64,000 bases of DNA from Lytechinus variegatus (taxonomy: Eukaryota > Echinodermata > Echinoidea > Temnopleuroida > Toxopneustidae): positions 15,956,402 through 16,020,401 of the forward strand of contig NC_054756.1 of the NCBI RefSeq assembly GCF_018143015.1, written 5' to 3'. A program made the translations under genes and the position numbers. Position 1 is the first letter of the stretch. Every line of letters begins with the position of its first letter. This document shows, piece after piece, positions 1-64,000 of this stretch. The notes beneath the pieces were generated by a model, which was given only the letters and a program-made list of their open reading frames with translations, did not search any database and was not told the DNA's origin.

Positions 1-720
1 GCATGAATATACATCATAGCTCGAAAATATTTTGAACAAACGTGCAAACAAACGTCTCGCTTCATTGCGTTAGGAGTTTTAATCCCTGATTATTTTCTTC
101 TGGGATCCTATATGTCTACAAGCTTTGTTTTTTATAGGTTCCTCATATTTCACGATATTGTATTTCCTTGTAAAACATTACAACTGTGTATTTTTTTTGT
201 CATTATCTTCTCATATTGTGTTCAAGATGTATGTTTTTGTGGAAAGTGAAACAATAAATCATATCAAATCAAATAATAGACATTGCCGTTGCTGGCTGTC
301 CATAGTTGCGATTGATCGGATCAATCGTAACTCTTTGTAAGACGGGGTCCAGAACTTTGTTAGTTGTTACAAACATGCCTGCTTTCCATGGACTCCAATT
401 GAAGCCTTTCTTTCATTTTCCCCTTTCCTTGCTCTTACGGAATTGCAGCTCATGTCTGACATATAAAATGAATTTTCAGACTCGGTGATATACATGTACT
501 GTTTTATAATTTTCTGGAGATAATCGACTATTAATTATTGAAATAAAATATCGACCAGCACTAGGGGAGATAATTGAATCTTTCTGTGAGAAGATAGATA
601 TAGAAAGAAATAAAGGTGATGAAAGGGAAAGCGACTGGAACTGGGAAATCAGCTGGAACTAGAAATCATCTAGGTAAAACATTCTCAAATTTTCAATAAA
701 CAGATAATGGGCTCACTAAC

Positions 721-3700
721 CTTCTCCTCCATACTGTGTTGTTTCAACTTGACCTCTGACCTTTGCTATGATCTCTTCCATGTCAGAGAGGCTAAGGAGT
801 TGCTGCAATGATATGCTATAAAAAAAATCAAAGTAAATAAACTTAACTTCATGATGACTGAACGATATCATCAATCTAGAAATAAAAATCTATACAGCAT
901 ATACATATTTAAATTAATCTTTGATCTATTGCTCATCTACCCCCAACCCCCCCCCCCTGTAAAACACTACATGTATGACACCACCCATGATTATCTGATC
1001 AAATGTATTAAAGCGCATAATCACTGCATGAAAGAAATGAACATCATTTTCATGAATAATAATCAACATATTGTCGCGGTAATTGTCATTTGCTGCAGTT
1101 GCTTTCTGCGGCAAAGTTCTATGAAATGCACACTGAAGTGTTTTTTATTTGCTGCAGATACCTAGATTTGACGCTGAAAATGCGAGTTGCTGCTGCGGCA
1201 AATGTTTTATGAAATGGGCCCCTGGAGCCCCTTTCATAAAGGACTTGCAACTGTTGTAACTTTGCCATTATGGCAACTACATGGTAACCTTGATTCTGAT
1301 TGGCTGCTGAGTCCTGTTACTATGGTACCGGTAGTTGCCATAATGGCAAAGTTACAACAGTTGCAAGCCCTTCATGAAATGGGGCCCCTGATGTGTGACA
1401 AGATTGCAAAACATGTCAGTGTGGGAGGGGGTTTAATGACATTTCATGTGGGAGGGGGAGGAATTCATCTACATCTGTCATATGTCAATTTCGTCATCGA
1501 CTGACACCATGACATTAGTTTTAAGTGGAAGGGAAGCAATGGTTTCTGTTAACTTTCATAGAATGAAAACTTGTCAATGCTGACAAGTTTCATGGAATGA
1601 AGCACATATATATCCACAATCATAATGCTATCCAGTGCAGTCAAAGTCATATAGCTAGTTAAAGAAATAAGTGTGTAAATACGACTTTATAAATCACAGA
1701 GCTTTCGAGTTTCAGCACTTTTTACAGAAAAGGACACTGTAAATTGAAAATACTCACCTTCCAACAACATTCTGTACAACTTCTCTAACATGGTTGATAA
1801 GCTCGGTCAAACCTGGAAATAGAATAATCAAGGAATTAGAGGATGATTATCATCTAAAAAACCCAAATGGGTTGTAATTGAGTACCTGGCAGTGCCGGGA
1901 ATAATCATTCATTGAAATGCTGGCACACCGGGATAGAGGTTGTGCTAAAGTCAGGGTAATAATAACCCTTGATTAATCTACAGAACAGAAACAAGTGCTT
2001 TAAAGTTGAATCACCATTTTATTGTTATCATTTTTAAAAGCATCAAAGGTACTAGACAATTCAAAACAACTACATGAATTCTTTCAATTACATGTATCTT
2101 TAACAATATGCATCACGAAATTTAGAAGTAAAATGTACAATAAAACTTGTGAGCAACCGGTATGGATATCTAACCAAAAACATTGAAAAATAATGTGCAA
2201 ACATACTACTTCCTCAGATTTATATGGCAATGTTTATTCACTTCAGTCACCAAAGTTGCTAGAAAGTACTATTTACTTCGATAATAAATTAGTGCACAGT
2301 CTGATGCCTGTATAGATAATACCATGTTGACAATACAATAATAAGGAACATAAACTCTGAACATATTAATTCTTTTATTTTATTTGAAGCAGTTTTGTTA
2401 GGTTAAGAATGTGAGGATTTACAGGTCATAAAGGGTACAATGTTCACATGGAAAATGTTGGCGACACTATTTGAGTCATAAATAACATGAAATCGATTGC
2501 TTTTAAAACAGTTGAATTAGAAATAATGATACAGTTATAAATTCTGGCTACATACAGATTTTGCATTAGATTTGTGATTTTTTTAAATCACTCTTTTAAA
2601 GAAAGTTTAGCCCAGACACTAATGTTGCCTAATAACGAAATATTGTGGCCTTATCTCTTTTGTGTTACAGACTTATCACAAAAAAATGTGGGGGGGGGGG
2701 AGGGGGGCCTTAAGAGTTAAATCAATATCAAGCAAATGAGAAAAGCTTGAGTAATGAAAATGTTTCTAATGTATTACAACGAAAAGAATGGATCCAGTAA
2801 TACTATTTTGATTACGTTTTGACGCACTTGGACACTTGTGTGTAAATATTCATTGCAACATAAATAAGTTTATTCATTATAATAAAGCACCATATTGGAA
2901 TTTACATTTGATTTTGGTTCCCCAATCAGTGGGAAAAAGGAATATACAGTAAATACATAAATTTATACACGTATGCAGCAATATCTTACTGCAGATATAT
3001 CATAGTCAAATTAAAATGACAATTTGTCGAAGGCTAAAATGTAGGATGTCATTTCATGATTGATACCTTCCAAATATACACCTAAAATAAATTATGGAAT
3101 GACCAACACAATAAAGTACTTTAAGTTGAACTCACCATCTGTTAATAGGTATTGTACCATGGCAAGATATTCCTTCTGTACATCCTGTGTAGCATGCACC
3201 TTGTAGTACGTCTGAAAAATTAACAGAACAAATATAGATATGTCGAAAAGACATCAATAATGCAATAAAGTACATGTACATTAACACTTCATAAATGATT
3301 ATGAAAATACATGCATCCACCTTGAAATGTTGAACAAAACGGGGAATGTAAACTAATTTTCGGCATTACTCCTATGTGTTTAAGACCGGATGCTCGATCT
3401 GTAATAAAAATAATAAGTCAGAAAAAATTGGTACCAGTGGGATTCGAAACTGTCATCTACTGCTTGCCGGGCAGCGACTTAACAACCAGGCTATTCTGGT
3501 TCATGGCTAAATCACGATGAACTAGAATTCAAATACCCTCGATCCTCTTCTTTCTGACTCATTGACATGCAAATGCAGTATGCCGTGGACAATAGATAGT
3601 AAATAAAGAGGCTTTAATAGGAGGATATTGTAAGTTTGTAAACAAATTTATAATTATAGGAGTAATGCCAAAATTTGTTTACGAAATTGTAATTCCTCCT

Positions 3701-6700
3701 ATTAGAGCCTCTTTATTTTAATACTAACACGTGGAATGATAATGAAACCAACACTCTCCGCAGTGCAGTCCCCATCTTTCTAATTAATCCCACAGAACAC
3801 ACCCAACCACTGCCATTCCCTCCTGTACAACACATTCAGTACCCCTCCATAATCTTATTCTTATCAATTTTTCCCAGGCAGTGTATCAATATACATGTAC
3901 ATGTATCCACCATAAATGGGTAAATTGCCAATTTGTCTACTGCCAACTCGTCCAATCATCACATGGTCCACCTTCATTTAGTCCAATGCCATTCCGTCCA
4001 CCAACATTTCGCCTTAAACCATTTGGTCCAATCATCACTTCATCAAATCACCAGTTTGTCTATGACCATTTCATCTCATAACCATTTGGTCTAACATCCA
4101 TTTTATTTTCATTCATTTTGCCCAATTAATACTTACATGTAGTCCAATTAGACCAAATGGTATATGGACTAAATGGCTATTGGACCAACTGATTATCAGA
4201 CAACATGGCAATTAGACCATATGGATAGTGGACGAACTGATGGTAGACCAAATCATAGTAGACGAGTTGGCAATTGGACGAATTGACATTAGACGCATTG
4301 AAAATAAACCCAGAAAAGTAGTCATTCTCTTCATGCATGTTTTCAAAACAACACAATACAGACCCCATACACGTACCAAGGAGACAACCCATCATGGCCC
4401 TGAATACAAGTCCGAGAGGATCCTCGCCAACCTCGGCAGGAGGGCAAACATTTTTTTAACACACAAAAAAAGGGGTGGGGGACAAATCGTCTCCACTTTC
4501 AGAAGCAGTTTCCCATGTAATGTTTCTTGACATTAAAATAAGATAGATCAAAGGTCACAAAAAAAGGGATCAAATTTTGTACCCCCCCCACCAGGTACAC
4601 TAGTGCTGCATGCCCAGTACCTCTCATTACATCTAAATTCATGATAATTTTATTACACTGAACCAGGGTCCCTGTTTCATAACAATTTGTATAACAAATG
4701 CATGGTTTCTATCACAAGTTTACAACCCGCCAATCAGATTAAATCATTTCAGTAGCTTTCAACCGTTATTGCAAATTTGCATGTATTATGAAACTGGCCC
4801 CCTGATCTTCTTCTTACCAGGCCATTCTTCCCAGCCAGGGTATCAAGATACATGTAGCCTCCTAGAATGTTGAGCTGTACTCTGAGGAAGGCTGTTAACA
4901 ACACAGTACTGTATACAGCTACCACCATCCGTGTGAAACCTGACAAAAAGAGAACAAACAAATATAACGATATAAAAATGTTTGCCCATCAAAAAGTGAT
5001 AATTTCTTCATAAAAATACATGAACTACAGGTAATCAAGACATAGTATGTGAAAATTAGCAAATACATGACAATGAAAATTGACAGAAAGGGGCAAAATT
5101 TATCAATCATTGAGTTATCTCTTTTAGAGGTCTAGGTTAAAAATGTTCTAGAATGATATCGGCCACAATTCTTTATATTTCTGAATTCAAATTTGTTTTT
5201 TTAATGCACATATGTGTATTACATATACCATTAGTGCCTTCATTATGAACTTAATATATTTTTTTACTAACAAAAAAAAATCAAACTTGGATACTTACTA
5301 ACAACTTTTAATTCATTCCACACCAAAACCTTGTTTTCAGTTCTGCAAAATACAAATGGAATAGGAATTCAAATTACTTGCTGTGATAGTTTGGCATATT
5401 TTGAGATATTTGCACACTCCAACAAAAGAACATACCAACTAACATTGGCATTATTATCATTGTAAAAGTAATCCTGTAAACCAAAATGCCAAACAAGGCA
5501 CTTCAATTGTCAGAAACTCCTGACAACTGATACAAACAACTTTACTGGAGATATTTACATGGGCTGGAAATTTGCAACTACATTGTACATGTACTTCACA
5601 ACTCTAGATTTTGATAGCTGCTGAGACTTCCAATAAAAAAAATTGCAGATCTGCAAGTCATTGCAGTTGTTGCAGTTGTTCCCTTTTCAAAAAAAAATAT
5701 CTGAAGGCAGCACCAAGTCTATGAGAGGCTCTGAGATACATCTCCAATATGAGACTCTGTGAACAGAATTGTAGACTACTGTAACTTAAAGATTGAACAT
5801 GCTGGAATTTCATCTCTCCATCCCATTGAATGTATCATAATTACAATTGATCTTCCTTTCCTCTCAGTAAGCAATGCATCTTTAATTCTTACCCTGACTT
5901 TAGTCTCTGTATGAGTTCTTCTGAGTTAAGATGATGAAGAAGCAATTCCCTCAGCTTAGGAATCATGGAGAGCACTAGATAAAAAAATGTACATAAATTT
6001 ACTTAGGTAACGTACATAAAATGTAAATTGTAATCAAGTCATCTGATATTTCAATTTTGTATAATCATGAAAATGTAACTATAATCAATGTGCTTGAATT
6101 GCAATTTCACATGTCTACAACTACCGGTACTCCAAAGTTTTTTTTAAATTACAGTCAAGTTTCATTTTAATCAGTCAAATATTGAACAGTTACTGAGTTG
6201 TTCACTTTCGAACAATCGCTTAATTTATCAGGAATCTATATGTATTACAGTTGCAATTGTCTAATGCTCTGGAGTTTCATACCCCTTTATCTATAAACTG
6301 AGGTCAGTCTGATTGGTGCATATAAAAGATATACTACTGGAATAAAGAGTAAATTGCCAATTGGGCTTTATCAGTTTTGTCTACTTTCTAGTTTGTGTAC
6401 TATTAGTTCGTCAATGTTTGTCCACTAAAATTTAGGTCTAATTACCATTCAGTCTATTCACCATTTTGTATAAATTCTACTTAGGCTTTAAATCACATTT
6501 TATTTTCATTAAAATTGGTATATCGTGAAATGAACTGTTTATGAACTAAATTTTCATTGACAAAGTAAAAAAAGAAGTATACAAAAAATAAATTAGACCA
6601 ATTGGACATTAGAAGAACTGAGAATATTTCATAAGTAGATATTAAGTCAATATAATGTAGAACTAATGGGACTTGGACCAAATTAATAGTAGACCAAATG

Positions 6701-9611
6701 GGTTTAGCCTTTGTGGTACTGGAATACCTGAAAAGTATACCAACTGCAAGTATACCAAGTGAATATTTACTGAATATTTTGGACTTAAAGCATTACCTGT
6801 CATATTGCAAGTTCGCTGGTTGCTCTCGAAATGGTGTTGTCTTCGAGCCATTGCAAGGCATTCCGCTTCTTCCGTCTCTCTCCATTCCTTCAACTTCCAC
6901 TCAGCATACTTGTACAAAAGTGCTGCACCTGTAGAATTGTATTGGTTTATCATTGAAAAAATAAATGAAAAAGTGATTTGGAAATATGAAATATACATGT
7001 CTTATCCCGAGTGACTACACATCCCCTCCTTTCCCAAAATGGATGTTGAGTAAAAATAATGTAGGCTACAACTTGCAATTAAGGTAATGGGGGCAGGAGG
7101 GGGACTCTGTAATTTGCATTTTTTGTAAACATGGAGATGCCGTGGCCGAGTGGTCCAAGGCACCTGACACAAGTTCGGGGTTCAACCTCTAGCCATGGCA
7201 TTTGCATTCATGTTCTTGACCAACAGTGCTCTTATCCTAATAAATATACCTATCCAGTAACTACATGTAAGTGTGCACTTGTATTATAAAACAAAACAAA
7301 ACCCCTGCCCCCTCCAAAAAAATCACACCTCCCATAACAGAGAGGGATGGGATTGCTGAATTGCAGTGGAGTAACTAAAAGTCAGAAAAAGAAACAAATG
7401 GTGGTGTCTACGCATAAATATTGTAACATCAACTCTAGTAGCATTTGTTCACTGCAAACACCTTGCCTGTGACCCAGAGCCACCAGAAATTCACCTCGGG
7501 CAACCATTATTGAAAAAATGTTCAGTTTTGGTGGCCCGAATCGGGCAACCAATAATTTTCAAAGTAGCGCAATTTTTTTCCCGATTTTGTATGCATTCAT
7601 CAACTTTCTACAGTTCAAATTGCAAGCCAAATCATCATGCGCCCTTTTTGTTAATCTACACACAAAGATTGCATAGTCATGGAGGAAAGGAACATGACAA
7701 AGCAGTGGAGAATTATCCAGCCGGCCGTGCCGGCTGTCTGGCGTGAGCTTTGCATGCATAAAACCACTGCAGCTAGCTGTGCGCTAGCAGACTATTCAGA
7801 CTCAGGGAGCTGCGATACGAAATGTTGCTGCTAAGAAATCTTCCACAGAACTTTGAAAATCTATGTCAAAGTTGCATATTACACCAATAAAATGCACTTC
7901 TGTAGTCCATATTACTAAAATCTGGTGTAAACCAATTATTTGCAAGCATTAAAAAGAGGAATTATAACCTCTCTTTTGACCCCAAAAGACCGATTTCCAA
8001 ATGCATTAATACACATAAAACACATGTAGGTGAGTACATCACAGTCCCACATGTGCATTTGTATGTATATTGCTACTTGGTTTCTTTCGAAGCTGTGTCT
8101 TTTCTAGCCAAAAATAAACAGACGATTTCTTTCTTTCTTGTTTATTTATGACTTCTTAAACCACTCTTGAGGAAGTAAATACTTTGGGAAGGCATTTAAT
8201 GGATATGAAATGTGAATTTTTCTAGCATTTTGGCAAATGTAGGGAAGGACTTTTCTTACACTGTTTTTCCCAGATATAAGTTATAACTTTTGCCATTTTC
8301 TATTCTTTTTTCTTTTCTTTTTGTTATAGTGTTTAAACCATTTATACCCCTTCCCATTGAATATGCCTAATTAAAGAATGTTTCTACTGAAAAATAATAA
8401 TTTTCCCCATTTTTTAAATTAATTTTATTCTATTCATTTTTCTTTCATTTTCTTTTTTTTCTCAATTTTTTTTTTCTTTCCCCTTTTCCCCCTGTTCTTT
8501 GTTTATTCTTTCTGTCTTTTCTTTCTTTTGTTTTATTTCACATTTTCACTTATTTATGTCATTATTTTTGTTTTATTTCATTTTAAATATACTTGTTTGT
8601 TTCCCCCTTTTATGCATCGTTCTAATTTGTGCAGCATATTTTTCTGTGATTTTCTCCTGCTATAATATGCTGGAAAAGAGAAAATAAATTGGATTTGGGG
8701 CCTGTATAATCTTGGCTTTAGGATTCAAAAAAGGAAAAAAGGGAAAAATCATTGATTTGTACATCTATATGAGTTTGCTATGCACTATTTATTCACCTTA
8801 ACCTAATGAGTGTGTGTCTATACGGAGATTAAAAAAAAAAGTCCACACAACCTGGGAACAATACAATTCTTTTATTCTCTTTCAATCATTTCATATTTAC
8901 AATGATAGAACAATTTACATGTTACCACAAATCAATTAGCAAAGTAAAATAAAAGCAAAAAAGATTTTACATACAAGATGTACAAAGTGAAAGTAACATA
9001 GTGGTAGTGGCTGCAGTATTAATATTTCCAAAGTTTGTTTTATTCATTTTTCATTTATGTTTTTCTTTATATTTTTCGGGCCACCAAAAAAATGTTTAAA
9101 GGTTTTGGAGGCCCGAATGGGCCACCACCTTAAAAAAAAGTTGATGTGGGGTCTTGCAGTATACAAATACCACTTTATGTAAACCCAAAATACTCATTTC
9201 CATACAGTTACAATTTAATTTATTCTTCATTAGCCTAGAGTCTAATTAGACATTAAAAGTCATTAGGCCTAGTTGGGGATGATTTTTTGTATTCAGTCAG
9301 TGCTTAAGTTAAAAACTTACATTTTTGGCATATTCTTGTGTAGGCCCTCTCATGGTGAAATTTTTCATTTTCAATGACAATTTCACATACGGTACGCACA
9401 TTTTGATTTATTGCTGGCAGTGAGTGCCAGTGGCAAAAAAATTGTCCAGATCACAGAGTCACTCACACAAAAATACACGAGTGGGAACGTCATTTACAAT
9501 ACATCGAAATTCAGAAAAGAAAAGAAAACATACGGTACCTCCTGCAAATGCACCAAGTACGAAGAATTTCCTTCTGTGACGCTTAACAAAGTTCCAAATG
9601 CTCCCCAACAT
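721..9611 (-). CDS. PEX3: PEX3, peroxisomal biogenesis factor 3 (exons 1-8, 3' part outside window)
   Basis: PEX3 anchors in the peroxisomal membrane and docks PEX19 carrying newly made membrane proteins. Eight coding exons join in frame with GT/AG sites: 9539-9611, 6797-6928, 5893-5974, 5299-5342, 4818-4939, 3136-3211, 1758-1812 and 721-815 (226 codons; human PEX3 has 373 residues, so about 40% is missing at the left edge). The ATG at 9611 opens [17 protein letters not shown], a basic N-terminus followed by a hydrophobic segment, as in the family. Exon 2 contains [17 protein letters not shown] and exon 5 contains [15 protein letters not shown], both near-identical to vertebrate PEX3. Counting codons puts Leu93, Lys100 and Trp104 at the positions known to contact PEX19 in human PEX3. 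Exon phases are consistent throughout and no frameshift or stop is seen, so the gene looks functional. Introns carry MITEs and SINE fragments. Confidence 0.95.
1222..1390. mobile_element. palindromic MITE, family A (in PEX3 intron)
   Basis: The two halves are inverted copies: the left arm holds GACTTGCAACTGTTGTAACT followed by TTGCCATTATGGCAACTAC, and the right arm holds the reverse complement ending in CATGAAATGGGGCCCC. The centre contains GATTGGCTG. A second good copy is at 27225-27376 and a decayed one at 19172-19352. There is no coding capacity. Confidence 0.8.
1813..3135. other. PEX3 intron 6, no recognised element
   Basis: AT-rich intron DNA with a G-run near 2690-2707. I see no exon, tRNA-like box or inverted repeat in it. 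Confidence 0.6.
3431..3512 (-). mobile_element. tRNA-derived SINE fragment
   Basis: Read on the minus strand it has a tRNA-like B box (GTTTCGAATCCCACTGG) preceded by an A-box-like GCCTGGTTGTTAAGTCGC. It has no cloverleaf good enough for a tRNA gene, so a SINE head or tRNA relic is more likely. Confidence 0.5.
3601..3719. mobile_element. short palindromic MITE
   Basis: Terminal inverted repeats AAATAAAGAGGCTTTAATAG and CTATTAGAGCCTCTTTATTT differ by one base, and the inner arms (GTAAACAAATT / AATTTGTTTAC) also pair. At 119 bp the whole unit can fold into one hairpin. A related remnant lies near 3337-3375. Confidence 0.75.
3920..4311. repeat. inverted minisatellite element, copy 1
   Basis: The left half is a degenerate tandem array of ~16-bp units of the type ACCATTTGGTCTAAT. 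After a centre containing TTTCATTCATTTTGCCCAAT, the right half is the same array in reverse complement (ATTAGACCAAATGG). It begins GTAAATTGCCAA and ends GAAAATAAACC, as other copies do (24360-24762, 45161-45456; decayed at 6348-6705 and 16620-16971). The short reading frames through it are artefacts of the unit. Confidence 0.8.
4664..4804. mobile_element. palindromic MITE (CCTGTTTCATAA ends)
   Basis: Ends CCCTGTTTCATAACAA and ATTATGAAACTGGCC are inverted, with CCAATCAGATT in the centre. A distant relative with GTTTTATAAATATTTGTTA is at 58065-58225. Confidence 0.55.
6348..6705. repeat. inverted minisatellite element, copy 2 (decayed)
   Basis: Starts AGTAAATTGCCAATTGGG and shows scattered GTCTAATTACCATT units on the left with TAGACCAAATGGG units on the right. 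The middle has drifted strongly. It lies in PEX3 intron 2. Confidence 0.6.
7135..7205 (+). mobile_element. tRNA-like SINE head (Ser/Leu type)
   Basis: An A box inside CCGTGGCCGAGTGGTCCAAG is followed by a B box inside GGGGTTCAACCTCTAGCC. The spacing and acceptor stem are not those of an intact tRNA, so I call it a SINE head in PEX3 intron 1. Confidence 0.5.
7206..9538. other. remainder of PEX3 intron 1
   Basis: AT- and pyrimidine-rich intron. Related blocks containing GGTGGCCCGAATCGGGC (7530-7550) and GGAGGCCCGAATGGGCC (9105-9125) lie ~1.6 kb apart, perhaps the ends of one degraded repeat. I see no exon here. Confidence 0.4.
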
Positions 9612-10150
9612 TGTACTCTAGGCGTGTAAACTCCTAAATTGTTAGAAGAAACGAATTTAAGTCGACGTATATGCGTATTGAGGGTCACATAGCGCGTTAG
9701 ACAGCTGGCAGCCGTCTGTTTCGAGGAGTTTTTTTACATTTTTGTTTTTTTATATTCTCCTCGTACACAGACGGCTAGCTATCGTGCACCCACCATTAGG
9801 GGACTTGCAATGCAAAATCCCCCCGTCGGGGCTCTTCAATTTTTGTCTTTAATGAATAAAAATTTTGAAAATTAACGCGACCAAAATGCAAATTTATATT
9901 CCCTCTTGGCATTAATTGCCCAAAAACGGAGAAAAATCAAGTTAAAAGGAACAAAAACAGTGACTTACCTCGGCTGTCACGCAAATTCACTTCCCCCTTT
10001 TATCCGATCTTAAGTACATAAACATATGGCCATTGAGTCCCCTGTACAGATTGCGCTAGAACTTCGGTCTCTGTATTTGGTGAGTGAAGCCAACGGAGTT
10101 CAGCTGAACAACCAACAAAACAGAGACCGAAGCTTTTGGTCTAATACACT
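9612..10150 (-). promoter_or_regulatory. PEX3 upstream region with hairpins
   Basis: DNA just 5' of the PEX3 ATG. It contains inverted repeats GCCGTCTGTTTCGAGGAG / CTCCTCGTACACAGACGGC (9710-9775) and CTTCGGTCTCTGT / ACAGAGACCGAAG (10062-10135). A good donor-like site on the minus strand (GCCGAG then GTAAGTCACTG, near 9970) could mark a non-coding first exon. No TATA box was assigned. Confidence 0.3.
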
Positions 10151-10717
10151 AATACACTAATAGCGCGTGTGCGTGAGCGAAATGAGAAAATGTAAACAAT
10201 AAATAGACTTTGATCATCTCGTCCAACCAAACAAATGCATTCGCTTCGCATCAAGCAAAAATACAAGATCGCCATCTCTTCCTCGGAGACACGGTACAAC
10301 AGTTCTCGATGTGAGTTGCCGAAACTTCTTTTGTCGATTTGACTGAGGTTTTCTTTTCCAGCAATCAAGGATAAACGCTGTCACTGGCTGATTAATTTTT
10401 AAACATGTACATTTTGTCTTTTATACTGAAACAATACCAAAAAATGACTGTTATAAGCTGTTTTGTCCGTGATACAACGCTGGGATCTACATCTCGATGT
10501 TGTTTTTTCCCTGGCTGTAATTCATTTTGACCCGACTTTGTCTTGTCTTTCCGTTAATGCCCACAATCATTATACTTTTATTCATTCATTTACCTTTCCT
10601 CGATCTCTGTCTTCCCACTTATTCTTCCTGAATATACAAGCCATCATCCCTATGATCAAATTCTCCAATACAATGATCAATCATCTCATTTTGTTTCATT
10701 TCTCCTATTCATATATA

Positions 10718-11581
10718 CAGTTGAGGCCAGAAGTTTACACCCCCCACACACACACCCAAGAAATTCAAAGAAAAGTGCCAAATATCATAAAATTTACTTT
10801 ATGTTATACAAATATTCGTGCTATCATGACAAATTTTATATCAAACAAAATCATACCCCTTCATCACATTGTTTTGTCATCAGGAGCTGAAAAATATTTA
10901 GGTGTCATTTTTCCCCTTAAATCTTCATATCTTAGACAAATAACAAATAAAGAACTTGACAAAAACATTTCATATTTACTTCTCAACACAAATATTTCAG
11001 ATTATACTCTTTTGTCATGATGGAAAATGTAGTATAAATCATAGATTCGACATTTATACATTTCGATGAAACCAGTGACGTACCTAGGATTTTCCAGAGG
11101 GGGGGGGGCAAATTCGTCCGCCAAAAAAATTGACAAGCAAAAAAAAAAGTCGATCTTCAACCACAAACATAAGATTTCGTGCCAGAAAAAAAATTGACAA
11201 GCAAAAAAAAAGGGTCTTCAAGCTCGTCAGGGGGGGGCAGGGATACGTCGCTTGCATGGGTTGTGACTTGTCAGGGGGGCGGGGTAGACTGCCGCCCCCC
11301 CGGAAGTACGCTGGTGTATGAAACGATGTTTGAAAAATATAATAACAAAAAATAGAAAACATATGGCACGAATATTACTTTTTCTCTTCAAAGAAAATTT
11401 CACCTGAAATATACTTTAATCCTAACGGCATTCCAATCAGGTGAAAGAACTTAATACGCTCTTTCAAATTCCTCATGGTAGGATTCATATTTCTAAGGAT
11501 TCATTAAATTTTTACTATGTTTGGCAAGCGAACAAATTTCACTGAATTCCATGCATGTATGTAAACTTTTTGCCTCAACTG
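10718..11581. mobile_element. Tc1-type transposon, non-autonomous
   Basis: The left end CAGTTGAGGCCAGAAGTTTA and the inverted right end CAGTTGAGGCAAAAAGTTTA resemble Tc1-like terminal repeats, and both sides abut TA (atatata / tatatat), the Tc1/mariner target. The 864-bp element has no DDE transposase; the frame running into its left half matches nothing I know. It is interrupted by a G-rich element at 11071-11315. Confidence 0.75.
11071..11315. mobile_element. G-rich short element nested in the Tc1-type element
   Basis: The ends ACCAGTGACGTACCT and AAGTACGCTGGT are imperfect inverted repeats. The flanks share ATGAA. Inside are two copies of an AATTGACAAGCAAAAAAAA motif and two G-rich tracts. 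It belongs to the loose class with CAGTG.CGTA ends also seen at 46376. Confidence 0.55.
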
Positions 11582-12182
11582 TATATATATTTCTTTTGAT
11601 AACAACGAAAATATGTATACGATTGTAGTAACGATCCAAGTCTAGATGGCAGTTCATTTAGAGTAAATTAAGAAAACAACATTAGTTTTGTTTATGTCAG
11701 AGGATCGTGTTTACTTTTTGTTTTAAATCGATTTTGGACACTTTCGGGAGGAATTCCAGAACATATTACGTACAACATGCAAGCATGCGTATAATGGGCT
11801 CATATAGTATAGGCCCCCTGTCAATTACCCACGTATCTCAATTTGACCAAGAGATGGAATTAGGCCTTTCTTACATTCTTACACTCTATTAAAATCTCTG
11901 AAACGATAGTACTACTGACCATTATACTACACGGCATAATTATGGAAGTGGGAGGTTTCCTGGCATAATTAAAGTATTGCCACGTTTGGGGCCAAGTTTG
12001 AAATCATTTCAACTTGCAACTGATTCTTATTTTAAGAATATCACATATACTATATAAATTTTCACCCCTATGATTCAACATTGATTACATTGCAATAAAG
12101 TCATGCAAGATATTTATTTTATTTAAAAAAATCATAAACTAATATCGATTTTGTAGTTATGTCTATATTATTCTTTGGGAAC

Positions 12183-12303
12183 AGGCGCGCCGGAACACTT
12201 TCAGTTTTGGGGGGGGCAAAATCCTGAAGGGGGCACAATATTTTTGACAGCGTGAGATACCGAAGCGATCGAGCGGGAGAGGCTATGGGACCCCCCCCCC
12301 CCC
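12183..12303. mobile_element. G/C-run repeat (GGCGC..CGGAA end)
   Basis: Starts GGCGCGCCGGAAC, carries long G and C runs and a GGGGGCAAAATC motif. A related block with GGGGGGCAAAATC and the inverted end CTTCCGGCGCCC lies at 15130-15362. Boundaries are approximate. Confidence 0.4.
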
Positions 12304-12725
12304 ACGGTAAGGATTTTGTGTAAAAATGGAGTATAAAAGTTGCGTTTCTAAGTGCATTCAAAAATAAATGTCTTGAGAATTAAACAGTCTTGGATTTCTT
12401 TTTGCTCCTTCTGTTTCCTCCCTTCTGACCCAGCCTGGTGTTTCTTCATGACCAGGGTCGCAGTTCCAGCAAAATTACGAGCCTTATTGCAAACGAAATT
12501 GTTTCAAACCAATGTAATATAGGCCTTTTAAAGACTTTAAGATGACAAACATGACCGTACGCAGCCGGGGTCGCCGATCGAGAGGGCAAAATTCACAAAA
12601 TTCACCAGAAGTGTGCATGAAATCCTTCAATTTTATTCTAGAAAATGCAAAAGCTCCCCCATCACTCTCTCTTACGTTTCTTCGAAAACTTAGGTCTTGC
12701 AGCCCCACCCACTCCCGGGGTTTTT

Positions 12726-13816
12726 GTCTCACCTGCGAAGCAAAGTGAGACTATAGGCGCCGCTTTTCCGACGGCGGCGGCGACGGCGGCGGCGGCGTCA
12801 ACATCAAATCTTAACCTGAGGTTAAGTTTTTGAAATGACATCATAACTTAGAAAGTATATGGACCTAGTTCATGAAACTTGGCCATAAGGTTAATCAAGT
12901 ATTACTGAACATCCTACTAGAGTTTCATGTCACATGACCAAGGTCAAAGGTCATTTAGGGTCAATGAACTTAGACCATGTTGGAGGAATCAACATCGAAA
13001 TCTTAACCTGTGGTTAAGTTTTTGAAATGTCATCATAACTTAGAAAATATATGGACCTAGTTCATGAAACTTGGACATAAGGTTAATCAAGTATCACTGA
13101 ACATCCTGCATGAGTTTCACGTCACATGACCAAGGTCAAAGGTCATTTAGGGTCAATGAACTTTGGCCGAATTGGAGATATCTGTTGAATTCCCATCATA
13201 ACTTTGAAAATTTATGGATCTGATTCATGAAACTTGGACATAATAGTAATCAAGCATCACTGAAAATTTTGTGCAAGTTTCAGGTCTCATGATTAAGGTC
13301 AAAGGTCATTAGGGTCAATGAACTTTGGCCGAATCGGGGGTATCTGTTGAATTACCATCATAACTTTGGAAGTTTATTGGGCTAGTTCATTAAACTTGGA
13401 CATTAGAGTAATCAAGTATCACTGAACATCCTGTGCACATTTCAGGTCACATGACCAAGGTCAAAGGTCAATGAACTTTGGCCGAATTGGGTGTATCTGT
13501 TGAATTACCATCATAACTTTGAAAGTTTATGGATCTGATTCATGAAACTTGTACATAAGAGTAATCAAGTATCACTGAATATCCTGTTTGAGTTTCACGT
13601 CACATGATCATGGTCAAAGGTCATGTAAGGTCAATGAACTTTGGCCATGTTGGGGTTTTTTATGTGAATAACCATCATATCTCTGTAAGTTTATTGGTCT
13701 AGTTCATAAAAAGTGGACATAAGAGTAACCATGTATCACTGAACATCTTGTGCGAGTTAGAGTAGTATTCAAAGTCAGCACTGCTGCTATATTGAACCGC
13801 GTGATGCAGGTGAGAC
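12726..13816. repeat. TIR-bounded element with tandem DR1-containing units
   Basis: The 11-bp ends GTCTCACCTGC and GCAGGTGAGAC are perfect inverted repeats. A GGC-rich stretch near the left end is followed by about five diverged units of roughly 155-190 bp. Each includes CATGACCAAGGTCAAAGGTC, a GGGTCAATGAACTT block and an ACTTGGACATAA-type block. AGGTCAAAGGTCA occurs at 12941, 13133, 13296 and 13458, with a one-base variant at 13611. This is a multi-copy repeat type of marine invertebrates as far as I know; no transposase is present. Confidence 0.75.
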
Positions 13817-14359
13817 GGCCAGAGGCATTCCACTTGTTATTTTTGCAAACGTCCATGAATAACAAAAGCTGGGATGAACCAGAGAACATAGCTGCCATCT
13901 CGATCTGATTAGTAACAGGTAATGGGAAGAAGTTTTGGAATCTAAAATACATATAAGTGCTATATATGAGCTGAAATAGTATCAGACAAAACGCCTTCCA
14001 ATCATGCCAATGAAAAGGAATAGAGGAAAATACGGGGCTGTGAAAATATCTTAAGATTTTTTTTTTATAGTAGAGCAGTATACTGTGACGCTTATTTTTT
14101 TCTTTTATATTCTTTACATTTTTATTCATATCTCGGATAATATGAGTCCGGTCAAGAAGACACTTTCACCGATGATTTTATTGTTTACATGCTAAACATT
14201 ATCTCTAAGTTGCTTTCGAGTGGGATTCACCATTTTTACAAATCATAAATTATAATCCTCTACACATGATTATTCTGAGTGTAATTTTCTGATAACATGT
14301 CTATATTGAGTTGAAATAACCTTGGTAGTTTCTTTAGGGCACTGAATTGTTATTATCAT

Positions 14360-14745
14360 TTGTTTGGCGTCACCTGTGCCTGGGAGGCGAAAAGCGAACT
14401 GAATCACTATGATCCACAGGTCTCTCCTCCCGATATAACTGATTGGGGGGGGGGGATACAGGTGGACCTCGACACCGGGGTTTCCCCCTACTCTTATACG
14501 AATAGTGCAGTGGGTTCTTAACGTGCAAAGGTGGTGACTTTCCTCTACACGGGGCCTCCATTTAACGTCCTATCCGAGGGACGGAGTGTTTTCCATTGAA
14601 ACATAGCCTGCATCTATGAAACATGGGAGAGACGTTTACACACAACGCACTGACTTCAGCATCCGCCCAGGGTGGACTCGAACCTACGATCTTTGGTTCG
14701 ACTTCGACGGGCAGACGCGTTACCGACTGAGCCATCACCGCTCTC
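14360..14745 (-). mobile_element. tRNA-derived SINE
   Basis: On the minus strand the head reads GGTGATGGCTCAGTCGGTAA (A box) and later GTAGGTTCGAGTCCACC (B box), spaced as in a tRNA over 14671-14741. A body with a CCTATCCGAGGGACGG block and a G-run follows. The tRNA part lacks a convincing closed acceptor stem, so a SINE is preferred over a tRNA gene. Confidence 0.7.
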
Positions 14746-15129
14746 TTGTTATCACTGTATTAACTCAATTTATATTTAGTTGAAAATGAAATAATTGAAA
14801 CAAGTTTCTCGAGATGTTATGGTTTCTGGGCTTGACAGCTATGACATAGATTCCATATCTTGCTCGAGTAACTAGTGTTCACGCGCGTTAGTGATATCGT
14901 GTCCGGTACGGTCTGAGCGTTTCTGGGCGACCGCGCGTTTGTTAGACAGCCAGCATCATAGAATTATAAACCTATATCATTGGTGGACCACTATCAATTT
15001 GCCATTCGCTTTTAGTCTGAAATGTATTCATTAAAATGTTAAACGTTATCACACTGTAATAAGATGGAAAAGGTGCTTATCAAAGCTATGTTTCACAGAG
15101 GAACTGTTCGTCAAAAGATGCGAGGCTTA

Positions 15130-15362
15130 CTATGATAATGTATTTGCCCCGTCAGGGGCAAAATTTTTTCATTTTTGACAATGGAAATGACAATTTTCAG
15201 GCAGAAAAGTGCCTTCATTTACTTTTGTCATTAAATAATTTATCATTTTTCATCTTTCAGGGGGGCACGTTGGGGGGGGGGGGCAAAATCTCGTTTTGCC
15301 CCCCAAAAATTTTATTTGGGGGGGCAAGTGCCCCCCCTGCCCCCCCGCTTCCGGCGCCCTTG
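15130..15362. mobile_element. G/C-run repeat, second copy
   Basis: Contains GGGGGGGGGGCAAAATC, GCCCCCCAAAAATTTT and ends in CTTCCGGCGCCC, related to 12183-12303. It can form G-quadruplex or long hairpin structures. Non-coding. Confidence 0.4.
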
Positions 15363-15722
15363 TTTGGGAATCTTTCCGCTCACCATTAATGTATTATAAG
15401 AAATCATTGATGGTCATCATCGTCTTCGTCATCATCATCATCATCATCATCAATTCACCCACTCAAACATTGAAAAGAAATACATATTGAGAGCCAAGTC
15501 AATTCTTTTGGTGTGAATTTCATTTTTTAAATATTTTTTTCAGCAGTAAGCCCACATCTCACTCAAATCAGAATATTTCTTCAAAGAGTAAAGAAAAATA
15601 AATAAATGCATATACGCATTTCATATTCATAAGAAATTATCATTGCTATGAATGATTGAATAAAACAATATGGAAAAAATGAACAAAAACTTGTATAGAT
15701 TTATTTCCATTATTCATAATCT

Positions 15723-15944
15723 AAGGGGGTGTTGGAAGAAAATATTTGCGATCAATTGCAAATATTTTGTTGCAATTTTACAACCGATAGTTCCACGTTA
15801 GCTGTAGCAAATCATATTAAACTTTTTGCTCCAAGGAGCAGATTAGCAATCAATCACTAATTTGCAATCAACTGCAAGACATATGATTGAGGGACCAAAA
15901 ATAGACTTGTAATTGATCGCAAGCTTCTTGCAACACCCCTTAAG
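15723..15944. mobile_element. palindromic MITE, family C copy 1
   Basis: Ends AAGGGGGTGTTGGAAGAA and CTTCTTGCAACACCCCTT are inverted. Internal TTGCGATCAATTGCAA motifs are repeated in both orientations. A second copy lies at 29475-29683. Confidence 0.75.
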
Positions 15945-16619
15945 ACGGGCATAATATCCCCTATAACACTTTATAAGGGTAAGTCCATCGGATTGGGTCG
16001 ATATTAATTTGTGACATTCCAGAACTAAAAATCTGTGTCTCCTAGCATGGACCTATCATATTGACACATCGACTCTGAGGCTTATGTGAATTGATCTACA
16101 CTCTATAGGTGGTGATTGGTAAATACCTATATACATGGACATCTTGTAATTTTATTGACCAAACCCGGTGGACTTACGCATATATTAGCGTATATGGGTA
16201 ATAAAGATGTTATTTAGAACATTATGTAAATACATACATCGAGCAGATCGAAAATATTCGATGTCCTATCAACCATGTTAACATAGTGAAGTCCCCGACT
16301 TTCGCGGGCCTAAAATTTCCAATCCAGAAAAATGTGCGAAATGATGATTAAAGTGTGTGTGATTGTGTGTGTGTGTGTGTGTGTGGGGGGGGGGGGTGAA
16401 CAGTCACTGAATCACAATTCATTTGCTTTTTTTTCAAGTTTTGAACACGTTCATAGGAAACGTAGTGGCCGATAGCGCGCCCTCCCTTCCATGGCGCTGC
16501 CCCCATAAATCGATCCGACCAACACTTGATAAACTCTGCATAATTAGTAAAGAAATATGCATACTGAACTTAAAGTTCAAATGACACATTGACCCTTATC
16601 ATAACAATTTACATTTACA

Positions 16620-16971
16620 GCTAGTCTACCTTCATAATTAATGCAATTCCGCCAATAAAATGTTCGTCTAAGAACCATTTTGGTCCAATAATCACCAGAT
16701 AATCCATGATGACCATTTCATCTCGTAACCAGTTGGTCTTACAGGCCTACTCATTTCCTTTTCATTCATTTTACCAAATTAATTGGCACTTAGTCTGATT
16801 AGACCAAATTGTACATATGGCTATTAGACCAACTGGTTACTAGACAAAACGGTGAGCGGACGAAATGGCAATCAGACCATGTAGATAGTGGAGGAACTGA
16901 TGGTAGAGCAAATGATAGTAGATAGTTGGTAATTGGACAAATTGCCATTGGACCAATTGAAAATAAATCGA
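16620..16971. repeat. inverted minisatellite element, copy 3
   Basis: Same architecture as 3920-4311: GTCCAATAATCACC-type units on the left, a TTTTCATTCATTTTACC centre, TTAGACCAA-type units on the right and the end GAAAATAAATC. The left half is eroded. It lies between PEX3 and the unknown gene. Confidence 0.65.
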
Positions 16972-17075
16972 AATTTGAGTTTGAATCCATCGTATTTTTG
17001 GGGTAATACTGGGTCCTGTTCTTCATGGATTATAGATAATTAGAAACCCCCTGTTTTGATGCAGAGATAAAAAGC

Positions 17076-17081
17076 TTTATT
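17076..17081 (-). terminator. possible poly(A) signal AATAAA
   Basis: Read on the minus strand this is AATAAA, about 310 bases after the stop codon of the 17388-21225 gene. The hexamer is common by chance in AT-rich DNA, so this is only a candidate. Confidence 0.3.
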
Positions 17082-17387
17082 AATCACGGGATTGTGTTTG
17101 CCGATACTCAAAGAATTACAGTGGATCATATTATATTCAATTAATTAAGTTTGGATAGAATTTCCAGGCTCCTGAAATTCTTTGCAAAAATTTACTACAA
17201 CGGTTGCCTTTAAAAAAGCATTGCGACTAACACAATACTCGTATTCTCAACACCTTCTGTCATTTGTATACCCCCCCCCCCCGTCTACCTCCCAGGAGAG
17301 TAAAGAGCTGAGAATATTTTTGTCGAGCAATTCTGGACCAAATAATTCTATCATGTTCGAGGGAACTCTAGCATATCGTCATGAAAG

Positions 17388-20300
17388 CTAAAGCTGCACA
17401 TCGAGATATACATCATCGCTACACACTGAGCCTTCGGTAATTCTTTTCATTATTTTGCCAGGTTTACGTTTGACTTTCATCTCTTTCTTAATAAGAATCA
17501 TTTTATCGTCATGGGTGAACGCGTTGTTGCGGAAAGTTTGCATTTCGATCTCAGTATCCATGGTATCTGCGCAGTTGTTGATGTTTCTATCAACTCCCTG
17601 GGCAAATCCTCTGTCATTGAGGACATAATCGCTTCCAACAGGAGTGGTTCCTGGATGTGGCAACTGAGACATACCAGACGTTCCATCACATGGCATTTCA
17701 TGGTCACTCTTGATCTGTGTTTCGTCATTGACTCTCAAGGTGCAACGGGGTTGCCTTTCACCTGCTCTGCGCCGTTCAAGTTCACGCACGCCTTGCATGA
17801 TTACGCGGTCGTAACCTGGCGCCATTTCGCTGTCGGACACGTTGAAGGGTGGCTGCGTTTGTCTTCCGTCGTCCGTTCCGGAGCCCTCATCGTCATCGGT
17901 GCCGAGGAGAAAATCGACAACTGGCATGACCTTACTAGAAGTTTGATTGAATAGCGAGCTCACAGTGTCCACCGCACGTGAAATTCTGCTCCCGATGTAC
18001 GCTGTGCTCAGCTTGTTCATGTTGCGAGGGTCGGCTCGCCACGCTGCTTCTGCGTCCCTCTGTCCTTCCAGTGTTTCTCTCAGGATAATCTCGAACAGTT
18101 CCGTCATCTTCGACGACTTCAGAGGCGGGCTGACACTGAGGACACAGTCACGGAACTGTTCCATCACCTTCCTCGAGTTCTTATAGTGGAGCTCTCCGCA
18201 AAGTTGCTCAAGCTTGAGTCTCTTTCTTGGGTGATCTTTCAAGAACGTGTTTGACTTTCCCGAATTCACGAGAGATGTGAAGTTCTGAAAGCAAGATGGC
18301 TGAAAAAGAAATAGACAGGAATTTCAATCTAAAAATAGCGCCCATGGGAGCGTTTCATGAAAGGACTTGTCGGACGTTTCCGACAAGTCCCGTTTTACCC
18401 GACGTACAGTGACCGAAGTATCAGTGCTTCTCAGCCAATCAAAATTAAGGAAAGTTGTCAGGGACCCTATGCAGAAAGAGCTGCAATCAATTGCAACTCT
18501 AAAAATCATGCGCAACTTGATTTTTAACCAATCAACAGCGCGCATTTTTGACTTGCGATTGATTTTTTTGGCTTGCGTTTAAACGCAACTCTTTCTGCAA
18601 CGGGCCCCAGGGGTCTGTTGCAGAAAGAGTTGCGTTTAAACGCAAGTCAAAAAATCAATCGCAAGTCCCAAATGCGCGCTGTTGATTGGTTAAAAAACAA
18701 CTTGCGCATGATTTTTAGAGTTGCGATTGATTGCAACTCTTTCTGCAACGGGCCCCAGATCTGATAACTTGTTGTCACACAAAAATGTTGATGAAATGCT
18801 TCCTGACTTGTCAGACCGTTTCATACGACAAATCCTGTTTTATCCGAGTTACCATAGTAACAGTGCCTCTCGGCCAATCAAAATCTAGGAAAGATGTCAG
18901 ATCTGACAACTTGTCGGACAAAAACATTGGGTGATTTCAAGTACGGTGTTGACCTTTTGGTGTTGGTGTTAGGTCAATTTTTACACGATTATAACGCCAA
19001 ACATAAAACGAAGATGGTCCAGAAAAGTAGCTCACTAGTTGTTGAGGTGTCAATAATGTGATCTGGATCAGTTTTGCAAACTATGAAGAAGTTTTGGAGC
19101 CAGGGGAAGCAATCCAATTTCAACACCAAGGCCAACACTGGACTTGAAATCACCCAATGATGAAACACTCCCCTGGTGCCCTTTCCATAAAGAGTCGCGA
19201 TACTATGCAACTGTGCCGTTATGGTGACTGTTATAGGGCCCAGCGGTTAATCATAATTTAAGATTTCCTTGGTCACCCTGTTAGTAGTTGCAATATCGGC
19301 AAAGTTACCATACGGTATTTGTTGTAAATCTTTGTAAAAAGGGCCTCTTAAATTGAAGAGTATCTCGATTTGAAAGGATTTTGGCGGGATTTTTGGTTGA
19401 AGCCACCGAATTAATGTTGAGCTCCTCATGGAGCTCGCGGAGTAGTTTTGTACATACTGTTTTCACTATCCTTTCATGTATGTACGACAGCTTTATATGA
19501 TCAAAGCAAGATGAATCAAACTAAATGTGATATTCAAACTAAACGTGATATTTTTCATAACGAATTATTTAAATTGAAATGCATATAATAGAGATTATGA
19601 CCTTTCAGGCGCAAAAAAGCTTCTTTTTTTAACGTGATATAATAAAGGGGAATAACCAAACCTTCAAGCCTTCATCACCGAGTTCGCAAGTGGAGTTTGT
19701 CGGCGTCCCATCTTTCGTGTGATCGCCATTCAAGTATGCTTCGAATTCCCACATCATCATTCGTACCTGAGTAATCATAAGAAATGAAAAGGCGCAAGGG
19801 AAAACAATCATTATTGAATGTTCTCTTCAAAGATTTAACAAAACCGGACGAACAATAAAGGAAATTAAGATTTCTAAAAATTGTAGGCCCAATCTGTAGA
19901 TCATACCTGTCATGCGTGGATTTATGAGAATATCGAAGAGGTAGCAGGAGTGATGCAATACAATCTGCAATTACCATGATGCCGCCATGATGACGGTATT
20001 CTGATAGTTAAACTTCGGCTTAGAAATTTAATTCATTTTTCTACTTCGATGGAATTCCAAAATGTCTTAATGAAATCTTGTCATGGCAATCTAGGCATCA
20101 TACTAACCATGGAAATTGTGAATTTACGAATACTTTTTAATTCATTATATTTCTTATCTTCCTATTCTTTCCAGTTCACGACTTAAACTTTTGACATTTT
20201 GCATCTGGACAAGGATAAGAATAATTTGTACTTGGTAAATAAGTTGACAGCTGGCACTCCCATAAAAATGTGGTCTAATTTAACGCAGATTAAAATATAA

Positions 20301-21225
20301 ACAATGGCCAACAGAATACCACCCCTAGATATTCATTTAGAACCCAGTGTTATTGTCAGATCTGTATATATTCCATTTTGTCATAATCACAGATAGATCT
20401 AGCTTCCTCGGATTTCTGGGGCCCATTTCATAGAACATCTAGGCTATGAAACTTAAGTTATAACTCGAAACTTCGCCATGCAAACCTGGGGAGCGTTTCA
20501 TCAATATTTTCATCCGACAAGTTGTCAGATCTGACATCTTTCCATGCTTTTGATTGGCTGAGAGGCACTCTTTTATGGTAACTGTCGGATAAAACGTCCG
20601 ACAAGTCCTTTCATGAAACGCCCCCAGGAGCCGATGGCAATGACACTGACTGTCACTGGCTGACGACTGGCATCATGGCATAGATCTAGTTAAAATACGG
20701 TACGTGGATATAGTGTCTAGGCCTATTTTAACCAGCCCGGGCTACAGGTCAAACTATTTTTTTCATTGTTTTTCCCCTATTTTTTGATTCACAGAAACAA
20801 ATGGACCCACCTATTTCAATTATTAAAGAAATAGGATAGGCCTAGATCAAGGCCTAGAGTTAATGAACAACTGTTTTCAGTAGCACTAGGTCTAAGTTAG
20901 GCCTGATTTTAGATCTGTATGAATGGTTAACGTGGTCAATGAATTCGATATTCTGGTTGATTTTTCATTCATATTGTCGATATTTATGTAGCGTAGATCT
21001 AACGTTAGGATGGGGGTCGGGTGTTAACCTCAAATTTCAAACTTTAGATCAGATCACCTGAAGATCTGAAATGGTGTTCCTGTCCATGCTCCCGGAGTCT
21101 GAAGACTGTCTGGAACCTACCTCATCGCTATCTCCTAATTTAAATAGAAAGCCAAACGGATTTGCAGTAAAAAGTGAAGCCATGGAATTTCCTGACGGTG
21201 AAAGATACTCAGAAATGTTGTGCAT
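17388..21225 (-). CDS. unrecognised 373-residue charged protein, three-exon model
   Basis: Three exons join in phase 0: 21121-21225 (ATG, 35 codons, donor GAG/GTAGGT), 19662-19766 (35 codons, acceptor TTACTCAG, weak donor AAG/GTTTGG) and 17388-18299 (304 codons with TAG stop, acceptor TTCTTTTTCAG). The last exon is clearly coding. It starts PSCFQNFTSLVNSGK, continues with a helical basic region (FLKDHPRKRLKLEQLCGELH), then an Arg/Glu-rich helical stretch, an acidic run TDDDEGSGTDD and a Lys-rich end (KKEMKVKRKPGK). There is no signal peptide or membrane helix, so a nuclear or cytosolic role is likely. I do not recognise the family. Exon 1 is least certain because the opposite strand is also open there. 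The intron at 18300-19661 carries a stack of nested MITEs. Confidence 0.6.
18346..18790. mobile_element. palindromic MITE, family B, split by an insertion
   Basis: Begins GGGAGCGTTTCATGAAAGG, the family end also seen at 20488, 32451 and 48946, and is interrupted after GTTGTCAG. The sequence resumes at ATCTGATAACTTGT and runs to GATGAAATGCTTCC. Removing 18462-18758 restores the GTCAGATCTGA core seen in the uninterrupted copies. Confidence 0.7.
18462..18758. mobile_element. twin palindrome inserted in the family B MITE
   Basis: Two ~148-bp units in inverted orientation (18462-18610 and 18611-18758). Each is itself bounded by TGCAGAAAGAG / CTCTTTCTGCA-type ends followed by GGGCCC. The units share GCGTTTAAACGCAA and GCGCGC blocks. 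CAG flanks both sides, which could be a 3-bp target duplication. Confidence 0.75.
18791..19172. mobile_element. second family B MITE split by another MITE
   Basis: Family B sequence (CAGATCTGACAACTTGTCGG, GGCCAATCAAAATC) runs to 18924, is interrupted by 18925-19159, and resumes with ATGAAACACTCCC at 19160-19172, the expected family end. Confidence 0.65.
18925..19159. mobile_element. MITE with CATTGGGTGATTTCAAG ends
   Basis: Ends CATTGGGTGATTTCAAGT and ACTTGAAATCACCCAATG are inverted repeats; the next arm GGTGTTGACC / GGCCAACACT also pairs. At 235 bp it is non-coding. It sits inside another MITE. Confidence 0.7.
19172..19352. mobile_element. family A MITE, decayed
   Basis: CCCTTTCCATAAAGAGTCGC, GCAACTGTGCCGTTATGG and, on the other side, AAGGAAATCTTAAATTATG-type and CAATATCGGCAAAGTTACC blocks match family A (1222-1390, 27225-27376) with many changes. 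Confidence 0.5.
20488..20626. mobile_element. palindromic MITE, family B, complete copy
   Basis: Ends GGGAGCGTTTCATCAA and TTTCATGAAACGCCCCC are inverted. The interior holds CCGACAAGTTGTCAGATCTG and GATTGGCTGAGAGGCACT. At 139 bp it shows the uninterrupted structure. Confidence 0.8.
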
Positions 21226-24200
21226 CTCTAACTTTGAGTTCTTGTTATCAGACTTTGATAAATCACGTCACCAAACGCGATTTCTGAGTAAAAGAGCGGA
21301 AAAATACCAAGAAAAAATATGTTGTCATGTCAAACGCGTCCACTATACTATACTGCGTCAAACTGTTGCCATGCGCAATAACTTTTTACGCGCCTTTATT
21401 CTTGTGACGTAATAACTAGGTAGAAATAATGTGCGCAAGTCAAGTTCCTATCAATATTGGAAACATGTTATATGACGTAATAATATACCCTTAAAAGGAT
21501 CAAGGAGGGTAAATTCGTTATTTCGGCATAACAAAAATTCATATTATTGAGACTTATAGATTTATATAAAGGTACATATAATGTTTGCAATAATTTATGT
21601 CCATACTTTCTTCAGGTCGTCGTTTAATTCCCGAAGCTCGTTAGAACGCTGCTGTCCTTCACATACACAAACCCGCCTCTCGCACACACCCACACAAATC
21701 AAACAATACCATCCCTCTCACTTTCCCTCCCGAATTTTCTTTTTTTTATCACTTGTGCACCAAAAAGAATGCGACGCCCACTCCCTGCATCTCAACGTTT
21801 TTCAATTGCAAGTGATTTGTTTTCTTTCTCATTAATACACTATCAAATATTCATTCTATTCATTTACAAGGACGGCAATATAATGAAGATTACCCCTCTA
21901 ACCATTTAATCCATTCCCTTTTCCGTTTCTGTCAAACTTACCTCTTTTTATTTTATCTCACAAAATACTCCTTACTAGACCCGATCCAATCTACCTTGTT
22001 CCCTTCCTCTTTTCAAAAGGCACCAATTCATATATTTCGCCATCTCCATTCCTCCTTCCTTTATCTGCCCTCCTCTTTCTTCTTTCTATCCTCCATCTCT
22101 GCTCTCTATCTGCACCCGTGTATTCATGTCATACACACTCAAATCAATCACATTAACAATGACTCCTGGCCACGGAATATAATTTCATTAACAGTCCGGG
22201 GTTTTCTGGTCGATTCACCCCACCCCCTCCCTGAGACCTAAAGTTACAAGATAACACCTTTTCCGTTGAGTCACATATAATCATGGTAGTTTCTTTACTG
22301 AAAATAAATTATGGCGGATAAAAGGTGACGTAACATATGCACCTCCGACATTTGCTTCTGACTAATATCTCTGAGGGCATAGGGTTAGGGTTGTGATAGA
22401 GTTTTTGGTTCAGAATACATGTAGTGTAAAAGGTAAGGACTTAGCTTCAGAGGTTAGGTTTGTTTTGCTTAACGTGCACATTTTCTGTTGGAGCAATTGT
22501 CGCCGGAGCAAATATCATGGGACCAGATTTTCAAGAAAAAAAAAGAGAATCAAAAGAGAATTCAATTTCGGGTGTGCCAAAAGAATCAAATCAAGCAAGC
22601 TTTCAAGAACAAAATATACCCCGAAAAAATGTTAGTAAAGCAGTTTCTTGAAACAACTTTCTTAGAGATAACCAAAGGGTATTCGACAAAATTTACTAAA
22701 TCAATGAATCGTTTTGTGTCTGATCATATTTTTCGGTCATTTCTAATGGGTAGCGTGACCTGACATTTACATTACAAAGTTCTAAAACAAATATATTTGC
22801 AAATAATAAGGTAAAAACCGTCTTCCTAAGTGTCAGGATCAAAATTTATCAAAAACTTAAAATGTACAAAGTGGTAACTACTAGTACTTGTTAGTGCCCA
22901 ACCAATAACTATATGTAAATGTATTATAGACTGTAGCTAATTGATTTTCGTCTTGTAATTTTGTAGATTTATAGATTTTATCTATCTCCTTTTTAATTGT
23001 AAATAAACACCTGAAAACAGTGAGAAAAACGTAATGTTTACATAAGAGAGAGTGGAGTGAGGGAGGGAAACAAAACTACTTTTCCACCAACATCAGTGAA
23101 AGACAGTTCATGTTTCAGTACTGTTCTTTGTTTATTGTCAATACATGAATTAAATGTATATACAGTATTATGAAATTACATCAACCTGATAATCTCATAT
23201 ATTCTAGTAATACACTACATTTCTGATAAATGACAACGTACATAGAATGCTCTACAATGCATTAAAAGATACCCCACAAAATGTGGCTGATTTTCAAAAT
23301 AAAAAATGTGGTACATAATGATTGGGTGGCTTTACACCACAAAGAATTAACAATGATGTACCCCCCCCTATTGTCTACAGGGGCATTGCAAGAAACTTAC
23401 ATGTACGTTTTATTGCAAACCAAGTGTAAGACCAAAAATAAAGCACAATGGAGTATTGTAAGAAAGTCGAGTTGCAATTGAGTGTAAATTCGCTATAAAT
23501 TTGCATTAAATCAAGGACTTAGTTTGGGAGCTTACAAATATTTAAGTTACTTGCAATTCCCATGTCTCTTAAAGGCTCCAAAATAAAAAGGCTCTTTCGG
23601 AATCAGTAGTCTGAAAATATGCTTAATGCACATGAATGTGTACTGTTTGTATATTGACTGAGAGTCTAAAGATGATTGCACACTTTCGTGTTACTATGCT
23701 AAATTCATGTTACCGAGATGACATTATTAATTCGCCCACTATTTATTTCAATCAATTTTACAAAGTTCGCTCATTAATGTTGTTTGCGTAGTTATTAACA
23801 AGTGTGAACTTAGCGGACTTTGAGAAATGCATACATTTCTAATGGGACTTACGGTAGTCTTGATTCATGTAAAAGTGTAATTGTACGTTATGTATAAAAT
23901 CTTGATAGACCATGGTCACAGATTCAAAACCACTTATGTATTTCACCAGTCCATTTTATCATGAAAGGCTGATTGGGGCATAATGTCTGCGCTTTTTAGA
24001 TAAATGCTACAAGCTACTAAAAGCATTGAATCTGATTGGTTGAGAGCAAAACTCTCCTGGTGCAAGGTACAATGCAACAGCCCCAGAAGTGCCCAAAAAG
24101 AAAAATAGTGAAAGTTTTCTAATAATTACCATGGATCATTGTTGTAGGAGCCATGTGATTACTGAGGCTTGGTCCATCAATACATTATTCACCGCTACGA

Positions 24201-24359
24201 ATCTTGAATAAAAAAATCATTACAAAACTGAAATATTCTTACGTAAGAACATCACAAGAAATTAATTTGGAAAATGAATGAATGTTTAAATGGAAAAAAG
24301 ACAGGGGTAGAATGTCTGATAAACAAATGAACCTCTTTCAAAATGAAGTTGATGCTACA
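21226..24359. other. intergenic, no gene recognised
   Basis: Includes a C/T-rich stretch (21590-22250), a fragment with GGAGCAATTGTCGCCGGAGC at 22490-22515 that is related to 32299-32640, and AT-rich DNA. None of the short frames looks like an exon. Confidence 0.5.
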
Positions 24360-24762
24360 GTAAATTGCCAACTCGTCTAATAACCACATGGTCTACCTTC
24401 ATTTAGTCTAATGCCATTCTATCCAAGATTTCGTATAACATCCATTTGGTCTAATAACCATTTGGTCCAATTATCACTTCGTCTAATCACCATTTCATCT
24501 ATTACAATTTGTCTAATAATCAGTTGGTCTATTAGTAATACCCATTTTCTTTGAATTCATTTTGCACAATTAACACTTTAGTTTAATTAGACCAAATAGT
24601 ATATGGACTAAATGGCTATTGGACCAACTGGAGATTAGACGGAATGGCATTAGACTAAATGAAAGTAGACCATGTGGTGAGTAGACAAACTGATAATAGA
24701 CCAAATGGTAGTAGAAGAGTTGCCAATTGGACGAACTGGCATTAGATGAATAGGAAATAAAC
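24360..24762. repeat. inverted minisatellite element, copy 4
   Basis: One of the best preserved copies: it starts GTAAATTGCCAACTCGTC, has ~12 units like ACCATTTGGTCTAATA on the left, a centre with GAATTCATTTTGCACAAT, reverse-complement units on the right and the end GAAATAAACC. Confidence 0.8.
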
Positions 24763-24905
24763 CAATGCTACAGAATGTAAAAATTATTTCTATAGTACAG
24801 AGAGAATACAAACACCAACTTAGGTACATGTACCTACCACAGGAATATCTTTTTAAAAAAAAATTCTGGGGTAAGCGCTAAAATTGCACCCCATCCATGA
24901 TCTGG

Positions 24906-25062
24906 GCTCCGTAACACAAAGGTTTGCGATGAATAGCAAATATGAAAGAATACTTCTGATTGGTTCCTATTCAGTATCTTGCGGACAAATGCGTGTGTAA
25001 CATTGCTCTTGATTGGTCAATTCATTTAGCGAATGATCGCTAATCTTTGTGTTACGGAGCAC
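24906..25062. mobile_element. MITE with GCTCCGTAACACAAAG ends, family D copy 1
   Basis: Inverted ends GCTCCGTAACACAAAG and CTTTGTGTTACGGAGC. TGATCTGG is present on both sides (24898-24905 and 25063-25070), an 8-bp target duplication of the hAT type. The centre has GATTGGTTCC and GATTGGTC. The second copy is at 44066-44200. Confidence 0.8.
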
Positions 25063-25359
25063 TGATCTGGCATTAAGGGTAAACTGATATTCACACTGTT
25101 GCAAATATTGATGATGTAAGCTTGTTTTATGGTCTGTCACATCAAAATTTTAACATTTTTTCTCACCTTTTCCACTTTGGTCAGCCCCTCAAAGTGATGT
25201 CAAAGGCATATGCCCCTTTCCCCTAGATAAGCCACTGCAATTTACAACACACAGTGATACACATGTACAGGATACCTTACATTATGTTCAAGTAGCAAAA
25301 TACAGTTGGTGAAAAAATATCATCTCTCCAATGAATGCTTTATGAAGGTCTTGTAGCTT

Positions 25360-28300
25360 CTACTTGATCATCCGCAGACCATATCGTAGTAACATCAAGA
25401 GACTGCAATGGTAGATAGAAATATGTACATGTAGTAATGAAATAAGTACAACATAACATCTGTTGACAGAGAAACATCTGCACAATTTTCATGAACCAGC
25501 CCATTCGACAGAAAGGGCTCTACAAAAATAATTACTACTGTAAGCAAAGCTTTCATTTGTTATATTAAACCTTCATTAATCAGTTTGGGACACTCAAAAC
25601 ATGGAGATTGTGTCTTCACGCTCAAACTATGAATGTAGATTTCTTTAATCTTTATCATAAAAACACAAGACTTAAAATCAAGTAATCTGAAGAAACACAT
25701 TAAAAATAATGAACAAAAAATTGGCAATACTAATATATCCTGCAATTAAAGAGACAATTGCATATAGTGTTGACAGGTTCAATAAATTAATCAATTAGTC
25801 ATTTTCAAGTACTGGGTAATTGATTTCTCAACTAAAACTATGTAACATCAAGCACTACTTTAAATCTAGAGCATATCTTAAGAACAGAAAGTAATACACA
25901 ACTGATTGTAATACCTATTATAAGCTTTGTGTACTAAATAGACATATAGCAAGGAATGTCGTAAGACCAAAACACAATAATTTGGTTGTAATATTTTTTT
26001 GTTAGTATTTTTTCTTCTGAATTCATATATTTATACATCTTGTGTAACAACTAACAATGCAATGGCAAGATCTATAGCAAGTAATGTCAAAAGAAAAAAA
26101 ATTGTTGTAGTTTCAATGGTATTTTTTCTTCTGCATTCATATGTCTTGTGTAACAAATAACAATATAATGGCCAGATCTATAGCAAGTAATGTAAAAAAA
26201 TAATTGGTTTTAAAGAGAAATGCCAGTAGTTGCAGTAAACATCGATTTCATGAGAAAGTCTGTAAAACCAGGCTTAATTGTCAGTATATCATCGAGGATC
26301 TAGATCTGGTACAGTTACATAAACTGAACTTTGTGAAATCTTGAAATCTACGCTGAAAAATGTTCACACTGAAGATCACCAACACAGATAGGCACACGTG
26401 GGACAGTGTATTATTATTGCTGGAATAAAGACCCGACGGAAGTGACCGAATCCACGCTTATTTTGCTTTATCATAGCAATTACACAAGTTCTTCCAGAAT
26501 CCTTTGGCACATATTTTTTATTCATACAAACAGACACTTGGGTGGTCATCATATTAGAAAAAAAGTCATTTTGAGATAGTTACCAGAACTGGAATTTATC
26601 TTTAATGTTTGTTATGATTTTTCTTCCTCATTCACATTTATTGCATGTCTTCTTATGTATCAAACAAGCCAGATCAATAGCAAGTCATGTACAATAAAAC
26701 ATAAAATATGTTGATTGTATATATTCAAAGAACATGAACACATAAACATCTTTAAAACGTGATGCTGCAAAGTGTGAACTCACCTCAAAGATGCAACAAG
26801 CCCAGCTGGCATGAATTTACCACTGTTGGAATATCGGTAACCCATAACACCTGTTAGCACCACAGATGTTCCTGAAATTGAATGAAGGATAAAATGGTAT
26901 TTCATTGTACAACCAGTATAACCTCCACACAACTTTTTGATAGAGCACAGGATTTACTCTGTATTATTTGTAGTGTTACTCAATTGTTATGGTGCAATTC
27001 TTGCAATCATATAAATAAGAAACTTGTTATAAAAAGAAATTTCATCAAATTTAACTATCTAGATGTGTCAGATAAAGTGAAGACTGGATTCTATGGAAAA
27101 TGGCCTGCTAATGATACAAGGGGGAAAATGTGGCAAAAATAGCACTAGCACACTTTTTCAAACATTATTTAAAATGTGTTGATTCAATCATTCCAAGCTA
27201 AAGAATGTCAATTATCAAACAAACAGGGGCCTGTTTCATAAAGGACTTGCAACTGTTACTTTGACATAATGGCAACTACCATGGTAACAGGGCTCAGCAG
27301 CCAATCATAACCAAGGTTTCCATGGTAGTTGCCATAATGGCAAAGTTACAACAGTCTTTTACAAAACGTGCCCCTGAAGTAGCGAGCATGCAAAATATAT
27401 AAGCCTACATAAAAACAAATGGAATAGTGAATCAATATGGAATGAACTTCAAACATTCAATAGTACTTTAGAAATTTGCTACAGGTAGGGGTCGACTCAC
27501 CAAAGATGACAAAATAGTTGTTTGGGTCTTTTGAAGTTAGAGATGCCCCATAGCCGGCCATAGCTCCAAACAAAAGACCAGAGGCCAGGGACATGGTGCT
27601 ACCTGAAATAAGAATAATAAAGACACGATCGATCTCCGGCGATTAATTTTCAAATCTACAAAATAAAACATTGGTAACACTAACAGATATTGTTAGTTAT
27701 TTTATCAGAAAATCAGCAGTATCAAAGAAACTGTATAATCCAAGGAAAATGTTGGCCATCTATCAAAATGCTAAAAAATCTAGACAAAGCATGGACCCAA
27801 ACTGGGCGACAGTTATACCCATGACCACTTGCACTAAAGCAGCAGGACTACCGTCAGTAAATGGGGATGAGTGTCAAAAATCATTAATACATCCCTAGAA
27901 ACGACTTTTATTCCTTTCTTAAGATCTACTTCCTTTTTGCTTCATTTTTTTTCGATTGATCAAACATACTGCATGCTTGCTAATGTACCAGGTGGTAGTC
28001 AATAGTCACTCATCTCAAATATCCCAGTCTCTAAAGTCCACCACACACCTTACGACTGTTCGCGATCTGATTTTGGAACAAATCGCATTTTGCTCAATTT
28101 CTGAAAATAGAACATACCGGTACCGGTATTTTATTTGAGGTTAAAATTTATTGAAAGAATACTAGTATAACCATTTTGAAAGATTGCAAGCCTTTATTTT
28201 GGAGTAAAGGCCAAGTCAGCATCAAATCATAGCCAATCGTACGACTGCTATGACGTCATTATGACTAGATATTAAATTTGCTTTAATTTATTCTAAGGAT

Positions 28301-28929
28301 AAAGAATGATGGCATAGACATAGTCACAGATTTGAACAGAGGTATTCATACAATGATTTTGAACACTACACTAGATATTCCAAGTCTCAATATTAGCATC
28401 AAATTCTACTATGTGTTATTCCCAAATTGAGTCGCAGACCAATCGTAAGGTGTGCGGTCGCTGTTAATAAGACCAGGGGCCCGTTTCATAAGAGTTACAG
28501 TACATTATTTATAAACAAGGATTTTGTCTACTTTCATGACTTTAACAGATGAATAAAAAGCAATTGTTTGCAGGTAATTTATTTAAAATACGTTTCAAAT
28601 GGCGCACCATAATAAATGGGCGACACGAAAGACGGTTCTTGCAAGTTACAATAAATACAAAGGCAAAGACCCTTTGGTGCAAACGGCCCCAGGTTAACTT
28701 GCGGGCAGCCGCAGACTGAGTTGCGTCTTGCAATTGCGGCCAGCCAGCCACCCTGAAGCGTTGGGCGCAGGAACTGACCAGCGAAGGACAGCGGTGACAC
28801 GACGACACACAAGTCAAGCTTTTCATTTGTCGATTTAAACCAGAATTAAGCATTACCTGCTTTTAGATATCCCATTGCTCCACCGATGGCGATGAGGGCC
28901 GCATATCCATAACCAAGAATGTCAGTCAT
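25360..28929 (-). CDS. TMEM14-family membrane protein (four coding exons, complete)
   Basis: Exons 28857-28929, 27501-27602, 26784-26871 and 25360-25402 join with GT/AG sites and matching phases to give 101 residues plus TAG. The ATG at 28929 opens MTDILGYGYAALIAIGGAMG. Exon 2 encodes SLASGLLFGAMAGYGA, exon 3 GVMGYRYSNSGKFMPAGL and exon 4 SLLMLLRYGLRMIK. The small Gly-rich helices and the SGKFMPAGL motif are diagnostic of TMEM14 proteins. The vertebrate relatives TMEM14A and TMEM14C are 99-112 residues, and TMEM14C works in the mitochondrial inner membrane in haem synthesis. I cannot decide between A and C, so no paralogue symbol is given. It has no frameshift and looks functional. Intron 2 holds a family A MITE and intron 3 holds local repeats. 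Confidence 0.93.
25940..26700. repeat. local direct repeats in TMEM14 intron 3
   Basis: A ~110-bp unit with TTTTTTCTTCTG.ATTCATAT, CTTGTGTAACAA and AGATCTATAGCAAGTAATGT recurs at ~26000-26090 and ~26115-26195, with weaker copies near 25945-25985 and 26615-26700. Confidence 0.6.
27225..27376. mobile_element. palindromic MITE, family A copy 2
   Basis: Left arm GGACTTGCAACTGTTACTTT and CATAATGGCAACTACCATGG; right arm CCATGGTAGTTGCCATAATG then GGCAAAGTTACAACAG. The centre has CAGCCAATCATAACC. It lies inside a TMEM14 intron. Confidence 0.8.
28038..28460. mobile_element. TIR element in TMEM14 intron 1
   Basis: The left block CACACACCTTACGACTG and right block CCAATCGTAAGGTGTGCGG are inverted. The interior has GCCAATCGTACGACTGC and no reading frame of note. 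Boundaries are approximate. Confidence 0.55.
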
Positions 28930-29474
28930 AATGGCAATTCGTTGACAATTCGGCCGGTGATTTACAGATTTATTTACGGATCTTCAAGTTCAGGCAAGCG
29001 GATACATCGACAGAATTCCCAGGTATCGGTCCCAACGCACGTAGAGGGCGTCAACATTTTGCAAACTTTGCAAACAGAGTTTAAAACAAGCTAGGGGGGG
29101 GGGGGGGGCGCTTCAAGCTTCAATAGGTCTTAGTTTCAAGAATATTGAGAAAGATGATCATGAAAAAATATATGGGTTTTTTCAGCTTAAGTACTTCATA
29201 TCTCTATCAGTGTGATGTAAAATTAAAGCTGACTAGTGGAAACATTCTTCATTTTATTTCAAAAGTATACCCCTAAATACCGATTTAAATCAGAATCGAG
29301 GAAATTCCCAAACCATGCATGATCCCAATTGGAACTTTTCTAAATTTAGTAAACGAAATTAAACTGAACAGGATTTACAAAATTGACGAGTGAGTAAAAT
29401 TACCAACAGAGAGGTCGTATACACGAACGCTTATCAGTGATGGCTGCTATATCCACTCACAGAAACTGGCTCTA

Positions 29475-29683
29475 TGGGGTGTTCAATTAAGTGCAAGTTA
29501 ATTTCCAGGCCTAAATCAAACAAAAAAATGAAAATAATTGTGAATTTGCAATCAATTTCTAATCTGCTTTTTGAAACCAACAGTGAAATATGATTTGCTA
29601 CAGTTAAAATTGGTCTATCGATTGTAAAATTGCATCAGAATATTTGCAATTGATTGCAAATATTTTTTTTGCAACATCTCCTA
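29475..29683. mobile_element. palindromic MITE, family C copy 2
   Basis: GGGGTGTTCAATTAAGTGCAAG at the left and GCAATTGATTGCAAATATTT then GCAACATCTCC at the right match 15723-15944, including GAAATATGATTTGCTACAG in the middle. Confidence 0.65.
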
Positions 29684-29760
29684 AGTATACCAAAGCAGCA
29701 CCACTTGCCGGCAGACCGATGGAGGGGGGGGGGGTAAGCCCGCTAGTCATAAGGACCGAT

Positions 29761-30108
29761 CACTAGCGGATCCAGGGGGGGGGGGCGGCACAGCCAGCCC
29801 GTGCCCACTTCTGAGAAGCAAAATTAAAATTTTAATGTGAAAATGCCATTAAAACAAAAATGTGCCACCCCCTTTAAAAGAGAAGACCCATTTTCTCTCT
29901 TTTTTTTCTTGCTTGTCAAATTTTGTTTTGCAAATGAAATATCATTGATTTCGCGTTAAAAACCTTTGATTTTTTTCCTTTATTCATTTTTATTTACTTG
30001 TTAATTTTTTCGGGGACGAAATATCATTTCATTTTGGTTTACTAAACCTATTCATTTTTATTTATTTATTTTTTTTTTTTGGGGGGGATCCTGGATCTGC
30101 CCCGGGTG
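29761..30108. mobile_element. short G-rich TIR element
   Basis: The left end CACTAGCGGATCCAGGGG and the inverted right end (read as CACCCGGGGCAGATCCAGGA) match imperfectly. ACCGAT flanks both sides (29755-29760 and 30109-30114). The interior is T-rich and non-coding. Confidence 0.55.
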
Positions 30109-30293
30109 ACCGATATTCATAACGTGTAAGCTCCTATACCCGAAGGTTCGCTACTCGAAAAAGAAAAATGGGACTGGCGACACACTCGTCTTCTATCATG
30201 ATTCATGACTGGCGAGCCAATGACTCGCGACCCTCTTCCCCGATTATCGAACCTCTTATGACTGGCAACCCTCTATAATATATGAAGAGTTTA

Positions 30294-31095
30294 GTTGCAA
30301 AAGGGGTTAGGTCCACTTTGGACTATTCCGAGAAAAAATATATTTTTATTCTCACTTATTGCAATATTCTTATGAGAAACTTAATTGTCATGATGTACTA
30401 CCCTATCATGTGAACATGAAATTGGGTATAAAAGAAATTTACCTGGCTTAAGTTTTTTCTATATTTTAAAAAAAATATATCATTGTGGACCTAATCCATT
30501 TTGCAAGTAAACTGAAATTAATACAATCCCTTTTGATTAAAAAAGGTGATTTTCATTCATGTTTTTATTTGAATTTTAAATTTTCTTTTGTATCATCAGA
30601 GTTACTAAAAATTTAGAGGTTTAGAGACTGAAAACAACAAAAAAATATGAAAAATGGACCTAACCCCTTTTGACAAATGAGTTCTTCAGAAGACTTTTGT
30701 TGCAAAAGGGGTTAGGTCCACTCCGAGAAAACAATTTTTTAATTCTCCCATATTCCAATATTCTTATGCGAAACTGAATTTTCATGATACCCTTCCATGA
30801 AGACATAAAATTGGGTATAAAAGAATTCTACCTGTCTTCATATCTTTTGTGATATTCTTTTCCAAAACAATTCTGTGTGGACCTAACCCCTTTTGCAACA
30901 AAACTGAAATGGACCTAACCCCTTTTGAAAAAAGGTGATTTTCTTTGCCATTTTAGTTCACTTTTTAATAGGAATTTCAACTTTTCTTTGGTATCATCTT
31001 ATAGAGCTATTAATAATCTATATATTGAGACAAAAAAAAATCAAATTTGATGAAAAATGGACAAAACCCCTTTTTGCAAGTGATCTCTTCATATG
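30294..31095. repeat. 405-bp tandem repeat with perfect 23-bp inverted arms
   Basis: GTTGCAAAAGGGGTTAGGTC begins at 30294 and again at 30699, giving two ~405-bp units. In unit 2 the arm at 30699-30721 has an exact reverse complement at 30877-30899. Further copies of GGACCTAACCCCTTTTG occur inside. No coding potential is visible. Confidence 0.8.
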
Positions 31096-31110
31096 GCCAG
31101 AGATAATTAT

Positions 31111-31292
31111 GAAGTGCCCAAGGCCCGGCGAGAGTCCAAATATCTCGCTATGTTGATATATAACTTTTTATAAGTCAACTTGGCGAGAAAACTTATCTCA
31201 CTATGTCGACATAATAACCTTATTATGTCGACATAATATGGTTATTATGTCGACATAAGTATCTCGCCAAGTTGTCAAGTCGATGGCACTTA
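31111..31292. mobile_element. palindromic element with TTATGTCGACATAA motifs
   Basis: AAGTGCC and GGCACTT ends are inverted, inner TATCTCGC / GGCGAGA blocks pair, and the centre repeats TTATGTCGACATAA, itself a palindrome, twice exactly with a related TATGTCGACATAA just before. The whole could form a cruciform. Confidence 0.65.
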
Positions 31293-32298
31293 ATTTAAAG
31301 GCTCTGTAAAAATCTATTGAGGTAGACAAAATGTGAAATACTCGATCTCAGGGTGTAAGAATCAATAAAATACTTAATTAAGCCATATGGGAAAAATTCG
31401 TGAGCAATTTTTGGTTATGGAGTTTTCATTTTATTTCACTATATATATACATATCAATTGCTACAGAATTATATCCATGAAGAAGACATACGTGGGGTTG
31501 TGCCTAAAATTCGGAATATAAAAGTTGGAAAAAAAAATTTGGGCTGGGACTGTATGCATTATCTCGCAAAGATCTACCTTTTGACTCATCCACATTCATT
31601 ACGAGGAGTTTTTAATCGTTATATACACGCACACACCCTCACGCACATACACACCCGTGACTCACTTATTCACACACAAAATACACCTTGCAAACCTTCA
31701 GATTTATTCACTTTTTATTCATTACAAAAATGGGCAAAGCTACGTTACTAGAGCTCACAATTTGACAATTTATCTAAAACACTAAATTTTCAGGCTATCA
31801 TGACTATGAATCTTATCAAGTATCACATGAAAATATTTTCAAAGGGATTCTTTGGTATGTAGATCGATTTCTATGAGAAAAAACTAAGTATAACACATTG
31901 TAATATCTCTAACTTTTATTTCCTTATCAAACTTTCACATCTAAACAGCTGCGTTTATATCCAACAAAGTGAGCAAATATTGATGTCATTTGGTCTCAAG
32001 GTGGCGCTCTTCAATTTTATGTCAGTTCTAAAAAATACATCCAAAGAAAGCACACTCTGCAAAACTTCTCATCTTAATATATGTTTTAAAGAATAAAAAC
32101 AGTTCTTTTTGACCAATACAATACATTGTATGGACTCAGAACTTGTTTATGAATATTGTGGAAAGGCAAGAGTTAAATTAAAAAGAAAGTTTTGAAATAA
32201 ACCAATGACACAATATACCTTTAACGTCCCAATGTATCATTAATGAAAATTGATTTTTTTAATGAAATTCATTCACTAGTCGTTTATCAGTTCCAAGA

Positions 32299-32640
32299 CA
32301 TTTGCTCCGACGACAATTGCTCCGCTAAACTTCCACACAATAATAGATTTACCAACTTCATCCCTGGATTTAACGCTATTCCATATCCTAAACCTAACCC
32401 TAAACTGATATGAAACCCATTTGCATCCCAGGCATATTCCCACGTATACAGGGAGAGCGTTTCATCAATATTTTCATCCGACAAGTTGTCAGATCTGACA
32501 TCTTTCCATGATTTTGATTGGCTGAGAGGTACTGTTCCTATGGTAACTGTTGGATAAAATGGGACTTGTCGGATAAAACGTCCGACAAGTCCTTTCATGA
32601 AACGCCCCACAGGAGTACATTCACGGAGCAATTGTCAGCG
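32299..32640. mobile_element. TTGCTCC repeat hosting a family B MITE
   Basis: CGACAATTGCTCCG at the left and CGGAGCAATTGTC at the right are inverted. The family B MITE at 32451-32609 lies inside it. A fragment of the same repeat is at 22490-22515. Confidence 0.55.
32451..32609. mobile_element. palindromic MITE, family B copy
   Basis: GAGCGTTTCATCAATATTTT, CCGACAAGTTGTCAGATCTG and GATTGGCTGAGAGGTACT match the 20488 copy closely, ending TTTCATGAAACGCCCC. Confidence 0.8.
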
Positions 32641-34157
32641 AATTCTTCGGAATAAACATGATAAATTTGGACCCATTCTAGCCGAATTCGGCCTAATTAG
32701 TGGTTTCGGTGGATTCGAATGTTCCCGAATCCTTCCTGAATTTTCTCGCATTCGCGTATAGGGAGAAGAAATACTCCCAGTCCACCCACCGAATAGCCTA
32801 CGTGTATTCAGATGGATTCGCAGCAGCTGATTCGGTGCATAATTTGTAACCCTAGCTAAAAGGGAGCCAACGATATCCCGCATTCCATCATACTATTTGA
32901 CCAAATCACATATATTTATTTAGTCATTATTCGTTGCGCATGTTTTACCTTCAAGTAATGACTGTATAATTAATTTGGATTATAAAAAGGAAACGAATTG
33001 TACGAATACATATATCTCTTTTCACAATCCCCACTTAGCTCTTCAGTTGGTGGCTAGGAAAAGGAGAGCAAATTCAATGGCCCATTTTCTGAAGTAAGGT
33101 TTAACTTAGACCACGGTCTAACTCTGTGCTAAAATAATGGGGAGCCAAAAATTCTATTTAAAAAATCTAATGTATATTTCTTATGTTTACTATTTTGTTT
33201 TCATGATGAAGAAAATACTTCATTTATCATTCCCAGACAATCATGAGCAACTTGGATGTCACATGAGTCGATCAATAATTGGATGTGTACTGTTAAAGAT
33301 TTTTAACCCGATTGGCTCTCCTTATTTTAACCACCACTTTAAACGAGGGTTTAATTCAAACCCGAGTTCAGAATACGGGCCAATCACTCTAACCTGACGA
33401 TCTCTCTGCCCAGTCTTGGAAGACATGTGAAGAGCAGATTTGCCTGTATATAGAATAAGCTTAACCAAATTACAAATATGAATAACCATATTGATGAATT
33501 CAAAGACAAAAAGTAAATATAACACTTTCATAGAAATAAAATATCGAAAGACGAATTATCGATAAAAAGAATGTAATATAAAATGTGATATCGTGTTCCG
33601 TAGTTACTTAATATGGTGTTAAAAATGAATCATTGCTGAAATAAAGATGAAATCCTTGAATTCGGAATTGAATGAAAATTACTCAATAGGGAGGAGACCT
33701 AGCAATTATTCCAAGATTATTCGAAAACTATTTAAAAATTATTCATTATTTATAATTAACTCTAAATCTATAAGCTTGGTGCAATATGCAAGTAGGCAAA
33801 CATTTTTAAAGCACTACAAAAGAACTGCGAATATAATAGGCCCAATTTTTTGAAAAGAATTTCATCATAATCATTCGCAAATAATCTCTTTCTATTTCAT
33901 CTTTAATACTGATTTTTTTTTCCAGAAATGCTTAAAAAAATATGAATCATTCCCCACTTTGGCGACAACATGGTCAGAAATAATATTTTGTCTTCCTTCA
34001 ATATTTTTACGAAAATATCACAAATTAAAACGGTACTTCGATCACCCTAGCTTATAGAACCCTTAATGACAGATCGACGATTGTCACATTATTGCCTTAG
34101 ACCGGGCTATTTGTCTATTATTAGTATGGCAATTTTAATACAAAGAACATGTGGTTT
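32641..34157. other. intergenic / receptor 3' UTR
   Basis: AT-rich. The part next to 34158 should be the receptor's 3' untranslated region. TTTAAT (ATTAAA on the minus strand) occurs near 33902, but no poly(A) site can be fixed. A weak inverted repeat (TTTAACTTAGACC / GGGTTTAATTC) spans about 33100-33390. Confidence 0.35.
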
Positions 34158-35754
34158 CTATTCGGGACTTGCATGTTGGAGAACGTCATAATCATCGTCG
34201 CCCAAATTCGGAAGTTTCTTGGCAAAGAGAGCTGGTTCTGAGTTTCTTGATACCTTGTCCACTACGGCGTATTCTACTTCGGATGGGCGCAAGTCCCTTG
34301 GCAATGTCGCAGATGGTTTCCTCTTTTGGTTGTCAACAGGTTTCAAAGTTTCAAGCTTTTCTTTGTTGCTACACTCTTCCTCCAGAGACGAATACTTTCG
34401 CAGTTGCCCTCGAGGAGACATCTGGGACAGAATCGAGGACACAGATATCCTGGGAGTGGTCTTTGAGCACTTCTCTGTGCCATTTACATTTTCGTAACTT
34501 GGATTTTCAACGCTCCATTCAGATGAAATTGAAAGGTCCTTGACGGAGCATTTCTTGTTCTTTGATATCAGGAGTTTCTTTTGATCTACATATGAATATG
34601 AGTGGTCCATGTTGTTCACAACATCTTCAGTCTCAAAGGTGTCATCGTTTGTGAATTCGTATTTCAATTGCATTTCGCTGTCGTCGCCAATGGTCGCATA
34701 ATCAGGGTAGAGGACAGAAGGAAACGGGACGCTCTCGATCATACGTCGTCTTCTGGAATCTGGAAGCGTTTTGGATTGTTTTCTACCCTCGAAATAAACA
34801 CTATCATAATCACCATTTCGTCTACTGCCTACCCGAAGCTGTGGTTCTGTACTTAATCGGACAGAGGCTGGTAAGGTGTTCAAATGTTTTTGCTTGTACC
34901 CTGGTGCGTCACTGGGAAGACGTGACGTCCGGCTCTTGAAATCTAGATCTGATACTGTGGCATATTCCCCGCTTTCTAAGCGTCCGCTAATATGACAACT
35001 ACCCGTCTCAGTGTCAAGTTGATTTGTACCGAGTTCAGTCTGTGAAAGATGAGGGAAAACACTGGCATATTCTCGTATAACTGGAGGTCTCAGAGGAGGT
35101 CGTTTCTCCATTGCCTGACTCAAACCGTGCGATCCTTCTTCAAGCTTTTCGCCTTGACTTTCAGTTGCTCCACTACCAATCTCGCAGTACGACCCTTGGT
35201 GGACTGGCGAATACATTCCCGCATCGTACTCGAAACCGTATTTGAAGGGGCAAAGACCTGTCCCTGATATATATATTCCAGATTTGTGTGGCTCGTCGTA
35301 CAATTCCTGTTCTTGATCATCCCTGATAGGGTGTCGTATACTGGGTATGGCCAAAGGCACGCCATTACCGACTGACTCTTGGCTAGTTTCAAACCCTGAC
35401 GCATCGCTGTTGGTTGCCAGCTCACTCAAATCTCCAACATCCCCACTACTGGTCGTTACGAAGCTACCTTCGTTCTTGTGGTGTGCGTTGAGCGACGCGT
35501 ACTCCTCGTCGTGTCGTTTTTGCATCTCCTTGAAGGTCAGTCCCAGATAGGTGGAGAAATCGGTTGGTCTATCCCCACCTCCGAAGGAGCTGTCGAATTC
35601 ACTCTCAGAGACATGAGAAAGTCCACTATAGACGGCTGAGTCCCCGACTGAGTTCATCGGATCTAAGTAGGTGGTGTCCATGACGACCTCCACTGAGGCG
35701 GACAATGCATAAGGAGATGGATCCGCCATGATGGATGCTTTCTTCCTCCGCCGT
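34158..35754 (-). CDS. receptor terminal exon: cytoplasmic tail
   Basis: About 531 residues after acceptor TTTCTTTTTCAG. It opens with the stop-transfer run RRRRKKASIMADP. Counting from that Met, tyrosine motifs are YSGL (34), YLGL (61), YASL (77), YDEP (144), YASV (221), YATV (256), YDSV (308), YATI (344), YENV (412), YAVV (487) and YDVL (514). STYLGL and VEYAVV fit the ITIM consensus, YENV is a Grb2-type YxN site, YDEP a Crk/Nck-type site and RPPLRPP an SH3 ligand. No paired ITAM spacing is present. There is no kinase or other folded domain. Confidence 0.88.
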
Positions 35755-38700
35755 CTGAAAAAGAAATATAAAGAAAAAATCTTGAACTCATAAACAACAC
35801 TAAAGATTGCAAAGCGGCAGACATGGAGGCATTGCAGATTTTGAAATCAATTAAAGCACCTTAAATTTTCACTCTAAAGTGTTTTAACCAATTAACAATT
35901 TACATGAATGGTGTGTACAATTCTGGCAGGCATTTTGTATGTCTGTATGTATAATGTTAACAGGACATCGATGAAAACAGCTTTACTGATTCAATTGTTT
36001 TGTTTTTTATTCTGTGTACAAATGTTGATAAATAGATAAAATGAAAAAAATTATATGATTACTAATTACGCCTTTCTCCTAACGTGATCAACAGCCAATC
36101 AAAATCAAGGATTCCATGGAAGCTATCATACTTTGCTTTCCATACATTTTGTTATTCACCTGTACAGTAATGACACGAAGAGAAGCACGGCAGTACATAC
36201 TAGAAAGAGGATGGCGCCACCTGCTGCCAGGCCGGCAATAGTTGCTGTATTACAAAGGAAGAAGAAATAACACCATCATATTTACACGATTGTAAACTCC
36301 CTTTGAAATAATAAAGAAATTCAAACTCGCATTTACGAGATTTAAATGGAACTGACACGTATCAATGACAAATCAAGAATTAGGCGAAGGTCAAATTTTT
36401 TCTTTTGAAAACGTACGAAGGAGAAATGTCTAAATATCTTCTAGGAGTGGCACTGACGACAGGCAAACTTAAATCACACGGAAGAGAAATGTTCTTTGAG
36501 GAATCTACCACATTAATGACTCACAGTATTAGCTCTCGAGTGGGATATTGATTGATGGGTATCGGGGGAGCTTCCCCGTCTCAGATTGTATATCCCGTCC
36601 AGACAACTTTCTCGGGGTACTGAAGGGGCTCGGGGATCCCATTAATGATCGACAAAAGGAAAAACTATCAATAACATAAAAACTATAACAAAAGTTTGAT
36701 AATCAATTGGCTGTTTGCAACCATCGAAATTTTCATTAAATATCTGCAGCATGAAGTCTACGATATCCACAAGCCATAGACAAAATATCATTTGACTTTA
36801 GTAAAATATTCCTTGGAAGGCAATATTATTTTCCGCGACTGGTTACAAGATTAGCGACAAAGATGATCCCGAAAGACAACATTAGGATGTCATCAACACT
36901 AATGCCGGTCGGTGAATTATTTTGTTTCTCTTGTTAATGATAAAATTGATTTTACATAATATCTGGATTCTGACAGAACAGCCGAATAAAAAATCGAAAT
37001 GTCAACAATACCTTTCAGAAGGCAATTATAGCACCTTTCGGAGGGAATCCCTAGCGTCCGTCGTCATGGTCATACCCGCACTGTGAAATACGAGTGCTGG
37101 CCGTAAGGTTGGGGAATTCCTACGGCTCTGATTTTGAAAAGATGCCGAAATACAATTCGGCAGGTATAGCACGCCTTCCTTTTGCTATTGTTTTTGTCAT
37201 TATACTCTTGATTCTGGAATACATATATTGTAGCAGTGGGTACAGGGACATCTTTCCCCCATCTTCCTCTAGGCCATTGTATGCCACAAGCACTCGTTTC
37301 CCAGATCATGGTTGGAGTAACATTCAAAGGAATTTGAAGTACTGCTAGCATGGCTTGTATGACCGATTATTGACAGGTTCCGGGGCGGTAAGTCCAGGGG
37401 CTGATGGTTCTCCAAGCATGTGAGTAAGCTTGCTATTTCTGTCGAAATTCCTTCCCATTCTTCCTCTCCCCATTCTAAGCTGGCTATGTTTTACATGACC
37501 ACATTCTCAAACCTATTTGATTTCTTCAACTTCTTTTCATTTTTTAGTCTACCCATTTTCCTTCTTGTCAATGACTTTGGTAATAGCGATTTTTCATGTT
37601 TCCCTCTTAATTTCATCATGCACCTGTTGTGCTCCCTTCAGAATGAAAATACATTTTTTTAAAGCTTAATGTTAGTACAATTGGTGACATATCAAGCATT
37701 GTATGGTTGAGGGGGGAGAGTTGATCCATTACTTGTCGATTATTCTTTGCAAGCCGAAAAATAAAGGTGTGCCGCGGCAGAGGGGTGGGGGGGGGGGGGG
37801 GGGAGAGTTCCCGCTGACAAGTACCTTATTTTCAAACCGAAAAGTTGGAACTTTCATTACTATGGAAACACACTTTACAACTCACATGTTGACACGTTCT
37901 GCCCGGTAAACTGTACGACCGCGGTTGTTGAGGCCTTGTCTCGACTGAAGATCGTCGTTGGTGGCGCCCTCCTATCTGTCTGAAGGATTTTTGCAGTGGT
38001 TTTTCGGCCTCTTGTGGATACGGCAGTGGTTTCCTCGGGCGTCGACTGAGCGGTTGTGGTTGGTAACGCTGTGGCGACCGTCGTTTCAGCAGTTGTCGTG
38101 GGAGCTGATATTGGTTGTAACACAGCTATGTTGATAATATGGGGGGGGGGGAGGGGAACGATAGAATGTATTAAACCAACAAACGCTCTCATAAACTTAA
38201 CTATAATTTCATGACAATATGCCTAATAAATCTTTTACACTCATCAGGAAGAATGTGTGATTTGTAGATCGTCAGTCAACTATAAGGTATAATCTAAAAT
38301 AGAGGGAGGAATTTGCAAGTGTCAGAAAAATGGATCGGTAAATAATCACATATACTTGTAAGCTTTCTTTATAAAGATGAATTTCAGCCCATTATGAGTA
38401 ATAAAGTCTGCCGTGACTGCTACTGTTTACCCAATACCGAAGCACCCTCAAAACAGCTTTCAAAGTACCATTCTGACATTTAAGTGTGCTAATTAGGATT
38501 GTTGGTCTGTCGTCTTACAATGGCAAGGTAATCTGACTGGAAACATGTCTATAAAAGGGGTATGAGTAGTTAAGTAATCAATCTTCCTTGACATTCATGG
38601 ACCGCTCGTGGCATTACAACATCCTCTATTTCCACCCTAAACCTTGACCGTGACCCACAGTCTCACGTCTTCTTGACCCAGAATCTACGCCTACAATAAG

Positions 38701-41700
38701 AATAATGTAGATCAAAATAGAGTATATTAGATATACCATAAAAATATATAGGTCGAAAAGCAGATTTTTCGCTTTCACACAACTCGTTTCTCGCCCAGTC
38801 AATAGTTTGGAAAAGACTTTCAACCACTGATTAAACCCAGATGAAAAGCCAAGCAGAATAAGAAAATGGAAACGCTATCTCTGTCATTAATATCGTTTAT
38901 GCAGTCAACAAAATCGGCATACTATCGTACTAGTCAGTGATAAGGCGCCCTCTTGTGGCACAACCATTGATAAAGAATACAGTATGGACAGGGTAGGAGA
39001 AAAAAATACATCAAAGTAAATTTGATTTGGAAAAGTTTTAGGTAAAACTGGTATTAGGTTTACGAAGTTGAAAGGGAAAGTGAAAAACATTGAACGTTTT
39101 TAGATTATAACTCAGTAGGACAACGTTGAAGAGGACGATACACTAAAAACCACACCTCCAAAATGTCAAAATTCTGGGATCATCACACATTTTACTTTAA
39201 TGTCCTCTATCGTTACACATCTCGTGGTCGAGGTAGCCGATTGACCCCGATTGAAAAGACGCCGATTCGGATGCCATTCCTTCATGGGCCTAATTATGTA
39301 ACCTTATCATCGAGTTTTGGAAACTGTATAACAGCAATAATAATTGTACACTGATATTGCGCAAATTCTATATGTGCATTCTCAACTGCCCATTACCATG
39401 ATTACAATAATGGTAATATTATTACCCCGGCTATACTGTATTATAGTCTTGCTGCCTACAGACGTTCTGGCATTCGAGGGATTTCTTACTGGCTACCCAC
39501 TCACCTCACGTCACCAGGGTTTAGTCCCGCATATTACGGGTAAATTTCTTGCGAAGGTAAACACACCAGGGCTTGGAATCGAACCCACGTACGTCCCTCA
39601 GATTGAACAACGAGAGTCATAACCACAAGCCTACGACGCCCTTACATAATAATTTTATCCGAGACCTTCAAAATGAAGTATTTTTTTTCTCATTGTATGG
39701 AACAGGTCAATGTTGGAAATTTTGTGTCGTGTCGTTTCACAAGGAACTTCGAAGGGTGTACAAGACAAGATTTTTCACATGTATACAGATCTATATGTTT
39801 CTTGAGAGATTAAACGCGAATGAAGCACATATACCTCTTTGACTGTTTGACTTATAAACCAACGAACATTTCATATACAGAGTTAAGTCCCCATCTGCAC
39901 TTTCAAAAAGAATCGTTTTGTATCTATCACAGAAAGTCTTCGGGTGACTTTCTTTGTCTATTATAGTGATGACACTCTGATCCTACATCCGAGAGTTCTA
40001 AGAATAACATTTTGACCTGACCTTGAAGATGAAAATGGCGGGAAATTCCGCTCGTGCTCTTCTGCTTCCCTCTACAAACACCGAACTACTTGAGGTGTTA
40101 GGGCTTTTCTATTTGGAATTGTCAGTCAGGTGAATCTGGATGGTTTTATAAAGCGCTGTCATAATTTCCCCATGTGGACCGCCCTGCTGAGCATGCATGT
40201 CGGGTGATCTTCTTCAATAGCGGAAACCGATATTTACCTGAATCAGAAAAGATTTGGGACGGCACCATCCATGTGCTTACATTGATTGTTGAAGAAGGGG
40301 GTAATTGGATAGGACATTTCATTTGGCATATTTCCCTTTCCCTTTTGTAACAACCATGCCTACGATATACCTGGAGTCATTAAAAGAATTATAATTATAG
40401 TTATGAATATCGTCATATGGTTCTTATAATGTCTTTATTCCTGTCCCCTCTTTCTCCCCTTTCAAAAGGTTGCCAAGCGGAAGTGAAATTATTGCTCACG
40501 ACCTGGGGTTCCCTGTTGAAAGAATCGCAGCGATACGTACCCAACCCCGAAAATCAAATGCAACTATTCAACCAATCAGGAACAAACATTTTGGACTTTT
40601 GTAGTTCGTGAAAACGTATCTCTAAAGGGAAAATGGCCCCTGGTGCTTGAAATGGCGACCGTTTGTATCGATCATCGCATATTTTAGGAAGTATAACGTC
40701 ATGAGACAGTTTCAATGTTCCCTAAAACAGGTGTCACCATGAACATGGTGAATGCTTCAATCCGTCGACTGATGATCGCCCGTATTAAAGCCGAGTTGTA
40801 TGGCGTCACGCGTTACGAATCCCGATTGGTTAGGGGGTTTTCTACCTTTAAACACATTAAACAGCTTCCCTTCTATGCCTTCTTCCTCCTCTTTAACGCC
40901 AGCCAGATTGATCTCACATGTAGAATATCAAATGCCAATTAAGCTGAATGTTTTTTTTAGGGGGGATAATCATATCAAAGCACATTTAACAACTACATCT
41001 ATAAGAAAAAAAACATGGTATCAGTTTTAGAGAAGGCCCAATATATCCCACTTTTTATAAATTATATTAATAAATCAGTCACCCCCCCCCCATTTCCATG
41101 TTTCCATTCCCCCAATAATACTTTTCACCAAAGTGAAAGTCACGGACCTGTTCCCTTTGTTATTTTTACCTTCCGATCTACTCAGTTGTCAATAATGGGA
41201 AAACGGAAGCTTGTTTTATCCCAAAATTATAACGTGAAACATATTTCAGATTAAAATAATGTGAGAAGAGCTTTAAAGGCTGACTAATTAGTAAAACATG
41301 AGTGAGGTGTCTGTTGGCGTTTTAGAAAGTGTTTCATGTATCTTCTTCTCAAAATCATCGAAGGTTTGCCACTATGTGTATTAATGAAGACTAGATAAGT
41401 ACTGAAAGGTATTTATCATCCCTACTGATTTCAAGAAGGATGCTACCTTGTCCACGATTGCTTAAAGAAAGTTTGATTTCAAAATGAAGCTTAGGAAATA
41501 CATGTGATAGATTTTAGTTTTAAATAAGGTCATGTTGTGTATTCTGATTTAAAATAGGACCCGGCTTCCACAACGCCCCCTCCCACCAATAATCAAAACC
41601 ATCGCGACACCTTGAAATTTCCAGAAGCAGTCGTGATGGTTCATATCAAATCATTTTGTGCCTGGAGCTTTGATCTTTATCGACCAATAAAACTAAAATC

Positions 41701-44691
41701 GAAGGCATTGTCTTTTAGTATTTTACTTTTATACAACGGGTCGAGGTGTGATTACACACCGAATAGAGAAAACTCCGGTAAGGGTCCATTTTTATTATCA
41801 GATTTCATCATTACTCTTCATATTTTTAGTTTTATCGATTTAGATAGCTCTTTTAAAAAGTCAGGATTGCCATCGATTATTTTCTTCTTTTGTAATTTGA
41901 CCATTTAACTTTTTATGGATGAAGTTGGTTTACCCATGGAGCTATGGACCTATTAACAGCTCCATGGTTTAGCTAACTCTTTATATTTTATTTTAAACTA
42001 GAAGTGATCTTGGCGATACGGATCGATGACCCTCAATGGAGCTGTATTCCGAAAACCTTTCTGTGTTACTTACTGCGAAAGACCGCGAGCTTCTGCACAC
42101 CACCGCAACTCTCTGTCGGATTCCCGACGCACGTCACCTGGCAGTGCTTGTCTGCGTAACGTCCTTGACGCGCGTAATCCGTCACGGCACTACCGCAGTA
42201 ACATTCACTCGCATACTCGACCCCAGCGTACATGTGTCCAAGTTCCATACAGTAGGTCATGCAGACCTGCGGGGACATGACGCTTGTGAAGGGGTAGTTT
42301 GCCGCGGTTAGGACGCGGTCGTACCGGCTATCGCCGTAGCAACCGAGATAGTGTTCATCTGAAAATGTGGAAGAAAATAGAGTGGTTCGCGATTAATAAA
42401 GGTCTATTAAATTATTGTCACATAATCATGCATTGATAGCTGCGGTCATATGGAGTAAAATAATCTTTAAAAAAAAAAATTGTAAAAAATAAATATTAAT
42501 ATGAGCACTTAAAACTACTTTTTAACTTCTAAATAAGTTCATTTTCTGACTTATGACCTATCAGGTTTCATGCCACAATTTGAAAGTATAATCGAACTTA
42601 AAGTGATATAAATATAAGTCATTCATTCTGGCAATCCTACGATTATTTGTTTGTTTTGATATGATTGTGATTATGAAGACTTATCATAAAGTCAAAGTTC
42701 CTTTGAGTGACGGTATTATTTAAATATGATTTTATATGATAATGCCTGACAGACAGCTTAACCCAGAAAATCATATAGACCCATCCCTGTAGCGTCTTTC
42801 TAATTCATCTTTTCGAAAATGATAATCGCCATGATGACACTGTGCTTGACTCTTCTATTACTCTTTGATTTCTCTCATTTAACTTTGCAACACAATATTA
42901 CAGGATTAAGATATCATGCCACCGCTTTATCCGCATGGGACAAAGATGGCGGATGTTGGTTCGTTACCATAGCAACTAGCCCAAGCCGGTGTACACGCTT
43001 CTAGAGTACTGGTATCAAGAGGAGTCCGGGGGCAATCGTTGATTTCCGCTTCGCCTGTCAACGAAAAATGATGTAAATACATGGAAATAGATGAGTGTTG
43101 AGTGGAAGTTGGCCTACATGGACCCCCAAAGTGCAGAGAGATGACCTTTATAATACACCGATGGGCATAAACAAAAATAGTAATCAGTGTTTGATTATAA
43201 TCAACCGTGTCAACAGTCCTTAGATCATGTAGATTTTGCTTGCTCTTATAACAGATGTGAGGGCCGCAAAAGAGTAGGGGGATTCTGTAATGTACCGTTA
43301 TCGGCTGTTGAATAAAAGAACGTAAAACGTAAGATGTAATAAAAACATTTAAAAGATAAAAAAAAATATATAGATGGTGATGACAATATCTTAATGCAAA
43401 TTTTTAAATCTGCCATTTGGGGATTTTTTTTTAATCTGACATAAACAATAGGCACTAAGAATGCTTTAAAACAAAACCCTTTACTACTTCTTCCTCATGT
43501 TTTCGGAAATTGATAAACCTATTCAACATGGTCAATAGGCTATTAGAGAGTTTTCGCTCAGCAACGTACGAAAGAGTCAGGAACAGAGTAAATGTATCGA
43601 AAATTTCCGTCAATGACAAAGAGCAGCTAGGAAGTCTTTATCGAGAAAGTGAACCGGAAGAGCAGTTTCGTTACATTTTTCAGAGCTGACGAAAATTTGC
43701 TAATGGTATTTCGTTGCCTAAAATCAAGCAGGACTGGAATCAAGGAATAAACTGCTGTTTTGATTCACCAATTTTCGACAAAGACCTCTTTGTTGTTCTT
43801 TGCCATGATGGGCATTTAACAATACATTTTCTATGTTCTTGAATCCTTCGCACATCACTGAGCGAAAACTCGGTATTATGCAACCGCCAACCCGCGAAAT
43901 CTACTCCAGACCGATCAGAGCGATCGCGTTATTTCCAATTCCATCTTAGCGGGTTTCGCAATTGCAACGGGAGACGGTTTCTACAACATAGTAAACCTAT
44001 TGAAAATGCCCGACAAAATCACAATGAAGAGCAGAGAGGTATTTGTCGAAAATTGGTGAACCAGGGCTCCGTAACACAAAGATTACCGATCAATCGCTAA
44101 ATGAACTGACCAATCAATATCAATATTACGCGCGCATTAGGGACCAATCAGTGCGGTTTTTCATATTTGCAATCCATCGCAAACCTTTGTGATACGGAGC
44201 CCAGGAGAGCAGATCGTCCTAAGATTCGGACCGGATGATAAATTGCAAAATAGTCGTTTATCCAGCTAGAGTCCAGGACGACACTGCAGTCCCTATTTAC
44301 CGACCTCCGACAAAGCCTGCTTTGTCGTGAAGGGCTTTTGGCAATAGATTCCCTGCGTCATGGAAGGCGTCCCAGCAGTGTTGTGAAAACTCTCTATTAT
44401 ATATACATATCTGTATGTCTGTTTCGTTGAGGTGACAATAAAGTTTAATAGGGTACCTACTTCCTGTACAGCTGAACAGTTGGTTGTAGAAGGATATCGG
44501 TCTATCAGGGTTGGTCTCCTCTACCGTGAATGCCCGACTGGCTCCTGCCTGACCTAGCTGCCTACAGATGACCTGGACGTCGATGATACCCCACGATGGC
44601 GTGTGGCATACCGTCAGCCATATCGACCTCGCCCCGTCGAGGATCTCGACGATGCCCGAGAACTGACTGGTGCCGTTCACCAAGCGGACCT
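34158..44691 (-). CDS. SRCR-WSC type I membrane receptor with Tyr-rich tail (5' end not found)
   Basis: Six coding exons assemble in frame: 44461-44691 and 42968-43054 (SRCR), 42074-42358 (WSC), 37886-38125 (Ser/Thr-rich stalk), 36160-36244 (membrane helix) and 34158-35754 (cytoplasmic tail with TAG stop). The ectodomain exons are all phase 1-1. SRCR domains bind microbial or protein ligands and WSC domains are linked to carbohydrate binding, so the extracellular part looks like a recognition module. The tail offers many phosphotyrosine sites for SH2 proteins. I infer a cell-surface signalling or phagocytic receptor, perhaps of coelomocytes. SRCR genes are greatly expanded in sea urchins, but I do not know a named gene with this exact order. 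The first exon with the signal peptide must lie upstream (right) of 44691 and was not seen; more ectodomain exons may exist. Confidence 0.85.
36160..36244 (-). CDS. receptor exon: transmembrane helix
   Basis: Encodes TIAGLAAGGAILFLVCTAVL and then LFVSLLYR, one long hydrophobic helix followed directly by the Arg/Lys run of the next exon. The phases fit both neighbours (phase 1 in, phase 2 out). The orientation is type I. Confidence 0.9.
37094..37348 (+). CDS. possible short type II membrane ORF in a receptor intron
   Basis: From an internal ATG at 37142 the frame reads MPKYNSAGIARLPFAIVFVI and a continuing hydrophobic stretch, then a Ser/Pro-rich segment, and stops after NIQRNLKYC. A short basic N-terminus, one helix and a stem is the layout of Golgi glycosyl- or sulfotransferase first exons, but no catalytic part is seen. 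It could equally be chance or a gene fragment. Confidence 0.2.
   Translation: MLAVRLGNSYGSDFEKMPKYNSAGIARLPFAIVFVIILLILEYIYCSSGYRDIFPPSSSRPLYATSTRFPDHGWSNIQRNLKYC
37886..38125 (-). CDS. receptor exon: Ser/Thr-rich stalk
   Basis: Eighty codons rich in Thr, Ser, Ala and Pro (APTTTAETTVATALPTTTAQ and similar), typical of an O-glycosylated mucin-like stalk just before a membrane helix. The donor T/GTGAGT is clear. The acceptor at 38126 has a C-rich tract; an alternative acceptor at 38105 would drop seven residues in the same frame. Confidence 0.8.
38126..42073. other. long receptor intron
   Basis: AT-rich intron with a SINE at 39460-39645. Further 1-1 phase exons could be hidden here, but none was recognised on the minus strand. 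Confidence 0.5.
39460..39645 (-). mobile_element. tRNA-derived SINE
   Basis: Minus-strand head GTAGGCTTGTGGTTATGACT (A box) with a strong B box GGGTTCGATTCC at 39575-39587. The body continues into ACCCTGGTGACGTGAGGTGA. No closed cloverleaf or gene-like tail was found. Confidence 0.65.
42074..42358 (-). CDS. receptor exon: WSC domain
   Basis: Ninety-five codons, phase 1-1, acceptor ACATTTTCAG and donor GCA/GTAAGT. The segment runs from DEHYLGCYGDS through SPQVCMTYCMELGHMYAGVE, ECYCGSAV and HCQVTC to ESCGGVQKLAVFR. Eight cysteines in WSC order and the YAGVE..ECYCG core identify the domain, which occurs in yeast stress sensors, Kremen and polycystin-1. A carbohydrate-binding role is inferred from those families. 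Confidence 0.93.
42968..43054 (-). CDS. receptor exon: C-terminal third of the SRCR domain
   Basis: Twenty-nine codons, phase 1-1, acceptor CGTTGACAG and donor TATG/GTAACG. Joined to the 44461 exon it reads CTGSEAEINDCPR and ends ACTPAWASCY, which is the CxGxE..L..C...C.....C end of an SRCR domain. The usual HxEDAGV signature is replaced by TPAWASC, so this end is divergent. Confidence 0.82.
43545..44060. repeat. inverted repeats in a receptor intron
   Basis: GAGTTTTCGCTCAG (43549) is mirrored by CTGAGCGAAAACTC (43858), and CACCAATTTTCGACAAAGAC (~43765) by TTTGTCGAAAATTGGTG (44042-44058). They may be two overlapping foldback elements. Non-coding. Confidence 0.6.
44066..44200. mobile_element. 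MITE, family D copy 2
   Basis: GCTCCGTAACACAAAG at the left and GTGATACGGAGC at the right. CCAGG flanks both sides (44061-44065 and 44201-44205). It shares GATTGGTC/GACCAATC blocks with 24906-25062 and abuts the foldback at 43545-44060. Confidence 0.75.
44461..44691 (-). CDS. receptor exon: N-terminal two thirds of the SRCR domain
   Basis: Seventy-seven codons, phase 1-1, acceptor TTCCGCTGCAG. It starts EVRLVNGTSQFSGIVEI and contains WLTVCHTPSWGIIDVQVICR, the hallmark of SRCR domains. The donor chosen is GGAA/GTAGGT because it alone joins the 43054 exon in frame; a GTACCC two codons on would shift the frame. The complete domain has six cysteines and two exons, the group A arrangement. Confidence 0.9.
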
Positions 44692-45160
44692 CTGCAGCGG
44701 AATAATGATAAAATGGAAATGTTTGTTGACGGTCGAAGTGAGTTAACGCAAGCCTGCGCCAGAAACTGTTTTGAAGTCTCATCACGCTCGCTGTTACGCA
44801 ATCTGAGCGCGTTGCCAGTAAATCAATCAGTCCGTCAATCAATGAACAAAAAACAACGAAAAATAAACGAATTAAATAACAAAATATAAAGAGGGCTGAA
44901 AGAGAACGTAAAGAATGGCCATGTAGACAATGATAGATGCATTGATAAAGATTGAACAAATTCGGTAACATGGTTAATAAATTTATACATATACATTAAA
45001 AATGAAATTCAATTCAATGGAAAGTAAAACTTATAATTAACGACATAATCGCTTTCAATTCATGAAGTTAGTGCTAATACTTGGTTTGAGTAATATTATA
45101 TTATTAAGTCTGTTACGAACATGACGAAGTTTTGCAAAAGAATGAATGTCTAGCCGACGG

Positions 45161-45456
45161 TTCAATAATCATTTGGTCCAATCATCACTTCGTCTAATCA
45201 CCAGTTGGTCTATTACCATTTCGTGTCATAAGAGGTTGGTCTAATACTCGTTTTATTTTCATTCATTTTACTTTTACCTAGTCTAATTAGACAATTGGTA
45301 TATGGACTAAATGGCAATTGGACCAACTGGTTATTAGAAGAAATGGTGAGTGGACAAAATGGCAACTAGACCATGTGGATATTGGAAGAACTGATGGTAG
45401 ACCAATGATAGTAAACGAGTTGGCAATTGGAAGAATTGGCACATGAAAATAAACCC
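45161..45456. repeat. inverted minisatellite element, copy 5
   Basis: Units such as CATTTGGTCCAATCATCACT on the left, TTTTCATTCATTTTAC at the centre, TTGGACCAACTGGTTATTAG on the right, ending GAAAATAAACCC. The left end is shortened. Confidence 0.75.
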
Positions 45457-46375
45457 GTAAGAGAATGGACACACAGACAGGGGATGGGGCATTAAATCAA
45501 TTTTATCTCATGATGATCTTCAACACATTGTGGCTCATTTCATTTCCACTCCACTCCCTCTTAAAGCCACATATGCTCTCTCTTATCACCCATTTTTACT
45601 TTAAATACGTCGACATTAACAACCACAAATTGCATGAATCACGGAAATATCCAAGTGGCTTGATAGAATTAACCTGTAACACCTAAGTTTGCATAAGGTA
45701 ATTGAAAAAAAAGGATTTTCAAAGGGCGGGAGTGCGAATTCAGTGCTGTCCGGAACTAATTTGAAGGAGTTGGGCTACATAGTTAATGGTTATTTTTAAA
45801 CGCTTTAAATTTTTTATCAAGTTTTATGGTTTTGAATTAAATCATTCCCTCCCAAACCTGAACTTTCTTGTAACTTCTGAAGATTTCCATGGCGAAGAAG
45901 ACATGTAGCAGGTTTAACCAGTGTTGTAGTGCCTTGATGCTCGGCCTTGGCCTTAAGGCGCCTCAAGGCCTATTTTTTCAAAGCCTTGGCCTTGAACATT
46001 CAAGCCTTGGCCTTAAGAGAGCCTTGGCCTTGGCCTTGTGGATTTCGAGCCTTGAAATTTCAAGGCATTTTCAAGGCATTTTCAAGGCTTTTTCAAGGCA
46101 TTTTGTATTTTGTACTTTCATTTGTTTTATACAAGTAATAATAAATGTTTCAATTATTCTGTACATCTAATGACACTAAATACTACCAGTCAGCTGCAGC
46201 AGAAGCAGTAAGTGTACTTAGCAGTGCCATCAATTGCAATTATCATCACATAATTATGTAACAAAGAGAAGTGATGAAAATTAATCTTATTTATTGGGAA
46301 TATGATGTAATCATGACTAATAAGGATAATGACAATATTAATGATAATGATAATAATTATGATTAGGATTATAAT

Positions 46376-47543
46376 CAGTGGCGTAACTACAGGGGGGGCA
46401 TGGGGGCATGTGCCCCCCCCTCCCCCCCCCAATCGGCTGACTAAAAAAGGAGGAAAAGAGGGAGAAAGGAAGAGAAACGTAGTGGGAAAGAAGACATTAA
46501 TGTTCATTATAATGTTATAATTATGTTATGTTACATTACATAAGAAACATTTTTTCATATAAATGACACATAATTTGCTCAGGGCATATGTCTTCATTGT
46601 TCCTGGTGCTCCCATTGTCTGTTTACCGAGATATATAATCCTGTTATACTAAAACCTCCCGTTTTCAAGTCAATATACACCAAACTACCAAATATATTTC
46701 CTCGCACTTCGAGTTATTCTTTTACATGTACAATAGTATGCTTCTTTTTCATGAATACTTTAAGTGATTGTCCCATTTTAAGGTCTTAATATAAAACATT
46801 TCCTGTCCGTGCTTACGTTCGCAGTAGTGGATTGGTGAAAGATGTCTGCTCTCCATCAATTCCTAGAATGAGTCCTTAAAATGTCCCTTTTCTGTTTTCT
46901 GATCTGAATATCAAAAATTTTTAGCTCGCGCTTCGCGCTCGCATCATTTGGTTAGTGAACTACGTAATGTCTTCTTGAATTCCTACAAACAAGCCTTAAA
47001 ATGCCCCTCTTCAGGTCTGAATTTCCTAAATTTTCAGCTCGCGCTTCGCGCTCGCAAGATTTGATTAGTGAGATGGGTATGTTAATCATGATTACAAGTG
47101 CTTTATGTGCATGTTTAGATGTAATTCTAACAAAATCAGCAAGCGCTTATTGGCACTCCCATTAGATGACTATGGTGAGATGTGGATAATCTTAATAGAT
47201 AAAAGATTCCTAAAATATAGTCCTTAAAATCTTCCTGTTTGGGGTCAATATTTACAAAAATTTCAGTTCGCACTTTGCGCTCGCATTATTTAGCGAGACA
47301 GGTACGTATCATGATTACAAAAGATTGATTGTAATGTCCCTTTTTAGGTTTGAATATCAAAAATTTTAAGCTCGCGCTTCGCGCTCGCATTATTTGACTA
47401 GTGAGATACATGTCCGTTTATTGGCACTGTCCTTATAAAAATATCTCTATTTGGTCAGTTTACCTGGCAACTGGGCGCGCTCACTAGGCAATTCCAAGTT
47501 TTTGCTGGTGCCCCCCAATGCCGTGACCCACGCTACGCCACTG
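46376..47543. mobile_element. nested hAT-like element
   Basis: Ends CAGTGGCGTA and TACGCCACTG are perfect 10-bp TIRs. The flanks ATTATAAT (46368-46375) and ATTATAGT (47544-47551) match at 7 of 8 bases. C/G runs follow the left TIR. The interior includes tandem GCTCGCGCTTCGCGCTCGCA units. Non-coding. Confidence 0.75.
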
Positions 47544-48075
47544 ATTATAGTGATTTTATGACAGGAATAATTCTGACAGATCTGACTGCAATTTAGACAA
47601 CAATTTTCATACTTTAAAAATAGCTTACTCTAAAGAATGATAACAAGGTTGATTTCTATTCCATTAGGTTTTCCTTGTATCATTTTCTTTGACCAACAAG
47701 ATAGTTTAAGTTTTAATGATATTCTGAAAAGATTCGGTAAACTTGAACACAAACTTCAATTGTTGAGAATGTTGAGGGGCCAAGCATGGCATACAGAGCA
47801 AAATTTTAGGTTTCAAAATCAACAAATTTTGGATTGTGCTTGCATAAATTATTGTTAAGGTTCGCATTCAATTTACACAAAAAAAATGCTTAGAATGTCT
47901 AGTTTTTAGGTCGGAATATTACAAATTTTTGAGCTCGCGCTTTGCGCTCGCATTATTTGATTGGTGAGTTATGTATCCTATTTATGAGTCACTAAATGCA
48001 GTCCAGAACAGCTTCCTTTTCTGGTCTGTAAAAATTTCAGCTTGTGTTTTGTGCTTGCGTTAATTTGTTTAGTAA
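46860..48075. repeat. ~110-bp satellite with a GC-rich 20-mer
   Basis: GCTCGCGCTTCGCGCTCGCA or close variants at 46924, 47037, 47266, 47370, 47933 and (diverged) 48040. Each is preceded by a GAATAT..AAATTTT block and followed by ATTTGATTAGTGAG-like sequence. Spacings are 113, 229, 104 and 107 apart from one jump across 47390-47930. Confidence 0.75.
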
Positions 48076-48945
48076 GATGCATACCTTTTTCATGATTACA
48101 AAAACAGCTCGAAATATTTAAATTACATTTCTTATTACATCTTATTACAACATCTCGCAAGGATGCCCTTTTAACAGTGATTAGCACCATAATTGACCCA
48201 AAATCGAGTTTTACAACTTCAAAATTGTTTTTTTTTTCAAAACCACTTGCTCGCTAATTAAAGCCTAAATCAAAATATCTGTCTTATCAATTAGAAATAA
48301 CTTAAAAAAGCTTTGCTGAACTGCACCAAAATTATCATTTTGACTTATACTGTAAGTGCATTTTTGGCTTTGACCTCCCCCCCCCAAAAAAAAAATACAT
48401 TCTGCCTCCCCTGTCCCAGGTAGAGGAGAAAGACATATGTTGAGAATGGGCATGCCAGGATCAGATCACCTTGGTAATAATGATTGCAATGTGAATCGCC
48501 TAGAACAATAATTAAATGTACAAAGGTAACTACATATTTATTTTAATTTTATGTCTAAATCTACATGATCTATCATGAAATTATTTTCGTTTAAATGTAC
48601 AAGGGTCAAAAATTTTGCTCGCTCACACCTTTTATACATTTGGTCCTGTGTGTCATGTATGCTGCCTAAGCATTGTTGTCTAATTTTTTTTCCATATATT
48701 GTACAATTGAAATGCCTTGGCCTTGGCCTTGAGGTTTTCAGGCCTTGGCCTTGGCCTTGGGTTTCCATGCCTTGGCCTCAGCCTTGGTTATTGAAGCCTT
48801 GGCCTTGGGTATTAAAGCCTTGGCCTTGGCCTTGGAGGTTTGAGCCTTGACTACAACACTGGGTTTAACAGTACACCATATATCTTTCTTCTTTCCTATT
48901 ATTTTATTATTTTATGATATGCTGATCCTTTTCCTCGTGAATCTA

Positions 48946-49091
48946 GGGAGCTTTTCATCAACACTTTCATGCGACAATTTGTCAGATCTGACAACTTTCC
49001 TTGATTCTGATTGGCTTAGAAGCACTGTTACTATGGTAACTGTCTGATAAAACAGGATTTGTCGGATCAAATCCTTTAATGAAACGCTCCC
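48946..49091. mobile_element. palindromic MITE, family B copy
   Basis: GGGAGCTTTTCATCAACACT, TTGTCAGATCTGACAACTTT and GATTCTGATTGGCTTAG, ending AATGAAACGCTCCC. Complete but more diverged than 20488 and 32451. Confidence 0.75.
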
Positions 49092-50066
49092 AAGTTCCTC
49101 TCTCCAACCTTTAACAGTTTGCTCGTTGCAACGTTGGGAGTTTTAAACAACATTCAGTTGGGAAAAAAATATTTGCAAATGTAAGGTTCATTATACTGCT
49201 GCAATTCATTTTCATTTTTTGTACCAGATACTAGGGGAAAAAACATGTCCCAATGTTGTTTCTTGTAACAAAATAAGACAAGGAAAAAAAAGTCGTCTTG
49301 ATACTTGATATCATATGTGTTCGGATTTCAGATATCGTCGTATATCTTTTTTGACAAGATGATCTCTGTTGAACCACAAACCATTATTGTTAAGGATAAA
49401 ACAAAGATAGACATCTAACCTTAGTCGGAACTTATTCCCCCAAATATTATGGGATTAAACAGGTATTGTTCTTCTCAATCTTGACATCTCTAATCTTGAG
49501 ACAATGGAAGGTGTTATAGTCTGTGTTTCAAGCTTCAGAATTCCAAAGCAAAATATGAAAACAGCTGTTGCTAATGGGGGTTAAAAGGAATCCGCATATA
49601 GATCATTAAAATGATGTTTTGTATATTCATTTTTATCGCAATATGCACAGAAAATACATATTTCGCTATGTGATTTTTTTGGAAGTATTAAAAATAAACA
49701 TTTTTCTTTCCCTTTCAAAAAAAAGCCATATTAGCAGTTCTTTTGCCATAATGAGACAACAAACATGATTCCATGAATCTTATTCTGTGAATTTTGTAAT
49801 CAATATTGCTTTTCAATTAATTTCTTTTTTTAATGCTTTTCTCATTGATGATTAATCTAATAATATATTTAGATTTAAGGAATTATGATAAAAAGTACGA
49901 TTCTGAAAAAAAAATGCAATTATCGAAAAGACAAAAGAAAAAAAATCAAACTTATATGGGGATAGCAATACTACCCCCCCCCCAAACAAAAAAATAATAA
50001 TAATCATGCCAGTCCACCGGGGTAGTCACAAAGCAGATATTTGAAGTCTGGACCTTGGTATACTGG
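49092..50066. other. no feature recognised
   Basis: AT-rich DNA with A- and C-runs. No exon-like frame or clear repeat. Confidence 0.5.
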
Positions 50067-50150
50067 GCATGTTAGCTCATTGGTGGTAGTCAGAGGGCCT
50101 GCATCTTTCGAACGGAAGTTCATCGTGAGTTCGGTCCCCGTTCGGATCAC
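50067..50150 (+). mobile_element. tRNA-like SINE head
   Basis: A-box-like TTAGCTCATTGGTGGTAG and B-box-like GTGAGTTCGGTCCCC with a long spacer. Too divergent for a functional tRNA. Confidence 0.45.
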
Positions 50151-50369
50151 ACCAAATATAAAAGATTTCTTAAAAAGATCTTGTCAGACCCTAGACGTAT
50201 ATGAGAATGTTAATGGAACTTAATGCTAATTACATGTTTATCTTTCAAGGTTCGTTGGAACAGGGTAGATTTACCCAGTGTAAATTTCCCGAGTTATTGT
50301 CCTACATGTATTATTTGTATTTCTTATTTTACGTCTAGTAAAAATTCCTCATCATTTTCGAGCTATCCG

Positions 50370-50609
50370 TACACTGCAAAAACTCCGGTGTTGATTTACC
50401 ATCTATTTTATGTCCACACCAGGGAAGTAGTGGAACAACACAAGTTTGGAAGCAAACCGATGTTGTTTTAATACTAATTAATGTTTTATAAACATCTATC
50501 TGTTGTTATACCAAAACCAAACTGGTGTTGTTTAACACTTCTCTGGTGTGGATGTATATAATTATATTCCAGGCTGGTGGCAAATCAACACCGGAGTTTT
50601 TGCAGTGTA
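50370..50609. mobile_element. palindromic MITE, family E copy 1
   Basis: TACACTGCAAAAACTCCGGT and its inverted partner ACCGGAGTTTTTGCAGTGTA form 20-bp perfect TIRs. GTCCACACCAG / CTGGTGTGGA and AACAACAC / GTGTTGTTT inner arms also pair. The second copy is at 53390-53630. Confidence 0.88.
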
Positions 50610-53389
50610 GATAATGGAACACCGTTGAAGAACCGAATCTGCCCGCATCTCCACAGTTCAATCATCAAAGGCATATCCCATGCCCTCGTAGGAAATCCCC
50701 ATACAACGCTTAAAAAGTTCAAATTGGTGATGAGCCATTAGAATAATTGTGAAATATGTTCGTTTGCTTCTCTCTGACCTTTTTTGACGGATTTACAGCT
50801 TCAATCCAGGCATTTCCTCTTGTTAATGTGAGGTTGATTAACTAACTAAATATTTTTTTTTGTTGAAATAATGATACTTAATCAAGGACAGGAGCCTGAT
50901 CAAACAGCTGGGGACCGTAATATTATTGTTTCAATTGGATCGATGTATTTATCATGAATCCAAAGAGGGGCATTTTGTAATTTGTCGTCGATTTCACTTT
51001 CTTTGCTTTGTTTATTTATTTTTTTGTAACTGTGTATTTCTTCCATCAAACCCTGCCAATTTATCGAAGGTCAAAATCTACCGATTAAAGTAAACTTTGG
51101 GCAAAGTTCATTCAGAGTTGTTAGTGAGAATGGGAACCGTTTACGGTGTATAAGTGGCTCGAGTTTCTGAAAGTGGTTGATGGCTTTCGAAAGAGTTTGA
51201 TGGCTTTCGGATAGATATTAAAGAAAACAATTATATATTGTGCATCATGGCCATGATCACCAGAGGATGCATGCACGTATTACTGTGTGTGCTGTCATGA
51301 CTGGTGCACGAAATCCTTCAATGTAATTTTTGAAAATACAAAAGCGCCCACATGACAAGCTCGGTCGATTTGCTCCCTCTTTTCCGAGTTTCTTCAATTT
51401 TTTATGCGTCTTACCCCCCCCCCCCGTAGTCAAGATAGTCTTTAGAAAGAAAGTATCATACTTTGTTTGTTTTACAAAATTATTTCATTTAAAAGTTACC
51501 CAAACTCATCATGCCCATGGAAAAAGCAATTTCAATGTGATACGCCATTACTCATATTTATCACAAGGATCATTTCTTTAGGTGATATGAACTATCCGCT
51601 CTTTCTTTCTTCTATTTCACTTTATACATGTTCTGAAAGGAATGTTCATCTTTTTATATGCATTAAATTCAAATTAATCAGGAATAGTTCCAAAAACTAT
51701 ATCGTGAAGTGGCAAAAAAATGTTCCAAATACTGACTCATAATTTCCACCATAAAGTGTGCATGAATCGGGGAATTCGGAGAGGTTACCCAGCGAGGTTA
51801 TTTTCAAACTTTCCTGGAAATGCCGTCAGCTCTTCGTTTCCCAACTTCACTGAAAGAAGGGGTAAGGTTGCGAGGAGGGGGTAAAATTGAGCTGCAACAT
51901 TCGATCCTCCTTAAGCCAGGGGTGCTGAAAGTTGAATTTATCATGACAAGGTAGATTAGGCAAACGAGAAATGTACCCCGGGAGAAAGTAGGTTAAATCT
52001 GGCAAAATCACGCTGTTTGTGGAGAGTAGATAAAACAGGCAACATCTTTTATGAAAACTATTTTCGAACGAATATTGGTGAAGGAGGAGCTCCGTGAAAT
52101 TTGAAAGATACCTCACAGATGTTATAATCAATCTGCAACATATGCAGGAATGCGCGAGGCCTGTTAATGCGGTTGAGGCTCAGTAGATCTATTCGAAGTT
52201 CAAGATGTTACATTTTGAGCAACATAACACCAACAGCGATAGAAGAAACAGGAACAAGTGTCTGACACTTATATGATAAATATAACCTTGCTATATATGT
52301 GGCGTATCAACTAACGGGTAAATTGTGACTAGTCTGATGCCTATTATATGAAGTTCTACCCCAATTTTATTCTTTTAAATCTTATTTCAAAATAATAATT
52401 CAACGAAATCAAATAGTTATTCGACAATATGTTGCGTGTGGATTCCATGACAACAGGCTATGATAAACAAAAATTAACCTCTTTCTGAGATGACATCATT
52501 ATAACGGCGATGTATATAATTATGTATAATCCCGAACAAGATCGTTGGTCAGTCGCCATAACGACCAGACCTTTCAAAGATTGACCCTTTTATACGCTTA
52601 AAACCCTTCTTAACTCATTAACCTTATAAATTCCTATTTGGAGAAATAAGGACACTAAGTTCTTTACTTCTACATTGACATAACGTCCTTTATAGTACTC
52701 GGTATATCAAACGATCCGAACGGCACCGCAACCACAGAAATGCTATATCCAAATTTTGAGGCTAATGAGTAACAATTTAAATGGGCAGATAATCTTTAGT
52801 CCAAGCATTATGTTTATAAAATAAGGACGCGTCTTAATTTTCCTTTGGAAAAAGGTTTACCATCCTCGTTTGCTTATGTGGTATAGGATCATTTAAACAT
52901 TAACCTACTTATTTATATAACGGATGTTATGACAAACATTGTCCAGTATAACGGAACAATGTCAACAACAACATGTAAAGTCGATTAAACCCAGGTCCTG
53001 TGTAATAACAATTGCAACGATTGTTTTGCATGTACAATTTGTGCCAGCTTTGGGTTCCCTTCCATGCTATTTGTGGTGAATAACGATCACAACCTTCAAC
53101 CTTCTTTTTTAATTGCAAAACGGATGCGGTGTTTAATATTGCATAGCGGACCAATGTCAAACAAACAATAGCAACAGCCAACAAGTATCAGCCAGCCCCC
53201 CCAACAAAAAAATACTTATAGGCTTGTTCTTCCTTTAGCTATGTGGTGACTAAAATTATGAACAAATGTAATTTCAGTGCTCTTTACAAATATACAATTT
53301 TCACAAGTAAAATAAGTTAGTGAAATAAATATTAATACGAGAAAATTTTCACTAAAATTATTATATTTTTTTTTACAGTTACACTGCAA
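50610..53389. other. no gene recognised
   Basis: AT-rich. A block at 51300-51425 (GAAATCCTTCAAT, AAAAGCGCCCA, C-run) is related to 12600-12720 (GAAATCCTTCAAT, AAAAGCTCCCC). Splice-like signals near 51780-51855 on the minus strand were not convincing. Confidence 0.4.
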
Positions 53390-53630
53390 AAACTCCGGTG
53401 CTGATTTAGCACCAGTCCGGAATCTATATATGTCCACACCAGAGAAGTGTTAAACAACACCAGTTCCGTTTTAGTCTAACACCAGAAAGGTGTTTATACA
53501 ACCCCAATTAGTATTAAAGCAGCATCGGTTTGATTCCAAACTGGTGTTGTTTCAATACTTCTCTGGTGTGGACATTACATGTATAGATTTTGGCCGGGTG
53601 TTAAATCAACACCGGAGTTTATGCAGTGTA
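53390..53630. mobile_element. palindromic MITE, family E copy 2
   Basis: TACACTGCAAAAACTCCGGT at the left and ACCGGAGTTTATGCAGTGTA at the right. The interior GTCCACACCAGAGAAGTGTT and AACTGGTGTTGTTTCAATAC aligns with copy 1, 3 kb away. Confidence 0.88.
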
Positions 53631-54043
53631 CGAAATGTATGTTTTAAGGGGCGACCTACTGAGAAGATCGGTAAGGAAGATGAGATTTTTATAGATAATA
53701 AAATTAGGGGTTATTAGGTATATATTATTAAAATTGAAATTAAGTTCATATACATGAATGCCGAATTCTGTATGATCTCAATCGCTACGTTATTCAACAG
53801 GTTCAAAATGGGCGTTGGGTTTGGAGAATATTCTCAAACTTTTGAGAAACAATTTAAGGTAAATTTAATAATAGGCAAAACGCTAATAAGTCATAATAAT
53901 TAGAAACTCAATGTAAATCGCTTAATCAAAACAGGTTCCCATTACACCTCATCCAACGAAAAAAAATAAATAAATGAAACAATATGACCGTACAATCACT
54001 GAACATACACCTCGTTTGCCATTAGACATAGTACGATAAATAG

Positions 54044-54178
54044 ATTCAATTGTCATCAATCTGCATGCCTAGCACGTGTTTTTGATACCGACTTTTAATT
54101 AATTAATTAGTCCACAGTGACAGACATGTTAATTGAAAACATGTATGCATGATGTAAGAGGTCAGTAATATTCATAGA
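54044..54178. repeat. direct repeat, copy 1 of 2
   Basis: Blocks GACTTTTAATTAATTAATTA, AGTCCACAGTGACAGAC and GTAAGAGGTCAGTAATATTC recur in the same order at 54896-55023. Confidence 0.75.
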
Positions 54179-54895
54179 GCTTTCTTAATTATGTGCATGA
54201 TTGACCGTATTTTTCTGCTCTCAATCACAAATGCTTGCACCGAGGGGGGGGGGGTAAACTCCAATCCTGCTCGAGCAGGCATACACAGTGTAATCTTGCA
54301 CCCCTCCCCCCGATATATCCATAAAAGCATTGCCCATGATGTTGAACATGTTGGAAATGGAATAAGCAATCTCAAACAAAGTTCGCTAAATCTCCTTTAG
54401 GAGCAAACTAGGGGAGGTTAAACATTTATCATTTTGTTATGTTTGTATTGAACACACATTAAAGTATATAGCATATACATGATATATATAGCATACGGTG
54501 TTGTATTTTGTTTAAAGACTCTGGAAGCTTGTTTTGTGGAGTATTATTTGATTTGATTCATTTTTCTTCCGCATTCACAACATTCGAATACAATACAATT
54601 TCCATTACGTTACAAACATAATATATCAGTATTTGATTTTGGTATGAATCATAAAGAAAAAAATACAAAAATAAATAAGTCATTTTAAATGAATATGATC
54701 TACTACCAACAAAGAGAATTTAACATTTACAGTTTGCAGGAGAAGGATTGTCATTATGAGCAGATCGCTTGAAAAAAATGACAACCCCGATTATGTGCAA
54801 GCTAACTCTAATTGCGGCACCAAGAGGACATTCAACCCCTCCCTCAGTTTCCCCAGAATTTTGTTTAAATAAAAAAGTATATATATTTTTAAATA

Positions 54896-55023
54896 GATTG
54901 TCATTAATCTACATGCCTAGCGCGTGCTTTTGATACTGACTTTTAATTAATTTAGTCCACAGTGACAGACGTGTTAATTGATAACACGTATGCTTTATGT
55001 AAGAGGTCAGTAATATTCATAGT
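54896..55023. repeat. direct repeat, copy 2 of 2
   Basis: Same orientation as 54044-54178 with scattered substitutions (GCGCGTGCTTTTGATAC versus GCACGTGTTTTTGATAC). Either a local duplication or two insertions of one short element. Confidence 0.75.
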
Positions 55024-55386
55024 ATAGTGCTCTTAAAATACAATTTTTTCACTCTTCAGTGCGCGACAAGATTTCTCCAATTTTTTCGTGTTCGCCCTGC
55101 CCCCCCCAAAAAAAAAGCATTTTGACAAATACATTGTGAATTCCCTTTAAATAGAAACAATTCAGGGTTAAGAAAGTCGGTGGATTATGAAAATTATGAT
55201 TGTGTATATAGTCAAGGGAGTTTGATATATCGGAGACCTCGACTTATTTAAGATCCTAAGGGACAGCTGGTGAATTGTCTCTCAAGTACAGCTATGGAGT
55301 GCGAGGAGACCGTACGGGTGCTCCACCATGCAATGTGTATATGATTTTGAAAATTTGTAGATTGAAATTTGTGTAAGTTCGTCATG

Positions 55387-55573
55387 CACTCTTAAAATGA
55401 TGGGCAACATACTGTCCACACAACAAGTGGTTAAAAAGATGTATCCAACTCTGGGAAGTTTTCAACCAATACTTTCTAGTTTTCACACATTATTGGTTTA
55501 AAACTACCCAGTATTGGATAAAGTTTTAACCAATTGTTGTGTGGACAGTACGTTGCCCAACATTTTAAGAGTG
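55387..55573. mobile_element. palindromic MITE with CACTCTTAAAAT ends
   Basis: CACTCTTAAAATGATGGGCA and the inverted end ...TTGCCCAACATTTTAAGAGTG pair, followed by ACTGTCCACACAACAA / TTGTTGTGTGGACAGT arms. At 187 bp it is non-coding. Confidence 0.85.
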
Positions 55574-55737
55574 TGTTTGTCGAAAAATTATTATTGATAA
55601 CGGTAGGTCGGCGGCAATTTTGTCATGTAACTAAACCTTGAAGCAAACATTACATGTATAATTTACTAATTCTCCTGAGAATTATAAGTACTCTTGAAAA
55701 AAGCTTTCCCCAATGTTATATCGATAGGTTGTGTGGG

Positions 55738-55802
55738 TTAGGGTGTGTGTGCGTGTGTGTGTGGGTGTGTGAGGGTGCCTGTGGGGGTGTGTATGTGTGT
55801 CT
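55738..55802. repeat. GT-rich microsatellite
   Basis: Interrupted GTGTGT tract with GGGTGT variants. Confidence 0.8.
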
Positions 55803-58800
55803 GTTGTTGAAAGAACACCTTATACTTTTTAATACTAATTTTCCTTAAAGCCTGTATATAGCTTTGGTAAAGGGTCAATAATATGATTGATAATCGAATA
55901 TCATCTAATATGACAGTCTTACTGAAGCGTAGAGACCGTTAGATATTTTTCCAACTGCACTTCTCTGAGAAAATTTCAAATATTCAAATCTTGGATATAT
56001 AGCGCCCTCTCTCGGCGATGCTTGTTTTAAATTAAAAAATGAGCATTCAAGCACTTATCTTATAAATTTAGTGATTAGATATCCAAAAGTTACAGACAAA
56101 GAACATATCTTGAAAGTTTCAGCCCATTCCATGATTTGGAATAGGATTTGATTGAAAGACAAAAACACACAGATATTTTAATTTGATCGGGTGACCCGAT
56201 CAAGTTAAATTTCCATGTAAAATCGCAAAATTTATCCTGTAATACACATTTTCATTTCATATCCTCCACATCATAACTGTTATAGGGCATATCCATTCAT
56301 ATTAGCTAGCAATGAATTGGAATAGTGATAGGTGCATTTTGGTGGATTTACCAAAACTATACACAAGCTTTAATGCTTTGAAGATATTTCCCCGCAATAA
56401 TTATATGTTTACATATTTACTTACTGAATGCCATTATTCAGGAGCCCCTTTAACGTGTTTAACAAATAATTTAACTTGGATTAAACTCTCAACATGGTCA
56501 ACTAAATTCCATAAAACATATATTCTCTCAGATGAAAATATTCTTTTAAAGCGTATTAATATCTTATATCCAATCTATGATCTTGAGTACATAAAAACCT
56601 TCTGAACTTTCTCAATCTTTGTTAAGTCGTATCTTCCTCTGAAATATGTCCCCAAATTCTTTGGTCGATGACAGTAATGTTTTCGTCCCGCGGTATAATA
56701 CGTCGGTGTTTTTTTTTTTTTGGGGGGGGGTTTCCTTCATTTAGAATTTCTAAATGACAAACATGATCACGCTGGATATCTGTAGAATTCTTGATCCATA
56801 ACTTCCCTGTATTTCTTTGAATAGGATAGGTAGAGGGGGTTAGCGGGGGTTATATGCTACCGTTTGGGTTAGCCAAATTCTAGGTCGGTCTAAATTTAGG
56901 TCTAATTTTACTACGATAATAGGCCGATGTGATTATAATCATATTCGTTGAACTAGATAAATCCAGTGTTAACATCATACTATTTCCTCATTCAGGTCAC
57001 GGAGTCTTTCAACATTTTAAGAAACTTAATCTTCATGTTCTTGGTGAATTATCTCGATGGATCAATCACCGATGTATCCCCATCCATATAGCATCTTTAT
57101 CTCCTATAAAAAAGCTTTTTTCATCCCACCAACCAATACTGAAAGATATACAAAGACAGCTATATCACCAGGCCTACTAGATCGCGTCAAAGACACCAAA
57201 AGCCTATTCTTAACACCTGGATATGTTTTAAAGGTGTCATCGACAAATCCGCAAGAGGTCTTTCTCGCAATGGTTCTTCCCCCTCTTTTCCGTCTTGGGG
57301 TGTCAGGTGCAACGCCAAATGGTAGGGGTAATTGCCTCAAGAAATGGGCTAATGAGGGGTGAACATGGGGTACGATTAACAACCTTCCGTTGGAGGAGAT
57401 TTGTTGGGGGTTGGATTACTCCGTTAATCCAGAGTTTGTAATCCCACTCGTCTTGCATTACCAAACTAAGCTTCTTGACAATCATACTACCTGAAAGTGG
57501 TAATTGACTCCTCTTAACGATGCAAGGATGTTTTCTATTAAAGTTTGCCCCCTAGATCATGCTGTATTGGGAGTACAATTTATTAATTTGCACTGTTTGC
57601 GTTCATCATTATCAGTCGTAAAAAAAAGGTCATAGTATGACTATACAGGTAGCAGTCGGTTCAGGTTAAACAATCCAACCACTATGAACACATTCTTTAT
57701 TTAATTGTAGAGAGAATAAACATCAAGGATTTTCCTTAAATAATGTCCTTTATTTCATTTTACCGGTACTTCTTTATTAATACACAAGCGTCCCATATTA
57801 ATCGTAAATATTTCAATTATTCTCTTTTCTTATATCTTTCATTTATATTGACAAATTCTATCAATTTACAAATATCTATCATTTATTCCTAAATATACAT
57901 GTAAGTGTAGCCTCATTCTATATTCTATCATGTTTATGGACATCTTCATTAATAACGATTTTCTTAAAAGGCTAAATAAAAGTTATCAGAACCTTATACG
58001 ACAAAACCTGGAAATAATTTTGAATATTTTCTTTTAACAATAAGTATTGATTTTGTTTTAAATCAAACTCTGGGTTCCGTTTTATAAATATTTGTTATGC
58101 TAACAATTGCACAATTCCTATAACAAATATTCTACCAACCAATAAGATTGAAGAATTTCATTAGCTTTAAACTATTATTTCAATTTGTTTATTTCAACAA
58201 GGTTTATGATACGGGCAACTGGAGTGGTCAAATACCAAATGGAAAACCCTGGCTATAAGGCTGGGTGGTGGACATTTTGGTGATTACTGTTGCACTCCCT
58301 TTCTCTTTCATTTCAGTCCTCATTGTGACGTCACAAGATGTTATCAGTCGGGGCATGAGTGATAATGAGACGGAGCAGGATATGAATATTAGATTATGAA
58401 TGAGATTTCCTGTCTGGTATTTCTCCAATGATATTCCATAATTAGAACAACAAAACTTTGATCTGTCAGTACCTGTCAGTGGCATGGTCCGAAGTGACAT
58501 TCCAACAGAAATTATGATGAAAATGTATTCAATTCTTATTCAAATAAACTTTTATTTTCTTTCATATTCACAAGATATCAATTTACAATATAATCCACAC
58601 AAAATCATTTATCATAAAAGACTGTAAAATTTTAAAAGATTCATTAAAGAATAATTTATAATTAATAACAAATTGTTCTGGATGTGATTGTGTTCAGGTT
58701 AAACGATGATGTTGATCTGCGAATTAGCACAAAATTATTAATTGAAATGCATTTTACATTTTATTTGCAAGGATTATTTTAGCCCCCCTTTGCCCTCTAT

Positions 58801-58822
58801 CTCGATTTTTTGTCCCCTTCTG
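55803..58822. other. no gene recognised
   Basis: AT-rich, with a 21-bp palindrome at 56183-56203 and a weak GTTTTATAAATATTTGTTA foldback at 58065-58225. The frames at 56312-56605 and 56929-57362 have no recognisable content. Confidence 0.4.
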
Positions 58823-59077
58823 ATACCACCACCACCAGCACTACTACTACTACTACTACTGCTACTACTACTACTACTACTTCTGCTGCTGCTGCTACTA
58901 CTACTACTACTACTTATAATAATAATAATAATAATAAAAACAAATAATAATGATAGTAATGATAATGATAGAAATGATAATAATTATAATGATAATAATA
59001 ATAATGATAATAATGATAATAATGATAATAGTGATAATTATCATGATAACAATACTGCTACTATTAATAATGATAAA
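58823..59077. repeat. compound trinucleotide microsatellite
   Basis: Runs of ACT, GCT and CTA units change into AAT and then GATAAT-type repeats. The leucine- and asparagine-rich reading frame across it is a by-product. Confidence 0.9.
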
Positions 59078-59119
59078 AAATGAATATTTCTAATGCACTC
59101 TTTAATAATGATAATATTA

Positions 59120-59285
59120 ATATGATAATAACACTCAATATTTATAACGCGCTTTTCCCATATGGCCCAAAGCGCTCAAAATTTCAGGTAACATATTCAC
59201 ACAAACAAAAATCCGAATGACATGTTAAATGAAGGCAGTTGCCTCGAACAAAAGAGTTTTAAGGGACTTCTTGAAGGACTTGATT
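59120..59285. repeat. AACGCGC..CAAAGCGCT repeat
   Basis: ATTTATAACGCGCTTTTCCC, GGCCCAAAGCGCTC and a trailing block with GTTTTAAGGGACTTCTTGAA look like a dispersed repeat adjacent to microsatellite DNA. A shorter relative (GTATAGCGCATCAC) follows (AAT)n at 61796-61870. Confidence 0.45.
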
Positions 59286-62200
59286 GTTGTTCCTATTTAT
59301 TATCTCTTTCGATTTCTCTGTCTTCATCTCTGCACTATACCCCCCTTCTTCCATAGCTTTTATTTCTTTTCTCTTTTCTCTATTGAAGTATTCTCAGTTT
59401 TTTCTTGATGTCGAAATATTAAAAACTACTGCATCATCCTCCTATCAACATCTTGCTTCATGGAGCCTCCCACTGCCCACTCCCCTCGATGATTAGACAG
59501 GTTAAAATAAGCAACAAAATAAGTTATCCCTTCTCCAAAGGCGTATTTAGTATTCCAAGGATGAGGTGGGGAGGAGAATGTCAAAGACTGAGGAGGGGAT
59601 TAGGAAAGGAGAAAATGGCTTAATATATTTGGTGATTATCTTATGTGTGGTTAGTGTGCAGTCCCTACAACTCTAGACATTCATCGTTTTTCAGACTTAT
59701 CCCATGCCCCCACCCCACATCCCCAGCATCCGTGGGTGCCCCCAGCCGAACCAAGGGACCCCTTCTTATGTTACTCATGTGCATGTCACATGCCAAGCAT
59801 TTAGAACATGACGAAAGTTCATGGCCCAAAACTAGATCCTTATCCGTTTCTTGCAGACGATGGTTCTTTTAAAGGAACGATATTATCGATATCAACATAT
59901 TGACATGAGACTGGAGGCCACAGAATATCAACATTAATTGCCAATATTCAGGAAAGGCCTGGTGACATGCTTATCAATTTGGCAAGTTTGCAGTCGCATG
60001 GATATAACGTTTGTCTGGACTTGAAACATACTTTGCTTGGACGCAGTTCATTTAACATTGTGAACTAACCTTCCTAAAAGACGAAGGAAAACGTATATAC
60101 CTAATAAAGGATACAAGGTATCCATGGAATAAGCAAAACTTTAGTAAAAAAATCATCGAGTAATGCAAGAGTTTGGACGAAAACTAATATAAATTGCTAA
60201 AAAGGAAAAAAAAAATCAAATTATCTTAGTGTGATATAGTGGCCTTTCCAAAACCCCCAATTCATTTTGTCCGCAGGGCTTTCCTCGCTAAGGAAGACGT
60301 TATTTCTCTCATATTTTCTTGCAATTCAAGCTTGTAAATTTTCATATGAAAAGTTCACATCAAGGTTAGTTTCTAACACTTTGATAAGAAAACGATATAT
60401 AATTGTAGAGGAAACGAGTGTTGGAAATTACCACTGGGAGTTGAAACAGACATCGTTTTGAGCTAAACTTGGCTCTTTTAGCATCATTTATTCATTATTT
60501 AAGTCTGATGTGATTTGCTGCCATCCTTTATTTTTAAACGATGTCAACAAGATGAGTAATCGAAACCATTATCCCACGGGAGTGAGCGGGGAACAAAATG
60601 AAATCATATTCTCGTTATATCAATGTTCATATAGACTTTATGTTTGCTGCTCTTGCTAGATCAATTTTGTTTCTTATGATACTTAAAATAAAGCCGGAAT
60701 ACCAAGCGAAGCTCCGTCCGTTTTAAGTCTCTTTTGGGAAGGTTAGTTCGACGATGATAAGAGTATTCAAGAGGGATGTCTTTTACCCCATCTCACCCCT
60801 CTTCAAATCCCTTCTCTATTTCCAATCGTCCTCTGTCAATGGTCGTACACAGCATGGAGAAAGGCAGGGGTGGTCAGTTACCTTATTTATAAACCTACAT
60901 TTCATTTAAAAAAAACCCCAAAATTGTGATCCTGTTTGGTTTTAAAATGCACAGTGTTATAAACTTTTTAGACTATTTCTTTCTCTTTCTGTTTGTTAAT
61001 TTTTTATCCTAAAATATTCACATGACATGAAAAATACAACAGCGAAAAAAAAAATTCTTTAATTTCACTCCACTTATGGTAAACGTATAACTTCAAAACA
61101 TTTGTGAGCGTGGCAAGGGATACTGGACGTGCCCCTCAAACTAGGCATGCTAGGAGGTGTTCCATTCTCATACTCAATACAATACCTGAGATAGGAAATC
61201 ACACATGAATACTACTTCCTCTCACAATGATGCGCTTACAATAGGGGGTAGGGGCGACCGATCCCAGGGTATCCCAATAGCTTTAAATTGATTCAAAATT
61301 ACTCATACATCCCATATAGATCTAGGCGATGTGGTGGGTAGAATGGCTTCAAGTACAAACATGGAGCGAATATTAATGGAATGGAATCATAATTTGTTCT
61401 CCTTAAAACGTTTCTCTAAAAAGTGTTACTGAAATTAGTGAAAATGGATAAAGCAGGGACATTGCAGCGTCTTGTATACACTGTGCACTTAATTGATTAG
61501 AAATTCTGCTAGCCATGTTTTCCGTTTGCTAAGAATTGACTTATAATTTATGTCGTAAATATCTCGTAGATATGTTTGTCATTTTGCCTCCTAAGAAGAT
61601 TCTGCTAGGATCGAAAGCTTAGGCCCCTTTTGACTCTCTCGTAAATATCTAGGTAGATTTTGACTAACTCGATATATTATATTCCATAATCAGAGTCTAC
61701 TCAAAACCAAGATAATTGGATCGAGCGGATGCTTAATTGACAATTGTTGTGCGATAATGACTTGAAGTTCTAGAAAAATAGACAGTAACATATTAATAAT
61801 AATAATAATAATAATGCTCAATTCTTGTATAGCGCATCACACATAGCATAGCATGTCCCTATGCACTTAAAGAAGAAATAGTGAAAGGTATATTCTACTC
61901 CAATTTGACAAATTTCAGAGTAATTAACATAATTCATGAGGTATCTAATGTAATACCATTTTTCTCTACATATACCGTCTTTTGCAGAGAAAGCAAATTC
62001 TTCGATAACCTGTAACCATGGTGCCTACATAATATGCCTAACACAATCGAAGCTCAAATCTTATTTCAGTCATCAGGAGCGCGGTTTGTGATGTCTAATT
62101 ATGTAATTAATGTCACTAATAATGAATGTATTTATTCATCAAGATATGTGGTGAGCAGATCTTACGCTAAGGTCACAAGGTTAGGCTTTGTCATTTGGAC

Positions 62201-64000
62201 CACATACCTTCTTTCTCTCTTCATGCTCTTAATTCCCCACTCCCAGTCACCAGTCCTCACCCATTGTTTCCCTATAATCCCACATATTGTGTGATTCACG
62301 ATCGAGGAAAGAGATTAATAAATGAGATTAGCTTTTGAAATATGCCATGTTAAGAAAAGATTTGGTGCATCATTCCCTATTCTTGAATTCAAAATATGAA
62401 TATAAATAATGTGAGTCAAACTATGACAAGCCAAGTAGGGATGCAACCTGCATGCGGGGTTGACATTGATAGATGTAATTATGACAGGCCCTGTGTCACG
62501 CTTGTGCTAAATTACAAGGTGAAGAGATAATGCTTGGCATGATATTCTTTCAAAATGTTTTGATTAGATGAAAGTTGCTTACTCTTATACAAGTTGACAA
62601 AATAACGGTGCACAAGGGGAAATTGAAAATTGAGCAGTTATCCCCAGAATTCGCCTGAATAAAATTAATAATTTCCATGAGCATTTAGAGGTTCCTAAAT
62701 GTTTTCAGTAAGTCATTTTTTGTTTTTGTCTGATCTCTAATCCGTTCTTCCAGTATACACACTTCGGCTGACGGAGTTCAGTAGTATAGGTACATTCCTA
62801 ACTTCTCATTTTTTTTTACAAATTCGTGAAAAATATCGCAAAACAGAGCCGAATCGGTGAAATGATGATTTGTACCTCAATGGTTTGCAATCGTTCTCGG
62901 AGACCGCATTTGTGACGAAAAATCGCCCAAGTGGTCAGGGTAGTTCCAAAAAGTCATCACCACCTTCTAAACGGTTGATAAGTATATTTCCTCCACGAAT
63001 GATAAACGGATATTCCATCTTCAACTGTCACTTCAATCTCTCTCACAATCTCGACAGCAAATGACGTCATAAGCTTGCTCTGAAGTCATTAAAGTAACTT
63101 TCTTGACCAGATCCGGTACTGGATGCATTTACTTTCGAGGGTTTACCGCAGGCTAAAGGGCAATATTTCACATTCATATTGAAAAAAAGATAAATAGTTT
63201 AAACTAGCTGATAAGTAACTTCCTTACCTTAATCTTGTACTTCATATCTTTAAGATTTATGTTCCTATCGAATATTCAGGGGAAAGGTGTGTATCAAATA
63301 TATTTGATTAGCTATAATCATCATGATCACGTAATCATGAAAATCATATTGGAAGAGCTGATAAGACTTTATGCAAGTGCCAGTGATTAAACTGAGTTTA
63401 TCCTATGCTTATCTAAGATTGGAATTATGAAATTTACAGTAGCAAACTATCAGGAATACCGGTAGAGTCTGAATTAAACATTTTAGATTCTGTGTGACCT
63501 CTCGCTAAAAATATTAATAAGTGTTTATAGGCCTTTAGGCAGCTAACTGCTTTAACTGGCTAATTTTCATAATATAAGATTATGAGGCTAACTGGATTGA
63601 TAAGTGCAAACATGGCAAATGAATGATTATAGATAAAGCAATAGAGACGCAAAAACTTACTGAATGACTGAACGATAAATGAATTTAAATATAAACAAAA
63701 GATGTTATCATTATTTAAATAACAATAAAAAGGTATATTATAAGTAATGAATCAATTGACTACTTGCTTATCAAGCAATGAATCTTAACAACAACATCAT
63801 CAATGCAGCAGGGAAGTTGGAAATAAATACTTGAACAAAACAAATTGCTTATCAGCTATCAGGTTATTCATGTAAAATTTATATATTTTACATGTTTAAC
63901 CTCATAAATGTAAACGAGAACAGCGTATAAATTTACAAATAAAGGAATGGCTATGATGAAAATAATTCCCCAAATTTACAAAATATGGAATTGTTTTCAT
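59286..64000. other. no gene recognised
   Basis: AT-rich sequence with an (AAT)n tract near 61796-61815. The frame at 62870-63064 starts with a non-ATG codon and has no family features. I see no SRCR, WSC or signal-peptide exon on the minus strand here. Confidence 0.4.

Follow-up and report, generated by a model that had tools for sequence, protein, structure and literature searches.

The 64,000-nt stretch of Lytechinus variegatus DNA analysed here (the window) raises the question of whether one sea-urchin gene joins an SRCR domain, a WSC domain and a long tyrosine-bearing cytoplasmic tail, and of what such a protein would bind and how it would signal. To our knowledge, signalling by sea-urchin SRCR receptors is mostly unknown. 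The reading we favour, with a probability of about two in three (0.66), is that of an echinoid type I signalling receptor with an SRCR-WSC ectodomain, the tail of which would act as an SH2 scaffold, as suggested by the footprint of conservation in three proteins.

Gene structure and database counterpart

When the six minus-strand exons, together spanning 10.5 kb, were spliced from the window DNA, they gave a continuous reading frame for 840 residues with a single stop, TAG at 34158 (Table 1). The product corresponds to LOC121431027 of L. variegatus (P0001), an existing model named “uncharacterized protein”, with 825 of 840 residues identical and no gap; P0001 residue numbers equal those of the window protein plus 40. 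The 15 substitutions were distributed as 1 among the 200 residues of SRCR and WSC, 3 among the 80 of the stalk and 11 in the tail, with none at a tyrosine and one at position +3 of Y737. The joins used six AG acceptors and five GT donors with junction phases of 1, 1, 1, 1 and 2, and these splice sites, phases and the gapless alignment agree with the six in-frame exons of the original prediction. Extension of the second SRCR exon to a downstream in-frame stop was rejected, since the donor at 42967 preserves the frame and agrees with P0001.

Table 1. Coordinates of the receptor gene features in the window
Feature	Position	Strand	Remarks
SRCR exon 1	44461..44691	-	Both ends in phase 1; Pfam SRCR match spanning the two SRCR exons, E 2.7e-14
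SRCR exon 2	42968..43054	-	Donor GTAACG at 42967; junction residues same as in P0001
WSC exon	42074..42358	-	Eight cysteines and CGG; Pfam WSC E 5.4e-16; Kremen-1 chains E 3e-9 to 6e-9
Ser/Thr-rich stalk exon	37886..38125	-	Ser/Thr make up 31 of the 80 residues at P0001 241-320
Membrane helix exon	36160..36244	-	Hydropathy peak 2.63 at P0001 326-344
Cytoplasmic tail, single exon ending in TAG	34158..35754	-	21 tyrosines invariant in three proteins
Upstream stretch without 5' exon or extra SRCR/WSC exon	44692..64000	-	tblastn search and Pfam scan

A 5' exon, the search for which had been proposed, was not found in the window: P0001 residues 1-40 gave no convincing match in its 64,000 nt, the best tblastn hit (E 0.034) being the known SRCR exon itself, in a search that very short exons would escape. 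If the P0001 model is right, the first intron measures at least 19.3 kb. A putative signal peptide is likely encoded outside the window; an N-terminal hydropathy peak above threshold was seen at P0001 11-29 and was absent from the two relatives described below (P0002 and P0003).

Read-through Pfam scans, run over both strands of positions 1-34157 and, for 44692-64000, over the minus strand, revealed no other SRCR domain in these parts of the window; the latter stretch held two sub-threshold matches to other families and neither SRCR nor WSC. A lone SRCR gene is ordinary, since in one count, as reported in the consulted part of PMC10855680, 104 of 357 sea-urchin SRCR genes were scattered and 253 lay in tandem arrays. 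Exon-like matches on the receptor strand pointed to a neighbouring gene of the TMEM14 family (Tmemb_14; 26777-26875, E 3.5e-5, and 27493-27609, E 3.1e-6), and a further one to Peroxin-3 (4833-4946, E 1.4e-8).

Relatives with the same domain order

Protein search was performed against approximately 5.8 billion proteins at E <= 0.001, scoring the 7,996 candidates that shared most words with the query, a design that would miss paralogues shorter than 0.55 or longer than 1.75 times the query. Among the scored candidates seven matched, namely P0001, P0002, P0003 from Diadema antillarum (98, 76 and 48% identity to the window protein, correspondingly) and four fish proteins, which covered 10-20% of the query and had SRCR without WSC in their domain lists; no Strongylocentrotus purpuratus protein was present among these seven. 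SRCR, WSC, helix and tail followed in the same order in P0001, P0002 and P0003, so that the proposed search for relatives of identical architecture yielded two beside the L. variegatus model. Residues invariant in the three proteins numbered 119 of 200 in SRCR and WSC, 20 of the 80 that form the stalk, 15 of 25 close to the helix and 223 of 535 in the tail.

The type I receptor is apparently conserved among echinoids, putatively as a single copy. LOC121431027 was not named in the literature searched, which consisted mostly of the main texts of freely accessible papers, and the gene is real, already predicted in public databases and seemingly unstudied.

Ectodomain and candidate ligands

Group A SRCR domains are coded by more than one exon. 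The domain found here (window-protein residues 4-104; 53.7 bits against a Pfam cut-off of 26.1) is divided between two exons and contains six cysteines in all three proteins, as expected from the six-cysteine rule for group A given in PMC10855680; two further Pfam matches, DUF6465 and SRCR_2, remained under their cut-offs. Four residues separate it from WSC (window-protein residues 109-192; 59 bits against 27.8), where eight cysteines (P0001 152-230) and the CGG motif named in PMC9024836 were present in 3/3 proteins. The stalk and one membrane helix follow, the latter separating the SRCR-WSC ectodomain from the long tail at the C-terminus, and thus the predicted order of group A SRCR, WSC, Ser/Thr-rich stalk, single helix and tail of about 530 residues was borne out by Pfam, cysteine counts and hydropathy. 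An AlphaFold2 model built from the three-row alignment reached a mean pLDDT of 27.6 and was uninformative. By whole-sequence E-value, the closest solved structures were CD163 for SRCR and Kremen-1 for WSC (E 3e-9).

In SRCR8 of DMBT1, D1019, D1020 and E1086 bind a cation at site 2, mutation of which abolishes ligand binding, and MARCO has the same site (PMC7043408, as far as consulted). The DMBT1 residues D1019, D1020, S1021, D1023 and D1026 fit the sequence DDSWDLND in a fish SRCR, where the glutamate also lies at a compatible distance (67 in DMBT1) once a three-residue difference in length is allowed for. At the corresponding positions all three receptor proteins carried CHTPSW, with HTPS between Cys and Trp, and CxPAWASC, with xPAWAS between the last two SRCR cysteines; none of the three acids was present. 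Judged from these residues, cation-dependent binding by the urchin SRCR is unlikely.

Given this ectodomain, the protein might serve as a co-receptor in development or adhesion and bind an endogenous protein, similar to Kremen in that respect, a reading that we consider possible and on balance somewhat improbable. The Kremen-1 match of WSC and the conservation of the ectodomain (119/200) speak for it, as does CD6, which has lost calcium dependence and uses the same SRCR surface to bind a protein (PMC7043408, in the part consulted); against it, the absence of Pfam matches to Kringle or CUB at E up to 1 in the window protein means that the receptor is not a Kremen.

A pattern-recognition or phagocytic scavenger receptor, in which SRCR would take polyanionic microbial ligands, WSC would bind glycans and the tail would drive uptake, appears rather unlikely to us. 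Both domain matches are significant, the SRCR genes of sea urchins form an expanded set regarded as immune receptors (PMC10855680, consulted in part), the scattered position of 104/357 of them leaves the lone locus without weight as a counter-argument, and WSC adopts the PAN/Apple fold, which is known to contact proteins and carbohydrates according to the accessible text of PMC9024836. Pointing the other way are the single difference between window and P0001 in 200 SRCR and WSC residues and, weakly, the lack of an acidic counterpart of site 2 in 3/3 proteins: among 13 fish SRCR stretches from the same alignment, chosen by a simple pattern, both aspartates were kept in 3 and one or both lost in 10, so that such a loss is not unusual and the case against a scavenger function is weakened.

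Concerning the integrity of the gene, P0002 is encoded on a contig of 3,573 bases, within which its 885 codons and stop (2,658 bases) are entirely contained; the contig is most simply a transcript, since it is too short for introns like those of the L. variegatus gene. Two separate genes are very unlikely because P0002 and P0003 share the whole order from SRCR to tail. A chimeric model with ectodomain and tail exons from different genes, for which introns of up to 3.9 kb between the WSC and tail parts leave room, is highly improbable given that phases agree at every junction and that the same join recurs in three proteins, one of them on the 3,573-base contig. The single receptor originally proposed stands, as one sea-urchin gene for a type I protein.

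Conservation of the cytoplasmic tail

The tail comprises 532 residues (P0001 349-880, counted from the basic stop-transfer) and has no Pfam domain. Searches with the single tail (7,741 candidates) and with a three-row profile (7,993 scored) returned only P0001, P0002 and P0003, the profile giving no further relative even at E 1; these searches require shared five-residue words, and distant relatives may escape them.

Tyrosines stood out from the remaining tail residues. In P0001 346-880, 21 of 26 were invariant in the three proteins, and among all other residues 202 of 509 (Fisher p 4.8e-5); D was the runner-up with 21/38. Invariance next to the 21 tyrosines was 17/21, 15/21 and 19/21 at +1, +2 and +3, and 14/20, 12/20 and 9/19 at -1, -2 and -3. 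Altogether 81% of the +1 to +3 positions were invariant versus a mean of 55% at random invariant non-tyrosine sites, a value reached in 0 of 10,000 random draws; the +3 value had p 0.0002, and the excess of C-terminal over N-terminal invariance p 0.005. SH2 domains read residues C-terminal to phosphotyrosine (PMC3514216, in the part consulted), and a peak of conservation at +1 to +3 is what SH2 docking predicts. The comparison of the three proteins supports selection on the tail for tyrosine-centred sites, as the original prediction of a multi-site tail implied, and the same conservation makes it a putative phosphotyrosine tail.

Particular motifs were enriched to different degrees. V, I or L occupied +3 in all three proteins at 14 of the 21 invariant tyrosines, and Y..[VIL] occurred 14, 14 and 15 times in the respective proteins, against 3.6-4.3 in shuffles. 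Five copies of [DE]YAx[VIL] were counted in each, with 0.03-0.06 in shuffles, at the same five places (P0001 434, 578, 613, 701 and 844). The ITAM consists of YxxL/I-x6-12-YxxL/I and binds Syk when phosphorylated. An ITAM-like pair, YLGL-x12-YASL, was present in 3/3 proteins and marginal by shuffle (p 0.06-0.07), while counts of YxxP (p 0.30-0.47) and YxN (p 0.17-0.62) did not exceed those in shuffles; for YxxP (Y378, Y501), YxN (Y769) and the ITAM-like pair the support therefore lies in conservation in three proteins, not in number. NPxY was rejected as a conserved PTB-docking motif, being found in P0001 and missing from P0002 and P0003.

Proposed mechanism

In the type I signalling receptor that we favour, SRCR and WSC would engage a ligand in a way that dispenses with the canonical cation site of SRCR domains, and clustering would lead a Src-family or other kinase to phosphorylate the tail, which would then gather SH2 proteins. 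Candidate partners are proposed from vertebrate SH2 motifs: Grb2, which prefers N at +2, may dock at Y769 (YxN), and Crk, which needs L or P at +3 (both preferences from the consulted part of PMC3514216), or Nck at Y378 (YLDP) and Y501 (YDEP or YDTP). The YxxL and [DE]YAx[VIL] sites could attract Syk- or SHP-type proteins; for invertebrates, PMC10253181, consulted in part, gives a single Syk-like gene plus SHARK. Such a receptor-borne SH2 scaffold might act in adhesion, engulfment or immune signalling.

A more specific proposal would be an echinoid receptor class with a single SRCR-WSC ectodomain, cation-independent non-canonical binding and a 530-residue SH2 scaffold bearing both the ITAM-like pair and five inhibitory-motif-like [DE]YAx[VIL] sites. 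We hold this combination to be quite unlikely in its entirety; if true, one invertebrate receptor would carry both activating and restraining docking sites.

Comparison with known receptors

Group A SRCR proteins (MARCO, SR-A, DMBT1 and the sea-urchin expansion) share with this receptor the six-cysteine, two-exon SRCR and, in many members, a helix and tail, whereas it has one SRCR, no canonical cation-site residues and a long conserved tyrosine tail. Class A scavenger receptors have a collagen-like region and type II topology; Pfam gave no match to a collagen-like region at E up to 1, and the type I protein described here falls outside that class. Many tyrosines for SH2 docking are carried by ITAM and ITIM receptors, LAT and IRS. 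The urchin tail may work alike, with many conserved YxxV/I/L sites and a C-terminal footprint, its phosphorylation being putative; single and profile searches found no sequence relation between it and these proteins.

Kremen-1/2 are likewise type I proteins with WSC, in the order Kringle-WSC-CUB (PMC3927609, consulted in part), but the present receptor is without Kringle or CUB, has SRCR in front and bears a long tyrosine tail. Both domains also occur within single echinoderm proteins: in the accessible section 2.2 of PMC10855680, WSC ranks among the five domains most often combined with SRCR in sea-urchin genes (36; 8.96%), and the sea-star skeletal protein PMI_006935 has scavenger-receptor, WSC and Sushi domains (PMC5460417, in the part consulted). 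A receptor with single SRCR, single WSC and such a tail is not described in the available parts of that tally or for the Sushi-bearing PMI_006935. The original claim that no characterised gene has this order agrees, as regards SRCR-WSC with a tyrosine tail, with the literature searched (few subscription papers, main texts); the SRCR and WSC combination itself was already in print.

The conserved tyrosines and their docking residues would provide specific candidate sites for the study of SRCR receptor signalling in an invertebrate, and the protein also presents an SRCR domain without an apparent standard ligand site.
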